Source: Acinetobacter chengduensis (GTDB taxonomy: Bacteria; Pseudomonadota; Gammaproteobacteria; Pseudomonadales; Moraxellaceae). From it: a stretch of DNA of 64,000 nt. The stretch lies in contig NZ_RCHC01000008.1 of assembly GCF_003664645.1 (NCBI RefSeq), positions 62,001 through 126,000 on the forward strand, given 5' to 3'. A program made the translations under genes and the position numbers. The notes under the pieces were generated by a model. It was not told the DNA's origin. It saw nothing but the letters and a program-made list of their open reading frames with translations, and did no database searches. Positions 1-64,000 of this stretch are shown here, in pieces (position 1 is the first letter of the stretch; every line of letters begins with the position of its first letter).

Positions 1-1
1 G

Positions 2-892
2 ACTGCGGGTGCAAATCCAATTTTTGCCGATGTCGAACTCGGTTCGCAAAACATCTCACGCCGTACCATTGAAGCGGTGATCACCCCGAATACCAAAGCC
101 ATTATTTGTGTGCATTTGGCAGGGTGGATGTGTGATATGGATCCGATCATGCAATTGGCGGAAGAGAAAGGCATCTTCGTGATTGAAGATTGTGCTCAGG
201 CGCATGGTGCCATGTACAAAGGTAGATCTGCAGGTTCAATCGGGCATATTGGTGCATGGTCATTCTGCCAAGACAAAATTATGACCACGGGCGGTGAAGG
301 TGGGATGGTCACCACCAACGATGAACATCTTTGGAAAAAAATGTGGTCGTATAAAGACCATGGTAAAAACTTCGATAGCGTTTATAACAAGCAACATCCA
401 CCGGGTTTCCGTTGGTTGCATGACTCTTTTGGGACCAACTGGCGCATGATGGAAATGCAGGCGGTGATTGGTCGTTTGCAATTGAAAAAAATGCCAGAAT
501 GGACAGCGAAGCGCAATGCCCATATGGCACGTATTCAAGCAGTCTTTGAGAATCGTCCATATTTCACTGTATCAAAACCATCTGCTGATTATGTGCATGG
601 CGCTTATAAATGTTATGTACAGGTGAATGTCGATGCTTTGCCTGAAGGCTGGTCACGTGATCGGATTATGGCGGAAATCTCAGCGCAAAATGTCCCGTGC
701 TTTAGCGGTTCATGTTCAGAAGTGTATTTAGAAAAAGCTTTTGATGGCACAAACTGGCGTCCAGCACAGCGTTTAGAAAATGCCAAAGCCTTAGGTGAAA
801 GCAGTCTGATGTTTTTGGTACATCCGACCTTATCTGAACAAAGTATTCAAAAAACTTTGGATACGATTGAACAAGTCATCGCAAAAATCTAA
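2..892 (+). CDS. DegT/DnrJ/EryC1-family sugar aminotransferase (5' end missing)
   Basis: A PLP-dependent aminotransferase that puts an amino group on a nucleotide-linked keto sugar. The reading frame is open from base 2, so the true start lies before the window. The visible part has the family's Asp in IEDCAQAHG and the PLP-lysine segment FCQDKIMTTGGEGG near its start, followed by the usual C-terminal small domain. It precedes a UDP-GlcNAc 4,6-dehydratase gene (Gdr/PglF type). The likely substrate is therefore the 4-keto-6-deoxy sugar made by that enzyme, on the way to a 4-amino-4,6-dideoxy sugar for the capsule unit. Family assignment is firm. The exact sugar is inferred only from the neighbour. 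Confidence 0.88.
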   Translation, partial: TAGANPIFADVELGSQNISRRTIEAVITPNTKAIICVHLAGWMCDMDPIMQLAEEKGIFVIEDCAQAHGAMYKGRSAGSIGHIGAWSFCQDKIMTTGGEGGMVTTNDEHLWKKMWSYKDHGKNFDSVYNKQHPPGFRWLHDSFGTNWRMMEMQAVIGRLQLKKMPEWTAKRNAHMARIQAVFENRPYFTVSKPSADYVHGAYKCYVQVNVDALPEGWSRDRIMAEISAQNVPCFSGSCSEVYLEKAFDGTNWRPAQRLENAKALGESSLMFLVHPTLSEQSIQKTLDTIEQVIAKI

Positions 893-899
893 ACCTGAA

Positions 900-922
900 A
901 AGAGCGTATAATATGCGCTCTT
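900..922 (+). terminator. Hairpin between aminotransferase and gdr genes
   Basis: A 7-bp perfect stem (AAGAGCG / CGCTCTT) with a 9-nt loop just after the aminotransferase stop. It is followed by a T-rich but broken tract, so it may be a weak terminator or attenuator that lowers expression of the downstream dehydratase. Confidence 0.5.
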
Positions 923-953
923 ATTCGCTTTATTGACCCCATTTGAGCATCTT

Positions 954-2804
954 GTGAAAGACTTTATCCGTTCTATAGCCTCATTACCGCGTCGCCAAAA
1001 ACAAATTGTTTTGGTACTGATGGATATCTGTGTTTTACCACTGATGATGTGGCTTGCCTACGCAGTACGTTTAGCACGTCCGAATGTTCAGGTCATGCAA
1101 GGGCTGGACGCTTGGTATATTTATATCGCTATTGTCGGTGTTGCTGTATTTGCTCTTCTAGGGATATATCGTGCGATTGTACGTTCATTTAATGAAGACT
1201 ATTTAATTCGCATTCTGATCGCTACTTTTATTCAAATGGTGGCGTTGTATGGAATCAAAAAATTAGATATCGCATTTATTCCCATGAGTATTCCACTCAT
1301 GTATGGCTTTATGCTGTTTTCATATATGTGGTGGAGCCGTGCAGTCATTCGTTATGCAACGTTAAAAACTTTTGCTAAAAAGCAAAGCCGTAAACGCGTG
1401 GCAATTTATGGGGCGGGCCTTGCGGGACAACAAATTGCGGCTGCTTTAAATCGCTCCGATGATTATTTGCCCGTATGTTTTATTGATGATAAACGCTCTT
1501 TACAAGGACAATCCCTGAGTGGTTTAAAAATTTATTCACCCAAAAAAGCACAAGCGAAACTTGGGAAGTTCGGTATTGAAGAAGTTTTACTGGCGATGCC
1601 TTCAGTGGGTCGAACTCGTAAAAAAGAGCTGATTGAGTCTTTTGATTCGGCAGATGTTAAAATTATGGAACTGCCAGGGGTGACACAACTGGTGGATGGT
1701 CAAGTTCAAGTTTCTGATATTCGTGAAGTCGATATTATTGATTTACTCGGTCGTGATCCTGTACCGCCAAAGCCTGAGCTTTTAGAAAAAAATATTAAAA
1801 ATAAAGTCGTGATGGTGACAGGGGCAGGGGGCTCAATTGGTTCTGAATTGTGTCGTCAGATTGTGAAGCATCAGCCAAAAATGCTGGTGCTATTCGAAAT
1901 GTCTGAATTTGCCTTGTATTCGATTGATCGAGAATTACAGACATCAGGTATTCAGGTGGTAGCTGTCTTAGGCTCCGTGACCAATCAATCAAAATTAGAA
2001 CGTATATTGCAACAATACACTGTACAGACTGTATATCATGCTGCGGCTTATAAACACGTGCCTTTGGTGGAAGCCAATCCATTTGAAGGAATATATAACA
2101 CTTCAATTGGTACGCAGCGTAGTGTAGATGCAGCAGTAAATCAAAATATTGAAACCTTTGTTTTGATTTCGACAGACAAAGCCGTACGTCCGACCAATGT
2201 GATGGGCGCATCTAAACGGATGGCAGAGTTGTATTGTCAAGGCTTAGCATCAACCCATTCACACACGCAAATTAGTATTGTGCGCTTTGGTAATGTACTG
2301 GGTTCATCGGGTTCTGTCGTGCCTTTGTTTAAAAAGCAAATTGCACAAGGTGGGCCTGTGACTGTGACACACCCTGAAGTGACACGTTACTTTATGACGA
2401 TTCCTGAAGCTGCGCAGTTGGTGATTCAAGCCGGTGCTATGGGTACGGGCGGGGATGTATTTTTGCTAGATATGGGTGAATCTGTAAAAATAGTTGATCT
2501 TGCCAAACAAATGATTCGCCTCAGTGGTTTTAGGCCCATTGATGAAAATGGTATGGGGGATATTGAAATTCGATTTACAGGTTTACGCCCTGGCGAAAAA
2601 CTGTATGAAGAATTATTAATTGATTCAGATAATGTAGAAAAAACACAGCATTTAAGAATAATGAAATCTTATGAGAGTTATATTACTTATACTGAAATTG
2701 CGCAGGTCTTTAATAAAATTAGTGATTTAGCTATAGATAATCATAATATAGAATTATTGTATAACATTTTAATTAAATATGTTGATGGTTATACAAAGGG
2801 TTAA
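954..2804 (+). CDS. gdr: UDP-GlcNAc 4,6-dehydratase, membrane-anchored PglF/WbpM/FlaA1 type
   Basis: Converts UDP-GlcNAc to a UDP-4-keto-6-deoxy sugar, the first step to QuiNAc-type capsule sugars. The N-terminus has about four transmembrane segments (roughly residues 15-130). A first Rossmann region (AIYGAGLAGQQ) follows, then the catalytic SDR domain with TGAGGSIGSELCRQ. The SDR motif is STDKAVRPTNVMGASK, that is, the DKA...K form with Met at the usual Tyr position that is typical of these large dehydratases. The length of about 620 residues is normal for the family. The start is uncertain: GTG at 954 with a GAG upstream was chosen, but a TTG at 933 in frame is also possible. It follows the aminotransferase and precedes wecB. 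Confidence 0.9.
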   Translation: MKDFIRSIASLPRRQKQIVLVLMDICVLPLMMWLAYAVRLARPNVQVMQGLDAWYIYIAIVGVAVFALLGIYRAIVRSFNEDYLIRILIATFIQMVALYGIKKLDIAFIPMSIPLMYGFMLFSYMWWSRAVIRYATLKTFAKKQSRKRVAIYGAGLAGQQIAAALNRSDDYLPVCFIDDKRSLQGQSLSGLKIYSPKKAQAKLGKFGIEEVLLAMPSVGRTRKKELIESFDSADVKIMELPGVTQLVDGQVQVSDIREVDIIDLLGRDPVPPKPELLEKNIKNKVVMVTGAGGSIGSELCRQIVKHQPKMLVLFEMSEFALYSIDRELQTSGIQVVAVLGSVTNQSKLERILQQYTVQTVYHAAAYKHVPLVEANPFEGIYNTSIGTQRSVDAAVNQNIETFVLISTDKAVRPTNVMGASKRMAELYCQGLASTHSHTQISIVRFGNVLGSSGSVVPLFKKQIAQGGPVTVTHPEVTRYFMTIPEAAQLVIQAGAMGTGGDVFLLDMGESVKIVDLAKQMIRLSGFRPIDENGMGDIEIRFTGLRPGEKLYEELLIDSDNVEKTQHLRIMKSYESYITYTEIAQVFNKISDLAIDNHNIELLYNILIKYVDGYTKG

Positions 2805-2912
2805 CATAAATTTATAAGTGTTATTTAAGCATTCATTATTAATAATAAGTTTGATAGTATATTGCACTGTTCAGGATTCGTTACAATACATCATTATATA
2901 AAAGGGTTTTTC

Positions 2913-4037
2913 GTGAAAAAAGTTCTTATGGTTTTCGGTACGAGACCAGAAGCCATTAAAATGGCACCTTTGGCATTAAAATTAAAGCAAGATATTAGTA
3001 ATTTTGAAACGAAAGTTTGTGTAACGGGGCAACATCGTCAAATGTTGGACCAGGTTCTTGATTTGTTTGGATTAACGCCTGATTTTGATTTAAATTTAAT
3101 GAAACCAGGTCAAACTTTATCTGATGTAACTTCTGGTGTGCTTAAAGGGCTTGAAGGTGTTTTTGCTGAATGGCTACCAGATGTTGTGCTTGTTCATGGT
3201 GATACAGCAACGACATTTGCTGCATCTTTGGCAGCGTACTATCACAAAGTAAAGATTGGTCATGTGGAAGCTGGATTACGTACAGGTGATATTTACTCAC
3301 CATGGCCAGAAGAGGCCAATCGTAAGCTAACTGGATCACTTGCTAATTATCATTTTGCACCAACACAATCTTCTTATAATAATTTAATTAAAGAAAATAT
3401 TAACCCACATAATATTACGATTACGGGTAATACCGTCATTGATGCATTGCTTAATGTTAAAGAAAAAGTAGAAACCGATCATAAAATCATTGCTGATTTT
3501 AAATCAAAATTTAGTTTTTTAGATCAAAGCAAAAAAATGATTTTAGTGACAGGCCACCGCCGTGAAAACTTTGGTCAAGGCTTTTTAAATATCTGCCAAG
3601 CTTTAGCAAATATCGCGCAAAAATATTCAGATGTACAAATCGTATATCCAGTACATTTAAATCCAAATGTACAAAAGCCTGTAAATGAATTGCTGTCTGG
3701 CATTTCAAATATTCATTTAATTGCACCGCAGGATTATCTGCCATTTGTGTATTTGATGAATCAAAGTTATTTAATATTGACGGATTCTGGTGGTATTCAA
3801 GAAGAGGCACCTTCTTTAGGCAAGCCTGTATTGGTTATGCGTGACACCACAGAACGTCCTGAAGCTGTAGAAGCTGGTACGGTTAAACTAGTGGGTACAG
3901 ATGCAGTAATGATTGAAAAATCTGTATCTGAATTGCTTGAAGATACTGCGTTATACAACCAAATGGCAGAAGCCCATAACCCGTATGGTGATGGCACATC
4001 TTGTCAGCAAATTATTGAATTTTTAAAAAATAACTGA
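2913..4037 (+). CDS. wecB: UDP-N-acetylglucosamine 2-epimerase (non-hydrolysing)
   Basis: Interconverts UDP-GlcNAc and UDP-ManNAc in the cytoplasm. In Acinetobacter K loci this gene is called mnaA. The protein opens with the family signature [13 protein letters not shown]. It also contains [35 protein letters not shown] and the C-terminal [22 protein letters not shown], all typical. The start is placed at GTG 2913, which gives the standard 374-residue protein; an upstream extension to 2862 has no family similarity. It lies 18 bp before wecC, and together they make UDP-ManNAcA. Confidence 0.95.
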
Positions 4038-4055
4038 GTAAATTTAAATCATATT

Positions 4056-5315
4056 ATGAATCATCAATTTAAACATATTTGTGTCATCGGTTTGGGTTAT
4101 ATCGGCTTACCGACTGCTGCGACATTTGCAGCGCATGGGATTAAAGTTACAGGTGTTGATGTTAATCAGCACGCTGTAGACATGATTAACCAAGGTAAAG
4201 TGCACATTGTAGAACCTGACTTGGATGCATTGGTTAAAGACGTCGTAGAAAAAGGTATGTTATCTGCTCAAACAACACCTGTAGAAGCAGATGCTTATAT
4301 TGTTGCTGTACCTACGCCATTTAAAGACGATCATGAGCCTGATTTAAAATATATTGAAGTAGCATCAAAAGCACTTGCACCTTATTTATCTAAAGGTAAT
4401 TTGGTAATTTTAGAATCGACTTCACCTGTTGGCGCAACTGAGCAAATGTCCGCATGGTTGAGCGAAGCACGTCCAGATTTAAGTTTTCCACAGCAAGAAG
4501 GTGAAACATCTGATATCCGTGTTGCTCACTGTCCTGAACGTGTTCTTCCAGGTAAAGTGTTGTTAGAGTTGATTAGTAACGACCGTATCATTGGTGGTAT
4601 GACTGAGCCATGTTCAGCTGCATCAAGTCAGCTATACAAGACTTTTGTACAAGGTGGTTGCATTGAAACCAACGCACGTACAGCTGAAATGTGCAAACTG
4701 ACAGAAAACTCTTTCCGTGATGTGAATATTGCATTTGCGAATGAGCTGTCAGTAATTTGCGATAAGTTAGATATTAATGTGTGGGAATTGATTGCACTTG
4801 CAAATCGTCACCCACGTGTCAATATTTTGCAACCTGGCCCAGGTGTGGGCGGTCACTGTATTGCTGTTGATCCTTGGTTTATTGTCGCTAAAACACCTGA
4901 TCAAGCGCGTTTAATCCGTACCGCACGTGAAGTAAACGATGCGAAGCCTGAATGGGTGATTGATCAGGTTAAAATTAAGATTGCAGAATTTTTACAAGCA
5001 AACCCTAATAAAACCATTAAAGATGTAACCGTTGCTTGCTATGGTTTAGCATTTAAACCAGATATTGATGACTTACGTGAAAGTCCAGCTTTGGAAATTA
5101 CAAAGAAACTTGCTGAACAAGGTCTAAATATTTTGGCAATTGAGCCTAATATTCAGGAATTACCAAAGCAACTACCACATAATGTTTTATTGATTTCTGT
5201 AGATCAAAGAGATCAGGCAGATGTTCATTTAATCTTGGTTGATCATAAGCAATTCAAAAATGGTTTAACTATACCAACAACAGATTATTTGGTAGATACG
5301 AAGGGGATCTTCTAA
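4056..5315 (+). CDS. wecC: UDP-N-acetyl-D-mannosamine dehydrogenase
   Basis: Oxidises UDP-ManNAc to UDP-ManNAcA in two NAD-dependent steps; called mnaB in Acinetobacter K loci. It has an N-terminal Rossmann fold (VIGLGYIGLPTAA), the central TENSFRDVNIAFANEL helix and the catalytic cysteine in GPGVGGHCIAVDPWF. The C-terminal half contains FKPDIDDLRESPALEI. The length of 419 residues matches the family. Its stop codon overlaps the start of the next glycosyltransferase gene (TAATG), suggesting coupled translation. Confidence 0.95.
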   Translation: MNHQFKHICVIGLGYIGLPTAATFAAHGIKVTGVDVNQHAVDMINQGKVHIVEPDLDALVKDVVEKGMLSAQTTPVEADAYIVAVPTPFKDDHEPDLKYIEVASKALAPYLSKGNLVILESTSPVGATEQMSAWLSEARPDLSFPQQEGETSDIRVAHCPERVLPGKVLLELISNDRIIGGMTEPCSAASSQLYKTFVQGGCIETNARTAEMCKLTENSFRDVNIAFANELSVICDKLDINVWELIALANRHPRVNILQPGPGVGGHCIAVDPWFIVAKTPDQARLIRTAREVNDAKPEWVIDQVKIKIAEFLQANPNKTIKDVTVACYGLAFKPDIDDLRESPALEITKKLAEQGLNILAIEPNIQELPKQLPHNVLLISVDQRDQADVHLILVDHKQFKNGLTIPTTDYLVDTKGIF

Positions 5316-6373
5316 TGAAGATCCTTGTTTTAACACAAGATTATCCATCAATAGATAAACCTTATGCGATGTCTTATGTGCATAGTCGAAACGTGGAATA
5401 TGAAAAATTAAATCATTCAGTAAGAGTTGTTAATTTTTTAGCAAAAAAAAATTATCAATTTGATTCAATTGACGTATATCCATTTTCACAAGATTTAGTT
5501 GAATGGGCAGATATTATTGTATCTCATGCTCCAAATGTTAAAAATCATGTTCGTGCTTTAAAATCCGTCGAAGGAAAGAAGATCATATTCTTCTTTCACG
5601 GGCATGAGGTTTTACATCAATATGGTGACTATCCTGTACCGTATGTTTGGAAAAAGGAAAAATCTTCTAAGAAAATTTTTATAAAAATTTATGATCATTT
5701 AAAAATGATTCTTATAAAAAGTTTTCTAAAGAAATGCTCAACTAAAAACAAAGTAGCTTGTGTGTTTGTAAGCGATTGGATGAAAAGGCAATTTGTTAAA
5801 AATCTTAGCTTAAATCCAACTGATCTTGGTCAATGTAAAATTATACCTAATGCGTGTAACTCTGCATTTTTAATGAATAGCTATATATTCAACGCAGAAC
5901 AAAAACTTGCGGATAGTATTACAATACGGCCACTTGATGACTCTAAATATGCTGTAGACCTTGTAGTCCAGACTGCATTGAATAACCCTGATTTAGATTT
6001 TCATATTTATGGCAAAGGTAATTACTTTACTTTTAATGAAAAACCAAAGAATGTAAAGGTCATTAATCAATTTATCCAGCAAAAAGATATTCCTGAATTA
6101 TTGAATAAATATCGTTTTGCAATGATGCCAACGCGATATGATGCGCAAGGCGTTATGATGTGTGAGATGGCAACTTATGGAATTCCACTTGTAACAACAG
6201 ATTTTGAAGTGTGTACAGAAATGTTAAAAGGCTTTGAAAATGTAACAATTATACAGGAACAAGAATTTACGAATTTTAAATGTGATGTAAAAAATTCATT
6301 ACAAATTAAAAATGAGCGATTTTCACCTAATCATTTAATAAGAGAAGAGTTAGCATTGTTTAATGAACTATAA
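5315..6373 (+). CDS. Glycosyltransferase, GT4-like (GT-B fold)
   Basis: Probably adds one sugar to the growing capsule unit at the inner membrane. The N-terminus (LVLTQDYPSID...AMSYVHSRNVEY) and the C-terminal donor-binding half are typical of GT4-type enzymes. In the latter, HIYGKGNYF precedes RFAMMPTRYDAQGVMMCEMATYGIPLV, with an acidic residue in the position of the usual EX7E motif. At 352 residues it is slightly short. It overlaps wecC at its start and the Amj-like gene at its end by 11 bp. Local base composition turns strongly AT-rich from here to about 9470, the variable heart of the locus. Donor and linkage cannot be read from the sequence. Confidence 0.8.
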   Translation: MKILVLTQDYPSIDKPYAMSYVHSRNVEYEKLNHSVRVVNFLAKKNYQFDSIDVYPFSQDLVEWADIIVSHAPNVKNHVRALKSVEGKKIIFFFHGHEVLHQYGDYPVPYVWKKEKSSKKIFIKIYDHLKMILIKSFLKKCSTKNKVACVFVSDWMKRQFVKNLSLNPTDLGQCKIIPNACNSAFLMNSYIFNAEQKLADSITIRPLDDSKYAVDLVVQTALNNPDLDFHIYGKGNYFTFNEKPKNVKVINQFIQQKDIPELLNKYRFAMMPTRYDAQGVMMCEMATYGIPLVTTDFEVCTEMLKGFENVTIIQEQEFTNFKCDVKNSLQIKNERFSPNHLIREELALFNEL

Positions 6374-7106
6374 TTTATTAATTTTAGCAGTCATTATTTG
6401 CTTCAGTTGTATTCATGTCATAGAGGTTTTATCTTTTATGGCACGTATTTCTGGAGTTAAAGAGAATAAAAGGTCACTTGCATATAGTTTGCAGAATGCA
6501 ATATTTATGCTTACAAGATTTTTTATGATGGCTTTATTGCCAGTACTTGGTTTGTTAATCGATAAAGGTATTAGTAAAACAAGTTATTTGGTGATGGTTC
6601 TTTGCTCATTATTTTGTGCTGCTTTTTTTAGTTATTTAGTATTTCTATTTCGGGATAAAATAATTTCATCTTTTTCTAAAATAATTAGAAATATTATTAA
6701 TGGGAAAAGCATTTTTAAAGAAATTATTTTTTTCCCATATTATTTTTTATCAACTAAAGTGGAAGAAAAGAATAATAAGAAAAGTGTTGTTGTAAATAGA
6801 CCTATTTTTTTTAGCTCTGCGATTGTATTTTGTATATACAGTCTTTCAGTATTTATGGTTTTCTTTATAGCTTTATTTTTTCCTGACTATCGTACAATGA
6901 TCAGTCAGCTATCTGGTGTTACAAATGCATTTGCTACAGTATTATTAACTTTTATTATTGAACCTAAAATTTCCAAAAGCATTGATTTAGATGAAAACAT
7001 TGAAAATTCTGAGAATATGTTGCTATCGTTAGTTTTAGGTAGAATATTTGGAGTTGGAATTATATCTTTAATTATTGTAAGTGTTGCATATTATGTTAGT
7101 ATTTAG
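6363..7106 (+). CDS. Amj-family (DUF2837) alternative lipid flippase-like membrane protein
   Basis: A hydrophobic 247-residue protein with about six transmembrane segments. Two stretches match what I know of Amj (YdaH), the alternative lipid II flippase of Bacillus subtilis. The first is IHVIEVLSFMARISGV in the first helix followed by R..MM...LPVLGLLIDK. The second, near the C-terminus, is DYRTMISQLSGVTNAFATVLLTF followed by EPKISK. It is much smaller than a 12-14-helix Wzx protein and unlike one. It overlaps both the upstream glycosyltransferase and the downstream polymerase gene, exactly where wzx often sits. I infer a role in moving the undecaprenyl-linked capsule unit across the inner membrane, but this is untested. 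Family assignment rests on recalled motifs. Confidence 0.72.
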   Translation: MNYNLLILAVIICFSCIHVIEVLSFMARISGVKENKRSLAYSLQNAIFMLTRFFMMALLPVLGLLIDKGISKTSYLVMVLCSLFCAAFFSYLVFLFRDKIISSFSKIIRNIINGKSIFKEIIFFPYYFLSTKVEEKNNKKSVVVNRPIFFSSAIVFCIYSLSVFMVFFIALFFPDYRTMISQLSGVTNAFATVLLTFIIEPKISKSIDLDENIENSENMLLSLVLGRIFGVGIISLIIVSVAYYVSI

Positions 7107-8343
7107 TTCGATTCTGGTATGTTTTATAACACTGCTGGGTGTGAAGTTTGAATTTGATAATAAATCACCATTTGTAATTTTTTTCTTAGCTCTAATATTA
7201 ATGTCTGTTTTTCCTACATTAAATATTTTATTTAGTTTTGATGGTTCTGAATTTAAAGAAAGAACTTATATAGAGGCTAATTTATTTTCTAGCTTATTTC
7301 TTGGAGTTTTAATTTTTTCAAGATATTTTATAGTTAGACTTTTAGGTGTTAATAATATTTGGGTTAATTTTATTAAATATAGTAATGATTTAAAAATAAA
7401 AAAAAATGAAATATTAATCTTATCTTTTTTACTTTTTCTAGCTACATTTTTTTTCATCAAAGGATTGAATATTAGAAATTTTAGTTCTTTGATGTCTGTA
7501 AATTGGTGGGATGTAGTTAATGGCGGTATTTGGGTTATTATTGCAACATATATTTGTTACGTTTCGAGTTCAATACTTATTGCAAATTATCTTTATAAAA
7601 GCAATAGAAAAATTAAATCACTAATTTATGTTCAAATTTTATTTTTTTTAATTTTTTGTATTTTTGTATTAAAAACTAGAAGTTATATTCTTATGCTTTT
7701 AGCTCCTATTTTTTGCTATTTTATGTATACAAAGAAAGGTATTGAACTAATAAAACCTATATTTTATTTATTTTTGATGCTATTTGTGTTTATTTTAGCA
7801 AGGGCTGTTAGACATAGCTCAGATTTAAATGAATTTTTACAAAGTGATTTTTTGGAAGGTTTTGAGTTGGCCTCTGAAGGTGCTGAAAATACTTTGATTA
7901 ACGGTTTTTATTATTTTGTTCAAAATAATAATAATTTCGACGGTTTTGAAAATAATAATACATTGAAGAGAATATTATTATTTGTATTTCCTGGATTAAA
8001 GCCTGAAGAATTTTCATATATTATGCACTCTGCATTTTATGGATCTAGCCCTTCTGAAAGGCTATCTATTCATCCTACAGTTTATGGGGATGCTTATGGG
8101 AATGCTTGGTGGTTTGGTGCATTTATATACTCTATTTTTATCGCTATTTATATTAGTTTTTTAGAGCTTACAGCTAAATTTATAAATAAATCATCATTAT
8201 ACAGATTATGTGTGTTTTCTATAATTTGTACATGTTCTTTAATATTTGCAAGGGGTGCAATCTATAATGCATTTATGTATTCATTTATTCCTTTATGTAT
8301 AAGTTTTTTAATTTTTTCAATTTTTTCAAGAGAATCTAAATGA
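7093..8343 (+). CDS. wzy: Wzy-like oligosaccharide repeat-unit polymerase
   Basis: An integral membrane protein of about 416 residues with ten or more predicted hydrophobic helices and a large soluble loop near residues 250-330, which contains HPTVYGDAYGNAW. This layout is typical of Wzy polymerases, which join capsule units in the periplasm. Sequence conservation in the family is low, so the call rests on topology, size and location between the flippase-like and glycosyltransferase genes. ATG 7093 is used; an upstream GTG at 7081 is possible. It overlaps the preceding gene by 14 bp and the next by 4 bp (ATGA). It is extremely AT-rich, as usual for wzy genes. Confidence 0.75.
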   Translation: MLVFSSILVCFITLLGVKFEFDNKSPFVIFFLALILMSVFPTLNILFSFDGSEFKERTYIEANLFSSLFLGVLIFSRYFIVRLLGVNNIWVNFIKYSNDLKIKKNEILILSFLLFLATFFFIKGLNIRNFSSLMSVNWWDVVNGGIWVIIATYICYVSSSILIANYLYKSNRKIKSLIYVQILFFLIFCIFVLKTRSYILMLLAPIFCYFMYTKKGIELIKPIFYLFLMLFVFILARAVRHSSDLNEFLQSDFLEGFELASEGAENTLINGFYYFVQNNNNFDGFENNNTLKRILLFVFPGLKPEEFSYIMHSAFYGSSPSERLSIHPTVYGDAYGNAWWFGAFIYSIFIAIYISFLELTAKFINKSSLYRLCVFSIICTCSLIFARGAIYNAFMYSFIPLCISFLIFSIFSRESK

Positions 8344-9467
8344 TCGATTTATCTGATATTTGTATTATCAGTGCAAATAGTTTGGAAAGTGAAAATGCTT
8401 CTAGGAATCGTATCTTAAGTTTAGTCAATGCGGCACTTGAGCAAGGCCATGAAGTCAAACTAATTTCAATGGATCATGATAATTACCATTTGTTAGAAGA
8501 TGCGAATTTTAATCACTACAAAATTCCATTTATAGACACAAAAATTCCATCTTTTGTGAAACGTGCATTTTTAGAAATGAAAATTGCGTCTTTGGCATTA
8601 AAAAAAGCCAAGGAAATGAACTGTGATATTAACTTAATTACCATTCCATCCATGTTTTTACTACACATGAGTGCAATATTGCCTGCTCATAAAGTAAATG
8701 TGCTGGATATTCGTGATTTAAGTTGGGAATATTTAGACACTAAATCATTGATTAACAGAGTGGCTAAAACTATTTTTACCAAAAGTGCACTTTTTAATTT
8801 AAAACGCTTTAAGATTATTAGTGTTACAAATGATCATGAATTTGAATATATTTCCAAGTATGTTTCAGACTATCAGAATATGATTAAAGTACCAAATGGT
8901 GTATCTTTATCTATATTCGAACAGTTAAGTTCAGTGGTAGAAAATAAATCTAACAATAAAACTGTGACTTATATTGGCAATGTTGGCTTAGCCCAAGATC
9001 TTTCAACACTTGTTGAAGTGAGCAAGCAATTACCCAATGTGAAGTTTAATATTGTTGGTGGGGGGACAGATTTTGAACGTATTTATGCTCTAGCAGATCA
9101 TACAGCTTCAAATCTAAATTTTCTGGGTAGAAAAAATTTTGATGAGCTGATTGAAATTTATAACAGTAGCGATATTTTATATGCACAGCTAACCCCAGAT
9201 TTTGCAACAGCGATGCCATCTAAATTATATGAGTATCTTTCAACTGGAAAATATATCATTTATGGTGGACAAGGTGTCGCTTCAGCAACTTTAAGCAAAT
9301 TTGAAAATGTTTCACTGATTCAGCCATGCTCTGTAGAAATATTGAAGCAGGAAATTGAAAAAGTTTTGTCGGAGTTTAATTCGTCTTTATCTGTGTTGAA
9401 TCGTGAAAAAATTCAAGCACAATATATTAGAGATGTGACAGTTAAATATTTGATTTCTTTATTTTAA
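8340..9467 (+). CDS. Glycosyltransferase, GT4 family
   Basis: A GT-B fold glycosyltransferase for capsule unit assembly. The donor-binding half has VTYIGNVGLAQDL, FNIVGGGTDFERI, NFLGRKNFDELIEIYNSSDI and MPSKLYEYLSTGKYIIYGG, which is the classical GT4 block with the second Glu of EX7E in KLYEY. The length (375 residues) is normal. It overlaps the end of wzy by 4 bp and is followed by a 90-bp gap before the initiating transferase. It resembles the WbuB subgroup in layout; the sugar is unknown. Confidence 0.82.
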   Translation: MIDLSDICIISANSLESENASRNRILSLVNAALEQGHEVKLISMDHDNYHLLEDANFNHYKIPFIDTKIPSFVKRAFLEMKIASLALKKAKEMNCDINLITIPSMFLLHMSAILPAHKVNVLDIRDLSWEYLDTKSLINRVAKTIFTKSALFNLKRFKIISVTNDHEFEYISKYVSDYQNMIKVPNGVSLSIFEQLSSVVENKSNNKTVTYIGNVGLAQDLSTLVEVSKQLPNVKFNIVGGGTDFERIYALADHTASNLNFLGRKNFDELIEIYNSSDILYAQLTPDFATAMPSKLYEYLSTGKYIIYGGQGVASATLSKFENVSLIQPCSVEILKQEIEKVLSEFNSSLSVLNREKIQAQYIRDVTVKYLISLF

Positions 9468-9558
9468 ATTTAATTAGTGTTTTAATTTATATTAAAAATC
9501 AAAATTTAAGATTTTATTATAAAATTTACAACACATTGAGGCTTAGCAGGTTTGATAA

Positions 9559-10188
9559 ATGAAAAGGTTCGTTGATATATTAATCGCTTTAACAGCATTA
9601 ATAATTTTAAGCCCGATATTTCTTTTGGTAGCCTATAAAGTTCGTAAAAATTTAGGTTCTCCTATTTTCTTCTATCAAGAAAGACCTGGGCAAGACGCGA
9701 AAATCTTTAAAATGATGAAGTTTAGATCTATGCTACATGCCGTGGATAAACAAGGGAATCCATTGCCTGATGATCAACGTATTACCCCATTTGGCCATAA
9801 ATTGCGCTCAACCAGTTTGGATGAGATGCCACAGTTAATTAATGTGTTAAAAGGGGATATGAGCATTGTAGGTCCCCGCCCGCAAATGAAAGATTTTTTA
9901 GAGCACTATACACCGCATCAAATGCGTCGCCATGAAGTAAAACCAGGCATGACTGGTTTAGCTCAGGTGAGCGGGCGCAATAATTTGTCGTGGGAAGAAA
10001 AATTTGATTTAGATGTTCAATATGTGGAAACCCATTCAATTTGGCTAGACTTTAAAATTATGTGTAAAACAGTGAAAGTTATGCTCAATAAAGAAGGTAT
10101 TAATGCACCTGACCAAGAAGTTGGTGCGGCACGTTTTTCTAGTACTGATTCAGCAAAATCGAATAGTTCTTCAAATAGTAATTTTTAA
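9559..10188 (+). CDS. itr: Initiating phosphoglycosyltransferase (PglC-like bacterial sugar transferase)
   Basis: Transfers a sugar-1-phosphate to undecaprenyl phosphate, starting each capsule unit. It has one N-terminal hydrophobic segment (residues about 7-25), then QERPGQDAKIFKMMKFRSM, the catalytic Asp-Glu pair in TSLDEMPQL, GDMSIVGPRPQM and KPGMTGLAQVSGRN. This is the short monotopic form (209 residues), as in Acinetobacter ItrA/ItrB. The presence of Gdr and an aminotransferase makes a QuiNAc4N-type first sugar plausible, but ItrA and ItrB cannot be told apart here. The tail after residue 195 is Ser/Asn-rich and poorly conserved. Confidence 0.88.
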   Translation: MKRFVDILIALTALIILSPIFLLVAYKVRKNLGSPIFFYQERPGQDAKIFKMMKFRSMLHAVDKQGNPLPDDQRITPFGHKLRSTSLDEMPQLINVLKGDMSIVGPRPQMKDFLEHYTPHQMRRHEVKPGMTGLAQVSGRNNLSWEEKFDLDVQYVETHSIWLDFKIMCKTVKVMLNKEGINAPDQEVGAARFSSTDSAKSNSSSNSNF

Positions 10189-10215
10189 GTTTTAAATTTC
10201 AATTTAGTATTTATT

Positions 10216-11091
10216 ATGATCAAAAAAGCAGTTCTCCCAGTTGCGGGTTTTGGTACGCGTTTTCTTCCTGCGAGCAAATCTATACCAAAGGAAATGGTCA
10301 CTGTCGTGGACCGTCCAGCCATTGAGTATGTAGTTAAAGAAGCCGTGGCTGCTGGAATCGAGCAGATTATTTTAGTTACACATGCCTCTAAAGCATCTAT
10401 TGAAAACTATTTTGACCGTAACTTCGAACTAGAAACAACGCTTGAGCAAAAAAAGAAATTTGAGCTGTTAAAGTCAATCACAGATATTCTTCCACAGCAT
10501 GTGAGTGTAGTGAGTGTACGTCAGCCACAACCTCTTGGGCTTGGTCATGCCGTGCTTTGTGCCAAAGATATTGTCGGTAATGATGATTTTGCTGTTTTAC
10601 TTCCCGATGTTTTAGTGAAAGATGAATCCGCTCAAAATGATTTGGCAAACATGATTGCACGTTTTGATACATCATCAATGGCACAAATTATGGTTGAAGC
10701 TGTACCTGATCATTTAACGGATCAGTATGGTATTGTGGATGTGAGTACATCACCTGCAGAAGGGCAAAGTGTTGTTATGCAAGGTATTGTAGAAAAGCCA
10801 AAAGTAGGCACTGCACCTTCTAATTTATCTGTGGTTGGACGCTATGTACTCCCTGTAAAAATTATGCAGTTACTGGAGCAAACACCAAAAGGTGCGGGCA
10901 ATGAAATTCAGCTAACTGATGCCATCGCAATGCTACAAAAAACAGATGCTGTCGAAGCATACCGTATGAAAGGCCAAACTTTTGACTGTGGCAGTAAAAT
11001 CGGTTATTTAAAAGCAGTACTACATTACGGCCTGAGCCACGCAGAGCTTGGAAATGACTTTAGAGCACTGATCAAGGACCTTGATATTTAA
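10216..11091 (+). CDS. galU: UTP--glucose-1-phosphate uridylyltransferase
   Basis: Makes UDP-glucose from glucose-1-phosphate and UTP. The nucleotide-binding start AVLPVAGFGTRFLPASKSIPKEM, the VDRPAIEYVV segment, QPLGLGHAVLCA and the C-terminal KGQTFDCGSKIGYLKA are all diagnostic. At 291 residues it is full length. It is the first gene of the conserved galU-ugd-gpi-gne1 block that marks the right end of Acinetobacter K loci and supplies UDP-Glc, UDP-GlcA and UDP-Gal. Confidence 0.97.
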   Translation: MIKKAVLPVAGFGTRFLPASKSIPKEMVTVVDRPAIEYVVKEAVAAGIEQIILVTHASKASIENYFDRNFELETTLEQKKKFELLKSITDILPQHVSVVSVRQPQPLGLGHAVLCAKDIVGNDDFAVLLPDVLVKDESAQNDLANMIARFDTSSMAQIMVEAVPDHLTDQYGIVDVSTSPAEGQSVVMQGIVEKPKVGTAPSNLSVVGRYVLPVKIMQLLEQTPKGAGNEIQLTDAIAMLQKTDAVEAYRMKGQTFDCGSKIGYLKAVLHYGLSHAELGNDFRALIKDLDI

Positions 11092-11102
11092 CTGGACAGC
11101 TT

Positions 11103-12359
11103 ATGAAAGTTGCAGTATTTGGCCAAACCTTATATTCGGGTGTGATGGCTGCATTGCTTGCTGAATATGGGCATCAGGTATATTGGTGCAATACACTCAA
11201 AAATCATGTACTCGAACATGCATATTTGCAGGATGTAACGGTCAATCGACTATTGGATGCCAAACAGCAAAGTGGTTTTTTAAGCTACTGCAATTTTGAT
11301 GAGCTTCCTTTGGATATGGAAACTTACTTTTTTAGTTTCAATCCAGCGGAAGAAAGCACTGCGCTCGAGATTTTAAAAGCGCTCAAGCTTCGGCCAATCA
11401 TTCACCCTAAACTGATGATTAATGCCTCTACTTTAGGCTTGCATGGTACAGAGAAATTTAAAGCTATTCTCTCAGATGATCATTGGGCCTACCTGCCAGA
11501 TATTATTCAGGAAGGTAATGCACTGCAAAGCTTCGTTCAGACCAAACAACTAATCGTGGGGTGTATGGAGCTTGAAGGTCAGTGCATCATTCAAGAATTG
11601 TTACGCCCTTTATTTCCCCGCCCACAGCAGTATTTATTTATGCCTGTACTGGATGCTGAATTTACCAAACTCAGTGTGTCAGGCATGTTAGCCACGCGTA
11701 TTAGTTATATTAATGACCTTGCTGTTGTGGCAGAAAAACTGGGGATTGATATTGAGCATGTTCGCCAAGGCATGGCAGCAGATAGTCGCATTGGAGCATC
11801 ATATTTACATCCAGGTGCGGGCTTTGGTGGTGAAAACTTTTCACACGATATTTTAACTTTATCCAATACAGTGTCTGATACAGGGACAAAAAGCCAGCTA
11901 CTTTCGCAAGTTTGGTGTATTAATGAACAGCAAAAAGAAATTTTATTCCGCAAATTGTGGAACTATTATCATGGTGATTTAAAAGGCAAGACCGTTGCCA
12001 TTTGGGGTGCTGCATTTAAAGAAAATACAGCTCGCATCCAACAATCACCCATTCATGCGATGTTAAAAGCATTGTGGGCTCAAGGCGTAACGGTTAAATT
12101 GCATGATCCGCAAGCCTTGCCTGAAGTTGAAAAAGAATATGGTCACCGTGCAGATTTAATCTATTGCGCGGATCAATATGAAGCGACTTCAGGTGCACAT
12201 GCACTGTGTTTACTGACTGCATGGAAGCAATATTGGAGTCCGAATTATTCAGAATTAATTAAAAATATGCATCATCCACTTATTTTGGATGGCCGAAATA
12301 TTTATAATCCGAGCTATTTAAAAGCGCAAGGATTTGCTTATATGGGGGTAGGTCGCTAA
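11103..12359 (+). CDS. ugd: UDP-glucose 6-dehydrogenase-type nucleotide sugar dehydrogenase
   Basis: Expected to oxidise UDP-glucose to UDP-glucuronate. The three-domain UDP-glucose/GDP-mannose dehydrogenase fold is recognisable: an N-terminal Rossmann region ([20 protein letters not shown]), a central [23 protein letters not shown] helix with Lys189, and a C-terminal [17 protein letters not shown]. Unusually, the catalytic-cysteine loop reads [10 protein letters not shown], with Asn245 where GFGGSCFPKD-type enzymes have the nucleophilic Cys. From memory this divergent form is usual in Acinetobacter K loci. The stop overlaps the gpi start (TAATG), and galU lies 11 bp upstream. Confidence 0.85.
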
Positions 12360-14032
12360 TGGGAAATCCAGCGAAACCTTATGCCGTAGAAGATTTAGAC
12401 ACGGTCATTTCTCGTCTAAAAAGTTTAAAGTCAGAGTTTGAGCAAAAGCATTTAACAGAATTATTTGCTGAAGATCAGTCACGCTTTCAAAATTTTTCAG
12501 TGGCGTTGTCTCCAGTCGTTTTTGATTTTAGTAAACACAGAATTAATCAAAATGTTTTAAAAAACTTAGTGGCTTGGGCAAATGCACAAGATCTAACACC
12601 ATTGATTAAGCGTCTATTTTCAGATGAACTGATTAATTACACAGAATATCGTGCTGCAATGCATTGGGCACTACGTTTGCCTAAAAATGATCAAGTGCAT
12701 CCAGAATTAGCCAAGCAAGTGCATGAACAGCTAGATCGTATGTATGCTTTAGTGAATAAAATTCATGAAGGGCAATACCGCGGTGCGACAGGTGAAGTGA
12801 TTCAAGATGTGGTGAATATTGGTGTTGGTGGCTCGGATCTAGGCCCACTTATGGTGAGCCATGCACTTTCAGATTTTAAAAAAACCACAGAAAAACCTTT
12901 AAATACGCATTTTGTTTCGACTATCGACGGCAGTCAGCTTTCAGACTTATTACATAAATTACGCCCTGAAACAACTTTATTTATTATTTCATCGAAGTCT
13001 TTTGGCACAATTGATACTTTATCAAATGCCCAAACAGTGCGTTTATGGTTAGAAAAGGCTTTAGGTCAAGAATCTCAAATTCTAAAACATCATTTTATTG
13101 GTGTATCGACTAAACCTGAGAAAATGACTGCTTGGGGAATAGCACCTGAAAATCAATTTTTACTTTGGGATTGGGTAGGCGGGCGCTACTCACTGTGGTC
13201 ATGTATTGGTTTACCCATTGCATTGACGGTGGGTGTTGATGGCTTTAAGCAACTGTTGGCAGGTGCTTATGCGATCGATCAGCACTTTCAAACTGCGCCT
13301 TTTGAGCAAAATATTCCTGTTTTAATGGGCTTGTTGGGTGCATGGAATAACAACTTCTTAGACATTCAAACCCATGCTGTATTGCCATACGATGGACGTT
13401 TAAAATATTTCGCATCATATTTACAGCAGTTGGAAATGGAGTCCAATGGTAAGTCAACTCAGCGAGATGGTGAAAAAGTTCAATGGGATACTTGCCCTAT
13501 TGTTTGGGGAGAGGTCGGCCCAAATGCCCAGCATGCGTTCTATCAGCTATTACATCAAGGAACGCAGTCGGTCAGTAGTGATTTTATTGCCCCTATAAAA
13601 CGTTATAACAGTCAGCAGTTTACTTATGTAGATAATGCTGAAGCACTTATTCAACAACATCATTTAGCTCTGTCTAATTGTTTGGCACAATCACGTTTAC
13701 TGGCTTTCGGGAATCAAGCATTAAATCAAAATGAAGTGGTCGATTTACCCAAATATAAAAAATATGATGGAAATCAACCGAGCACAACTATTTTAATGCA
13801 AGAGTTAAACCCATATAGTTTAGGTATGCTGATTGCAATGTATGAACACAAAGTATTTGTACAATCTGTGCTGTGGAATATTAACCCGTTTGATCAATGG
13901 GGCGTGGAAAAAGGCAAAGAAATTGCCAATCAATTACTGCCCATTTTAAATGGGGAGCAAACTGACTTTGCAGCACTTGATGCATCGACACAAGGTTTAA
14001 TACATATTTTGATGAGAAAAGAACATGTCTAA
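12359..14032 (+). CDS. gpi: Glucose-6-phosphate isomerase
   Basis: Interconverts glucose-6-phosphate and fructose-6-phosphate, feeding hexose phosphates into capsule precursors and GlcNAc synthesis. Phosphoglucose isomerase motifs are clear: [50 protein letters not shown] and [10 protein letters not shown] with the active-site Glu. The C-terminal [13 protein letters not shown] is also present. At 557 residues it is full length. It starts within the ugd stop and ends 8 bp inside gne1, so it is cotranscribed. Confidence 0.97.
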
Positions 14033-15044
14033 AGTATTGGTCACAGGCGGTGCAGGCTATATTGGCTCACATACGTGTGTTGAGCTATTAAATGCAGGAC
14101 ATGACGTTGTCGTACTAGACAATTTATCAAATAGCTCAAAAGAGGCACTAAATCGAGTTCAAGTATTAACTTCAAAATCTCTAGATTTTATTGAGGGCGA
14201 CATTCGGCATGCCGAGGTTCTGGATGCATTATTTCACGGTCATGCTATAGATGCCGTGATTCACTTTGCGGGCTTAAAAGCGGTTGGGGAAAGTCAGCAA
14301 CTACCATTAAGCTATTTTGAAAATAATATTGCAGGTTCTATTAGCTTAGTTAACGCCATGCAACGTGCCAATGTATTTAATTTAGTTTTTAGCTCATCAG
14401 CTACCGTTTATGATGAAGCTAACGTATCGCCTCTAAATGAAGATATGCCAACAGGCATGCCAAGCAATAACTATGGTTATACCAAGTTGGTTGTAGAGCA
14501 GATGTTACAAAAGTTGGCAGAGGCGGATAATCGCTGGTCGATTGCATTATTACGTTATTTTAATCCTGTAGGCGCACATAAAAGTGGTTTGATGGGTGAA
14601 GACCCACAAGGTATTCCAAATAACTTAATGCCTTATGTAACTCAAGTTGCTGTTGGCCGTCGTGAAAAACTCTCTATTTTTGGCAACGATTACGACACAG
14701 TAGATGGCACAGGTGTACGTGATTACATCCATGTAGTGGATTTGGCTAATGCACATTTATGTGCCTTAAATAATCGCTTAAATGCACAAGGTTGCCGTGC
14801 TTGGAATATTGGTACTGGCAATGGCTGTTCAGTTTTAGAAATTAAAAATACCTTTGAAAAAGTCAACGGTATTGAAATTCCATTTGAGTTTGCACCACGC
14901 CGAGAAGGGGATGTTGCAACGTCTTTTTCTAATAATGAGCGTGCAGTCAAAGAGTTGGGTTGGACACCAAAATTTGGTTTGGAAGATATGCTAGCAGACA
15001 GTTGGAATTGGCAAAAACAAAATCCAAATGGATATCGTGATTAA
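14025..15044 (+). CDS. gne1: UDP-glucose/UDP-GlcNAc 4-epimerase
   Basis: Interconverts UDP-Glc and UDP-Gal and, in Acinetobacter, probably UDP-GlcNAc and UDP-GalNAc. It is an extended SDR with [16 protein letters not shown] at the start, FSSSATVY, the catalytic [10 protein letters not shown] (Tyr-x3-Lys) and the GalE-typical [12 protein letters not shown] and [14 protein letters not shown]. It is full length at 339 residues. The start overlaps gpi by 8 bp. It is the last gene of the rightward capsule block and is followed by a strong terminator; pgm converges from the other side. Confidence 0.95.
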
Positions 15045-15054
15045 ACGAAACTAA

Positions 15055-15082
15055 TAAAAAAGAGCCTTAAAGGCTCTTTTTT
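15055..15082. terminator. Bidirectional terminator between gne1 and pgm
   Basis: An A-tract, a GAGCC/GGCTC stem with a short TTAAA loop, and a T-tract. The A/T flanks make it able to end transcription from both gne1 (rightward) and pgm (leftward). Confidence 0.85.
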
Positions 15083-15104
15083 ATGATAAAAATCAGTCTA
15101 CAGA

Positions 15105-16475
15105 TTAAGCCTGAATCAATTGTGTAAGTTCATCGACATAAGCTTGTATTGGTTTCGGATTTTGATCTTTACGGCTTTCAATATTCAAACGTAAAAGTGG
15201 TTCAGTATTTGAAGCACGGACATTTAAACGCCAAGCACCAAAATCTAAACTCACACCATCCGTTTTATCAATCTTTGGATTTTGATTAGCAAAGTAATCA
15301 AAGATTTTTTGAATTGTGACTTGAGTATCTGCAACTTTAAAGTTGATTTCACCCGAACATGGGAATTTTTCAATCATCTCTTCAACAAGCGATGATAATG
15401 GTTGTTGGGTTTCTGAAAGCACAGAAATAGCCAATAACCAAGGAATCATACCGCTATCACAATAGGCAAAGTCACGGAAATAGTGATGAGCGCTCATTTC
15501 ACCACCATAAATAGCATTGTGCTCACGCATTTTTTCTTTAATAAATGAATGGCCCGATTTTGATTGAATCGCTTCACCTTTGAATTGCTCAACAATATCA
15601 AATGTGTTCCAAACCAGACGCGGATCATGCACAATTTTCTCACCAGATTGTTTCAGTAAGAATGCTTGTGCAAGTAAGCCCACAATGTAATAACCTTCAA
15701 TAAATTGCCCTTTTTCATCGAAAAGAAAACAGCGGTCGAAGTCTCCATCCCAGGCAAGGCCCATATCGGCACCATGTTCAAGTACGGCATTACGGGTAGT
15801 GTCACGATTTTCAACTAACAGTGGGTTGGGAATACCATTCGGGAATGTGCCATCTGCTTCATGATGAATTTTAATAAATTCAACAGGTATATTCAGGGTC
15901 TTAAATTTTTCTTCAATGGCATCGATCACATGTCCTGCGGCGCCATTTCCAGCATTTACTACAAGCTTTAATGGGCTAATTTTTGCAGGATCAATATAGC
16001 CCATCAGGTGATCGACAAATTCAGGCAAGATATTGTATTTTTCTGTAGTACCTTTGACTGCGACTTCATCAAATACGCCTGTTTCAGCCAAAGCTTGAAT
16101 ATCTTTTAAACCTGTATCAGCACTGATTGGTCGTGAATTTTCACGCACTAATTTCATACCGTTATAGTCCATTGGATTGTGACTGGCAGTCACTTCTATA
16201 CCGCCTTGTACATCTAAATGGAAAGCACCAAAATAAACTTCTTCGGTGCCTGTCATGCCTAAATCTAAAACATTGACGCCTGCATCATTTAAGCCACGGA
16301 TGGTGGCTTGTTTTAAATCTTCACTGCTGAGACGCACATCACAGCCAACAACAATAGTTTTAGGTTGATATATTTGTCCATAAGCACGGCCAATGTTATA
16401 GGCAATTTCTTCATTTAATTCTTCGCCAAGCTGGCCACGGATGTCATAGGCTTTAAAGCATGTAAGTTTTGTCAT
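15105..16475 (-). CDS. pgm: Phosphomannomutase/phosphoglucomutase
   Basis: Moves phosphate between C6 and C1 of mannose or glucose, supplying glucose-1-phosphate for GalU. It has the phosphoserine loop [11 protein letters not shown], the metal-binding loop [12 protein letters not shown], the sugar loop [10 protein letters not shown] and the phosphate-binding [12 protein letters not shown]. Length of about 456 residues is that of AlgC/ManB-type enzymes. Start is placed at the internal ATG (16475), giving [14 protein letters not shown]; an ATG 12 bp upstream is also possible. It converges on gne1, as in other Acinetobacter K loci. Confidence 0.94.
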
Positions 16476-16498
16476 CTTTATTCTCATTCAAAGGCATA

Positions 16499-16525
16499 AA
16501 AAAGGCTGGATTAACCAGCCTTTTT
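16499..16525. terminator. Terminator downstream of glmS
   Basis: A perfect 11-bp stem (AAAAAGGCTGG / CCAGCCTTTTT) with a 5-nt loop right after the glmS stop. It ends the leftward rib-glm series before pgm. Confidence 0.85.
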
Positions 16526-16539
16526 AGTTAAGCAATATA

Positions 16540-18378
16540 TTATTCTACAGTCACAGATTTTGCGAGATTTCGAGGCTGATCGACATCTGTACCGCGTAAT
16601 ACTGCAACATGGTATGACAGCAATTGTACTGGGATACTGTATACAATTGGTGCCAATACTGCGCTGATGCTTGGAACGCTAACGACATGTTGACGGTCTT
16701 TGCCTTTAATACCGCTGTTTTCATCAGCAAAGACAAACAATTCACCGCCACGCGCCTGTACTTCTTCCATGTTTGATTTGAGTTTATCGAGCATGTCATC
16801 TTGCGGTGCAAGAATTACTACAGGCATGTCATTATCAACCAGTGCAAGCGGACCATGTTTAAGTTCACCAGCGGCATAGCCTTCAGCATGAATATATGAA
16901 ATCTCTTTAAGTTTTAAAGCACCTTCCAAAGCAATTGGGAAGTTTGTGCCACGACCTAAGAATAGACAGTGTTGCTTTTCAACAAAGAGTTCAGATAAGC
17001 GCAAAATTTCTTTATCATTTTGCAATGTATCTAAAATCACTTTAGGCGTATGCCACAATTCAGCTGTAATTTCTGCAATAGTGTCTGCAGAGATAGAAGT
17101 CTTAACTTCACCAATCTTCAGAACCAAAAGCATTAAGGCAGCAAGTTGTGTTGTAAATGCTTTAGTTGATGCCACACCAATTTCTGGGCCAGCAAGTGTT
17201 AATAAGCTATGATTTGTTTCACGTACCATTGACGATGTTGCTACGTTGCAAATGGTCATGGTCGTGATATCTAAGCCTTTAGCTTTCGCTCGTTTTTGTG
17301 TATCACGAAGCGCAGCCAATGTATCTGCTGTTTCGCCCGATTGAGAGATGCAGACATACAATGTGTTATTGATAATAACAGGGGAGCGGTAGCGGAATTC
17401 GCTGGCAATTTCGACTTGAGCCGACACATTAATCAGTTGTTCAAACCAATATTTTGCAATCATACCCGCATGGTAGCTAGTACCGCAGGCAATAATTTGA
17501 ACTTGCTGAATTTTGCTGAAATCCACTTCTGCCGCTTTTAAAAAGTCAGGGCGAAGAGCATTACCGTTTAATGCCTGAGAAATTGTTTGCTGAATTGCTT
17601 CAGGTTGCTCATAAATTTCTTTAAGCATGTAATGCTTATATTCACCTTTCGATGCATTGCTCACAGTTGCATCAAGCTCTTTAATCGGGCGATTTACAAG
17701 TTTTCCACCCACAAATACTTCAATCGTATTACGTGTTAAACGTGCAATATCCCCTTCTTCAAGATAGATAAAACGGTTGGTAATTGGAAGTAAAGCCAAT
17801 TGGTCAGAACTAATAAAGTTTTCACCAATACCGACACCAATCACCAGTGGTGAGCCTTCACGTACAGTGATCAATTCATTTGGATGATCTGTGTGAACAA
17901 TACCTAAAGCGTATGCGCCTTTAAGTTGTGGTACGACTTGGCGAACAGCTTCAAGTAGGCTAGGTGTAGATTTCAGTGCGTCATTCACCAAGTGAGCAAC
18001 CACTTCAGTATCTGTCTGAGAGGTAAACACGTAGCCTAAAGCTTCAAGGTCATCTTTAAGCTCTTGGTAGTTTTCAATAATGCCGTTATGTACAACTGCG
18101 ACATTGCCTGAAATATGCGGATGCGCATTGTTTTCAGTTGGTTTACCGTGTGTTGCCCAACGAGTATGTGCAATACCTAAAGAACCTGAAATTTTTGAAT
18201 GATTAACAGCTTCTTCAAGATTTGCAACTTTACCCACACGGCGCTCACGAAGTACTGCACCAGTATTAATGAGAGCCAAACCAGCAGAGTCGTAGCCACG
18301 GTATTCAAGGCGTTTTAAGCCTTCAATTAAAATATTGGTAATGCTTCGTTCAGCAATGCCGCCAACAATACCACACAT
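16540..18378 (-). CDS. glmS: Glutamine--fructose-6-phosphate aminotransferase (isomerizing)
   Basis: Makes glucosamine-6-phosphate from fructose-6-phosphate and glutamine, the entry to UDP-GlcNAc for peptidoglycan, LOS and capsule. Domain order is an N-terminal glutaminase with the catalytic Cys in MCGIVGG, HTRWATHG and HNGIIEN, then two SIS domains (ACGTSYHAG, ISQSGETADTLAA) and the C-terminal DQPRNLAKSVTVE. It is full length at 612 residues. It lies 12 bp after glmU, an arrangement common in gammaproteobacteria. No glmS ribozyme is expected in this position and none was seen. Confidence 0.97.
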   Translation of the reverse strand: MCGIVGGIAERSITNILIEGLKRLEYRGYDSAGLALINTGAVLRERRVGKVANLEEAVNHSKISGSLGIAHTRWATHGKPTENNAHPHISGNVAVVHNGIIENYQELKDDLEALGYVFTSQTDTEVVAHLVNDALKSTPSLLEAVRQVVPQLKGAYALGIVHTDHPNELITVREGSPLVIGVGIGENFISSDQLALLPITNRFIYLEEGDIARLTRNTIEVFVGGKLVNRPIKELDATVSNASKGEYKHYMLKEIYEQPEAIQQTISQALNGNALRPDFLKAAEVDFSKIQQVQIIACGTSYHAGMIAKYWFEQLINVSAQVEIASEFRYRSPVIINNTLYVCISQSGETADTLAALRDTQKRAKAKGLDITTMTICNVATSSMVRETNHSLLTLAGPEIGVASTKAFTTQLAALMLLVLKIGEVKTSISADTIAEITAELWHTPKVILDTLQNDKEILRLSELFVEKQHCLFLGRGTNFPIALEGALKLKEISYIHAEGYAAGELKHGPLALVDNDMPVVILAPQDDMLDKLKSNMEEVQARGGELFVFADENSGIKGKDRQHVVSVPSISAVLAPIVYSIPVQLLSYHVAVLRGTDVDQPRNLAKSVTVE

Positions 18379-18390
18379 AGAATGATCCTC

Positions 18391-19755
18391 TTATTTCTTA
18401 ATTTTTTGCGGACGCGGATAGTTTTCTTTGGCAAATTGCTTAGAGCGTTCTACCGCTAAGCTATAATCTGCTACATCGCGTGTAATGACTGAACCAGCAC
18501 CAACTGTTGCCCCATTGCCAATGGTTACTGGTGCAACCAAAGAGCTATTAGAGCCGATAAAAGCTGCGTCGCCGATAATAGTTTTAAATTTGTTGGCACC
18601 ATCATAGTTGCAGGTAATGGTTCCTGCACCAATATTTGAACCTGCACCGACTTCAGCATCGCCTAAGTAAGTAAAGTGATTGGCTTTAGAGCCAAGGCCA
18701 ATGCTTGAATTTTTCACTTCAACGAAGTTGCCAATATGGACTTCATTCGCCAATTTCGCCCCTGGACGCAAACGTGCAAATGGACCAATTTGTGCATCCT
18801 CACCCACAACAGCATTGTCAAATACGCTGTATGGTTGCACCTTAGTACCAGATGCAATTTTGGTGTTTTTAATCACACAGCCAGCGCCAATTTCAACATT
18901 GTCGCCTAGCTCGCAATCACCTTCGATAATCACGTTGATATCAATACGAACATCTTTTCCGACGCTTAAATTGCCACGCAAATCAAACCGACTTGGATCA
19001 ATTAAATGAACGCCTTGTTGCATCAGTTGTTTGGCTTGGAATGCTTGAAATTCGCGTTCTAATGCAGCCAATTGCACACGGTCATTGACACCTTCAACCT
19101 CGAAAGCTCGTTCTGGTTCTACTGAAGCTACTTCTAAGCCGTCCGCAATCGCCATTGCCACGATATCTGTTAAATAGTATTCGCCTTGTGCATTGTTGTT
19201 GCTTAATTTTGGTAACCATTCATGCAACTTAGCATTGCTAACACAGTAAATACCAGTGTTGATTTCTTTGATTTGACGCTGTTCATCAGAGGCGTCTTTA
19301 TGTTCAACAATGGCTTGAATTTTGTCATTTTCACGAACAATACGACCATAGCCAGAAGCATCTGGAAGTGTCAGTGTTACTAGGCCAATACCTGAGATTT
19401 GAGATGCATCAAGTAATTTCTGCAGTGTTTGCTGCGTGATACACGGCACATCGCCAGATAAAATGAGTGAAAGACCATCTTGAGGCAATACCGGTAAAGT
19501 CACTTTTACAGCATGCCCAGTACCCAGCTGTTCAGCTTGTTCTACCCATTGCACGTTTTCATGTGCAAATGCATCTTGAACTAACTGTCCGCCATGTCCG
19601 TAAATAGTAATAATATTGCCAGCTTGAAGTTTTTTTGCCGTATCAATGACATGCCCAAGCAAAGGACGGCCTGCTAATGGTTGCAGAACTTTAGGCAAGC
19701 TGGAACGCATGCGTGTTCCTTTACCTGCGGCAAGAATAATAACGCTAGTAGACAT
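18391..19755 (-). CDS. glmU: Bifunctional GlcN-1-P acetyltransferase / GlcNAc-1-P uridylyltransferase
   Basis: Acetylates glucosamine-1-phosphate and then makes UDP-GlcNAc. The N-terminal pyrophosphorylase half begins [20 protein letters not shown] and includes SGDVPCI and NTGIYCV. The C-terminal left-handed beta-helix half shows hexapeptide repeats from about residue 250, with [12 protein letters not shown] and [21 protein letters not shown]. At 454 residues it is full length. The gene is 21 bp downstream of pgpA and 12 bp upstream of glmS, apparently in one transcription unit. Confidence 0.97.
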
Positions 19756-19776
19756 GTCAGATCCTAGGAGTATTTA

Positions 19777-20298
19777 TCATGTAGAAATAAAATTAAAATA
19801 GAAGAAAATGCAGATGGCTGCCCATAAGCCTGCAATAATATCATCGAGCATAATACCAAAACCGCCCCCCACTTGACGGTCTATCACGCTAATTGGCCAT
19901 GGTTTCCAAACATCAAAGAGTCTGAATAATCCAAATCCAATCAATGCCCATTTCCAATCCAGCTGATTCAAATAAATCAGCGGTAGAAATGTGATAGATT
20001 GCCCAGCAAATTCGTCCCAGACGATACGTCCGTCATCGTGTACACCCATAATCTGCGCAGTTTTACCGCAAATATAAATGCCTACCAAAGACATCAGTAT
20101 GATGGCAATAATGGTGGCTGAAAAGCCAATTGCAAGCCAGAATGGGATAAACAATAAGGCAAATGCAGAACCAAAAGTACCCGGCGCTTTAGGCGCAAGT
20201 CCAGATCCGAAGCCAACCCCACAAAACGCAATAACGCGTTCAAAAAGGCTCATTTGCTTAAAGTTGATTTCTGGTTTATGCAAAATGTTGATACCCAT
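19777..20298 (-). CDS. pgpA: Phosphatidylglycerophosphatase A
   Basis: Removes phosphate from phosphatidylglycerophosphate to give phosphatidylglycerol at the inner membrane. The family motif GSGLAPKAPGTFGS lies near the N-terminus, followed by hydrophobic helices, the acidic DGRIVWDEFAGQ segment and the C-terminal GGFGIMLDDIIAGLWAA. Start at 20298 gives 173 residues and a 23-bp overlap with thiL; an internal ATG at 20253 (MSLFERVIAF) would remove the overlap and is as plausible. Confidence 0.92.
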   Translation of the reverse strand: MGINILHKPEINFKQMSLFERVIAFCGVGFGSGLAPKAPGTFGSAFALLFIPFWLAIGFSATIIAIILMSLVGIYICGKTAQIMGVHDDGRIVWDEFAGQSITFLPLIYLNQLDWKWALIGFGLFRLFDVWKPWPISVIDRQVGGGFGIMLDDIIAGLWAAICIFFYFNFIST

Positions 20299-21193
20299 GA
20301 AATTGAACAGAATAATCTACGCCATTCTGTAAAAAAGTTAATCCCAAGTTCTTGGTAATTTGTCCAATAATTGTAAGATTTACATCTAAATTTTGTTGTT
20401 TCAGCAACTGATAGTTATGCGGGCTTATTGTAAAGCATAACTCATAGTCATCGCCACCAGCTAATGCATATTGGAATTTTTCTTTTTCGGGGAGTTGTTG
20501 CAGTGCATCACTGAGCGGTAGTTGATCGACATTAATTGAGGCACCTTTGTCTGATGCTTGCAGAATATGGCCTAAATCTTGGGCCAAACCGTCTGAAATA
20601 TCAATCATGCTTGAGGCTAAGCCTTTGAGTTGCTCACCTAGCTCACAGCGAGGCGTTGGATAGTCTAGGCGTTGCTGTAATGCATGTCCGCGGTGTTTTA
20701 GACCATAAGCTGCATCACCGATTGTGCCACTGACGCAAATGAGGTCGCCTATTTGAGCCCCTGAGCGGGTGACAGCTTGGCCTGTTTCAATCCAGCCTAG
20801 CGCAGTAATGGTAATGGTTAGATGAGGGCTTTGGGTGGTGTCACCACCAATTAAACTCACACCAAATTGATCGCAACAATCATATAAACCCTGACTAAAG
20901 CCTTTAAGCCAGTCATGATCAATTTGGGGTAGGCTCAATGCCAGTAAAATGCTATGCGGTTTAGCACCCATAGCTGCAATATCAGAAAGATTGACGGCAA
21001 CAGATTTCCAGCCAATGGCATGTGGGGCTGTATCTAGGGGGAAGTGTCGTCCAGCAACTGAAGTATCGGCACAGATGACCAAGTGTTGCTGTGGAGGAGG
21101 GGTGAGCAGGGCTGAGTCGTCACCGACCCCTAAATCGACAGAATTTACATTCTTGCGATTAAAATAGGTGTCGATAATTGAAAACTCAGCCAT
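20276..21193 (-). CDS. thiL: Thiamine-monophosphate kinase
   Basis: Phosphorylates thiamine monophosphate to thiamine pyrophosphate using ATP. It shows the AIR-synthase-like fold motifs: an N-terminal GVGDDSALL, VNLSDIAAMGAKP, LIGGDTTQSPHLTIT and, later, SMIDISDGLAQDL and AGGDDYELCFT. At 305 residues it is slightly shorter than E. coli ThiL but complete. It sits between nusB (21 bp upstream) and pgpA, the classical nusB-thiL-pgpA order. Confidence 0.95.
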   Translation of the reverse strand: MAEFSIIDTYFNRKNVNSVDLGVGDDSALLTPPPQQHLVICADTSVAGRHFPLDTAPHAIGWKSVAVNLSDIAAMGAKPHSILLALSLPQIDHDWLKGFSQGLYDCCDQFGVSLIGGDTTQSPHLTITITALGWIETGQAVTRSGAQIGDLICVSGTIGDAAYGLKHRGHALQQRLDYPTPRCELGEQLKGLASSMIDISDGLAQDLGHILQASDKGASINVDQLPLSDALQQLPEKEKFQYALAGGDDYELCFTISPHNYQLLKQQNLDVNLTIIGQITKNLGLTFLQNGVDYSVQFHGYQHFA

Positions 21194-21214
21194 ACAACAA
21201 TTCGACTTAAAAAC

Positions 21215-21664
21215 TTAGTTCGCTTGCTGCTTTTCTGCTGCACGTAATGTAGTCGCTAAACGATCCAATACACCATTGATGTATTTATGGCTGTCTGCAC
21301 CGCCAAAATGTTTAGCTAGCTCGATCGCTTCGTCTAAAACAACGCGATATGGAATTTCAAGATGTTCTTTCAATTCATACGCACCTAAACGAAGTGTCGC
21401 AAGTTCAACGCCATCAAGCGCTGTTAGCTCGCGGTCAAGCACAGGGATTAAAAGCGCATCCAATGCTTCATGATTGGCAACCACCTCGGTCAACAATTCA
21501 TGATAATAGCCGAGATCCACTTTATGCATAGCATTTTCCACGCGAGTACGCGCTTCAATTTCATGCACTGGATTGTGGCTCATCTGCCATTCATAAATTC
21601 CTTGTACAGCAAAACGACGTGCTTTGCGTTTTGCTGCATAAGTTGCTTGAAGTGTTTGCGACAT
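21215..21664 (-). CDS. nusB: Transcription antitermination factor NusB
   Basis: Binds boxA RNA with NusE (S10) during rRNA transcription antitermination. The small all-helical protein (149 residues) starts with [15 protein letters not shown] and has the conserved [23 protein letters not shown] and [30 protein letters not shown]. It is separated from ribH by only 4 bp, the conserved riboflavin-nusB linkage. Confidence 0.96.
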
Positions 21665-21668
21665 AGCG

Positions 21669-22139
21669 TTAAATAGCCTTTAACAAGTTAACCATTTCAA
21701 TTGCAGTCAATGCAGCTTCGCTGCCTTTATTGCCTGCTTTTGTTCCTGAGCGTTCAATCGCTTGTTCAATACTGTCCGTAGTTAATACACCGTTGATTAC
21801 TGGTAAACCAGCATCTAGGCCAACAACGCCTAAACCTTTGGCACATTCACCTGCAACAAAGTCGAAGTGAGGTGTGCTACCACGAATCACGGCACCAAGT
21901 GCAATGATAGCGTCAAAACGACCTGTTGCTGCGAGTTTTTTCGCAACGATAGGAAGTTCCCAAGCACCAGGCGCATGAACAACAGTGATATTATCCTCTG
22001 ATACGCCATGACGTTTCAATGTATCAACGGCACCTTCTAGCAAATGTTCTACAACAAAGCTATTAAAACGACCAACTAAAATCGCATAACGGTCTTCGTT
22101 TGCGAGATGTAACATACCTTCAATACGGCGAACTGCCAT
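21669..22139 (-). CDS. ribH: 6,7-dimethyl-8-ribityllumazine synthase
   Basis: Condenses the ribityl-aminouracil with dihydroxybutanone phosphate, the penultimate step of riboflavin synthesis. Signature segments are [55 protein letters not shown] and [15 protein letters not shown]. At 156 residues it is normal. It is 18 bp downstream of ribBA. Confidence 0.96.
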
Positions 22140-22157
22140 AGTAACCTCGATAATTTC

Positions 22158-23273
22158 TTAAGATGTTTGATTTGCGGTGATGTATTCCACCACTTCTAAG
22201 TTAAAGCCTGATAGGGCATTGAAACGTAATGGAGAGCTTAGAAGCTTCATTTTTTCAACACCTAAATCACGTAAAATTTGTGCGCCTACACCAATCGTTT
22301 GGTATTGCTGAGATAAGGCAGCATTGGATTTAGTCGGTTTTGGTGAGGTCAAGCTTTCAAGCGCAGGGCCTAAGTCTTGTAAATGACGCTGACCAATCCA
22401 AACCAGTACACCACGGTCACTGTTGGCAATTTCTTTCAGTGCTTTGTCTAGGTTCCAAGCTGGTTCGCCATCTTTTTTGTTGATTTTCAACAAATCACGT
22501 GCTGGGCTAAAACCATGTACGCGAACAGTGGTCACGCCTGCTTTTGGCTCACCTTTGACCAAAGCCAAATGAATGTCTGGATTACCCACTTCACGATAAC
22601 GGAACAATTCAAATGTGCCGTATTCTGTGTCTAGGGTTTGTTGATCTAAACGTTCTACCGTTTGCTCATTGGTCATGCGGTAGTGAATAAGATCGGCAAT
22701 AGTCCCCATTTTGAGGCCATGCTTTTCAGCAAAAACTTCTAAATCTGGACGGCGCGCCATGGTGCCATCTTCATTAATAATTTCACAAATGACAGAAGCA
22801 GGTTCTAAGCCAGCTAAACGAGACAAGTCGCAACCTGCTTCTGTATGACCTGCACGGTGTAATACGCCACCAGGCTGTGCCATGAGTGGGAAAATATGCC
22901 CAGGTTGTACAATATCTGCTGGTTTTGCATGTGCCGCTACAGCCGTTTGAATGGTATGCGCGCGTTCTGCAGGTGAAATGCCAGTAGAAATGCCATTAGC
23001 CGCTTCAATCGACAACGTAAAGTTCGTGCCATGCTGTGCGCCATTGGCATCTACCATAAGCGGTAGATTTAGCTGTTGGCAACGCTCTTTGCTTAATGTT
23101 AGGCACACTAAGCCACGTGCATGTGTAATCATGAAGTTAATGTCTTCAGGGCGCACATGAGTTGCAGCGATGACTAAATCACCTTCATTTTCACGGTCTT
23201 CGTCATCCATTAGAATGACCATTTTACCTGCACGAATATCCGCGACGAGCTCTTCAACTGTATTGAGCGGCAT
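22158..23273 (-). CDS. ribBA: 3,4-dihydroxy-2-butanone-4-phosphate synthase with degenerate GTP cyclohydrolase II domain
   Basis: The N-terminal RibB half (about residues 1-200) is intact, with MDDEDRENEGDLV, ARGLVCLTLS, RAGHTEAGCDLSRLAG and ICEIINEDGTMARRPDL. It makes dihydroxybutanone phosphate for RibH. The C-terminal half aligns in place with GTP cyclohydrolase II but lacks the zinc-binding cysteine motif (CxxGD...CDC). The region reads HGFSPARDLL, so that activity is probably absent and a separate ribA should exist elsewhere. This RibBX form is known from other gammaproteobacteria. It is the first gene of the rib-nusB-thiL-pgpA-glm series; I saw no FMN riboswitch consensus upstream. Confidence 0.93.
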   Translation of the reverse strand: MPLNTVEELVADIRAGKMVILMDDEDRENEGDLVIAATHVRPEDINFMITHARGLVCLTLSKERCQQLNLPLMVDANGAQHGTNFTLSIEAANGISTGISPAERAHTIQTAVAAHAKPADIVQPGHIFPLMAQPGGVLHRAGHTEAGCDLSRLAGLEPASVICEIINEDGTMARRPDLEVFAEKHGLKMGTIADLIHYRMTNEQTVERLDQQTLDTEYGTFELFRYREVGNPDIHLALVKGEPKAGVTTVRVHGFSPARDLLKINKKDGEPAWNLDKALKEIANSDRGVLVWIGQRHLQDLGPALESLTSPKPTKSNAALSQQYQTIGVGAQILRDLGVEKMKLLSSPLRFNALSGFNLEVVEYITANQTS

Positions 23274-23614
23274 CAGCCTTCACCTTCTTTTTCGTCTTCT
23301 GTAAAGACATTAAACTTATATAGATTGTTGCATAGTCTAACGTTTTTTTGTACGTTTTGCCTATGCTTATCATTTTCCCTTTCAGGTCCAATGTTATACA
23401 CAGTCCGAACCACTTTTTAAAGTCAGGCCGAATTTAAAAGAATCGCTTTATGCACAATCTTTAAGCGATTGAAAAGAATAAAAAATGACAAAGTTATGGT
23501 TGAAAGGCATAAAGCGTTGCAGTTTATCGTTCGTATTTGTTCGCTCGAAGCAAACTTAAGAAATACCTATTTTAGAGGCAAGACCTCAGCAAACTTATAC
23601 ATGCCCATGTGCGT
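23274..23614. other. Intergenic stretch between ribBA and tetR, with a hairpin
   Basis: This 341-bp gap should hold the promoter of the leftward rib series. The only clear structure is an 8-bp inverted repeat AATCGCTT (23441-23448) / AAGCGATT (23463-23470). Read leftward it is followed by CTTTT, so it could terminate tetR. No coding signal and no FMN riboswitch core were found. Confidence 0.5.
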
Positions 23615-24184
23615 TTATTGTGAAAAATGATGTAAATATTGGCGCATTACGGTTTTATTGGCTTCTAGAATCTGTTGCTGAAGCATCGGATCAGGGATCG
23701 CGCGAGCAATTAAGATAGTGCCTGCAAGCTGGCATAGCATGGCCCATGCTTTATCTGAACAGCCTAAATATTGGGTAAATAAGGTATGACCACGAAGCAG
23801 TTCTTGTTGATAGCTCTGTTTTATGTCCTCATTGGCTCGAGCCACTTCACTGGCCAGTGCAGGAAGTACACAGCCTTGATCAGCATGTTTTAAATGCGAC
23901 AGTGCTAAATAGCGGTCTAGCTCAAAATCAATCCATTCTGCTGCAGTTTGATGAGGATTATTTTCCCACTGGGAAAAACTGTGCTGTAACTCTGTCTCAA
24001 TCAGTGCTTTAAATAGCGCGTGTTTGGATGAAAAATGTGAGTAAAACGCACCGCTGGTGACACCAGCCGCCTTCATAAAACTATCAATACCTGTGGCTGC
24101 AAAGCCGTGTTTTTTTGCTAACTGACCACTGATTTGAAGCAATTCTTGACGTTTTTGCTGTTTATACTCAGGCGGATAACGCAT
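23615..24184 (-). CDS. TetR/AcrR-family repressor
   Basis: An N-terminal helix-turn-helix (ISGQLAKKHGFAATGIDSFMKAAGVTSGAFYSHFSSKHALFKALI, about residues 15-60) is typical of TetR regulators, and the rest is a helical ligand-binding domain. At 189 residues it is normal. It is divergent from the SDR gene at 24313, and a 14-bp perfect palindrome lies in the shared promoter region. It therefore probably represses itself and that gene. The inducer is not evident. Confidence 0.92.
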   Translation of the reverse strand: MRYPPEYKQQKRQELLQISGQLAKKHGFAATGIDSFMKAAGVTSGAFYSHFSSKHALFKALIETELQHSFSQWENNPHQTAAEWIDFELDRYLALSHLKHADQGCVLPALASEVARANEDIKQSYQQELLRGHTLFTQYLGCSDKAWAMLCQLAGTILIARAIPDPMLQQQILEANKTVMRQYLHHFSQ

Positions 24185-24244
24185 GTGTCATGCCCTAAAA
24201 ATAAGATTTGACGATAATTTGATCATAACATAGTATTCGTTATC

Positions 24245-24258
24245 ATAACGATCGTTAT
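24245..24258. promoter_or_regulatory. Probable TetR operator
   Basis: The perfect 14-bp palindrome ATAACGATCGTTAT lies between the divergent tetR and SDR genes, about 60 bp from each start. An extra CGTTAT half-copy is just to the left. Position and symmetry fit a TetR-type site. Confidence 0.7.
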
Positions 24259-24312
24259 TTAAAGGCGTAAATCATTATTCAAATATGAGCATCCATTTTG
24301 AGGAGAGCCAAC

Positions 24313-25062
24313 ATGGAAGATAAAAATCAACAAGCTGTGCAACGTGGTGTGGCATTAGTGATTGGTGCAGGGGATGCAACTGGTGGTGAAATTGCCAAGC
24401 GTTTTGCACGTGGTGGCTATACTGCGTGCATGACACGGCGTAATGCAGATAAATTAAAGCCACTTATTGCAGAAATAGAGCAACAAGGAGGCACTGTCTA
24501 TGGCTTTGCTTCAGATGCACGTAAAGAAGAGCAAGTTATTGCATTGATTGAGCATATAGAAGCGGAAGTAGGCCCGATAGAAGTATTGGTCTTTAACATT
24601 GGTGCGAATGTGCCCTGTAGTATTTTGGAAGAAACCGCACGCAAATATTTTAAAATTTGGGAAATGGCCTGCTTTGGCGCTTTTTTGACTGGGCGTGAAG
24701 TGGCTAAACGTATGGTTACACGTGAGCGTGGCACGATTATATTTACGGGTGCAACAGCGGGTATACGTGGCGCTGCTGGCTTTGCTGCTTTTGCTGGAGC
24801 CAAACATGCGCTTCGGGCGCTGGCACAAAGTATGGCGCGCGAGCTCGGACCTCGAAATATCCATGTCGCACATGTGGTAGTGGATGGCGCAATTGATACA
24901 GATTTTATTAAAGATACATTCCCAGAGATGTATGCAAAAAAGGATCAAGATGGCATTTTAAATCCTGTGCATATAGCTGAAAATTATTGGCATTTGGCGC
25001 AGCAACCACGAGATGCGTGGACGCATGAGCTGGATTTAAGACCGTGGATAGAGCGCTGGTAA
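24313..25062 (+). CDS. SDR-family oxidoreductase with Phe in place of catalytic Tyr
   Basis: A Rossmann-fold protein of 249 residues: VIGAGDATGGEIAKRFARGGY at the N-terminus, FNIGANV after strand 4 and a helix with FAAFAGAKHALRALAQSMAREL. In that helix the usual YxxxK reads FxxxK, so classical SDR chemistry is doubtful; a subgroup of SDRs with FAGAK/FAAAK is known but has no clear function. The start is ATG 24313, preceded by AGGAG at 24301; an upstream TTG at 24298 is less likely. It is probably controlled by the divergent TetR gene and transcribed with the next two genes. Confidence 0.88.
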   Translation: MEDKNQQAVQRGVALVIGAGDATGGEIAKRFARGGYTACMTRRNADKLKPLIAEIEQQGGTVYGFASDARKEEQVIALIEHIEAEVGPIEVLVFNIGANVPCSILEETARKYFKIWEMACFGAFLTGREVAKRMVTRERGTIIFTGATAGIRGAAGFAAFAGAKHALRALAQSMARELGPRNIHVAHVVVDGAIDTDFIKDTFPEMYAKKDQDGILNPVHIAENYWHLAQQPRDAWTHELDLRPWIERW

Positions 25063-25123
25063 ATACAAAACAGATTATGATTTTTGCAGTAGCATGACGA
25101 ATGTATCAAGGACAGAAAACAAT

Positions 25124-25723
25124 ATGAAAAAACAGATCGAGTTTTATTTTGATTTAGGTAGCCCTTATAGCTATGTGGGTTTTTACCGCTTACTAAAAAT
25201 TGCAGAAGAACAGCAGGCCGAGATTATCTGGAAGCCTATACTTTTAGGAGGGGTGTTTAAAGCCACAGGCAATAGCAGTCCGATGGCTGTACCTGCCAAA
25301 GCTCGTTACTCGATGATGGACCTGAAGCGGTGGTCAAAATATTGGCAGATTCCAGTCAAAATGAATCCGCATTTTCCAATCAACACGCTACATTTGATGC
25401 GATTACTGACTGCCGTGCAGTTATACCAGCCTGATCGTTTTGTATATGTACTCAAAGGATTATTTGATGCGATGTTTGGTCACCCGCGTAATTTGAATGA
25501 TGTGCAGGAATTCATGGCGCTGGGGGAGGAGCTTGGTATTGATGCTGTACAGGCTCAAACATGGTTGGACGACGAAAAGGTCAAAGCGAGGTTAAAAGCA
25601 TTGACGGAAGAAGCAGTTGAGCGCGGTGTATTCGGTGCGCCTACATGTTTTGTAGACAATGAACAGTTTTGGGGAGTGGATCATTTGCATTTTGTGGAAA
25701 TGGCTTTGCAATCTGGCACCTAG
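25124..25723 (+). CDS. 2-hydroxychromene-2-carboxylate isomerase-like (DsbA-family) protein
   Basis: A thioredoxin-fold protein of the HCCA isomerase/kappa-GST type. It begins IEFYFDLGSPYSYVGFYRL, with the Ser/Pro active site instead of CxxC. It ends GVFGAPTCFVDNEQFWGVDHLHFVEMAL, the family's typical C-terminal block. Such proteins isomerise aromatic breakdown products with glutathione or act as glutathione S-transferases. The start is ATG 25124 (AAGGACAG upstream); an upstream ATG at 25094 is less favoured. It follows the SDR gene by 61 bp and precedes a GNAT gene. Confidence 0.85.
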   Translation: MKKQIEFYFDLGSPYSYVGFYRLLKIAEEQQAEIIWKPILLGGVFKATGNSSPMAVPAKARYSMMDLKRWSKYWQIPVKMNPHFPINTLHLMRLLTAVQLYQPDRFVYVLKGLFDAMFGHPRNLNDVQEFMALGEELGIDAVQAQTWLDDEKVKARLKALTEEAVERGVFGAPTCFVDNEQFWGVDHLHFVEMALQSGT

Positions 25724-25766
25724 CAATGATGTCATTTGATTGATTTAGATAAAAAGGAACATAGAA

Positions 25767-26204
25767 ATGGGCATATCTCAGTTGAATATTCGACGGGCAG
25801 GTTTGCAGGATGCAACAGCTCTTGCAAGACTTTTAGGCCAGATGGAGTATGCTCAAGATCTGGTTCAGCTAAAGATTCGCCTGCAGCAGTTGCTAGATCA
25901 TCCTCAGGAATTGCTTTTGGTCGCAGAGTTAGAACAGCAAGCATGTGCTTTTTTATCCATGCATTTTATACCTCAGCTGGCTTTGGCAGGGGATTTTGCC
26001 CGCATCAGTTATTTTTGTGTTGATGAAGCTTTGCGTGGACAGCAGATTGGTGCACAGCTATTGCATTATGCAGAGCAACAGGCCAAAGCACGTGGATGTG
26101 ACAGAATGGAATTGCACAGCGCAACGTATCGAATGGGCGCGCACCGATTTTACTTTTCACAGGGCTATGAAGAGTCACCCAAATATCTGATTAAAAAATT
26201 GTAG
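25767..26204 (+). CDS. GNAT-family N-acetyltransferase
   Basis: A single GNAT domain of 145 residues: LNIRRAGLQDATALARLLGQM at the start, ISYFCVDEALRGQQIGAQLLHYAEQQAKARGC holding the acetyl-CoA-binding R/QxxGxG/A-type loop, and HRFYFSQGYEESPKYLIKKL at the end. A clear AAGGA lies 9 bp upstream. The acceptor is unknown. It is the last gene of the TetR-linked set and is followed by a terminator. Confidence 0.9.
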   Translation: MGISQLNIRRAGLQDATALARLLGQMEYAQDLVQLKIRLQQLLDHPQELLLVAELEQQACAFLSMHFIPQLALAGDFARISYFCVDEALRGQQIGAQLLHYAEQQAKARGCDRMELHSATYRMGAHRFYFSQGYEESPKYLIKKL

Positions 26205-26263
26205 GATTTTCCCGTTGAATCATTGCACTTGATTAAAAAGAAAATCTTGAATCGCGAATTTAA

Positions 26264-26287
26264 AAAAGCGGACCGAAGTCCGCTTTT
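26264..26287. terminator. Bidirectional terminator between GNAT and ALDH genes
   Basis: A perfect 10-bp stem AAAAGCGGAC / GTCCGCTTTT with a CGAA tetraloop lies between two convergent genes. Confidence 0.88.
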
Positions 26288-26309
26288 ATTTTGCCTAAAT
26301 GGGCTAGCT

Positions 26310-27821
26310 TTAGAAGAAGCCCATCGGTTTGGTTGAGTAGCTCACCAATAGGTTTTTGGTTTGTTGATAGTGATCGAGCATCATTTTGTGGTTTTCACGA
26401 CCGATACCCGATTTTTTGTAGCCACCGAAGGCTGCATGTGCTGGGTAGATGTGGTAGCAGTTGGTCCATACGCGACCTGCTTGAATCGCACGTCCTGCAC
26501 GGTATGAGGTATGTGCTGAACGCGACCAAACGCCTGCGCCAAGGCCGTAAATTGTGTCATTGGCAATCTTGATCGCATCATCAAAATCTTTAAATGTGGT
26601 GACGGCAAGCACTGGCCCAAAAATTTCCTCTTGGAAAGTTTTCATGCTGTTGTTGCCCTTAAAGATAGTTGGCTCGATGTAGAAGCCTTCACCAACTTCT
26701 TGGCGTTCGCCACCACCAGTTAGCACTTGCGCGCCTTCCTCACGGCCTGTTGCGATACAGCCCAAGATTTTATCTTGTTGCTCTTGTGAAGCTTGAGCGC
26801 CAATCATGGTTTCAGTATCAAGTGGGTGGCCTGTTTTAATGCGTTTTACACGTTCGATGGCTTTTTCAAGGAATTTATCTGCAATACTTTCATGTACCAG
26901 TGCGCGCGATGGACAAGTACAGATTTCACCTTGGTTAAGCGCAAACATCGCAAAGCCTTCTAGGGCTTTATCTAAATAATCATCGTCTTGATCCATCACA
27001 TCTTCAAAGAAAATGTTTGGTGACTTGCCACCCAGCTCCAGCGTTACTGGAATAATATTTTCAGTGGCATATTGCATGATCTGTTGGCCAACTGCGGTTG
27101 AACCAGTAAATGCGATTTTTGCAATACGTGGATTGGTCGCCAGCGGACGACCAACTTCTACGCCGTAACCGTTCACAATGTTGAGTACGCCAGCAGGTAA
27201 AATATCTTGAATGAGTTCTGCTAAAACTAAAATGCTGACTGGGGTTTGTTCCGCAGGTTTCAGTACGATGCAGTTACCTGCAGCGAGTGCAGGTGCGAGT
27301 TTCCACGCTGCCATTAAAATAGGGAAGTTCCATGGAATAATTTGACCCACAACGCCCAAAGGCTCATGGAAATGGTAAGCAATGGTGTCACCATCAATCT
27401 CAGAAATTCCGCCTTCTTGTGCACGAATACAGCTGGCAAAGTAACGGAAATGGTCAATGGTCAGTGGAATGTCTGCAGCCAGTGTTTCACGTACAGGTTT
27501 GCCGTTGTCCCATGTTTCTGCAACGGCCAATAATTCTAAATTTTCTTCTAAGCGATCTGCAATTTTCAGTAATAGGTTAGAGCGCGTAGTCGGAGATGTA
27601 TTGTTCCACTCAGCTTTGGCTGCATGCGCTGCATCTAGTGCTAACTCAATATCTTCAGCAGATGAACGCGGAATTTTGGTAAATGCTTTACCATCAACAG
27701 GAGAGATGTTGTCAAAATATTCGCCCTTTACTGGTGAAACCCATTTGCCACCAATAAAGTTTTCATATTGTGATTTGAATTGAACTTTTGAGCCGTTTGT
27801 ATTTGGATCTGCGTAACGCAT
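26310..27821 (-). CDS. NAD-dependent aldehyde dehydrogenase (AcoD/AldB-like)
   Basis: Oxidises an aldehyde, probably acetaldehyde, to the acid. Family motifs are [28 protein letters not shown], the catalytic Glu in [14 protein letters not shown] and the catalytic Cys in [11 protein letters not shown]. The [10 protein letters not shown] segment and the C-terminal [17 protein letters not shown] are present too. The start is ATG 27821 (MRYADPN), giving 503 residues; the 25-residue upstream extension has no family match. It is divergent from a GAF-domain regulator, and GGTTGG direct repeats lie in the shared region. With the Fe-ADH at 30349 it forms a likely ethanol or short-alcohol oxidation pathway. 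Confidence 0.92.
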
Positions 27822-27923
27822 ATATATATTCCTTTGTTTATTATGATGTTTTCTATCACCAAGCGTATGCCGCTTTGGTATAAGGTACTTTTGCACATTA
27901 TTTGATTAGCATACTTACTATAA

Positions 27924-27940
27924 GGTTGGAAAAAGGTTGG
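27924..27940 (+). promoter_or_regulatory. GGTTGG-N5-GGTTGG direct repeat, candidate activator site
   Basis: Two GGTTGG copies with an 11-bp period sit about 100 bp upstream of the ALDH start and about 90 bp upstream of the GAF regulator. A closely matching repeat (GGTAGG, same period) lies upstream of the Fe-ADH gene on the opposite strand. Confidence 0.6.
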
Positions 27941-28029
27941 TTGCAGGTCTGTTTACAAGCAGCTGACAAAACGTTACAAGGCAAAGAGGACGGCATAACA
28001 ATAATCAGCTCGAGTTGAGAAACTCTAGG

Positions 28030-29217
28030 ATGGCAGAGATGAAAAGTTTAATTGAAAAACGTAAGCAAATAGAACAGTTTAGACAAAGTAATAGCCTATC
28101 TGCACAGCATGCTGAACAGCTGGGACAGAGTATTCATAATTCGTGGCGCAGATCACATTCTGCGGCTATTCCCAAAGACAGAATTGCAGCACCATTGCAA
28201 CAAGACAGGCAGCAAGCGCCAGATGCATTGCAACATGCTTTAAAACGCTGTGCAGATGATTTGAAGCATATTGCTGAGCAGTCATCGATGGTGGTTGCGG
28301 TGGGGGATGTAGGGAGTACGATTATCTGGAGCGCATCCAGTCGGCAAATGCAAAGCGCAGCTGAAAGTGTACATTTTATGCAGGGCGGGCAATGGAAAGA
28401 AGAACTAGTCGGTACCAATGCTTTGGCGCTGTCGCTAAAGACGCAGCAATCTAGTTGCGTTTTTTCTAATGAACATTATATGGCTTCCATTCATGATTGG
28501 GTTTGCTATGCCGCCCCGATTATTGACCCCTATTCAAAACAAGTATTGGGTGTAATCGACTTATCGACCACATGGCAACATCATAATAGTTTAGGTTTAT
28601 TGGCCGCTGAACGCTGCGCTTCCATCGTGCAAGCCGCGCTACTGGAGCAACATCAGCAACAACTGTATATCCGTGCATTTGCATCATCACAGGTATTGTT
28701 CAATGGCAAAATTCTGGTGATGACGCCACGACAAATTGAAATTTTAACTATTCTTGCCCTCTGTCCACAGGGCATGACACTGGATACCTTACATCAAGCC
28801 CTGTATGGTGAACGTAAAGTGAGTATTGGGACTTTAAAGGCTGAAATGTCACAACTACGCGATATGCTGGGAGGCATGCTCGGTTCGCGCCCATATAGAA
28901 TTTTGGCAAATGTAGAGGCAGATTTTTTACAAGCAGAGCAAGCGTTGGATGCGGGCTATACTGAGTCTGCATTAAAGTTATGTTCAGGCGTGTTTTTGGC
29001 AAAAACTGAAAGCCCATTTTTATGTGCATGGCGCGACTGCTTAGAGTCACGCTTGAGTGATGCAATATTTAAAGCCGATGAAACCGATGTATTGCTTAAG
29101 CATGTCGCACGCTTTCCTGAAGCGATTGATGCAGTGGAGCGACTCATTGAACTGATGCCGAAACAGCATCCAGTTCATCAGTATCTAGTCCGCAACAAAA
29201 CGCTCAATGGTGGCTAA
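28030..29217 (+). CDS. GAF-domain transcriptional regulator with winged-helix-like C-terminus (AcoR-like sensor, no AAA+ domain)
   Basis: The N-terminal half resembles the sensor part of AcoR: SIHNSWRRSH, then a GAF-like domain (about residues 75-200) with EELVGTNALAL, HDWVCYAAPI and VLGVIDLSTTW. The AAA+ sigma-54 activation domain and Fis-type HTH of AcoR are absent. Instead residues about 230-300 look like a winged-helix DNA-binding domain (MTPRQIEILTILALCPQGMTLDTLHQALYGER, SIGTLKAEMSQLRDML). A helical tail follows (about 300-395) reminiscent of the BTAD-type activator region. It lies between ALDH and Fe-ADH genes and probably activates them. The start is uncertain (ATG 28030 or 28039; TTG 28015). 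Confidence 0.82.
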   Translation: MAEMKSLIEKRKQIEQFRQSNSLSAQHAEQLGQSIHNSWRRSHSAAIPKDRIAAPLQQDRQQAPDALQHALKRCADDLKHIAEQSSMVVAVGDVGSTIIWSASSRQMQSAAESVHFMQGGQWKEELVGTNALALSLKTQQSSCVFSNEHYMASIHDWVCYAAPIIDPYSKQVLGVIDLSTTWQHHNSLGLLAAERCASIVQAALLEQHQQQLYIRAFASSQVLFNGKILVMTPRQIEILTILALCPQGMTLDTLHQALYGERKVSIGTLKAEMSQLRDMLGGMLGSRPYRILANVEADFLQAEQALDAGYTESALKLCSGVFLAKTESPFLCAWRDCLESRLSDAIFKADETDVLLKHVARFPEAIDAVERLIELMPKQHPVHQYLVRNKTLNGG

Positions 29218-29226
29218 GCGACATAT

Positions 29227-30195
29227 TTATAGGCCTTTGCTATCCAGCCAGCTGAACAATTGTTGATAGACATTTTCCCGCACTGACTTTTCGGACAATA
29301 CTAAGTCATGCAGGCCATTGTGAATGCTTTGAATGCTGACATCACCCTGAATTTTTTGAGCATATTTTTGAATATCTTTAACGCCTAAAATCACATCGCT
29401 ACTTTGTGCATCTTTGCCCCATTTACGGGGATTTTTGGTTTGATGTGAGTGCATTACTAGTACTGGCACATCGACTTGCAGACCCTGATGAATCTCTTTT
29501 TGCGCTTCATGAATTGCAGTCACAAAGCTAAGTCGCACTTTTGGATATTTGGTTTTTTTCCAGTCTAAGTTAAAGTCCCATTCGCCCTTCAAATCCTTAT
29601 GCAGGCTGGCGGTATACCATTTATTAAGCTCGCTCGGAAACTGCAAATCTGGAAATAATTTTCCGATACGACTCAGTTGTGGCACACCAAATTTGCGCTT
29701 AATTGAATTCATATTGAAGTCATAAAAAGGACTGTTGACCCAAAGTGCTTTAATGAGCGGATGATTCAGATGATGCGCCGCATATAAAGTCGTGGTTAAA
29801 CCGCCAGTAGAATGACCGCAGAGCAACACGGCATCATGACCTTCAGCACCTATAATATCGAGCGCTTGATCAATTTCAGCATCATATTCGGCAATATTGC
29901 GCACATTATAATATTTTTGATGTGGCAAAATTGAACGGCCATATTTTCGTAAGTCCAGTGCATAAAAATCAAAACCGTGTTGGTTGAAGCGCTCCGCCAT
30001 TTCGGTTTGAAAAAAATAATCAATAAAGCCATGAATATATAAAACGGCTTTTTTTGTGGTTGTACTGGCTTTTTTACGAATTAAAGTTGCTGTAACACGG
30101 CCTTCAAAATCATCTGGAAAATCTAAAGTGGTTTGTTCATAGCCTGAACCCAAATGGTCTGGCTGATAGTTTGGAGTGGATTGAACTGCTGACAT
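29227..30195 (-). CDS. Alpha/beta hydrolase, lysophospholipase/S33-like
   Basis: A serine hydrolase of 322 residues. It has the oxyanion-region YIHGFIDYFFQ, the nucleophile elbow GHSTGG (LLCGHSTGGLTTTLYAAHHL) and a late His in HNGLHDLVLSE; the acid is probably an Asp in the ALVM..SHQTKN to KDIQKY region. A YALDLRKYGRS segment matches monoacylglycerol lipase-like proteins. No signal peptide is visible, so it should be cytoplasmic. It converges with the GAF regulator (9 bp between stops) and lies beside the Fe-ADH gene on the same strand. The substrate is unknown. Confidence 0.85.
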   Translation of the reverse strand: MSAVQSTPNYQPDHLGSGYEQTTLDFPDDFEGRVTATLIRKKASTTTKKAVLYIHGFIDYFFQTEMAERFNQHGFDFYALDLRKYGRSILPHQKYYNVRNIAEYDAEIDQALDIIGAEGHDAVLLCGHSTGGLTTTLYAAHHLNHPLIKALWVNSPFYDFNMNSIKRKFGVPQLSRIGKLFPDLQFPSELNKWYTASLHKDLKGEWDFNLDWKKTKYPKVRLSFVTAIHEAQKEIHQGLQVDVPVLVMHSHQTKNPRKWGKDAQSSDVILGVKDIQKYAQKIQGDVSIQSIHNGLHDLVLSEKSVRENVYQQLFSWLDSKGL

Positions 30196-30348
30196 ATTTT
30201 GCTCTGTTATTATTGTCGCGGATGTTGATCATCCTTGATGAACTACAGAATTTTGTCAACTATAAAAAAGAAAAGCACTTTAAGCGCGCAGTGAATGGAT
30301 GAGGCGCTTAAAGTGCTGTTAGCGTGGGAGAGGAAGAGCAGTCTGGAT

Positions 30349-31560
30349 TTAACCAGCCGCTTTAAAGTTGACTACAGTAGCGCTCGGTTTTAGCGCAGCT
30401 TTAAAGATATCGACCACTTGTGCATGCGTTGCTTTACGCGGATTGGTCAACATACAAGCATCTTTTTGCGCATTTTCAGACATAACACTTAGATCTTGTT
30501 CTTTTACGCCGAGCTCTGATAGGCTGGAAGGAATCCCAATAGATGCAGATAAGGCACGAATTGCATCAATGGCTGCAAACGCCGCTTCCGAGGTGGTTAA
30601 ACTTTCTGTATTAATGCCCATGAGCTGTGCGATGCGTGCATAGCGATCTGGACAAGCAATTAAATTAAACTCACATACATGCGGTAGGAGTACTGCATTG
30701 CAAACACCGTGTGGCAAGTTATAGAAACCGCCAAGCTGATGTGCCATTGCATGGACATAACCCAGCGATGCATTATTAAAAGCCATACCTGCCAGATATT
30801 GTGCATAGCTCATGGCATCACGTGCTTCAAGATTTTCACCATTCGCAACCGCTGGGCTCAGCCATTCACTAATCATGCTGATGGCTTTTTCAGCGCATGC
30901 GTCGGTAATAGGGTTTGCTGCAGTAGAGACATAAGCTTCGACCGCATGTGTGAGGGCATCCATTCCTGTTGCTGCTGTGAGTGCCGCAGGTTTAGCGATC
31001 ATCAGTTTTGGATCATCAATCGCGATGAGTGGGGTACAACGCCAGTCTACAATGGCCATTTTTACGTGTGTGTCGGTATTGGTAATGATGCAGAAACGGG
31101 TCATTTCTGATGCTGTACCTGCAGTCGTATTAATCGCAATCAGTGGCGTCATGGGCACAGTACTTTTATCTATACCTTCATAATCACGAATATGGCCACC
31201 ACCTGCGGTCACCAAGCCGATGCCTTTAGCACAGTCATGTGAAGAGCCACCACCGAGTGACACAATAAAATCACAGCCTTGGTCGTTATATTCTTTCACG
31301 CCATTATGGACGTTAATATCAGTTGGATTAGGTTCTGCGCCAGGGAAAATATGGCTGTCTACACCAGCGTCTTTGAGATAGCCTGCAATGGTATCCGCGA
31401 CGCCGAATTTAAACAGGCCAGCATCGGTGACGATCAATGCTTTTTTTGCGCCCAGATTTTGTGCTTTTGCGCCAATTTCTTTGGCACAGCCAGGTCCGAA
31501 AAGTGAAACACAAGGGATGTAAAAACCGTTTGTTTGATCTGCAATATTTTTAAAAGCCAT
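30349..31560 (-). CDS. Iron-containing alcohol dehydrogenase
   Basis: A group III alcohol dehydrogenase (403 residues) that oxidises ethanol or other primary alcohols with NAD. It has the NAD-binding SLGGGSSHDCAKGIG, DAGL near the start, the GMDALTHAVEAYVS motif, and iron ligands in the Asp-His-His region: ALTHAVEAY, YVHAMAHQLGGFYNLPHGVCNAVLLPHV. The start is ATG 31560 (MAFKN), preceded by AAGGA; the ORF could be extended but without support. It probably works with the ALDH at 26310: alcohol to aldehyde to acid. An upstream GGTAGG direct repeat suggests shared control by the GAF regulator. Confidence 0.93.
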   Translation of the reverse strand: MAFKNIADQTNGFYIPCVSLFGPGCAKEIGAKAQNLGAKKALIVTDAGLFKFGVADTIAGYLKDAGVDSHIFPGAEPNPTDINVHNGVKEYNDQGCDFIVSLGGGSSHDCAKGIGLVTAGGGHIRDYEGIDKSTVPMTPLIAINTTAGTASEMTRFCIITNTDTHVKMAIVDWRCTPLIAIDDPKLMIAKPAALTAATGMDALTHAVEAYVSTAANPITDACAEKAISMISEWLSPAVANGENLEARDAMSYAQYLAGMAFNNASLGYVHAMAHQLGGFYNLPHGVCNAVLLPHVCEFNLIACPDRYARIAQLMGINTESLTTSEAAFAAIDAIRALSASIGIPSSLSELGVKEQDLSVMSENAQKDACMLTNPRKATHAQVVDIFKAALKPSATVVNFKAAG

Positions 31561-31650
31561 GGTGCGATTCCTTCTACCATTATTTATCATCATTGTTATG
31601 GGTGATGCTCACCCTAAAATGAGTATTCAATAGTGCTTAAAAAAAATACA

Positions 31651-31667
31651 CCTACCAAAGACCTACC
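31651..31667 (-). promoter_or_regulatory. GGTAGG-N5-GGTAGG direct repeat upstream of Fe-ADH
   Basis: On the minus strand two GGTAGG copies with an 11-bp period lie about 90 bp upstream of the Fe-ADH start. This is the same period and nearly the same unit as the GGTTGG pair before the ALDH gene. Confidence 0.6.
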
Positions 31668-31953
31668 ATGTATAAGGTTTTATTTTTGGCAAAAAAGATT
31701 GATAAGGGTTCTGTTTCAAGAATTTATTATTTAAAGTTTTTTTAATATTATTTTGCAATTGTATTGCTGAGTAAGCTTTCTAGGCAAGGTTTGTGCAACA
31801 AGACCTACTGAAATTAAAAGTTATTGTGTATGTAAAAAAGGTGACTAAATTTGCTCCCCCCTTTATATTTTTGCAGAAGGAATGATTTAATTGTTTGAGT
31901 AGTGACTAAGCATTGGATGCATTAAAAAAATAGAATGTATGAGATATAAAAAA
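31668..31953. other. AT-rich intergenic stretch left of the island
   Basis: Between the Fe-ADH upstream repeat and the tRNA-side terminator I see no gene and no clear regulatory element. It is AT-rich with A and T homopolymer runs. Confidence 0.4.
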
Positions 31954-31981
31954 AGCCCTGATCTTGGATCAGGGCTTTTTT
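31954..31981. terminator. Terminator that originally followed tRNA-Gly
   Basis: A perfect 10-bp stem AGCCCTGATC / GATCAGGGCT with a TTG loop, flanked by A and T tracts. It lies just beyond the 3' end of the truncated tRNA-Gly copy, so before integration it would have ended the tRNA transcript. Confidence 0.85.
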
Positions 31982-32034
31982 GAATCTGGAGCGGGAAAGG
32001 AGACTCGAACTCCCGACCCCAACCTTGGCAAGGT
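31977..32034 (-). repeat. attL: 58-bp direct repeat with tRNA-Gly 3' fragment
   Basis: It is identical to 62361-62418. Bases 31987-32034 match the 3' 48 nt of tRNA-Gly (CCA end, acceptor 3' strand, T arm, variable loop and 3' anticodon side). The 5' half is absent, so this is a non-functional remnant created by island integration. Confidence 0.93.
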
Positions 32035-32275
32035 CACCGAGATTTATGCCATTAAATGATGTTAACTATAAGTATATGATTTAATTGATTGTGTGTAGTT
32101 TTTAGTGCGTTGAAATTTTTAGCAATTTAGATCATTTTAGGGTATTTTGGTCACTTCATATTGGAAATTTTAGTCTATAAAAGTCACCTGTATTTTGGTG
32201 CGAATTTTCATGAGAAACAACAACATTATATAATTTAATATAATGATTCTTGATCCTCATGAAAATTTTTTATAT

Positions 32276-33535
32276 TCAATTCAATAAATGAATATTATGC
32301 TCAATCCTATTTTGGATCATCTGGAGAGTCTCTGTTTGAATTTGTCCAGGTAATAGATCATGAGCGATATTGCTGAATCGGATTGCAACCTTACAAATCG
32401 AGCCAATAATTTCATCGACTTCTTGGGCAGAAAGTTCCGCTTCCTGAGTACCAAGTTTTACAAGAGCTTGTCGAGGAATATCTAGTGCCTCACCCATGAT
32501 ATCCATTTGATGATATCCACCTGGCCCCTCACAGAAAGTAACATCATAGGCAGGGGAGAGTTTCCATTGCCCATTTTGGGACATCAGAAATGAAAAGTTT
32601 TTGCAATGATCATCTCGATTATTGAAGACTACATTGAAAACAGCTCGCTTGAATGCAATTGCTTTTTCGCGAACATCATTGGTGCAAAAGTGTGCAGCGC
32701 GAAGAAAGTTACTGTAGTCTAAACTCCCTGGTGATTTAAAATCAGCTCCGGTGAAGGCCGCTAAACTTTGCATAGGGATACGCATGCCATCGTGGCGGTC
32801 AAATCTCTTTGATGCAAATGCGGTTAATCCATTCGGAAGAGTAAAATATTGAGTGTCAGGGGTATCAATATGACAATGACGCAAACATTCTGCATAAACA
32901 GCTTCAATTGCACAAACTTCAGGATGCTCTTGCTGAGCGGGAAATTTGATCAGCCAAGCTTCATGTTGATGTGAGCTAACTGTTGAGAATTCGTTGGTGA
33001 CAGGATCACGATAGACGAGTGCTTTTGGCCTTGCACCTTGTGGAGATCCACCCATAATTAATAAATGCTGTAAAAATTCTGCACCTTCTCCTTTGAGAAC
33101 TTGCTGAACTTCTTGAGCGAGTTTAATCAGTGGAATATTTTCAGTTAATGCTAACTCAGTTGCTGAAGGTTCAAAGGATAATGCCCCCATTGCATGTGTA
33201 TTAATATACGTGAGTCGTTCTAATGGCCCAATCCGTGCTGGATTGAGTCCATTTTTTTTAAACAAGCGATCCATAAGAAGCATGCCCCAACCATCGGGTA
33301 GGGCATCATATATAGGACCTGGCAATCCCATTTGATGTGTAGGAAAGTTCGTTCTTAATGAGTCACCTTTTAATGGAAGTAGGTAAGAGGAAAGTTCTAA
33401 ACCTTTACTGATCGCTTCTGCACTGTATTCAAAGGCAATTAATGGCCGACCTGTGATTGCGGTTGAGGAGACCAGTGTACCCCAAAGCCAATATTCACCC
33501 CATCCATTGTAGTAAACATTAAGTTTTTTGAGCAT
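32276..33535 (-). CDS. hipA: HipA-like serine/threonine kinase toxin
   Basis: A type II toxin of the HipA family; E. coli HipA phosphorylates glutamyl-tRNA synthetase and causes growth arrest. The N-terminal subdomain has GTLVSSTAITGRPLIAFEYS and SSYLLPL. The kinase core shows MGGSPQGARPKALV, WLIKFPA, the catalytic loop FNNRDDHCKNFSFLM and the metal-binding PAYDVTF. The start is ATG 33535 with AAGGAAAT upstream, giving 419 residues and removing an overlap with hipB. It is 4 bp downstream of hipB and 240 bp from the island's left end. Confidence 0.92.
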   Translation of the reverse strand: MLKKLNVYYNGWGEYWLWGTLVSSTAITGRPLIAFEYSAEAISKGLELSSYLLPLKGDSLRTNFPTHQMGLPGPIYDALPDGWGMLLMDRLFKKNGLNPARIGPLERLTYINTHAMGALSFEPSATELALTENIPLIKLAQEVQQVLKGEGAEFLQHLLIMGGSPQGARPKALVYRDPVTNEFSTVSSHQHEAWLIKFPAQQEHPEVCAIEAVYAECLRHCHIDTPDTQYFTLPNGLTAFASKRFDRHDGMRIPMQSLAAFTGADFKSPGSLDYSNFLRAAHFCTNDVREKAIAFKRAVFNVVFNNRDDHCKNFSFLMSQNGQWKLSPAYDVTFCEGPGGYHQMDIMGEALDIPRQALVKLGTQEAELSAQEVDEIIGSICKVAIRFSNIAHDLLPGQIQTETLQMIQNRIEHNIHLLN

Positions 33536-33539
33536 GGAC

Positions 33540-33842
33540 TTATTTCCTTTTGATACGTTGGCGAGCCGTATTGCTCTCATAGCGGAGAATGTCATTTACA
33601 CTGTTTAAATGAGGTTTGAAGAGTTCCTCTAATTCTTTTAATCGGCCCAATACCATGGCAACGCGTACTAAATTTTCAAATGAAACATTTCGACCTGCTT
33701 CCAGATTAGATACTGTATTCACACTAATACCAGCACGTGTAGCGACGTCTGCCTGAGTCATTTCCAGATAAAGTCGTTCTTTGCGAAGCCTTTCACATAA
33801 TAACGTGACAACCTCTTCAGGCTTTTTGAATTTTAAATCCAT
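33540..33842 (-). CDS. hipB: HipB-like XRE antitoxin
   Basis: A 100-residue Cro/C1-type helix-turn-helix protein (LRKERLYLEMTQADVATRAGISVNTVSNLEAGRNVSFENLVRVAMVLG, about residues 18-68) directly upstream of hipA. HipB proteins bind HipA and repress the operon through upstream palindromes. A strong inverted repeat at 33947-33975 is a possible operator. Confidence 0.92.
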   Translation of the reverse strand: MDLKFKKPEEVVTLLCERLRKERLYLEMTQADVATRAGISVNTVSNLEAGRNVSFENLVRVAMVLGRLKELEELFKPHLNSVNDILRYESNTARQRIKRK

Positions 33843-34443
33843 AATATTGGGTCTTATATCTATATATATCTATTAAAACACAAAATAATGGATTTATAAA
33901 AATAAACCATTTGATGTAAGGAGGGTGCTTAATTGGCCTGATTAGATCTAATTAGACTAAAAAAGTCTAATTAGACATTTACAATTTAATAGAGTCTAAC
34001 AACCTGCTTTAAGCTTAATCAGTTTCGCCTGATGTCGCGAGGAACCAGTATTTGCTATCAGGTTAATCTGGAATATTTGGCACAAGTGGTTTGGAGCAAT
34101 GAGGTTATGGGCAGGGGTTTATCTTTTCTGATAACTTATTGGGTACCGATTCACAACTTATTCATCATATTCTGAAAATATTTCTTCAATTTCATTGTGC
34201 TGCGGCAATTTATGCTTTTTATTCACTTCGAATTGTAAACTAATACTGCAAATTCTTGTTTAAATGATCATTAAATTTTGTGCTAACTTGGACAGACATT
34301 ATTTGGCTAGTGGGACAAACAGTTATTGCTCTTTAAGATGATTAATTTTACCACTCACGCTTGGAAGTCTATATTAAATCATTACAGGAATGACTGGTAA
34401 ACCACGAATAAGAATGCGTGGCAAACTTATCCAATAATTTGCA
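33843..34443. other. 600-bp non-coding stretch between hipB and the recombinase operon
   Basis: It holds the hipB promoter side and a 12-bp perfect inverted repeat TCTAATTAGACT (33947-33958) / AGTCTAATTAGA (33964-33975) with a 5-A loop. The half-site TCTAATTAGA also occurs as a smaller palindrome. Near 33850-33880 is a TATATCTATATATATCTAT alternating tract. From about 34000 to 34443 I recognise nothing coding. It could include one end of a mobile element carrying the recombinase operon, but no matching end was found beyond 40213. Confidence 0.45.
33947..33975. promoter_or_regulatory. 12-bp inverted repeat upstream of hipB
   Basis: A perfect 12-bp stem with a 5-nt loop about 105 bp upstream of the hipB start. 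A HipB operator or a recombinase binding site are both possible; the sequence alone does not decide. Confidence 0.5.
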
Positions 34444-37407
34444 TTAAAGATGAGAAACTATCATCAGATACATCAGTAACTTGAATACCCCAAGTGCTTT
34501 TGCATCTTTATCCTTGAAGCAGAACTTAATTCGCCTTTCATTTTCAGTCAGGCTGAAGTTTTCTGCCCGTAATGTTAAATCCTGTAATGTCTTTTTGAGC
34601 TCTGTTTTGCTCTGCTGAGAGAGTTCTAAATGAAGATATTTTTTGGGAAATAAGCTATGAATAAAAGAAAGAAGTTTCTTCAGTTGCCGTTTTTCATTGA
34701 GTTCAAAAATTAACTGGGCTGAATTGGGCTGAGCTTTTTCAAGATAAATTGAGTAGATTGTATGAAGCTGTTTTTTGTATTTACTTTGTACATTTGCATA
34801 ACGCTCCTGAACATGTTGAATGACCTTTTTTTCCTCCTGATTGGTTGGCAACATGGTGACCAATGCATTCGGAGTTTTCCTTAAAAAATCTGTGGTAAAT
34901 AACCTCGATGATTTTTTTTGGTTTACACAGGAGGTTTTCAAATGCTGGGCTCTAGCACGTAATTTTTGCGCGATTTGCAAAGGAATAGTTTCAGGTAACA
35001 TAAGGTCTTGTTCTTTTTCTACTGCAAGAATGTGATGTAATAATTCAAAAGTCATCTCTGAGTCATGAGCTCCTAGCATCAGTGAATCAGGCGATTTCTG
35101 TTGACCTAGTTGAAATTGATGATCATGTTGCCTGTAACGGTCTTTAGTGAGTTGATGAAATAAAAACTGTTTGATCGCCCGCTGCTGAACAGGATATTTA
35201 ATGGCATCATCATGTTTCAGAATGTTAAAATAGGCTTCTTTAGGAAGCGGGCTGTGCATTTGATTCAGCTGGTAGCTAATTGCTAGATGCATTAAATGCA
35301 GATAGCTTGAACAAGTGGTTTCAGGCGTTAGGTGCCCGGCAAAATGAGAAAGTGCATACCAGGTTTGCTGAGTATTTCTGTTTCGCAACAATGCATAACG
35401 GATACGTAATTGCTCATGTGGGCTATAGTCAGTAAATGCATCTGCAAGTGTTGAGTTTTTTAAAATCAGGTAAAGATGATTAAATGCAGAATGGCGCAGA
35501 CTATGGTAAGTAAAATTGTGTTCTCCAAAAACTGTCTGGATCAATTGTTTCAATAGGGAATTCACTTCATTTTCATGAGTTTCTTCTAAGGACTGTTTTA
35601 AAAACAGCGGTTGTGTAACTGATTTTCCCTGTTCTTTTAGCAGACGTTTTCTATTCTGACTATATGTTTTAAATGTATGTAATTCGTCGGCTTTAAGTAG
35701 ATGATGCAGGGGAATCTTGCGGTAAGCTGAGTAGCTTTTTTGATTTTTATTGCGATTGTTGCGAATGGTGAGTATCACAGCATCTTCACTAATCAATAGA
35801 TCACGTACGAAGATATTCAATGTTTCATTGATCCGTAGTCCGACTCTGAACCCCAGAATAAAAATCAGTTTAAATATATTTTTATCCTGAATCGAAATAT
35901 CTTGAGTATTTTCGAGCTGCTCTAGCATGTGGTAAAAAATATGGGGCGAGATCAATGCGGTTCTGCAGATTTTTACTTGGATTAAACTATCCAGATCCAC
36001 AGTGGGCGCGTTAAAAAATAATGTCTGTTTGTGATGAAACTCCTGTAGACGTTTTTGTAAAGTCTCTCTAGTTGTTTCTTTCTTTAATAAAAGCATTTCT
36101 CCATACAGATCTTCAAAATCGGCATTTGAAAATGATGAAATGTCTTTGTCTTGCGTTGCCATCAGCCAATCGATGGCAAACTGTGAAAACATGGTATTTA
36201 GAGAGCTTTGCTTAATAGGTTGAAAATCTGCACGTATAAGCTTGCGCTCAAATCGTTTCTGTTGTTGGATAATTTGATTTAAGCAGTTTAATTGAGTCTC
36301 TGTTAATTTGGAACGTAGGATGGTCCACAGCAACAAACGCTCTAAGGCAGGAGACAGTTCTCTGGAATATAACCCTATGAGTTGATCTTTATAGTTTTTT
36401 GCACGAATGGCTTGACGTATTTCTACAAGAGTTTCTGCTATATCTGATGCGATATTGACTCTAGAGTGGTTCTGATGGTTTTCACAAGTATTCTCAACTT
36501 TAATGTTATTGGTGTGCTTTTGTTCAAACTGAACAAAATAAGCTTCTAATTGTTTTTCGAGAGGACTGGAACTGTAAATTTCATTTTTTAGGATACAAAT
36601 GGACATTTGATCCAGTCCGCTGTTTTTCAGGAACTGTGTATAGTAAAAGCCGTATTTTAACAGGTCTTTACAACGTACCTTTTCCTCAGGGAAGCATTCA
36701 ATAATACAAGCGTTAATCAGATGTTCTGCATCTTCAATATCCGAAAATAAATCAAACTTTTGATGTTTAAGTCTGTAGATCCAGCATTTCACAATGTCGT
36801 GTAGCACAAACGTTTTTGTATAGCTGACTGAAAAATCAGGGTCAATTATACGCTGATTACCGAAATTCCGGTTCGGGATTTCGAGTGTTACCATATGATT
36901 TAGGTTTAAAAAACTTTGAAATTTCTTTGTTTTTAAAATGATTTTTAAAAAAAATTGCAATTCGGCATGGTTATAAATGCCATTAAATAATATTGAACTG
37001 ATCAAACAAAAGCCAAGAGATTGAGTGGGACTGAAGTCATTATGTTTTGTCAAGTAAGCAATCATATTTTGGGCAAATTGAGTAACTTTTTTACCATGTT
37101 TTAAGGTTTCAATATTTTGTAGTGGCAGAGATCTTTCGTACCTTACGGGAGCGGCAGGCACTGGATAGTAGTGATTCGATGAAAGATTAAAGCGCTTGAT
37201 ATATTTAGCAAATTCTATACGTGCCATCTGATAGCTACGGATGTTTGACTTACAGTGTTCTAAAAGCTGATTATCAACTTGACGACAAATTTCCGAATAG
37301 TTCTCAGGCGTCAGCTCTATACATTTCTCACTAAACAAGTTCAGAAGAAATGCTTTGTTTTTTCTATGCTTTTTTATTCTTTTGAGGGAGTGTGGGTGTT
37401 TACTCAT
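34444..37407 (-). CDS. Very large tyrosine recombinase (987 aa), third gene of a coupled operon
   Basis: A site-specific recombinase-like protein about three times the length of XerC/D. The catalytic domain is central-to-C-terminal: Arg525 in GFRVGLRINETL, a basic beta-region around 550-565, His635 and Arg638 in TYHSLRHSAFNH, His692 in HFAGHLTPE and the likely nucleophile Tyr702 in SSYLHLM. So all canonical residues can be placed. About 500 N-terminal and 280 C-terminal residues have no domain I recognise. The start overlaps the stop of the preceding recombinase gene by ATGA. Large partner recombinases of this sort are known in multi-recombinase modules (Tn554, RIT and GInt-type elements); membership in one is inference. 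Confidence 0.8.
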   Translation of the reverse strand: MSKHPHSLKRIKKHRKNKAFLLNLFSEKCIELTPENYSEICRQVDNQLLEHCKSNIRSYQMARIEFAKYIKRFNLSSNHYYPVPAAPVRYERSLPLQNIETLKHGKKVTQFAQNMIAYLTKHNDFSPTQSLGFCLISSILFNGIYNHAELQFFLKIILKTKKFQSFLNLNHMVTLEIPNRNFGNQRIIDPDFSVSYTKTFVLHDIVKCWIYRLKHQKFDLFSDIEDAEHLINACIIECFPEEKVRCKDLLKYGFYYTQFLKNSGLDQMSICILKNEIYSSSPLEKQLEAYFVQFEQKHTNNIKVENTCENHQNHSRVNIASDIAETLVEIRQAIRAKNYKDQLIGLYSRELSPALERLLLWTILRSKLTETQLNCLNQIIQQQKRFERKLIRADFQPIKQSSLNTMFSQFAIDWLMATQDKDISSFSNADFEDLYGEMLLLKKETTRETLQKRLQEFHHKQTLFFNAPTVDLDSLIQVKICRTALISPHIFYHMLEQLENTQDISIQDKNIFKLIFILGFRVGLRINETLNIFVRDLLISEDAVILTIRNNRNKNQKSYSAYRKIPLHHLLKADELHTFKTYSQNRKRLLKEQGKSVTQPLFLKQSLEETHENEVNSLLKQLIQTVFGEHNFTYHSLRHSAFNHLYLILKNSTLADAFTDYSPHEQLRIRYALLRNRNTQQTWYALSHFAGHLTPETTCSSYLHLMHLAISYQLNQMHSPLPKEAYFNILKHDDAIKYPVQQRAIKQFLFHQLTKDRYRQHDHQFQLGQQKSPDSLMLGAHDSEMTFELLHHILAVEKEQDLMLPETIPLQIAQKLRARAQHLKTSCVNQKKSSRLFTTDFLRKTPNALVTMLPTNQEEKKVIQHVQERYANVQSKYKKQLHTIYSIYLEKAQPNSAQLIFELNEKRQLKKLLSFIHSLFPKKYLHLELSQQSKTELKKTLQDLTLRAENFSLTENERRIKFCFKDKDAKALGVFKLLMYLMIVSHL

Positions 37408-39584
37408 TCAATCAGGAATCCGTTAAATGTAGACATACTTTTAAGCTTTAAGAGTTCGACCAGCTTGTCTTGCGCTGCTCGAATGTGATCGTAATCGGTT
37501 GCCTGAAAACCCGAATAGCGGTCAAAAAGTTCCTGCATGGGCCCATCGTGACCAAAGATGCCATTCAGCATATCTTCATCGCAGTGCTGTGCAAAAAAAT
37601 AGCGAGCGAAATGGCGAGTCCAATTGCGCTGCAAAACTATAGTTGGACTGTTCTTTTCAATATCAGCAAGCTCTAAATTTCGGATATATCCTTCAGTCTT
37701 GGGATATACAAGAAAGGGGCATTGACCATCAAAGATTTCTTGAATTAAAGCTGTTTTTACTTGGTTAGCACAAGCCTTCATAAGATGCTGAAATTGTTTT
37801 AAATAATTCAGATAAGACTGTATTTCATCACGAAGAAAATTATTAAATGGTAGGTAGCGTCCAATGGTACCCGAATAACGTTGCTCTTTATCTGCAACAG
37901 CCACCAAACAGTTGTCGAGATCAAGATAATCGAGATTCGGGGGAAAGGCTTCATTTGGTCGGGCAGATGTCATAATCATGCAAACGTACCATAGCCAAAT
38001 TGAATAATATTTCAGTGTATTAAAAGGGTTAGGGTTTCCCCGAACTTGCTTGTCAAGCTCTTTAAAAAAGGATTTAACCAGAGGCAGGTCTGGCGTTTGC
38101 TGACTACCGAAAGTAACAGGGGATTTAAATTCTTCGATATAACTAGTGTCGAGTTGCGGGCAAACCAGATAAAGCGTTTGGCTATAAATATCGAGGATAT
38201 CAACAATTTTCATTGAATAGTAATGGCTTGGGGTGTAGCTATTAACGTTTTCTCCACTAAGTAATTTACTTTCCAATTCATATCCGAGTTCATTCAACGT
38301 GATATCGCTGATTAAACGAGGAAGGTTTCGAGCTGTTAAATGAAAAGTAAGGCCGTCACTGATTCTACGTAAATATTCTTGTACATCTGAAGCAATATCA
38401 GCTTTATCCCACTTTTTTAGTTGAAAAATCTGATCAAAATAAACTTTGGGTAAGGGGATGGTAAAAGAATTTCCTATATTCAGCATATATTCTTTTAATA
38501 AAGCATCTTTAAATTTAGAGTTATCAAAACTTTGCCGAAAATAGAAGTTTTCAGGGCTAAAAGTAATTTCTTTTCTTTTTGAACTCAGACGGAAATTTTT
38601 CCGAAATACTAATAGCTCTTTATAATGCGTCAAACTGAGTACTGAAAATAAAAGTAAGGCATGAATTGGAGAGGTTTCTGCCTGTTCAAACAAAATTCGC
38701 ATAATATACTGTGCGGTAGGCAAATCAAAGACACGAGGATTTGACTTGCTCATTAACTGATTCTTGTTTTGATGCAGAACTTTGTTCTTGAGATTATTGA
38801 CCTGAGCTGTAATAGAGTATTGCTCAAGAGGATTAAATTCAAAATTATGATCTTCAACTTTTTCTATAGTTTTATCTTCGCGTGGTTGTTTAGCTGTACC
38901 TTGTTCAAAATGAGTCTGATACGTTTGTTCATCATCGAGAGATATTCTTGATATCTTTTGAACATCAGTTTGAGGAGCTTCTTTGGCACCTGAACTGCTT
39001 TGGCGATTTCGTTTTAAACGTTCAGACTGAGTAAAGACATATTGATAGATGACACGTAGATTTGCCAGCTGGCCAATTTGTTTTTCATCTAAATTTGGTG
39101 TGGAGCGGTTAAGTAACTCTCTATTCTCTGTTTCAGCTTTATTTAAAAACTTAAGAAGATCCTCCAACTCAATAGGGAGAGGTGGTAATAAGTTATAAAG
39201 CCAATGGTATTCCTGTTTTTTGCTGGCTAAACGAAAACGTCTACAGAGGTTAGCTACAGTGGCTGCATGTTCTTTGCTATCAAGCAATTCAATACATCGA
39301 GTATTAAAAATGGCCCATTTCAGGGCATTAGCTTGATATGCTGAAGGCGTATTAATGACTGCAATAAGATAATGAACGAGAGGATATTCACTGATTGATT
39401 GTTCTACAAGTTTTTGATTTATAATATTGTTAAGTTCAATAATTTTAGTAGGTTTAATGAACTCATTGAGTTTGATTGAATTTTGAAAACTTTCTAGCTT
39501 TGCTTCTGCTAGTGTTTGATAGAATTCTCGAAACGGCTCAAGCTTTAATTCTTGAGTATCTTCTAAGTAACTATATCCGTTCAT
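37404..39584 (-). CDS. Large tyrosine recombinase (726 aa), second gene of the operon
   Basis: A second recombinase-like protein. Arg542 lies in MIMTSARPNEAFPPNLDYLDL, Lys566 in VADKEQRYSG, His658-Arg661 in NWTRHFARYFF, His679 in IFGHDG and the likely nucleophile Tyr690 in ELFDRYSGF; the catalytic set is therefore complete. The first 500 residues are not recognised; residues about 190-245 are polar and probably disordered. It overlaps the upstream small gene and the downstream 987-aa gene, each by ATGA, indicating translational coupling and a fixed stoichiometry. GIntABCD- or RIT-like elements are the nearest concept I know. Confidence 0.8.
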   Translation of the reverse strand: MNGYSYLEDTQELKLEPFREFYQTLAEAKLESFQNSIKLNEFIKPTKIIELNNIINQKLVEQSISEYPLVHYLIAVINTPSAYQANALKWAIFNTRCIELLDSKEHAATVANLCRRFRLASKKQEYHWLYNLLPPLPIELEDLLKFLNKAETENRELLNRSTPNLDEKQIGQLANLRVIYQYVFTQSERLKRNRQSSSGAKEAPQTDVQKISRISLDDEQTYQTHFEQGTAKQPREDKTIEKVEDHNFEFNPLEQYSITAQVNNLKNKVLHQNKNQLMSKSNPRVFDLPTAQYIMRILFEQAETSPIHALLLFSVLSLTHYKELLVFRKNFRLSSKRKEITFSPENFYFRQSFDNSKFKDALLKEYMLNIGNSFTIPLPKVYFDQIFQLKKWDKADIASDVQEYLRRISDGLTFHLTARNLPRLISDITLNELGYELESKLLSGENVNSYTPSHYYSMKIVDILDIYSQTLYLVCPQLDTSYIEEFKSPVTFGSQQTPDLPLVKSFFKELDKQVRGNPNPFNTLKYYSIWLWYVCMIMTSARPNEAFPPNLDYLDLDNCLVAVADKEQRYSGTIGRYLPFNNFLRDEIQSYLNYLKQFQHLMKACANQVKTALIQEIFDGQCPFLVYPKTEGYIRNLELADIEKNSPTIVLQRNWTRHFARYFFAQHCDEDMLNGIFGHDGPMQELFDRYSGFQATDYDHIRAAQDKLVELLKLKSMSTFNGFLIE

Positions 39585-40213
39585 GATGATATTCCAGCCA
39601 GAATTTTTTCTAATGAAAGTGGACCAGCATAATTTGAAATAGGACTTACTGGACTTTTGGATTTAGACAGCCCTGATAATTCTCGTAGATGATTGATAGT
39701 TAGAACTTCCTGACCGAAAACTTCCTGAAGATGTGCGGCTAAGTATTGTTCATTTAGCCAATGTGCGATGATATCTAAGCCATGAATTGAGTGATGTAAT
39801 CCGGAACATAGTAATGCCATTACTTCGCTTAAAGCCATGATGGTGAATTCGTAGGAATTATTTTTTTCATAAGCTCTAAACGTAAATTCAGTTTTATACT
39901 TATTGTAAAAATAAGCATAGATCCAGCTGAAATGACTACTAAAAAAATAGTGACCAGCTTTGTCTGTTGTCAGAAGAGGAATTTCGATATTCTGTTTAAA
40001 AGTTAAATTCAAGTGATAGTTTTGCTGTTTCTCATTAAGCTGAAAAAATAGAGCAATCCAGATTTGGTAGGCATGCATACATTTTGGATAACACATTAAT
40101 TGTAAGTTTTTTGAAGATACACGATGACTTTTAATAGCTTTTTTTTTATAGACATATGCTGATGTCTCCCCATATTTATGCCAAGTGGCTGAAAAATAAG
40201 CTATAATATTCAC
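39581..40213 (-). CDS. Unknown protein (210 aa), first gene of the recombinase operon
   Basis: I do not recognise this protein. It is rich in aromatic residues (many Tyr, Phe, Trp and His), has no signal peptide or clear membrane span, and ends with a polar Ser/Pro-containing tail (SGLSKSKSPVSPIS). It shows no Arg/His/Tyr recombinase signature. Its stop overlaps the 726-aa recombinase start, so it is probably an accessory protein of that recombinase pair, like the small third protein in Tn554-type sets. The start at GTG 40213 lacks a clear ribosome-binding site and is uncertain; the next ATG would remove about 39 residues. Confidence 0.6.
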   Translation of the reverse strand: MNIIAYFSATWHKYGETSAYVYKKKAIKSHRVSSKNLQLMCYPKCMHAYQIWIALFFQLNEKQQNYHLNLTFKQNIEIPLLTTDKAGHYFFSSHFSWIYAYFYNKYKTEFTFRAYEKNNSYEFTIMALSEVMALLCSGLHHSIHGLDIIAHWLNEQYLAAHLQEVFGQEVLTINHLRELSGLSKSKSPVSPISNYAGPLSLEKILAGISS

Positions 40214-40275
40214 GTATTTTTTATAGGAGAGTCAAGGGTTGCGCACCCTATATTGTGTTATTAAATTGTAAATTT

Positions 40276-40289
40276 CACTATATATAGTG
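40276..40289. promoter_or_regulatory. 14-bp palindrome upstream of the recombinase operon
   Basis: The perfect palindrome CACTATATATAGTG lies about 65 bp upstream of the first gene. A second short inverted repeat, AGGGT-N5-ACCCT, is near 40237-40251, and TTGACT is nearby on the minus strand. It may be an operator or a recombinase site. Confidence 0.45.
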
Positions 40290-40347
40290 TTTTTAATCTT
40301 TTTAGCGGTAGTTAAAACCCTATTGAATTATGTTTTTAGTAAATATG

Positions 40348-41386
40348 GGCTTTGTTGCACAAACCTATCGGTAAAGGGTTTTTCAGCGATATAATTTTCA
40401 AATGAAGAAGCCTACACACAAAATCTACCGCACAACCAATTGGCCCGCATATAACCGAGCACTCATGAGTCGCGGAAATATTGCCATTTGGTTTGATCCT
40501 GCTACGCAATGGTATGCGCCATCAAAAGGCAAACAAGGGCGAAATCAAACCTACTCTGACGCAGCTATCCAATGCTGCTTAATGATTAAATCCTTATTCC
40601 GTCTATCTTTACGTATGGTCACTGGCTTTGTGCAAAGTCTTATTAAACTTTGCGGATTAAATTGGACCGCACCAGATTACAGTACGCTTTGTAGAAGACA
40701 AAAGCATATTGATATTGCAATCAGCTACCAAAAAAGTAGCGATGGGCTGCATCTACTCGTAGACTCTACAGGCATGAAGTTTCTAGGTGAGGGCGAATGG
40801 AAACGCAAGAAACATGGAGCTGAATATCGTCGCCAATGGCGTAAACTTCATATTGGTATAGATGCTAAAACCCTACAAATACGAGCAGTTCAGCTTACAA
40901 CCAATAATGTCAGTGATTCACAGGTGCTTGGTGATTTACTTAATCAGATTCCACAAGATGAGCAGATTAACTGTGTTTATACCGATGGAGCTTATGACAC
41001 CAAGCAATGCCGTCAGGTCATTGCAGATCGGCAAGCACATGCGGTGATTCTACCTAGAAAAAATGCGAAACCATGGAAAGATACAAAGATTAGCTCGCTA
41101 GAGCGAAATGAATTACTTCGAGCAATTAAACGTTTAGGCAGGACACTATGGAAAAAATGGTCAGGCTATCATCGGCGAAGTTTGGTTGAAACTAAGATGC
41201 ATTGCATCAAATTATTAGGAGATAAACTCAGTGCAAGGAGTTTTGATAGCCAAGTGAATGAGATCCATGCACGTGTAGCAGTCCTCAACAGATTTACGGA
41301 ATTAGGTCGACCACTTACCCAAGTTACGCCTTAAATTTGGCTCAATTAGGGGCGCTTTGCATTTCAAATCTTTGTGCAACAAAGCC
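40348..41386 (+). mobile_element. IS5-family insertion sequence (IS903-group type), 1039 bp
   Basis: Perfect 16-bp terminal inverted repeats GGCTTTGTTGCACAAA bound a single transposase gene. The 1039-bp size agrees with several Acinetobacter IS5/IS903-group elements. The 9 bp on the two sides (GTAAATATG and GTTTAAGAA) differ, so no target duplication is present. The right end cuts into a decayed transporter gene. This points to a deletion or recombination next to the IS. Confidence 0.93.
40402..41334 (+). CDS. IS5-family transposase
   Basis: A DDE transposase of 310 residues. The three acidic residues lie in LLVDSTGMKF, VYTDGAYDTKQ and RRSLVETKMHCIKLLG. The N-terminus has WFDPATQW and the YSDAAIQCCLMIKSLFRLSLR helix typical of the IS903 group. 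The ORF is intact and fills the element between its inverted repeats, so it could be active. Confidence 0.95.
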   Translation: MKKPTHKIYRTTNWPAYNRALMSRGNIAIWFDPATQWYAPSKGKQGRNQTYSDAAIQCCLMIKSLFRLSLRMVTGFVQSLIKLCGLNWTAPDYSTLCRRQKHIDIAISYQKSSDGLHLLVDSTGMKFLGEGEWKRKKHGAEYRRQWRKLHIGIDAKTLQIRAVQLTTNNVSDSQVLGDLLNQIPQDEQINCVYTDGAYDTKQCRQVIADRQAHAVILPRKNAKPWKDTKISSLERNELLRAIKRLGRTLWKKWSGYHRRSLVETKMHCIKLLGDKLSARSFDSQVNEIHARVAVLNRFTELGRPLTQVTP

Positions 41387-42668
41387 GTTTAAGAATGAAA
41401 AGAGAGAAAGAAGCAATGATTGCGGGTATAGCTAATAGGGATAGAATCATAGTGATATTTAAATCTAATGCCATTAGCCATCCTCCAATAAATTAACCTG
41501 CACGACCTACGGGGCATTAGCCCAACTAACACCTGTTGCTCGACAGTGTGTAGGATAAAAATTAGCTGAATACGCATTCATGCCTGTTTGCCCACCACTT
41601 ATAAAAAAGCCAACAGCAAACATAGTTAATATCAATAAGATTAGTTGATGACTGAATAAACCACTAAATACAACAAAGATAGCCCCTAATATATATGAAG
41701 TGGATAAAATTCTATTTCCACCCATCTTATCCATTGATAACCCAAGAGGATAGACCCGATAGTTCCTCCTATTTGGAAAACTGCTGTAATCATAGAGGCA
41801 CTTTTTAATGAATGACCAATATTTGTTAAAAGTGTTGGTAGCCAGCTAGATATTAAGTAAATGGTCATTAGACTCATAAAATAAGCTATCCAAATTAATA
41901 TAGTGCTGAAAGAAAATTTTGAATTAAACAAGTCTCTTACAGATGATTTACTTTTTTCTTCTACATTTGCATGTAATTGGGGACATGTAGAAATTGTTGG
42001 CGATAATTTTTAAATTAATGCATCAATTTGAGGTTTTGCATGCTGTTTTAAAACTTTAAAGCGAAGAGATTCAGGAATAAAAATATAGAAAACAGGTAAT
42101 AAAATTAGTGGGCATATTCCTCCTAAGAAGAGAATTCCACGCCAACCTATGAATGGAATAAGTTGGGCTGAAATTATGCCACCAAGTGCGGAACCAATAG
42201 TAAATCCACAGAACATAAGCGTGACAAATGTTGATTTTTTTGTACTTGGGCTATATTCAGACATTAAAGTGATTGCTGTTGGCATTGCACCGCCTAACCC
42301 AATACCAGTGATGAGTCTTAATATAATGAGGGAGAGCATATTTGGAGAAAAGGCGGATAATAGGCTACCTAATCTGAAAAAAAGAACAGAAATAAGTAAA
42401 ATCTTTTTTCTACCCAGCCGATCTGCCATTGGACCGAAAAAGAAAGCTCCTGAGGTTAATCCAATAAGACCTGCTGCAAATAGAGCTCCTAATTGTCCAG
42501 GACTTACTCCCCAGTCCTGTTTTAAAACGGGAGCAATAAAACCATTGATGCAGTATCAAATCCATCAAGAGCGACAATGATAAAACATAATAAGAGTAAA
42601 ATTTTTTGAGTAAAACCAAAGCGAATAGAATCAATAAATTCTTGAACATCCATGTTACTTAGAGACAT
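41387..42668 (-). pseudogene. Decayed AAHS-family MFS aromatic-acid transporter (PcaK-like), truncated by IS
   Basis: Start ATG 42668 follows AGGAGG. The protein reads MSLSNMDVQEFIDSIRFGF and then the AAHS signature DGFDTAS. There is a 1-bp loss near 42548, a good stretch with MADRLGRKKIL and EYSPSTKKST, an in-frame TAA at about 42011, another 1-bp loss near 41740 and a further shift near 41515. The last segment (GWLMALDLNITMILSLLAIPAI) runs into the IS5 element, which removes the end. It would have imported a hydroxylated aromatic acid for the adjacent ring-cleavage genes. The original length was probably about 440 residues. Confidence 0.9.
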
Positions 42669-42723
42669 CTTGTCTCCTCCTTTTGGCTATATTTCAGCTA
42701 TTTACAATAAAATTAAGCAAGAG

Positions 42724-43572
42724 TTAGCCGACTGAAATCGTATTACGTAGTACGCCAATTTTGTCGATATGAATCTCTACCTGATCTCCTTCTTTCATGA
42801 AGACAGGTGGATTGCGTTTTGCACCTACACCAGCAGGGGTTCCAGTGACGATTACATCTCCAGGATTCAAAGTAATGAAAGTTGAGCAATATTCGATTAA
42901 CTTAGGAATTGGAAATAACATCATTGATGTATCGCCTTGTTGCATGATTTCCCCGTTCAGTATTGTTTTGACCGTCAGGATTTCACCATTAGCAATTTCA
43001 TCCTTAGTTACTAAGTAAGGCCCGAAGCTACCAGTTTGATAGAAATTTTTTCCTGGACCGAATTGTTGTGTATGCCATTGCCAGTCACGAACGGAACCAT
43101 CGTTGTAACAGCTATAGCCAGCTACATAATCCCATGCTTCACTTTCTTTAACTCGACGTCCTTGTTTGCCAATGACAACAGCAATTTCGCCTTCATAATC
43201 CAGCATGTCAGATTCAATTGGCTTAATAATGGGTTGAAGGTGAGCAGTTTGGGAGTCTGCATAACGCATAAATACAGATGGATAATCTGTTTTAGCTCGA
43301 TTGGTTTCAATACGATGTGCTTCATAGTTATGACCAATGCAAAGTACTTTACTTGGGTTAGGGATAACAGGAAGTAAAGTAACTTCTGCGTGCGAATAGG
43401 AAATTGGTGCAGAAGCAGCATATTCTTTAATGCGTTCAAGTGCTTTTTCTCCTAGAGCACTTTTTAGATCAGGAAACTCTGAGCCAAATTGAGGCTTCAA
43501 ATCAATGATGCCATCATCTGTATAAACGCCATATGATTCTTTACCAGAATGAGTAAAACTTGCTAATTTCAT
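42724..43572 (-). CDS. Fumarylacetoacetate hydrolase-family protein
   Basis: A FAH-fold enzyme of 282 residues acting on a ring-cleavage product (hydrolase, hydratase or isomerase/decarboxylase type). The core includes KVLCIGHNYEAH, the metal ligands in LDYEGEIAVVIGK, then DGSVRDWQWHTQQFGPGKNF and VIVTGTPAGVGAKRNPP. It is 30 bp downstream of the FAD monooxygenase, in one leftward operon with that gene and the extradiol dioxygenase. I infer that it processes the product after meta cleavage; the precise reaction is open. Confidence 0.87.
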   Translation of the reverse strand: MKLASFTHSGKESYGVYTDDGIIDLKPQFGSEFPDLKSALGEKALERIKEYAASAPISYSHAEVTLLPVIPNPSKVLCIGHNYEAHRIETNRAKTDYPSVFMRYADSQTAHLQPIIKPIESDMLDYEGEIAVVIGKQGRRVKESEAWDYVAGYSCYNDGSVRDWQWHTQQFGPGKNFYQTGSFGPYLVTKDEIANGEILTVKTILNGEIMQQGDTSMMLFPIPKLIEYCSTFITLNPGDVIVTGTPAGVGAKRNPPVFMKEGDQVEIHIDKIGVLRNTISVG

Positions 43573-43602
43573 TTAATTTCCCTTCGTATATAAAATTAAT
43601 AT

Positions 43603-45189
43603 TTAGGTAGTAACCATGTCCGTTGCAGCTTCTGTCTTGTTACCTGCGAATAGCTCTGTTGATCGAACAATTTGATAGCTATAGCGATCTGGGCGGATAA
43701 CTAAAGCTTCAGCTTTTAAGCTGTCTAAAATATGTGCTATTGATCCTGAATCATCACGGATTAAAGTGAATTGATCGGGAACTTTTATTTGTTTGTAGTC
43801 AATTTTTTCATTTAGCAATGCAAGAAATTTTATAGGTACATTTTTAGGTACTAGCTCTTCTATGGAGTCAAAATATTCCTGATTTGCCCAACCAATCACA
43901 GCAAACCCATTCCTTAGATATTCATCTAATAACTGGGTATTACCGTATATATCCTTAACTTTAGGCTGTGGAATTAATTGAGCATATTTATGCTGCCCCT
44001 TATTAATAAACCATCCATTTTGGAAATGTGGTTTTGGTTTAAATTTGAGTTGTAAGATATAGTCTTTAAATGTAGGTACTAAACAAGCAGCTCTTAAACC
44101 ATTTTGCATTAAGATGGCACTAAACTTATTTTTAGGCTGCATAAAAGTACCGATTTGTAATGCCATTTTAATAAGTGCCGCAGCATGCGGTTTACGTTCT
44201 GACTCATACGAGTCAATTAGGCTTTCATCGAGCCCCCAATGCAAGACTGCTGCTAACTTCCATGCAAGGTTAGTTGCATCTCTGATTCCGCTATTTAAAC
44301 CTTGACCTGCAAATGGAGGAGTAAGATGGGCTGCATCGCCTGCCAATAGAATTCGATTTTTCTTCCAAGAAGAGGCGACACGAGCGTGAAAGCCATAAAT
44401 AGCTTTGCGTACTAAAGGCAATCTTGAGTCTTCAGGAACTCTTGTACGTATCCAATTTCTAAAAACATCTTCACGTAATACATCTTGGTCTTTGTCAGTA
44501 GGATGTAGCATAAATTCATATCTTAAAGTTCTATTGGGTCCTGGGAGGCGAATAGCAGGTCTTACAGGATCACAGTAGGTCTTAGTGTGTTTTAAGCTAC
44601 TTTTTCGATCTGCTAAATCAACGATTAACCATCTTTGTGGATATGTTTGACCTTCTAAGACAACATTTATTAGGTCACGAGTAAAGCTTCGCCCTCCATC
44701 ACATCCTACAAGCCACTTAGCATGAATTTGAATTGACTTTTGAGATGTATTTTGAACTTCACAAATAACAGAATTGCTAGTCTCTTGAATATCTATAAGT
44801 TGATGACAAAATTTGAGAGATGCATTTTTTTGAGTATTTAAATGATCAGCTAGAAGTCGAACTAAATCTGGCTGACGGAATGCATTACGTTTTGGATAAC
44901 CATACTCTTCACTAGCAGGCATAATTTCTGCTAAAGGTTTATTCTTCCAATCGTAATATTGGACTCCATAGCCCAAAACAATTTGTTCTGAGAATTTTTT
45001 AGCAAGACCTATTTGTTGTAAGCTTCTTAAGCTTTCATCATCAATTGAGACTGCACGAGGTTCAATTTCATAGGAATCACTTTTTTCAATAACTATGGTA
45101 TTTACACCATAAGATGCCAACATATTTGCCAACATCAAGCCTACAGGTCCGGCGCCTACTACCAGAACTTCAGTATTTATAGTTTCCAT
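43603..45189 (-). CDS. FAD-dependent aromatic hydroxylase (MhpA/PheA-like)
   Basis: A class A flavoprotein monooxygenase of 528 residues. It starts with VLVVGAGPVGLMLANMLASYGV, has an ARG-type EPRAVSIDDESLRSLQQIG segment, WLVGCDGGRSFTR (DG motif) and the ribityl-binding GDAAHLTPPFAGQGLNSGIRDATNLAWKL. The C-terminal thioredoxin-like region is present. Layout fits 3-(3-hydroxyphenyl)propionate hydroxylase-type enzymes, which ortho-hydroxylate a phenol to a catechol. It is followed by the FAH gene and preceded by the dioxygenase gene, so hydroxylation then ring cleavage is the likely sequence. Confidence 0.9.
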   Translation of the reverse strand: METINTEVLVVGAGPVGLMLANMLASYGVNTIVIEKSDSYEIEPRAVSIDDESLRSLQQIGLAKKFSEQIVLGYGVQYYDWKNKPLAEIMPASEEYGYPKRNAFRQPDLVRLLADHLNTQKNASLKFCHQLIDIQETSNSVICEVQNTSQKSIQIHAKWLVGCDGGRSFTRDLINVVLEGQTYPQRWLIVDLADRKSSLKHTKTYCDPVRPAIRLPGPNRTLRYEFMLHPTDKDQDVLREDVFRNWIRTRVPEDSRLPLVRKAIYGFHARVASSWKKNRILLAGDAAHLTPPFAGQGLNSGIRDATNLAWKLAAVLHWGLDESLIDSYESERKPHAAALIKMALQIGTFMQPKNKFSAILMQNGLRAACLVPTFKDYILQLKFKPKPHFQNGWFINKGQHKYAQLIPQPKVKDIYGNTQLLDEYLRNGFAVIGWANQEYFDSIEELVPKNVPIKFLALLNEKIDYKQIKVPDQFTLIRDDSGSIAHILDSLKAEALVIRPDRYSYQIVRSTELFAGNKTEAATDMVTT

Positions 45190-45228
45190 ACTTTTCCCTT
45201 TTACGAATATGTTGATTTGTGTTGAAAA

Positions 45229-46035
45229 TTAACAGCGCATAATCGCAACGCCCCATTGATTGAGCGTAAGAGGGTGATGTTTCCAAATGCCAACTGGGCG
45301 ACCCGATGAACACTGTTCAAGCTCTGCCGAAATTTCCCCCATATTTCCATCGCTATCTTTAATCATGAAAAATGTGTCATTGCCAGGACCATGGCGACCT
45401 ATTCCCCAAGCGAGTTCAATTGAGTTTTGAGCCATATGATCTGCCCACGTCTTCATTTCTGCCCAATCACGTACTTCACAGGAAAAATGGTCAAAACGAT
45501 TAATTGGAGATTTAAAAATTGCAAAAGAATGATGCTCTTGGTCAGTTCTGATAAAAATAGCAGTAAGTTCTTGTTGTTCGTTATAAACGCGGTCAGAAAT
45601 AGTAAATCTTAAAGTGTGCTCGTAAAATTCACTAAGAGAATCGATATCTACAGCACGAATTCCAAAATGTTGTAAACGAGGAGATTCATTAGGATTAAAC
45701 CTTTCATGTTCATTAAAACTAAAACCTATATTATGCCCTAATGGATTTGTGATGGTAAATTCATTATCAGAAATATTATTAATCTCAATTTTCTCTTTTA
45801 AATATAATCTATAGTTTTCAAAATCTGAATAATTATTAAAAATATAGTCTATACAAGATAATTGTCCTGATTCTCCAGGAATAAATTCTAATATTACTTG
45901 CTCTTTCTGACAGATAAATTGATTGTCTAGTTTTAAGAGGTCAAGTTTGTATGCCTGTGCATAAAATTCTGCAAGTTCCTCTGGAGTTTTTGAGCTTAAA
46001 GTAAGCTTCTTCAAACGTGCACCAATCTCTTTCAT
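45229..46035 (-). CDS. Extradiol (VOC-fold) ring-cleavage dioxygenase
   Basis: A two-domain glyoxalase/VOC protein of 268 residues, like catechol 2,3-dioxygenase and 2,3-dihydroxybiphenyl dioxygenase. Likely iron ligands are His in LQHFGIRAVDI, His in DHFSCEVRDW and Glu in MGEISAELEQ; HGPGNDTFFMIKD matches the C-terminal signature. It is the first gene of the leftward operon with the hydroxylase and the FAH-family enzyme, and it is divergent from an IclR gene. Substrate cannot be read from sequence. Confidence 0.87.
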   Translation of the reverse strand: MKEIGARLKKLTLSSKTPEELAEFYAQAYKLDLLKLDNQFICQKEQVILEFIPGESGQLSCIDYIFNNYSDFENYRLYLKEKIEINNISDNEFTITNPLGHNIGFSFNEHERFNPNESPRLQHFGIRAVDIDSLSEFYEHTLRFTISDRVYNEQQELTAIFIRTDQEHHSFAIFKSPINRFDHFSCEVRDWAEMKTWADHMAQNSIELAWGIGRHGPGNDTFFMIKDSDGNMGEISAELEQCSSGRPVGIWKHHPLTLNQWGVAIMRC

Positions 46036-46204
46036 AAAACTTCCTTTTTTATCCGATCTTTCGTTTGTAGAGATTTTGAATGAAATAATTTGTACTTAAA
46101 TTTTAATTCTTATATATTGAGAAAATTCTATAAATTAGTTTTAAGAATCTGATTTTTAAAATTTAAATAGATACAATTATTTAGTTGTGTATGGTGTATC
46201 AAGG

Positions 46205-46963
46205 ATGTCGAAGCTACATAATTTTGCAAAGTTATTGACTCTATTTAAAACTCACACTTTTATAGATGTAGAAAAAGTCAGAGTAGAATTAGGCTTATCT
46301 ACTGCTTCTGCCTACCGGTATTTGTCTGATTTTGAATCTATAGGACTATTAGAAAAGAAAACCCCATCTAATTATATTCTTGGCTCCTTGATTATTGAGT
46401 TAGATCGAAATATTCGTGAGAATGACCCATTAATTCAATCAGCTCACCTTTTAATGACTGAAATAGCTAAACAATATGAAGAGTCCGTACTAGTTTTATC
46501 TAGGCTATATGGTGAAGATAAAGTACTTTGCGTGCATCAATTTAAAGGAAAAAATTGTAATTTTAATATTAGTTATGAAAGGGGTAAAACAATGGAAATA
46601 TTTAAAGGAGCAACTTCTAAATCAATATTGGCATGGTTAAATGAAAGTAAAATTGAAGGAATATATAATAAAAACTCTAAAGAAATTTTGAAAATTACTA
46701 AATGTAAATCCTATGAGGACTTTTATAAAAAATTAATGGAAATAAGGAAGAATAAAGTATGTATAACTATAAGTGAACTAGATAAGGATGTTTATGGTAT
46801 TGCTTCTCCAATTTTTTTTAAAAATAAATTAATGGGTAGTTTAAGTATAGTACTTCCCGAAAAAGAGATAAATAGACTTAATTTAAAAAAAATAAGCGAT
46901 ATAATCCACAGAGCTAGTCTACAAATTTCTGCAAAAATTGAAATGTATGATAATTTTTACTAA
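46205..46963 (+). CDS. IclR-family transcriptional regulator
   Basis: An N-terminal winged HTH (LHNFAKLLTLFKTHTFIDVEKVRVELGLSTASAYRYLSDFESIGLLEK) is followed by an IclR effector domain with TSKSILAWL and YGIASPIF. Base composition is very AT-rich. It is divergent from the dioxygenase operon, so it probably controls it. The start is ATG 46205; a GTG at 46187 is an alternative. The 127 bp after it hold no gene before the IS982 element. Confidence 0.85.
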   Translation: MSKLHNFAKLLTLFKTHTFIDVEKVRVELGLSTASAYRYLSDFESIGLLEKKTPSNYILGSLIIELDRNIRENDPLIQSAHLLMTEIAKQYEESVLVLSRLYGEDKVLCVHQFKGKNCNFNISYERGKTMEIFKGATSKSILAWLNESKIEGIYNKNSKEILKITKCKSYEDFYKKLMEIRKNKVCITISELDKDVYGIASPIFFKNKLMGSLSIVLPEKEINRLNLKKISDIIHRASLQISAKIEMYDNFY

Positions 46964-47091
46964 AACATTGACGATCTTAAAAATAGGTCAAAGACTTTAA
47001 AGGGTATTAAATAGGGAAAAGTAGTTAGAAACAATAGTAAAAATTAAATCTCAATAGTTATAGAAATAGGCCCATTTAAGAATCTAATATA

Positions 47092-48065
47092 ACCCGAATC
47101 GCGGATAAGAAAATGACTTGAAAAATAAGAGGACTAGAGCCATCAGTTGAGTTACCACACAAAACCTAAAGCCTTAGTCCTGATGTTCAATAGTACCGAA
47201 TTATTCTGCGTAATTGATGATTTCTTTCTGAAATTTGAAGCAACTTATTGGAAAGTTCTCAAACAAAGCCGTCATTCGTTAAGAGTCAGAACTGCACAAC
47301 TTACACTTTCTGAAATTTGCTTTATTGCCATTTGGTATAAGTGCTCCCACTTCATTAATTTCAAAGCATTCTTCTCATGGTTGAAGCAGGATAAAAGTCA
47401 TTTATTTAAAAGCTTACCCTGTTACCAAAGGATGATTCACCTGATCAATATGCATCAATTGGCACTACATGCCTTACATGTAGCTGTAATGAAAGGTCAA
47501 TATAAACAATATTTATGGATTGATTCAACGACTCTACCAGTCTGTAAAAATCAACGTATTCAACGTCATAAATCATTAGCCAAAATTGCATCCCGTGGTA
47601 AAAGCTCAATAGGCTGGTTCTATGGCTGTAAATTACATGTTGTTATGAATCAATTCGGTGAAATCGTTCGTTCTGCTTTCTCCAATGGGCATATTGCTGA
47701 CATAAAAATGGTTGAACATTTAGTTGATGGTTTCGAAGCAAAGCTTTATGCGGATCGTGGCTATATCAGCCAGGAATTAAAAAGTAGATTAAAAGACCAA
47801 GGTATTGATTTGATTACCTATCATCGAAAAAACATGCAGTCTGTTCAACTTTGTACATCAGATGAATATCACTTAAGACAGCGCAATAAAATAGAAACGT
47901 TATTCAGTTTATTGAAAGGACAGTATAATTTAGTGACGAGTAAAGCTCGTAGTATTCATGGATTTCTAAGTGGGATTTATGCTTCTTTATGTGCATACCA
48001 CTTAACCCATCGAAATAAGCCAACAATTCAAATTATGAAATCATTGGCTTAAGCAGGATTCGGGT
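47092..48065 (+). mobile_element. IS982-family insertion sequence, 974 bp, with 7-bp target duplication
   Basis: Termini ACCCGAATC and GATTCGGGT are inverted repeats. They are flanked by identical 7-bp sequences TAATATA (47085-47091 and 48066-48072), a clear target-site duplication. It inserted in the intergenic space between the IclR gene and the SDR gene, so no gene appears broken. Confidence 0.93.
47183..48052 (+). CDS. IS982-family transposase
   Basis: A DDE transposase beginning FNSTELFCVIDDFFLKFE, typical for the family. Catalytic acids are in WIDSTTLPVCKNQR, YADRGYISQEL and NKIETLFSLLKGQY. The ORF is intact and ends 13 bp before the right terminus. ATG 47183 gives about 289 residues; an in-frame TTG at 47147 is an alternative start. 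Confidence 0.94.
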   Translation: MFNSTELFCVIDDFFLKFEATYWKVLKQSRHSLRVRTAQLTLSEICFIAIWYKCSHFINFKAFFSWLKQDKSHLFKSLPCYQRMIHLINMHQLALHALHVAVMKGQYKQYLWIDSTTLPVCKNQRIQRHKSLAKIASRGKSSIGWFYGCKLHVVMNQFGEIVRSAFSNGHIADIKMVEHLVDGFEAKLYADRGYISQELKSRLKDQGIDLITYHRKNMQSVQLCTSDEYHLRQRNKIETLFSLLKGQYNLVTSKARSIHGFLSGIYASLCAYHLTHRNKPTIQIMKSLA

Positions 48066-48091
48066 TAATATAGATGAGCCTAAGTTAAGCC

Positions 48092-48868
48092 TTACGGTGA
48101 CATTGGTATTGTCAAGCCACCATCAAGTGATATGTGGCCACCGGTATAAAATGGAAGCAGCCCTTGTGCTATGGTTGAAACTGATTTTGCAATTTCATCA
48201 GTCTGCCCCCATCTTTTAAGTGGTACACGTCCTTCTTCAATCCATTCATCAACATTTGTTCTACCTAATGAACTCGTCATTTGAGTATGAATAAAACCAG
48301 GACGTATTTCATGAACATGAATATTGTGTTCGGCTAAACGTTTAGCATATATTTTAGCAGTAGTTGATAAAGCGGATTTAGTGATACAGTATTGACTACG
48401 CGTAGTGCTTATTAATTCAGCGGCTACAGAAGTGATAAAAATAATACTATTATATTCTTTATTTATAATTTTTTGATTTTCAATCATCTTTTTTGATACT
48501 AATTGTGTGAGAAAAAATGTACCTCTTAAATTTATTTCAACTGATTGATCGAACATTTCAACGCTAATATCAAGTACATCTGTTAACGGTCTCGCTGCAA
48601 TTCCAGCATTATTAACCAAACAATTTATATCTCCTAATTCTTGATAAATCTGCATTATTATTTTGTGATGTTGAGATATATCAGAAATATTACATTGATA
48701 ATAATGAATATTATAAGATTCATCTTTTAACATATTCCTGATTTCTTCATTGAGATTTAGCGGTTCTTGGATATCAACTATTGCTACACTAAATCCATCA
48801 TGAAGAAGTTTTTTTGCTATGGCTAAACCAATACCTTGGGCTCCACCAGTTACAATTGCATTTGGCAT
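48092..48868 (-). CDS. SDR-family oxidoreductase
   Basis: A classical short-chain dehydrogenase of 258 residues: TGGAQGIGLAIAKKLL, NNAGIA, catalytic Ser in FITSVAAELI and YCITKSALS (YxxxK), with a C-terminal GGHISLDGGLTIPMSP. It lies 26 bp downstream of an IclR gene on the same strand, so it is probably cotranscribed with its regulator. It may oxidise an alcohol or dihydrodiol intermediate of one of the two flanking catabolic blocks; the substrate is unknown. Confidence 0.9.
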   Translation of the reverse strand: MPNAIVTGGAQGIGLAIAKKLLHDGFSVAIVDIQEPLNLNEEIRNMLKDESYNIHYYQCNISDISQHHKIIMQIYQELGDINCLVNNAGIAARPLTDVLDISVEMFDQSVEINLRGTFFLTQLVSKKMIENQKIINKEYNSIIFITSVAAELISTTRSQYCITKSALSTTAKIYAKRLAEHNIHVHEIRPGFIHTQMTSSLGRTNVDEWIEEGRVPLKRWGQTDEIAKSVSTIAQGLLPFYTGGHISLDGGLTIPMSP

Positions 48869-48894
48869 ACTATATTCCTTGTGATGTTAAGAGT

Positions 48895-49692
48895 TTAATA
48901 AATACAGTGGCTCATTTTTTTGGCTGTTTTAAGTAGTTCGGGGATGAGCTCTTTAGCGCGATCAGGTGCTAATCTTTCTGATATAGCCGAGATAGAAACT
49001 GTCATATAGGGAACTAAACTATTTTTAGATGGAATAATTGTTGAAATACCGCTTACACCAGGTAAAACTAAATCCTGACCATAAAGATATCCATGTTCTT
49101 GGACTTGTTTTAATAGATTAGGTATTTGGTGTTGTAATTTTATACGGTTCTCAGATACCCATTCTGTAGGTGCTTGTGAATAATCAGGGTTATGTATCCA
49201 ATTACGTCTTTTATCTTCATCTAAATAAGCTAATAAAACTATACCTGAATAACTGCTAGTAAATGCAACAAAGTCATTTTGTTGTAATACATTAGGCAGG
49301 ATAGGACTATTTCCTTTACAAACTAAAATGTACCGTACTCCATTAAGTTGCTTTATAGCAACATAAACTAAATCATTACAAATTTGTGCTAATTCATTTG
49401 CATATTCCCGTAATGCTCCAAGATCGTATATTGGTACAGGTGCGCTTAAACCTAAAGTAAATAGTTGAGGACCTAAGTGATAGCTTTTATCAGAGGTCTG
49501 GGTCACAAAATCTACTTCACGTAATTCATTAAGAATTCGATGAACCGTTGAGTGCGCCATTCCTGTCTCTAATACCAAATTTTTTAAACGTGCTCCTTTC
49601 CCATTGTTATTAAGATGATTAAGCAGAATTGCAATTTTTTTTATCAACAAAGTATTTTCTGCACTATCAATTTTTTTCTTTGTATTCATCAC
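48895..49692 (-). CDS. IclR-family transcriptional regulator
   Basis: The winged HTH (KKIAILLNHLNNNGKGARLKNLVLETGMAHSTVHRILNELREVDFV, about residues 18-62) is followed by the IclR effector domain with YILVCKGNSP, FTSSYSGIVLLAYL and LVLPGVSGISTIIPS. At 265 residues it is normal. It is divergent from the rightward SDR-MFS-hydrolase-BVMO-porin-ALDH-ADH cluster, with several palindromes in between, so it is the likely regulator of that cluster. Confidence 0.92.
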   Translation of the reverse strand: MMNTKKKIDSAENTLLIKKIAILLNHLNNNGKGARLKNLVLETGMAHSTVHRILNELREVDFVTQTSDKSYHLGPQLFTLGLSAPVPIYDLGALREYANELAQICNDLVYVAIKQLNGVRYILVCKGNSPILPNVLQQNDFVAFTSSYSGIVLLAYLDEDKRRNWIHNPDYSQAPTEWVSENRIKLQHQIPNLLKQVQEHGYLYGQDLVLPGVSGISTIIPSKNSLVPYMTVSISAISERLAPDRAKELIPELLKTAKKMSHCIY

Positions 49693-49738
49693 ACTGACGA
49701 CCTTCTTACGCTGATGAGTTTTATTTAAAGTTCATTAT

Positions 49739-49810
49739 ATGGACTTAATTTGTATTTTAATACTCACACAAAAATTGTATTTTTTAAATACAGTAACTTG
49801 ATAAGTCCAT
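49739..49810. promoter_or_regulatory. Candidate IclR operator region
   Basis: Between the IclR gene and the divergent SDR gene are nested symmetric elements. ATGGACTTA (49739-49747) is inverted as TAAGTCCAT (49802-49810). Inside lie GTATT-TT-AATAC (49752-49763) and GTATTT-TTT-AAATAC (49777-49791). The two GTATT palindromes are about 25 bp apart. Confidence 0.62.
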
Positions 49811-49854
49811 CAGGTGGATTTTTTTTATTTATTCTTTTTTATGGAGTTAATGAT

Positions 49855-50601
49855 ATGGAAGGTCAAGTTGCCATAGTGACAGGAGCAGCAGGAAAAATTG
49901 GTTCAGCGATTTGTCTTCGCTTATTAGCGGAAGGCTGTCGATTGGTTTTAGTTGATTTAAATACGAAAAGATGTGCTGAGCTTAAAGCGGAAATTGAGAG
50001 TTTAGGTGGGATGGCGATTACTTGTATAGGTGATCTGTTAAACCCAAGTTTTTTTGATCAGGTACTCGAGCTTACTTTAAGTAATTTTGGCCAAATTAAT
50101 ATTTTGGTCAATAACGCAGGAATGGGCAGTGAGATGAAGCCCTTGTGGGAAATTGATATTACTACATGGGAAAAAGATATTGCCATTAACTTAACTAGCC
50201 AATTCTTAATGTGTAAGGCCGTCATTCCACACATGATCAAACAAGGTTATGGGCGAATTGTAAATATTGCTTCTTCTGCAGGAATGGAGGGACATGCTTT
50301 AAGTGGTGGCTATGCAGCGGCGAAAGCGGGTGTAATAGCAATGACGAAAACATTAGGAAAGGAACTCGCGCAAAAAGGCATTATTGTTAATGCAATTGCG
50401 CCAGCATTAATCGAAACCGATATGTTAAATGCAGATTGGTTCGATGTAGAGGTAAAAAATAATTTATTAAGTCGAATTCCAATGGGGCGATTAGGTAAGG
50501 CACAAGAAGTGGCAGAAATGGTTTGCTTCCTTTCTAGTTCGAAAGTGAGCTTCTCTACTGGTGCAGTATTTGATTTATCCGGTGGACGAGCGACATATTA
50601 A
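49855..50601 (+). CDS. SDR-family dehydrogenase (first gene of BVMO cluster)
   Basis: A classical SDR of 248 residues: VAIVTGAAGKIGSAICLRLL, NNAGMG, catalytic Ser in NIASSAGMEG and the YAAAK motif in SGGYAAAKAGVIAMTKTL. The C-terminal SFSTGAVFDLSGG is typical of FabG-like enzymes. The start is ATG 49855 (GGAG upstream). As the first gene before a ketone monooxygenase it may oxidise a secondary alcohol to the ketone, like cyclohexanol dehydrogenase; this is inference. Confidence 0.9.
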   Translation: MEGQVAIVTGAAGKIGSAICLRLLAEGCRLVLVDLNTKRCAELKAEIESLGGMAITCIGDLLNPSFFDQVLELTLSNFGQINILVNNAGMGSEMKPLWEIDITTWEKDIAINLTSQFLMCKAVIPHMIKQGYGRIVNIASSAGMEGHALSGGYAAAKAGVIAMTKTLGKELAQKGIIVNAIAPALIETDMLNADWFDVEVKNNLLSRIPMGRLGKAQEVAEMVCFLSSSKVSFSTGAVFDLSGGRATY

Positions 50602-50637
50602 TTTTGATATAAATATTTGATTTAAATGGATGTATTT

Positions 50638-52011
50638 ATGGAAAAAGATATACAGGCTGGCTATGGAATAGCCGAAGGATCACAAGAAACAACGTCCGCT
50701 TCTAGCAAGGGCTATTTGGAAAGTTTGGCAGAGCGTAAAAAATCGGTAGTCGCAACTGGGGTGGGTAATACCTTGGAATGGTTTGACTGGACGATCTATG
50801 CGGTTTTTGCACCGTTTATTGCTGCTGCGATGTTTAACCCTCAAGATAAAACCTCAGCATTACTTTCAACCCTCGCTGTTTTTTCCGTTGGTTTTTTATT
50901 TCGTCCATTAGGTGGATTAATCTTTGGGATTTTTGCTGATAAACTCGGTCGAAAGGGGGTTTTATTAACCACCATGCTCATGATGAGCGCGGCAAGTTTA
51001 ATGATTGCAATTACTCCATCATATGCAGAGATTGGTGGGTGGGCATCTTTACTTTTATTAATTGCACGATTATTACAAGGCTTTGCTCATGGTGGCGAGT
51101 CAACAGCGTCTTATGCTTATTTAAGTGAGATTGCGCCTCCTGAAAAGCGTGCTTTTTGGAGTAGTAGTATGTTCTTCTGTGTCGGTATCGGTTCTATGAT
51201 CGCGACATTGACAGGGGTATTACTAACGTCAACACTTGATAATGCGGTATTAAGTGATTGGGGCTGGCGTGTTCCATTCTTTATAGGTGCTTTATTGTCA
51301 TTAGCTGTTTTATTCTTGCGCCGTAACATGATAGAAAGTGATGCCTATGAAGATGCACAACATCAAACAGCATCAATTATTGTAGAAAAATCAATTAAAC
51401 AACCAACGCAAGAATGGTCAAAAAATAAGATTGTAAAACGTGCGATTGGTATTTTCTTCTATCAAGCCGCAACCACATTACCATATTACATATGGACTGC
51501 TTATGCTGCAGTATTCGCGATTACTACACGTGGTATGGATGCTAAATATGCTTTCCTTGCAACTTTAGGTGCGCAGTTAGTCAACATTATCATGGTGCCA
51601 ATTACTGGTTATATTTCAGATCGTATTGGCCGTCGACCAGTGACTATTTTCTTCTTTGTCAGTATGGCTATTTTGACCCCAATCTTAATGCCGATGATTA
51701 CAAGTAATCCACTCTCATTGTTCTTTGTTCAAAGCATCATGCTTGCGATTGTTGCCTGCATTGGTGGTACACAGCCTGCAATTATCGCAGAACGTGTCCC
51801 GACTAAATATCGTGCGCGAATTATGGGAACTTCAATGCCATTAGCAGTTGCTCTATTTGGTGGTACTGCACCTTACTTAAATAGTTGGTTTTTTAGCAAC
51901 AATCTTGGCTGGGTCATGTATGTGTATATTGCAGTGACTTGCGCCATTGGTACGTTTGTTGTGTTCAATTGGAAAGAAACCAAAGGCATTCACTTAAGTG
52001 ATGTGAACTAA
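50638..52011 (+). CDS. MFS transporter, metabolite:H+ symporter (MHS) type
   Basis: A 12-helix carrier of about 457 residues, probably importing the cluster's substrate. It has the MHS-type GNTLEWFDWTIYAVFAPFIA first helix, the loop motif GIFADKLGRKGVLL, LLQGFAHGGESTASYAYLSEIAPPEKRAFWSS and the second-half SDRIGRRPVTIFFF. The ORF is intact, unlike the AAHS transporter in the left catabolic block. An upstream ATG at 50626 is an alternative start. Confidence 0.9.
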   Translation: MEKDIQAGYGIAEGSQETTSASSKGYLESLAERKKSVVATGVGNTLEWFDWTIYAVFAPFIAAAMFNPQDKTSALLSTLAVFSVGFLFRPLGGLIFGIFADKLGRKGVLLTTMLMMSAASLMIAITPSYAEIGGWASLLLLIARLLQGFAHGGESTASYAYLSEIAPPEKRAFWSSSMFFCVGIGSMIATLTGVLLTSTLDNAVLSDWGWRVPFFIGALLSLAVLFLRRNMIESDAYEDAQHQTASIIVEKSIKQPTQEWSKNKIVKRAIGIFFYQAATTLPYYIWTAYAAVFAITTRGMDAKYAFLATLGAQLVNIIMVPITGYISDRIGRRPVTIFFFVSMAILTPILMPMITSNPLSLFFVQSIMLAIVACIGGTQPAIIAERVPTKYRARIMGTSMPLAVALFGGTAPYLNSWFFSNNLGWVMYVYIAVTCAIGTFVVFNWKETKGIHLSDVN

Positions 52012-52080
52012 GCTAAACCTTTTTTAACCACGTATATAAAGAAATTGTGATTTTTATAAATCGCAAGGGGAGACTTTGCC

Positions 52081-52932
52081 ATGAATTTATTTAATGAATA
52101 TCTGCCAAACACGCTTGAACATCAAGGCTTAGCGATCACCTATTATGATTCTGGCGAGCCAGCAGTCAAAAATAATCGTCTACCATTGGTATTAATCCAT
52201 GGCACAGCAGGAAGTACAAACACACATTTTGGTTATTTATTTCCGCTATTGGCAACTCGTTGTCGGGTGATTTCTGTCGATTGGCAGGATATTACGGAAG
52301 ATGAATTAGAACTTGATGATTTAATTCAACAAATTCGAGCTGTAATACAAGCTGTATTGGGTAATCAAAAATACAGCTTACTTGGCTATTCGTTGGGTGC
52401 AGTCGTGGCTGCAAAGTTTGCAGTTGAAGCAAAGGCACAAGTCAAAAATCTCATTTTACTGGCAGGTTGGCAAAAAACTGATGTGCAACAGAGTTTGAGA
52501 AATCATATTTGGAAAACGCTTCGCCAAGAAAATTCAGCGGCGTTAAAAGCTTTTATGGGCTTCTGTGCATTTAGTAACAACCTCATTCAAATGGCTTCTT
52601 TAGATAAACATTTAAGCGATTTTGGCAATATCCCCGTGACGACATTTGTTGATAAACAAATGGCACTGAATACGCGCATTGATATCAGTGACTCAGTCAC
52701 TCAGATTCAAGCTAAAACTTTAGTAATCGGCTGTAGTTATGACCAGATGGTACCTGTACACCATAGCAAGCAATTATTCGGGACGATTGCCAATGCCTGC
52801 TATGCCGAAGTACCAAGTGGTCATGGCGTAGTCTTTGAACGCCCAGCAGAAGTCTTTAAATACCTCGATCATTTTACTGCGGCACCAGATACCTTTGTTG
52901 CAGGCAGCATTATCCATCCAAAACAAGCTTAA
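52081..52932 (+). CDS. Alpha/beta hydrolase (probable esterase of the BVMO pathway)
   Basis: A serine hydrolase of 283 residues: oxyanion region LVLIHGTAGSTNTH, nucleophile elbow LLGYSLGAVVAAKFA (Ser in GYSLG), acid in GCSYDQMVPVHHS and His in PSGHGVVFERPAEV. No signal peptide. It is 11 bp upstream of the Baeyer-Villiger monooxygenase gene, so it most likely cleaves the ester or lactone made by that enzyme. GGGGAG precedes the start. Confidence 0.88.
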   Translation: MNLFNEYLPNTLEHQGLAITYYDSGEPAVKNNRLPLVLIHGTAGSTNTHFGYLFPLLATRCRVISVDWQDITEDELELDDLIQQIRAVIQAVLGNQKYSLLGYSLGAVVAAKFAVEAKAQVKNLILLAGWQKTDVQQSLRNHIWKTLRQENSAALKAFMGFCAFSNNLIQMASLDKHLSDFGNIPVTTFVDKQMALNTRIDISDSVTQIQAKTLVIGCSYDQMVPVHHSKQLFGTIANACYAEVPSGHGVVFERPAEVFKYLDHFTAAPDTFVAGSIIHPKQA

Positions 52933-52943
52933 GGAGATTAATA

Positions 52944-54419
52944 ATGGATATTCAAAATATTGTTGCTGAAACAGATGTATTAATTGTAGGCAGTGGCTTT
53001 GGTGGTCTTGGTTTAGCCATTCAAATGAAACAAAAAGGCAAAAACAATTTCCTGATCGTGGAACGTGAGGGTGAAGTAGGTGGTACATGGCGTGACAACA
53101 CCTATCCAGGAGTAGAGTGTGATGTGCCATCGCATTTGTACTCTTTCTCTTTTCGTTTAAATCCAGAATGGTCAAAAACCTTCGCACCTGGCCCAGAGAT
53201 TCAAGAGTATTTAAAGAAAACAGCAGATGAAGAACAGTTGCGGTCACATATTCACTTTCATACTGAAATGATCAAATCATCGTGGGATGCTAATCAACAA
53301 AAATGGATGGTTGAGACATCAAAAGGCACTTATATTTCACGCTATTTAATCACCGCAGCAGGACATTTGGCCGATGAGCATTTGCCAAAAATTGAGGGTT
53401 TAGAAAGTTTTACTGGCGATTTCTTCCATTCAGCACGTTGGAATCATGACGTGTCTTTAGCAGGAAAGCGTATCGCGATTGTCGGCTCTGGTGCTTCTGC
53501 AATTCAAATCGTGCCACGTATGGCTGAAATTGCTAGTGAAATGGTGGTGTTTCAGCGTAGTGCACCATATGTGATTCCACGTCCGGATTATGTGTATAGC
53601 GAAGGGCAAAAGCAATTATTTAAACGTATGCCAAGTGAAATGGAGAAGCTACGCCAAGATATTTTCTGGGGAGGCGAGTTTAACTTCATTCAGCGTCGTA
53701 ATGTGCCGAAGTTTGTAAGTGATGCAAAAAACATGGCTTTATCGCATTTGAAAGCGCAAATTCAAGATACTAAATTACAAGAAAAATTAACGCCAAAATA
53801 TGAAATTGGATGTAAACGTTTGCTCGTTTCTAATACGTATTATCCAACTTTCAATCAAGATCATGTGGTGTTAGAAGCATCGGCTTTAGCAAAAATTGAA
53901 GGTTCAGATCTAATTTCAAGCAATGGCGAACGCTTTGAAAATATCGAAGCAATTGTGTTTGCGACAGGATTTGAAGCAACACGTCCACCATTTGCACAGC
54001 GTGTATTTAATGCAGAGCAAAAGAGTTTAGATGAACAGTGGAATGAAGGGATGCAGGCCTACGATGCTATCTCAGTACATAATTTCCCGAATCTGTTCAT
54101 TATCAATGGGCCAAATACTGGGCTAGGACATAACTCAGTGGTGTATATCATTGAAGCGCAAGTTGATTATATCTTACAAGCCCTTGATTACTTAGAACAG
54201 CAGAGTAAACAAGTATTTAGCGTCCGTAAACAAGCTGAAGATGATTACGTGAAGCGTCTACGCACCATGAGTGAAGGTACAGTTTGGCTAGCGGGTGGTT
54301 GTAAGAGCTGGTATGTCGATCCACGTAGTGGCAATCTGACTTTGGTCTGGCCAGATTATGCCTTTTCATTCCGGGACAATAATGGAACATTCCACCCAGA
54401 AGGTTACGAATTTTCTTAG
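52944..54419 (+). CDS. Type I Baeyer-Villiger monooxygenase
   Basis: Inserts oxygen next to a ketone carbonyl to give an ester or lactone, using FAD and NADPH. The FAD Rossmann motif GSGFGG is at residues 16-21, GGTWRDNTYPGVECDVPSHLY follows, and the BVMO fingerprint FxGxxxHxxxW is exact: F156, G158, H162, W166. The NADPH Rossmann motif VGSGASAIQ is at about 180-188. At 491 residues it is of the shorter type. AAGGAG lies 8 bp upstream. It is placed between the hydrolase and the porin. The ketone cannot be named from sequence. Confidence 0.93.
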   Translation: MDIQNIVAETDVLIVGSGFGGLGLAIQMKQKGKNNFLIVEREGEVGGTWRDNTYPGVECDVPSHLYSFSFRLNPEWSKTFAPGPEIQEYLKKTADEEQLRSHIHFHTEMIKSSWDANQQKWMVETSKGTYISRYLITAAGHLADEHLPKIEGLESFTGDFFHSARWNHDVSLAGKRIAIVGSGASAIQIVPRMAEIASEMVVFQRSAPYVIPRPDYVYSEGQKQLFKRMPSEMEKLRQDIFWGGEFNFIQRRNVPKFVSDAKNMALSHLKAQIQDTKLQEKLTPKYEIGCKRLLVSNTYYPTFNQDHVVLEASALAKIEGSDLISSNGERFENIEAIVFATGFEATRPPFAQRVFNAEQKSLDEQWNEGMQAYDAISVHNFPNLFIINGPNTGLGHNSVVYIIEAQVDYILQALDYLEQQSKQVFSVRKQAEDDYVKRLRTMSEGTVWLAGGCKSWYVDPRSGNLTLVWPDYAFSFRDNNGTFHPEGYEFS

Positions 54420-54619
54420 TATTAAATCACTATAAAAGTTGATGTTCTGCTGTGCTATCAAGGTGGAAAGGCACAGCATAGATCACTTAAATTTTACTTA
54501 AATAGTCATCGTAAATCCAAAATTTATCACCACTAGCGATAGTGGTGATAAGGATAATTTTTTCTAAAAATACGATTTTAAACAGCGTTTTAAATTGAAA
54601 ATAAGGATGTGAAGCAAAA

Positions 54620-55774
54620 ATGAAAACTAGAATTTTTCTATTAATGGCATTAATACCGAGTTTGGCTGTTGCAGAGGCGGAAAAGAAAAGTGATGTGCAC
54701 GTCAATTTTACAGACCTCGCATTATGGTCCAAAAATAGCAGTAAAGGTGAGTTTTTTAACTCTGCAAATTTAACATTAAATAGCAACTTATTCTTTGAAG
54801 ATGTGAATCTAAAGATCCCAGGTAAAGTCACGTTAACCTATAACCTTTTTGGTTTGGATAATGACAGCCAATTAAATAGTAGTGAGAACTGGCAAGGTGG
54901 TGTAGGAAGTTACTTACCGGGTGCTCTTGCAATGAATGATATTGCAGATTTTCAGTTATCAAATTTAACTTGGGACAGCTCTTGGGCAGACAACAAACTC
55001 TACACTTCTATTGGTCGTCTAAACGCACGACGATATTTTTACTACAACATTTGTAGTTTAGGAGCCCTTTGCCTTGATCCCGTTAAAACGGCAACTGGTT
55101 CATTACCAATGCCATATGGTTATTGGGGAGGGTATTTCAAATATAACCTGACGGACGATTTTTATATTCATGCTGGTGCATTTGAAGTTAACAGTAATGA
55201 TTTTGTTGAAGAAAAAAATGGCCTTGATTTTTCATTAAACCATGGCAATGGTGAAAACTATATTTATTCTGCCGGCTATAATTTGCCAGAAAAACGTGGT
55301 AAAGCCGAACTAACTTATTCTGAAAATAAATCGGATAATCGCAATGCTTTGACTGGTCAAACTTATACACAAATTAATAGTTATAACGCTCGTTTTAACT
55401 ATAAATTTGATCCAGAACAACGGTATGAAGTAGCGGGAACATACTCGTATATTGATCAAGAAAATTGGGTGTATAAGTCATATTGGGAATTAGGACTAAA
55501 CTGTAAAGATTGTCTATTGGGGCAAAAGCTTGGATTACGTAGTGGCCAAAGTACCTTAAATGACGATTTCTATTCATATACTCAAACCTTAAATGGTAAC
55601 CAACATAAAACAACTACATTTGTTTCTATAGATACCGAATTTGCCTATGAGCGTGTTTCGGTTGCGCCATTCGTGCAGTTCATTTGGAACCCAGACAATT
55701 ATTATAAAAGTCAAGGCGATTCTTTCGATGAAAACTTAATTGTGGGCGCATTATTTAAAGCAAAACTTTACTGA
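54620..55774 (+). CDS. Outer-membrane porin-like protein (OprB-like carbohydrate-porin type)
   Basis: A 384-residue protein with a signal peptide (hydrophobic residues about 5-17, cleavage likely after AVA or AEA). It has alternating beta-strand segments rich in Tyr, Asn and Asp (SNLTWDSSWADNKLYTSIGRLNARRYFYYN, GGYFKYNLTDDFYIHAGAFEV) and a C-terminal aromatic-ending strand (VGALFKAKLY). This is the pattern of a 16-18-strand porin. It probably lets the cluster's substrate into the periplasm. A Cys pair (CSLGALC) and CKDC are unusual for porins. Confidence 0.8.
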   Translation: MKTRIFLLMALIPSLAVAEAEKKSDVHVNFTDLALWSKNSSKGEFFNSANLTLNSNLFFEDVNLKIPGKVTLTYNLFGLDNDSQLNSSENWQGGVGSYLPGALAMNDIADFQLSNLTWDSSWADNKLYTSIGRLNARRYFYYNICSLGALCLDPVKTATGSLPMPYGYWGGYFKYNLTDDFYIHAGAFEVNSNDFVEEKNGLDFSLNHGNGENYIYSAGYNLPEKRGKAELTYSENKSDNRNALTGQTYTQINSYNARFNYKFDPEQRYEVAGTYSYIDQENWVYKSYWELGLNCKDCLLGQKLGLRSGQSTLNDDFYSYTQTLNGNQHKTTTFVSIDTEFAYERVSVAPFVQFIWNPDNYYKSQGDSFDENLIVGALFKAKLY

Positions 55775-55790
55775 TTTTGGAGTTAATCTA

Positions 55791-57254
55791 ATGTTGAATA
55801 AAGATACATTACGATCTACATTTATTGATAATAAGTGGCTTCTTGGTTCATCACGACAAGTGATTGAAAACATTAATCCATACAATAATAAAATTATTAG
55901 CAGCATTCAGGCCGCCAATATGAATGATGTTGATGCTGCATATGCCAGCGCACAAAGTGCATTTGTAATATGGTCAGAAAGTCAACCTGAAATACGTTCA
56001 GCCTTTATTTTAAATATAAAAGAAGTGATTGAGCGTCGTCGTGAAGAAATCATTGATTTGCTTATTCAAGAGACAGGTAGTACACGTTTAAAAGCCAATA
56101 TTGAAGTTGATGCTGCGCTGAGCATGGTTGCGGCGGCATCTGATTACCCATATCGAGTTAAAGATAGCGTATTGACAAGTCCTGTTGATGGTCAAAAAAG
56201 TCATGTATATCGTAAACCTTTGGGTGTAATTGGGGTTATTAGTCCATGGAATTTCCCCTTTCATTTGAGTTTACGTTCAGTGATTCCTGCTATTGCTGTC
56301 GGCAATACAGTCGTAGTTAAGCCTTCTTCTGACTCACCAATTACAGGTGGGTTATTATTGGCTGATATTTTCCAAGAAGCTGGGGCTATACCAGGAATAC
56401 TAAACGTAGTCGTAGGTACAGGTAAAGAAATTGGTGATTATTTTGTACAACATAACGTACCTCGGTTTATTTCATTTACTGGTTCAACAGCTGTAGGTAA
56501 ACGTGTAGGACAATTAGCTATATCTGCACCATTGTTAAAACGCGTCGCTCTAGAACTTGGTGGTAATGCACCATTAGTTGTTCTAGATGATGCTGATCTA
56601 GATTTAGCAGCAAGTATTGCTGCTTTTGGTCGGTTCTTACATCAAGGCCAAATTTGTATGAGTACTAACCGCGTGATTGTTGATGCAAAAGTTCATGATG
56701 CTTTCGTCAACAAATTAATTAATAAAGTTAAAACTATCCCATACGGTGATCCTGATGAGACTACAACAATTGTAGGACCAATAATCAATAAAAACCAAAT
56801 CAAAAATATTAAACAATTGATTGAACAGGGCATAGCACAGGGTGCTGAGTTAGTATTAGGCGGTGAGATTAAAAATAATGTAATACCACCACATGTTTTT
56901 ATTAACGTAGATCCTGAGTCAGCATTGGCTAAAGAAGAAAGTTTTGGACCTGTGTTGCCGATTATTAAAGCTAATGATGAAGCACATGCCTTAGTATTGG
57001 CAAATAACTCTGAATATGGATTATCAAGTTCAGTTTGTACCCAAAATCTAGAAAGAGGTAAAGATTTCGCTTTAAAACTTGATGTGGGTATGACACATAT
57101 CAATGATATTACTATTGAAGACCAACCAGGAGCACCATTTGGTGGGGAAAAAAACTCAGGTCTTGGACGTTTTAATGATCAATGGATCATCGATGAGTTT
57201 ACTCGTACTCACTGGATAACATGTCAGACAGAATCTAAGACTTATCTAGTTTAA
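55791..57254 (+). CDS. NAD(P)-dependent aldehyde dehydrogenase (benzaldehyde dehydrogenase-like)
   Basis: A 487-residue [35 protein letters not shown], catalytic Glu in LELGGNAPLVVLDDAD and catalytic Cys in HQGQICMSTNRV. EESFGPVLPI and PFGGEKNSGLGRF close the domain. It lies 24 bp before a zinc ADH gene, a pairing seen in benzyl alcohol oxidation (XylB/XylC-like). ATG 55791 with GGAG upstream is the start; an upstream in-frame ATG overlapping the porin gene is not supported. Confidence 0.92.
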   Translation: MLNKDTLRSTFIDNKWLLGSSRQVIENINPYNNKIISSIQAANMNDVDAAYASAQSAFVIWSESQPEIRSAFILNIKEVIERRREEIIDLLIQETGSTRLKANIEVDAALSMVAAASDYPYRVKDSVLTSPVDGQKSHVYRKPLGVIGVISPWNFPFHLSLRSVIPAIAVGNTVVVKPSSDSPITGGLLLADIFQEAGAIPGILNVVVGTGKEIGDYFVQHNVPRFISFTGSTAVGKRVGQLAISAPLLKRVALELGGNAPLVVLDDADLDLAASIAAFGRFLHQGQICMSTNRVIVDAKVHDAFVNKLINKVKTIPYGDPDETTTIVGPIINKNQIKNIKQLIEQGIAQGAELVLGGEIKNNVIPPHVFINVDPESALAKEESFGPVLPIIKANDEAHALVLANNSEYGLSSSVCTQNLERGKDFALKLDVGMTHINDITIEDQPGAPFGGEKNSGLGRFNDQWIIDEFTRTHWITCQTESKTYLV

Positions 57255-57278
57255 CCAATTAACTTATAGGGAAATAAT

Positions 57279-58403
57279 ATGCTTAATGAACTATCTTATA
57301 GAGAGATTTATGCAGCAGTTACTGAATGTAAGGGTGCTGATTTTAAAATACAAAAACTAAAAATTCGTGAACCAATTGGTGATGAGGTATTAGTAAAAAT
57401 AGTCGCAACTGGAATGTGTCATACAGATTTAATCGTTCGTGATCAATATTATCCTGTCCCATTACCAGCAGTATTAGGACATGAAGGTGCGGGAATTATT
57501 GAAGCTATTGGCCCACAAGTAAAAAGTCTAAGTGTTGGAGATCATGTCGTCTTGAGTTATGGTTACTGTGGATCTTGTACCCATTGTTTATCTGGTAATC
57601 TAACATATTGTGAAGAAGCATTTGTACGTAACTTTGGTGGTAAAGATCAAAATGGTTGTAATGCTATTTGTACCCACGATCATGTTGGAGTCAATGATCA
57701 TTTCTTCTCACAGTCATCATTTGCAACTTATGCAATTAGTCGTGAAAATAATGCTGTAAAAGTGTGTAAGGATGTTCCTCTTGAAATATTAGGTCCTCTA
57801 GGTTGTGGAATACAAACGGGTGCCGGAACAGTGATTAATGCTTTAAATGTTAGACCTGGAAGCAGCTTTTTGACTTGGGGGGCTGGTGCGGTAGGCTTAA
57901 GTGCCGTACTAGCGGCGAAGGTATGTGGTGCAACAACAATCATAGCTGTTGATATTGTTGAGTCTCGTCTAGCTTTAGCTAAGGAAATGGGAGCAACCCA
58001 TGTAGTCAACAGTAAGGAACAAAATCCTATTGAAGTCATTAAGCAGATTACTAATGGTGGTGTAAATTTTGCCTTAGAAAGTACAGGCCGTCCAGAAGTT
58101 ATAAGCAACGGTGTTGAAGCTTTAGGAACCTTGGGTAAGATAGCTGTTGTGGGAGCTCCACGGTTAGGCGTAAAAGCAGAATTCGATGTAAATAATTTAT
58201 TGTTAAATGGTAAGACCATTATGGGAGTTATTGAAGGTAACTGTAATTCAAAATGGTTTATTCCACAATTAGTTGAACTTTATAAGCAGGGCCGTTTCCC
58301 CTTTGATAAGCTAATTAAATTTTATAGCCTAGATGATATTAATCAAGCAGCATTAGATAGTGAAAGGGGTATTACTTTAAAACCAGTAATTAGAATAGCC
58401 TAA
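57279..58403 (+). CDS. Zinc-dependent alcohol dehydrogenase (aryl-alcohol/benzyl-alcohol type)
   Basis: A medium-chain dehydrogenase of 374 residues. Catalytic zinc ligands are in ATGMCHTDLIV and GHEGAG. The structural zinc cysteines are in CGSCTHCLSGNLTYC, and the coenzyme site is TWGAGAVGLSAVLAAKV with the NAD-favouring Asp in AVDIVESRL. It would oxidise the alcohol released by ester cleavage to the aldehyde used by the preceding ALDH. It is the last gene of the rightward cluster. Confidence 0.93.
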   Translation: MLNELSYREIYAAVTECKGADFKIQKLKIREPIGDEVLVKIVATGMCHTDLIVRDQYYPVPLPAVLGHEGAGIIEAIGPQVKSLSVGDHVVLSYGYCGSCTHCLSGNLTYCEEAFVRNFGGKDQNGCNAICTHDHVGVNDHFFSQSSFATYAISRENNAVKVCKDVPLEILGPLGCGIQTGAGTVINALNVRPGSSFLTWGAGAVGLSAVLAAKVCGATTIIAVDIVESRLALAKEMGATHVVNSKEQNPIEVIKQITNGGVNFALESTGRPEVISNGVEALGTLGKIAVVGAPRLGVKAEFDVNNLLLNGKTIMGVIEGNCNSKWFIPQLVELYKQGRFPFDKLIKFYSLDDINQAALDSERGITLKPVIRIA

Positions 58404-58578
58404 CTAATATTATTAATATTTTTTAATAGCTATTCACATTTTTTAACCCTATTAATTATAAAAAATTAAATGTAGCGCTTACTGGTAGGAATAATCAATT
58501 AGTAATCAAGATAGTTTAATTCCAGAGCCCTACATTTAGCTTATTTTATAAAGGGTTTAATATTGCTAATAGAACTTC

Positions 58579-58595
58579 CTAACACCGAATGTTAG
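58579..58595. repeat. Small hairpin between ADH and DnaC-like genes
   Basis: CTAACA / TGTTAG with a 5-nt loop, in the 253-bp gap between convergent genes. It is too weak to call a terminator alone. Confidence 0.35.
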
Positions 58596-58617
58596 CTACG
58601 TTTTAATGGTTTAAAAA

Positions 58618-58643
58618 CCAATTATCAAAATTTTGATGATTGG
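58618..58643. terminator. 26-bp near-perfect palindrome after the DnaC-like gene
   Basis: CCAAT.ATCAAAATTTTGAT.ATTGG has a single mismatched pair and lies 13 bp beyond the stop of the leftward DnaC-like gene. It may end that transcript or be a protein site; the stem has no T-tract. Confidence 0.45.
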
Positions 58644-58656
58644 CTTGACTAAAATT

Positions 58657-59403
58657 TTAGCGAGTAATCCTATGATCATCCCAATAACACGGCACTACAA
58701 TCAAATTGTTTTCATGTAACCGTGACCATAATCGGACACCTAAATCTTGCTGCATATTCTGTAATGTGAGATTAGAAATCAGCAGTGTGGATTTCATGTT
58801 GTCATAACGGCTATATAAGACCTTATGCACCATCTCCATGCGTTTTTCGTGCCGGTCATGCAGGCCATATTCATCAATCACCAATAAATCAAAACTGGAG
58901 AAATGGTCGATGACTTCTTTCTCAGAGCGTGAAGCATCTGACCAGGTATCCATCATTTTTTGAGCAATTTCTGCACTGGTATAGTAGCGTGCAGATTTTG
59001 TACTGTTATGCAGAATGTTGCGAATAATTGATGCACTCAGATGGGTTTTACCTGTACCCGGTGTACCAATCATCAACATGTTCGGGTTGTGGTCAGAAAT
59101 AATCTGCTGTGCAAAGGCCTGACATAGCTTGATGGTATTGTCTTGTGCAGGGCATGCAACTACATAATTCTTGAAGCCACGATCCAGATAGCGTTTATTG
59201 AGCCCTGAATTTTTAATTTTCTGTTGTAGCAATCGCTGTTGCAGCTCATCTGCATAGGCTGCATGTGAGTGATGGACGGTTTCTTTTGCACACAATTTAC
59301 AGAGTCTGTGACCGGCAATTTCTATCAGGGGTGTATGATGGGTAGGACAAAACGTTTCCGTTGCTTCAGCGTGAATCTGGAGCGTTTTAAGCATAGTATT
59401 CAT
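58657..59403 (-). CDS. DnaC/IstB-like AAA+ ATPase (helicase loader type)
   Basis: A 248-residue ATPase probably loading the replicative helicase during island or phage DNA replication. The N-terminus has a zinc-finger-like Cys set (TFCPTHHTP, HRLCKLCAKE). The core has Walker A GTPGTGKTHLSASII, Walker B LLVIDEYGL and SNLTLQNMQQDLGVRLWSRL with the arginine-finger region. AGGAGA precedes the start. It is 11 bp downstream of the YdaU-like gene, the usual initiator-plus-loader order of phage replication modules. Confidence 0.9.
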   Translation of the reverse strand: MNTMLKTLQIHAEATETFCPTHHTPLIEIAGHRLCKLCAKETVHHSHAAYADELQQRLLQQKIKNSGLNKRYLDRGFKNYVVACPAQDNTIKLCQAFAQQIISDHNPNMLMIGTPGTGKTHLSASIIRNILHNSTKSARYYTSAEIAQKMMDTWSDASRSEKEVIDHFSSFDLLVIDEYGLHDRHEKRMEMVHKVLYSRYDNMKSTLLISNLTLQNMQQDLGVRLWSRLHENNLIVVPCYWDDHRITR

Positions 59404-59413
59404 GGTCGTTCTC

Positions 59414-59986
59414 CTAAATCCATTTTGAATTTTCTAAAAAATTCTCATTTTTTTCTTCAAAATTTGAAGATGAAGATGAAGATGAAGATGAAGATGAAGA
59501 TGAAGATGAAGATGAAGATGAAGATGAAGATGAAGGGCATTGCTTGAGCTTGGTCGGAGCAATGCTCGGGGTATCCTCAGAGGATGCTTGAGCATTTTTT
59601 TGCACTTGCTTGTTAGATGCTTGAGCATTACTTGCGGATTTATTCCAGCGTGCTTGCGCTGCATTTTTAGCTTTATCAGATTTCATCTGCTGATTTTGTA
59701 AAGCCTGGCTTTTTAAACTGGTTAAAAAATTTGAATGAATCTGTTCAGATTCGATTTCAAACAATTCCAATGACATCAGCGTATTCAACAAAGTTTTAGC
59801 CTTGGTCTGCTGCGGTAATTTCGTGATGCTGCAGACCGTCGCTAGATCATGAGGAATAGCACCATTTTTCCAGAAATCCATCATTAACAGCAGTGCTGCA
59901 CCAATTTGTTCTGCAGTCATTCGTGCGAATTTTGCCTGCAAGTCGCCAATATAGAGTGGCATCCAAATTGAAATATCTTTATGCAT
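59414..59986 (-). CDS. YdaU/DUF1376-like phage-type replication protein with poly-Ser tract
   Basis: Residues 1-75 (WMPLYIGDLQAKFARMTAEQIGAALLLMMDFWKNGAIP) match the DUF1376/YdaU domain found in phage replication initiators. The middle is Lys/Gln/Ala/Ser-rich. Near the C-terminus a run of 23 serines is encoded by a perfect hexanucleotide repeat, followed by a short acidic tail. It lies between an 82-aa unknown gene and the DnaC-like gene. The poly-Ser run should be a flexible linker whose length can change without frame loss. Confidence 0.82.
   Translation of the reverse strand: MHKDISIWMPLYIGDLQAKFARMTAEQIGAALLLMMDFWKNGAIPHDLATVCSITKLPQQTKAKTLLNTLMSLELFEIESEQIHSNFLTSLKSQALQNQQMKSDKAKNAAQARWNKSASNAQASNKQVQKNAQASSEDTPSIAPTKLKQCPSSSSSSSSSSSSSSSSSSSSSSSNFEEKNENFLENSKWI
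59466..59535. repeat. GAAGAT hexanucleotide tandem repeat, about 11.7 copies
   Basis: Seventy bases of perfect 6-bp repeats inside the YdaU-like gene, encoding Ser-Ser on the minus strand. Because the unit is 6 bp, copy-number changes add or remove two serines without a frameshift. Confidence 0.95.
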
Positions 59987-60054
59987 ATTTTCACCTTTTT
60001 ATGGGTATAAAGGGGCTAAGGTCATCGATTGGATGACCTTCTATATTTGTTTTA

Positions 60055-60303
60055 TTAGTGAGCGAGACTCATTAACCGGAGACGGGCCTGTTGGGCCAGG
60101 TCATCGTAATGGGCTTGCCCTTCATCCAGCATTCGCTGTAGCCAGAGTCTCAATGCTTGGTGATCATCGAAGCATTTATTGATTTCCAGCAAAAAGGCCA
60201 GATTGTGCAGTTTGGGAATGTGTAACTCATGAATGAGTTCACGCGCGACCATATCTGCTTCTGGGCTAACGACTACACCGCCAAAGAAAGCTTTACTGTT
60301 CAT
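60055..60303 (-). CDS. Small phage-type protein of unknown function (82 aa)
   Basis: I do not recognise this protein. It is charged and mostly helical in character (VARELIHELHIPKLHNLAFLLEINKCFDDHQALRLWLQRMLDEG), with no signal or membrane segment. It starts inside the integrase stop (11-bp overlap) with GGAG upstream, so it is translationally coupled to int. Confidence 0.65.
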   Translation of the reverse strand: MNSKAFFGGVVVSPEADMVARELIHELHIPKLHNLAFLLEINKCFDDHQALRLWLQRMLDEGQAHYDDLAQQARLRLMSLAH

Positions 60304-61477
60304 GGGCAAGCTCCTCTGTATTTAGTTTCTCCAGCATGGCTTCAAAAGCACTGCCATCGCGACGCGTAACATTGGGAATGTAACGGCTATAGACCCGGAA
60401 CAGCATTTCAGTGGTTGAATGTCCCAGCTGGCGTGCGATCCATTCCGGATTCTCACCTGCCGACAGCCAGAGCGTTGCAGCGGTATGACGTGTTTGATAA
60501 GCACGACGAGGCTTTAGCCCTAAAAAGCGTAGCAGGGGATGCCAGACACGCTTGTTTACCAGGCGATAATCGAGAGGCCCACCATCACGATTGCAGAAAA
60601 CAAAACTGGATTTACTATTATTTAAGCTTTTCTGTTGCAGAAAGGCCTGATAAACTCGATCACTCATTTGGATGGTACGGTCAGAACCATAAGTTTTGGT
60701 TCCACCCAGAACACCATTCACTAACGCTTCTCTGATATGGATTTCACGACGTTGTAAGTCGATATTTTTCCATTGAAGACCATCGATTTCACTGGTACGC
60801 ATACCTGTGAAAAAGCGAATGGTGTAATAAGGTTTAAAATCTTCACGTACTGTAGTAAGAATTTTATGTACCTCTTCCAGAGAAAAAGGTGTGACTTCGA
60901 TCTTACTTTCCTTCAGATTGTTTATATTTTTATACGGCGACTCAAAATCATATCGTTCTGCCGCATCATTCAGTATCATACGTAAAGGCGTCATGATTTG
61001 ATTAATCCTGGATGCTTTCAGACTTGTTTGATCTTTTCCGTGAGTCACTTTGGCGAGGGAAGCACGGAAGTTCAGCAAGTCTGACTTCTTAATTTTTGAG
61101 AGAACCTGATTACCAAAAGCAGGGATCAAATAGTTTTTGATTACAATTGAAACCTTTTGTTGATATGAAGTCCTCCATTCAATTTGTTTCTGTTTAAACC
61201 ACAATTCAGTAAACTCTTTAAAAAGAGGAACCTTGGTTTGTACAGCGATTTGCTGACTTCTTTTTTCCTTAAACTCCTCAACACGGTTACTTTTTGGAAA
61301 GTACTTTTCGTATTCAAAAGTTCCCAAAGTAATTTCAGCTTCAAGCTGTTCGAGACGTTTTTTCAAAATGCGTCGGTTATAAGCATTGTCTTCAAGATTG
61401 GTTGTCTCTCTACAACGAATGCCCATGTAGCGAAAGTCGGCAATCAGTTTGCCACTTCGTTCCCGGATGGTAGCCAT
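60293..61477 (-). CDS. int: Tyrosine integrase of the tRNA-Gly island
   Basis: A phage-type site-specific recombinase of 394 residues. The N-terminal arm-binding region (MATIRERSGKLIADFRYMGIRCRETT) resembles the DUF3596 domain, followed by a SAM-like core-binding domain. The catalytic domain has Arg in FFTGMRTSEIDGL, YQTRHTAAT (YxxR form of HxxR, common in this subgroup), His in ARQLGHST and the nucleophile in RVYSRYIP. AGGAGG precedes the start. It lies about 0.9 kb from attR, so it is the enzyme that should have inserted the island in tRNA-Gly. Confidence 0.95.
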   Translation of the reverse strand: MATIRERSGKLIADFRYMGIRCRETTNLEDNAYNRRILKKRLEQLEAEITLGTFEYEKYFPKSNRVEEFKEKRSQQIAVQTKVPLFKEFTELWFKQKQIEWRTSYQQKVSIVIKNYLIPAFGNQVLSKIKKSDLLNFRASLAKVTHGKDQTSLKASRINQIMTPLRMILNDAAERYDFESPYKNINNLKESKIEVTPFSLEEVHKILTTVREDFKPYYTIRFFTGMRTSEIDGLQWKNIDLQRREIHIREALVNGVLGGTKTYGSDRTIQMSDRVYQAFLQQKSLNNSKSSFVFCNRDGGPLDYRLVNKRVWHPLLRFLGLKPRRAYQTRHTAATLWLSAGENPEWIARQLGHSTTEMLFRVYSRYIPNVTRRDGSAFEAMLEKLNTEELAHEQ

Positions 61478-61496
61478 CAGTTAAACCTCCTAAGCC

Positions 61497-61706
61497 TTAT
61501 TGCAAGGCATCCATGCTTAAACCGGTGAATTTAAGCATTTCAGTTTCAATGCGTTCCCAAACAAAAAGAATTTTTCGACCACCAAAAGGACGAATGTAGT
61601 GAACACCTTCAATAAAGACACTGTCCTTCAGCTGGTTGCGAATGGTACGAGCGTCGTACTGGATTTTTTCAGCCAGTTGCTGGGCTGTGAGATAGGTATA
61701 TGACAT
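61497..61706 (-). CDS. AlpA/excisionase-like DNA-binding protein
   Basis: A 69-residue protein with a MerR/AlpA-like winged-helix start (YLTAQQLAEKIQYDARTIRNQLKDSVFIEGVHYIRPFGGRKILFVWERIE). Such proteins act as excisionases or activators of int. It is 19 bp upstream of int on the same strand and is the first gene of the leftward module; GAGG precedes the start. Confidence 0.8.
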   Translation of the reverse strand: MSYTYLTAQQLAEKIQYDARTIRNQLKDSVFIEGVHYIRPFGGRKILFVWERIETEMLKFTGLSMDALQ

Positions 61707-61726
61707 AATAAAGCCTCATATTTTTT

Positions 61727-61811
61727 ACTAGGTAACTAGGAAAAATTATTCCTAAGACATAAATTATCATATTTTTATGTTGTTGCAAGTACTTTTTATT
61801 ATTTAACTAGG
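61727..61811. promoter_or_regulatory. Divergent control region with ACTAGG repeats
   Basis: Between the XRE gene and the excisionase-like gene, ACTAGG occurs at 61727, 61735 and 61806. An inverted repeat TAGGAA-N6-TTCCTA covers 61737-61754. The third copy abuts the XRE ribosome-binding site. This fits a repressor switch controlling both directions. Confidence 0.62.
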
Positions 61812-61818
61812 AAATTTT

Positions 61819-62046
61819 ATGATTATTTCAAACTTGGCAGTTTTATTAGCAGAAAGGAAACTTAAGGTTGCTGATTTGGTGAGAAGTACTGGAATTAATA
61901 AATCTACTTTACATAAACTTTATAATGATGAATCTGTACGGATTGATTTTGAGACCATTGATAAAATTTGTATTGCATTAGATGTGGAAGTGGGCGATTT
62001 ATTGATTTTTAAGAAAATTGATAATAATCAAAATGATAATAGCTAG
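61819..62046 (+). CDS. XRE-family (Cro/C1-type) repressor
   Basis: A 75-residue single-domain HTH protein (LAVLLAERKLKVADLVRSTGINKSTLHKLYNDESVRIDFETIDKICIALDVEVGDLLIF), close in layout to YozG/HigA-type small XRE proteins. It is divergent from the excisionase-int-replication genes and so probably keeps the island silent. Confidence 0.88.
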   Translation: MIISNLAVLLAERKLKVADLVRSTGINKSTLHKLYNDESVRIDFETIDKICIALDVEVGDLLIFKKIDNNQNDNS

Positions 62047-62337
62047 TTTGGTCACAAATGGTCACATCAAAAAGTGAGATGGTCACAAATCCTTGATCAT
62101 TTGGTAAAAAATACCTTGTTTGGAAGAGAACAGGGTGATTTTTTGCCTTCAAAAAAGCTCTGAAAGTGGTGACCGATTGAGGACATTTAAGGTCAATTGA
62201 GACCATTTTTATTGTCGTGGGCACGCTATGGTCACATCTTGGTCACAAAATACAAATTACATTAAGAATTTTTTTTATTGAATCGAATAACAAAGGAAGA
62301 AGAGTTTAAAAAACTATAATAAAATCAATAAGAAAAA
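62047..62337. other. Non-coding end of the island between XRE gene and attR
   Basis: No gene is visible. The stretch holds five TGGTCACA copies in two clusters (62049-62089 and 62229-62249), plus less perfect GGTGACC, GGTCAATT and GAGACC words between them. This is what an integrase or excisionase arm region would look like. Confidence 0.6.
62049..62249 (+). repeat. Five direct TGGTCACA repeats, candidate arm-type integrase sites
   Basis: Copies begin at 62049, 62059, 62080, 62229 and 62240, all in the same orientation. Spacings of 10-11 and 21 bp place them on one DNA face. A related copy (TGGTCACTTC) lies at 32148 near attL. Arm sites beside att cores are standard for tyrosine integrases with N-terminal arm-binding domains. 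Confidence 0.68.
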
Positions 62338-62365
62338 AGCCCCCATCTTTCGATGAGGGCTTTTT
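62338..62365. terminator. Island-borne terminator replacing the original tRNA-Gly terminator
   Basis: Stem AGCCC.CATC / GATG.GGGCT with a TTTC loop, one mismatched pair and a T-tract, directly past the 3' end of the intact tRNA-Gly. It differs in sequence from the chromosomal one at 31954-31981, so the island brought its own. Confidence 0.8.
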
Positions 62366-62418
62366 GAATCTGGAGCGGGAAAGGAGACTCGAACTCCCGA
62401 CCCCAACCTTGGCAAGGT
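62361..62418 (-). repeat. attR: 58-bp direct repeat at the island's right end
   Basis: Identical to 31977-32034. It forms the 3' half of the intact tRNA-Gly gene plus the terminator T-tract. Confidence 0.93.
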
Positions 62419-62446
62419 TATGCTCTACCAACTGAGCTATTCCCGC
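62371..62446 (-). tRNA. glyT: tRNA-Gly (anticodon GCC), CCA encoded; 3' half supplied by the island
   Basis: Minus-strand 76-nt gene starting GCGGGAATAGCTC, with anticodon loop around TTGCCAA (GCC), T-arm GGGTTCGA-type sequence (GAGTTCGAGTC) and encoded CCA. The acceptor stem pairs GCGGGA with TCCCGC. The 3' 48 nt are part of attR. It is distal to a second identical tRNA body 47 bp upstream. Confidence 0.95.
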
Positions 62447-62493
62447 AGAGTCTATCCAATTTTTTAAATAAAAAACCGAATGAAAAAATTTTG

Positions 62494-62566
62494 AGCGGGA
62501 AAGGAGACTCGAACTCCCGACCCCAACCTTGGCAAGGTTATGCTCTACCAACTGAGCTATTCCCGC
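62494..62566 (-). tRNA. glyT: tRNA-Gly (anticodon GCC), CCA not encoded
   Basis: The 73-nt body is identical to the neighbouring tRNA-Gly, but the sequence after the discriminator is not CCA, so it must be added by enzyme. It is the promoter-proximal copy of a tandem pair. Confidence 0.95.
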
Positions 62567-62575
62567 ATGCCACGT

Positions 62576-62603
62576 ATAATACAGTAAAGCCTTTTTCGGT
62601 CAA
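62576..62603 (-). promoter_or_regulatory. Sigma-70 promoter of the tandem tRNA-Gly genes
   Basis: On the minus strand, -35 TTGACC (62603-62598), a 16-bp spacer and -10 TATTAT (62581-62576), nine bases before the first tRNA base. This is a close match to the consensus. Confidence 0.82.
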
Positions 62604-62727
62604 TAGAATTATGCAAAAGCTTGTGTTGTTTGCATAAAATAAAATCAATTTTCGCGAATTTATGCTGTTTTTTTCAGCGCGAGCGGTTTTTTTCATCTGT
62701 GCGCTGGCGCAACGCCACTAGAGAAGC

Positions 62728-63081
62728 ATGTATACTCAAATGATAAATTCGGATTTTTGGAGTCAGGTCTTGAACTTGGAGCAACAATTGATTGAGCGTT
62801 TACAGCAATTAACGCCAAGTCATTTAGAGGTGGTGAACGAATCTGCTGGGCATGGCGGTTATTTCCCAGGGAAAGAGTCACACTTTAAAGCAATCATTGT
62901 GAGTGAAGCCTTTACTGGGCTACGTTTAGTTCAGCGTCACCAAAAAGTATATGGTGTGGCAGGGGATTTATTGGGTGCAGGTAAAATTCATGCTTTAGCC
63001 ATTCATGCTTTTTTGCCTGAAGAATGGGCAGGACAAGCTACACCGAGCCCAGAATGTGCTCATGCACCTAAAGTGGAATAA
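62728..63081 (+). CDS. BolA-family protein
   Basis: A 117-residue protein with the BolA fold: LEQQLIERLQQLTPSHLEVVNESAGHGGYFPGKESHFKAIIVSEAFTGLRLVQRHQKVYGVAGDLL....IHALAIHAFLPEEW. BolA proteins pair with monothiol glutaredoxins in iron-sulfur trafficking and act in stress and cell-shape control. The conserved His is in HAFLPEEW. The start could be ATG 62728 or 62740. Next gene is 6 bp downstream. Confidence 0.9.
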   Translation: MYTQMINSDFWSQVLNLEQQLIERLQQLTPSHLEVVNESAGHGGYFPGKESHFKAIIVSEAFTGLRLVQRHQKVYGVAGDLLGAGKIHALAIHAFLPEEWAGQATPSPECAHAPKVE

Positions 63082-63087
63082 GTCACG

Positions 63088-63480
63088 ATGGATACACACT
63101 TACTGATTAAGATTGTACACATGACTGGTGCAACTTTGGCATGCTTGGCGGTTTTAGTTCGTGCATTTACGCTATTCCAAGGGGTACAAGGCAATCAGCC
63201 GAACCCTGTCGCGCGTAAGCTATTTGTTGCCTTGCAGCATGGTGCCATGACCCTTATTGCATTGACTGGTATTGTTTTGTTATGGATGAAAAACTTTGAT
63301 GTACAACCTTGGTTTTATGCCAAAGTGGTGCTGTTTTTAGTTTTACTGTCTTCTTTGGGCAAAGCTTACCGCAAGGGGGATGAAATTTTATTGGTACAAC
63401 GCCGAGCAGGTCTATTTTTGGCAGTGCTATCTTTAGTTTCGATTATTGGTCTAGTGATTTTAAAACCAAACTTTGGTTAA
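63088..63480 (+). CDS. SirB2-family membrane protein
   Basis: A 130-residue inner-membrane protein with about four hydrophobic helices, HLLIKIVHMTGATLACLAVLVRAF at the start and FYAKVVLFLVLLSSLGKAYRKGD in the third. This is the SirB2 family pattern (short histidine-containing first helix). Function is not established. It is 6 bp after the BolA-like gene, so they share an operon. Confidence 0.8.
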   Translation: MDTHLLIKIVHMTGATLACLAVLVRAFTLFQGVQGNQPNPVARKLFVALQHGAMTLIALTGIVLLWMKNFDVQPWFYAKVVLFLVLLSSLGKAYRKGDEILLVQRRAGLFLAVLSLVSIIGLVILKPNFG

Positions 63481-63509
63481 TTGTCTAACATGATTGGGCA
63501 AGCCAAAAA

Positions 63510-63532
63510 GGGTCTTGGTTAAACTAAGACCC
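63510..63532. terminator. Hairpin after SirB-like gene
   Basis: A perfect 7-bp stem GGGTCTT / AAGACCC with a 9-nt loop, without a T-tract. Possibly a weak terminator before the ParA gene. Confidence 0.45.
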
Positions 63533-63570
63533 ATCTAAATACATCAATAATAAAATTTGAGGGGAACAAC

Positions 63571-64000
63571 ATGCGGACGCGTGTGGTATTTAATCAAAAG
63601 GGTGGGGTTGGTAAATCCAGTATTACCGTAAATTTGGCGGCCATTAGTGCACATCAAGGCTTTAAAACGTTAGTCATCGACTTAGACCCGCAAGCGAATT
63701 CGAGCCAGTATTTATTGGGTGATGATGCTACTTATTCGGCAGATAAACCTGCACTTGAGCCACATATTGAAAATTATTTTGAGGACGTTTTAGGCGCACC
63801 ACAAAGTAAAGGTCTTTTGGGTAATGCGATTGGTTCATTACTAAAAAATCGTTCTAAAGGCCTAGATGGCTATGTCCATCAATCACCCTTTAAGAATTTA
63901 GATGTGATTCCAGCCAGCCCAAGTTTGGGCGCATTGGCGCATGTATTAGAATCTAAACATAAGATTTATAAGCTACGTGATGCATTGCAACAATTAAATG
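63571..64000 (+). CDS. ParA/Soj-family ATPase (3' end beyond window)
   Basis: The first 143 codons of a ParA-type protein. Starting at ATG 63571 (GAGGGG upstream) it has the deviant Walker [16 protein letters not shown], the A' motif [16 protein letters not shown] and [11 protein letters not shown]. Chromosomal ParA proteins position DNA or large complexes. No ParB partner is visible, since the frame runs off the window end. Confidence 0.92.

Follow-up and report, generated by a model that had tools for sequence, protein, structure and literature searches.

A conserved three-gene unit with a very large tyrosine recombinase in Acinetobacter, a candidate recombination module of a mobile element

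The window analysed here, a 64-kb stretch of DNA from Acinetobacter chengduensis, carries three consecutive genes on the minus strand, designated A, B and C, within an island bounded by tRNA-Gly sequences. The features of the locus are as follows (positions are those of the window).

39581 to 40213, minus strand: gene A, 210 aa, GTG start (ORF)
37404 to 39584, minus strand: gene B, 726 aa, predicted C-terminal tyrosine-recombinase fold (ORF; fold comparison)
34444 to 37407, minus strand: gene C, 987 aa, giant tyrosine recombinase, catalytic set complete (ORF; PF00589)
37443 to 38105, minus strand: segment of B for residues 494-714, predicted tyrosine-recombinase-like domain (placed by hand from the residue range)
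35296 to 35916, minus strand: segment of C for residues ~498-704, catalytic region (placed by hand from the residue range)
34443 to 34444, no strand: break in DNA conservation right after the C stop codon, with alternative downstream DNA in close relatives
40214 to 40347, no strand: region upstream of A with the palindrome-like ACTATATATAGTG, which is retained in most close relatives
40348 to 41386, plus strand: IS5-family insertion sequence, directly upstream of the trio and outside the module
32276 to 33842, minus strand: HipB/HipA-like pair, a cargo neighbour between the trio and the island end
31983 to 32034, no strand: island end, 52-bp tRNA-Gly stretch, within a 114-base match (86%) to 62306-62418
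62367 to 62418, no strand: opposite island end, the other copy of the 52-bp repeat, inside the tRNA-Gly at 62371-62446
60293 to 61477, minus strand: island integrase, phage-type, 394 aa, distinct from the trio (Arm-DNA-bind_2 and Phage_integrase)

The ORFs, all on the minus strand, agreed exactly with the three genes of 210, 726 and 987 aa in the original prediction, and the ATGA overlaps said to connect them were found at both the A/B and the B/C junction, each of 4 bases. The region upstream of A is probably a promoter/operator. The tRNA-Gly stretch at 31983-32034 showed 96% identity to the second tRNA-Gly. As had been proposed, the tRNA-Gly-bounded island has its own integrase (60293-61477), and the trio is a second recombination-type system, separate from it.

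In C, the Pfam domain Phage_integrase (PF00589) was detected at residues 498-646 with an E-value of 9e-8, and C was the only protein of the window trio with a significant Pfam match. Residues R525, K557, H635, R638, H692 and Y702 were retained in all of the 73 distinct full-length sequences compared. The R-K-H-R-H-Y set together with PF00589 places C in the tyrosine recombinase superfamily, and the sequence search against solved structures matched C to XerA and its relatives.

Although B had no significant match to recombinases by sequence, its residues 494-714 aligned with the archaeal Xer structure 4a8e with a Z-score of 15.6 and 2.6 Å over 167 residues (VIA-align), and B is modelled as having a tyrosine-recombinase fold. 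The B of the window carries R542, K566, H658, R661, H679 and Y690. Among 74 aligned full-length B sequences, the column of the catalytic tyrosine was occupied by Y in 28, F in 17, M in 17 and N in 7, while H (2), Q (1), S (1) and a gap (1) were rarer. Since the tyrosine is kept in only 28 of the 74, B is often a pseudo-recombinase among the relatives. The prediction that both large proteins keep a full catalytic set stood for the window, where the named residues are present in B and C, and for the homologues of C; it failed for most homologues of B, which have lost the tyrosine that no C homologue (0/73) has lost. A phage or virus origin of the trio was dropped: no relative of B was confirmed in viral_contigs, and a Vibrio B protein had no match in phages.

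The structure model of A (AlphaFold2) had a mean pLDDT of 80.5. Its Foldseek matches were weak (best E 0.047), and its best VIA-align match was to ParB/Srx with a Z-score of 8.5 and an rmsd of 3.2 Å over 92 residues. ParB, Noc, KorB, PadC or sulfiredoxin made up the top 23 of the 27 VIA-align rows, the structures having been picked from Foldseek's own matches. By sequence, A had no significant match to ParB or recombinases, and A and B of the window gave nothing significant against solved structures or in Pfam and NCBIfam. For the 210-aa protein, unassigned in the original prediction, the predicted fold is of the ParB/sulfiredoxin type and the C-terminal part is predicted to be helical; this result and the fold of B come from structure prediction of A and B singly.

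An A-type gene was found just upstream in 83 of the 86 intact B-C pairs collected. Counting longest ORFs, B and C overlapped or were at most 10 bases apart in 83 of 86, as were A and B in 79 of 83. A-B-C is a conserved three-gene unit, and the question raised with the original prediction, whether the 210-aa protein always goes with the pair, was answered with almost always. The hosts of the trios are mostly Moraxellaceae, including Acinetobacter and Psychrobacter. C was matched in 60 of 175 genomes of the genus, some over the catalytic part only, and the 198 plasmid records matching B were all from Acinetobacter. Trios group by host genus, so transfer between genera looks rare. Relatives lie both on plasmids and in islands of the chromosome, their neighbours vary, and they are not at the fixed chromosomal position that had been held to speak against mobility. 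Near-identical DNA was shared by different genomes: A. tandoii DSM 14970 and A. ursingii DSM 16037 have 12.9 kb in common at 99.93%, and an A. johnsonii plasmid matched another genome of the genus over 6.9 kb at 99.2%, beyond which the DNA of the two differs or has diverged. No description of the trio was found in the literature searched.

Two trio types, in which B and C are only 20-24% identical, were found between the same two flanks (L025 and L026 versus L013, L053, L065 and L080), the flanks being 85-96% identical upstream and 77-89% downstream. The similarity of the DNA was lost between −120 and +60 of the C stop codon in 103 of 162 pairs, ended at +61 to +300 in only 4 and continued past +300 in 55, where the pairs are those at ≥80% and related loci and single IS events were counted several times. 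Divergent trios thus share both flanks, and conservation of the DNA often ends where C ends, from which we conclude that the trio is swapped as a cassette between shared flanks; plain homologous recombination within these flanks could account for the exchange. Three plasmids (L212, L213 and L217) have both flanks with ~850 bp of other DNA between them in place of the trio, and were not accepted as clean empty sites. Alignments tend to end at coding ends, which is a caveat for the break at the C stop codon.

Neither terminal repeats nor a target duplication, a clean empty site or a circular form was found for the trio. For vacant sites, the flanks were compared with 173 genomes of the genus and 11 loci were fetched, none of which (0/11) had the flanks cleanly joined. 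L199 is what a deletion left behind and retained the start of A, in L200 the flanks are separated by IS pieces, L201 contains a trio, L205 runs into transposase genes, and pieces of C remain in L206 and L209; the other fetched loci had a single flank only, and some ended early. In plasmid L117 an NTF2-like gene is joined sharply to the sequence found behind C in L016, a junction without a clear reading in a record that holds another, divergent B-C pair elsewhere, and this site was also set aside. In Psychrobacter, a repeated motif directly behind C was considered as an attachment site. Its first half is present in 3 to 10 copies in each of 6 genomes, often at contig ends, and the motif was taken as an IS end, being multicopy with transposase-like sequence adjoining it (by eye). 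The nested element proposed originally was thus not supported as stated, the flank comparison having given no element ends.

The trio was compared with the known systems of cooperating recombinases. Tn554 (TnpABC) and RIT elements are likewise sets of cooperating tyrosine recombinases. As outlined in PMC10214605, Tn554 has TnpA and TnpB plus TnpC, and RIT elements have three recombinases of 315-410 aa with catalytic tyrosines, from which the trio differs in sizes and composition. RIT elements have 34-bp terminal inverted repeats and Tn554 has a 6-bp footprint, while ends of the trio were not found. The GInt operon (ginABCD), as described in PMC5385486, resembles the trio as a recombinase operon with a small accessory protein and with cargo varying between islands, the cargo starting at the stop codon that closes the last gin gene. 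It differs in having three integrases and a small helix-loop-helix protein, whereas the trio has two recombinase-fold proteins and one ParB-like protein; it also stands at the 5' end of its element, with flanking direct repeats of 10-11 nt. The suggested kinship with RIT or GInt was not upheld, the composition of the trio being unlike either as these papers describe them (PMC10214605, PMC5385486); the comparison with GInt, RIT and Tn554 was one of published descriptions.

The SE (strand-biased circularizing integrative element, intA-tfp-intB-srap), as portrayed in PMC10214605, is also an operon with a large active tyrosine recombinase, a motif-less protein of the same fold and a small accessory protein, and SEs in Acinetobacter are described there as often lying inside plastic regions with their ends not identified. 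The SE has four genes in the order intA, tfp, intB, srap, whereas the trio has three with the small one first, and joined SE ends carry imperfect inverted repeats with a 6-bp spacer (attS). The profiles of A, B and C had no match to the four SE proteins of pAQU1 (545, 614, 671 and 161 aa), the best E being 0.034 (hmmsearch --max, 7 proteins, one SE), so that a distant homology is still possible. Given the gene number and order and the lack of a profile match to the pAQU1 SE, membership of the trio in the SEs was rejected.

NF040692 (recomb_assoc), which we take to be a GMT (Gamma-Mobile-Trio) protein, led to one GMT-like locus, L128, with proteins of 441, 908 and 200 aa and the small one last, compared with 210, 726 and 987 aa in the window. 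NF040692 was not matched among NCBIfam models by any of 49 A proteins at E up to 10, nor by a Vibrio A protein. The 908- and 200-aa proteins of L128 had no similarity to the trio by profile comparison, and none of its three proteins was matched by the A, B and C profiles in hmmsearch. With no match in the NCBIfam scans (49 A, 45 B and 45 C proteins and two outlying trios) or against L128, membership in the GMTs was also rejected. The likeness to the GMT is that of a trio with offensive and anti-phage cargo, as described in PMC12715929. The best reading is that the trio works like SEs, GInts or GMTs but belongs to another family, GInts being judged here by their described composition.

We consider it somewhat better than an even chance that the trio serves as the recombination module of a mobile element of the tyrosine-recombinase kind, with its hosts chiefly in Moraxellaceae. 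This reading is favoured because the A-B-C order is kept, the catalytic residues of C are invariant, B and A have the predicted folds and near-identical DNA occurs across species, and also because divergent trios share flanks, breaks cluster at the C stop codon and trio-less plasmids keep both flanks. Weighing against it are the missing ends, empty site and circle, the 55 of 162 pairs that remain similar past +300, and the lack of a sequence match for A and B. In the proposed module, C would be the strand-cutting recombinase, with its long N- and C-terminal parts recognising the element ends, and B would be a DNA-binding or architectural partner with the same fold, possibly catalytic in the clade of the window and a pseudo-recombinase in many relatives. 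A, via its ParB-like fold, may gather on DNA close to the operon and give the complex its arrangement, translational coupling would hold the three proteins in proportion, and the module and the DNA directly behind the C stop codon would travel together inside larger plasmids and tRNA islands. We infer that A, B and C form one complex, recombine DNA and move neighbouring DNA; the step to mobility is an inference because neither the ends of an element nor a clean empty site or a circle was found.

It is also possible, but unlikely, that the trio is a defence or anti-mobile-element system in which A (and B) would detect DNA entering the cell and C would cut or rearrange it. BREX genes adjoin the trio (downstream of C in L211, and by eye in L096 and L101), an I-F CRISPR lies beside it in L013, type I restriction in L014 and other PADLOC matches nearby; however, this proximity was seen without a control set, many trio neighbours are metabolic or transport genes, and mobile elements commonly carry defence genes as cargo too. 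Defence loci typically have divergent alleles, as the trio has at one locus, and two C types can occur on one contig, whereas the three proteins of the window had no match to PADLOC models at E up to 1. Replicon maintenance, with the ParB-like protein and the recombinase pair resolving multimers or partitioning the plasmid or island, appears quite improbable. The fold of A and the position of several plasmid copies near rep or parAB agree with it, but many copies sit on contigs of chromosome size, there are plasmids that have the same flanks and lack the trio, and the trio-bearing plasmids have their own ParA/ParB. Least probable is a mostly inert passenger operon, spread and swapped by homologous recombination, IS elements and the integrase of its carrier, since the six catalytic residues of C and the gene order are kept across deep divergence, even though several copies are broken or interrupted and neighbours are IS-scarred.

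About a third of the genus genomes examined match C, yet neither A nor B of the window is significantly matched in Pfam or NCBIfam. Anti-phage genes are among the DNA that the trio probably moves or rearranges, and if it mobilises neighbouring DNA, this would help explain the shuffling of BREX, CRISPR, restriction and other cargo in Acinetobacter plasmids. In one plasmid group of Acinetobacter (GR13), such shuffling has been ascribed to pdif modules and IS elements (PMC9455709). If the mobile-module reading is true, the trio would be an independent case of the SE/GInt pattern, in which an active tyrosine recombinase is joined by a same-fold partner lacking the full motif and by a small accessory protein, and it would open the role of the inactive subunit to testing. 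A bolder proposal, which we regard as doubtful, is a distinct recombination machine in which the ParB-fold A would recruit the giant pair, one catalytic and one usually dead, and cassettes would be swapped behind the stop codon of the catalytic subunit, making the locus a dedicated Moraxellaceae exchange site for defence and metabolic genes. In such a machine, A perhaps loads at sites near the operon.

We found that genes A (210 aa, predicted ParB/sulfiredoxin-type fold), B (726 aa) and C (987 aa), the last two coding for large proteins of predicted tyrosine recombinase type, form a conserved unit, which is most likely a recombination module. The three open reading frames of the original prediction were recovered at their positions on the minus strand, and the claimed ATGA overlaps were found at both the A-B and B-C junctions. 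When C was used as the query, one match was obtained in the window's assembly. The trio lies at one end of an island, and the island's own integrase, also predicted, was present as a 394-aa protein at the opposite end. The features are as follows.

34444-37407, minus strand, ORF of C (987 aa)
37404-39584, minus strand, ORF of B (726 aa)
39581-40213, minus strand, ORF of A (210 aa)
31983-32034 and 62367-62418, tRNA-Gly sequence at the two ends of the island (~30 kb)
just upstream of A, IS5-family element

Beside the IS5-family element, an MFS-transporter-like frame (41686-42429, assigned by eye) is interrupted, giving ORFs of 81 and 139 aa, and seems to be non-intact. The island also carries a degradation-type cluster (42724-58403) with FAD monooxygenase-like and fumarylacetoacetase-like proteins (both by eye), an IclR-type regulator, a flavin monooxygenase, an OprB-type porin and aldehyde and alcohol dehydrogenases.

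Profiles of A, B and C were seeded with the window proteins and then iterated across the fetched loci, where relatives of the three were found adjacent to each other. Intact B-C pairs were defined by a C of at least 900 aa and a B of at least 600 aa, and broken or cut copies were removed before counting. An A-family ORF stood just upstream in 83 of the 86 intact pairs (some genomes being present twice via two fetch routes), and a 210-type protein thus almost always goes with the pair, a question raised in the original prediction. Removal of near-identical copies left 74 loci, one double (L020/L037) still among them. Hits to the A profile rose from 15 to 98 across rounds, so the assignment of the most distant A members depends on where they lie in addition to how they score.

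When each species was represented by one genome, a pattern-based scan found 88 B relatives, and the best 80 of these (79 loci) were nearly all from Acinetobacter, Psychrobacter or Moraxella. C was matched at 1e-8 in 60 of 175 genomes of the genus, in some over the catalytic part only, and B in 4 of 369 sampled genomes of the class, the window's own counted. A Vibrio plasmid contained A, B and C. No confirmed B relative was found in viral_contigs and none in phage records. One contig (L055) labelled Streptomyces cinereus JCM 3040 has trio-type genes otherwise seen in Moraxellaceae, and is probably contamination of that assembly. Two divergent C types occurred on one contig in three genomes (G105:C1, G038:C13 and G096:C7); in G105:C1 they lie at 126960-129884 and 136486-139446, with under 10 kb between them and both facing the same way.

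In the proposed recombination module, C would cut and rejoin DNA, B, which shares its fold, would bind as its partner, and A would organise the complex. Conservation of the trio as a unit, its predicted folds, the catalytic pattern and the exchange are observed; that the proteins form a complex, catalyse recombination and move DNA is inferred. C kept R525, K557, H635, R638, H692 and Y702 in 73/73 distinct sequences. B kept R542, K566, H658 and H679 in 74/74 and R661 in 62/74 (Q 11, M 1); its tyrosine was kept in 28/74 (otherwise F 17, M 17, N 7, H 2, Q 1, S 1, gap 1), and since this column falls in a low-confidence model loop (pLDDT <50 at 681-690), single letters may be misplaced. Residues 494-714 of the B model (mean pLDDT 77.9, pTM 0.57) matched tyrosine recombinases with Z 15.6. 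For the A model (mean pLDDT 80.5, pTM 0.78), 27 structural matches were ranked and the first 23 were to ParB, Noc, KorB, PadC or sulfiredoxin, with a best Z of 8.5 and a best Foldseek E of 0.047, where a Z of about 8 alone can be chance; sequence searches with A spoke neither for nor against this ParB-like match.

Such a mechanism agrees with SEs and GInts as two papers describe them: SEs have active IntA and IntB, a Tfp with the fold and without the motif, and a small Srap (PMC10214605), and GInts have a GinC without the first arginine and a small GinD (PMC5385486). The trio probably works like SE-, GMT-, GInt- or RIT-type systems. Gene order, and sequence where tested, argue against its being an SE or GMT, and composition, going by published descriptions, against a GInt or RIT. 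No description of the trio was found in a literature search that fell short of most subscription papers.

Less probably, the trio may serve in defence, or in maintenance of its carrier replicon. Its neighbours include HipBA, I-F CRISPR and type I restriction genes, and also metabolic and transport genes. Downstream of C, an Xre/MbcA-type gene occurred in 21 of 86 loci and BREX genes followed directly in L211 and, by eye, in L096 and L101. Among 118 out of the 195 proteins chosen to represent the neighbours, there were matches at 1e-10 to PADLOC models for several types of system, a result obtained without a control set and not claimed as enrichment. Ahead of A, 12 Psychrobacter loci (L084, L085, L087, L089, L093, L096-L099, L101, L102 and L110) carry an HTH gene of 72 aa together with a gene of 106-108 aa that points the other way, and conservation often breaks off close to the stop codon of this second gene. 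A 159-aa gene, GreA/GreB-like by eye, lies near an NF040692 protein in L128 (9177-9656) and L130 (1424-1903).

B and C of the window's short type and the divergent long type are 20-24% identical, yet L025 and L026 have DNA in common with L013, L053, L065 and L080 on both sides of the trio. The upstream DNA is 85-96% identical, up to a point that in the short type lies between about -80 and -170 of A; the downstream DNA is 77-89% identical and starts no more than ~65 bases from where C stops. These shared flanks are the main sign that the trio is exchanged; other locus pairs have one flank in common, or none. Among plasmid loci, L210 and L214 (with the trio) and L212, L213 and L217 (without it) have both flanks in common with each other, the latter three having ~850 bp of other DNA in its place. 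The trio or the BREX segment of L096 and L101 was probably exchanged recently, because their BREX-like DNA (from +76 and +953 after C, respectively) is 99.3% identical and their trio stretches ~86%. Neither element ends nor target repeats were found, nor was a clean vacant site or a circular form.

Of 162 locus pairs of at least 80% identity, 103 lost DNA similarity between -120 and +60 of the C stop codon, 4 did so at +61 to +300 and 55 beyond that. The pairs are not independent of each other, and an alignment will tend to break off where a coding sequence ends. Among 37 pairs of at least 92%, likewise not independent, the counts were 22, 0 and 15, and the 22 include five with L064, which has IS-like DNA after C, four more with L100 and two comparing the doubled L020/L037 with the window. 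In six plasmids, an NTF2-like gene is truncated at the exact base where the C stop codon ends in other plasmids (L117, 11820-12010; L142). Several Psychrobacter loci (L054, L062, L068, L074 and L086) have a short sequence resembling an IS end at almost identical positions, a few bases past the C stop codon, and an IS perhaps prefers this site.

Trios cluster by host genus: in a quick tree with long branches, Acinetobacter accounted for 3 changes and Psychrobacter for 2, against ~22 with shuffled labels. Within Acinetobacter, however, different species are linked by near-identical stretches: A. tandoii DSM 14970 and A. ursingii DSM 16037 agreed over 12.9 kb at 99.93%, and a plasmid of A. johnsonii agreed with a further genome of the genus over 6.9 kb at 99.2%.
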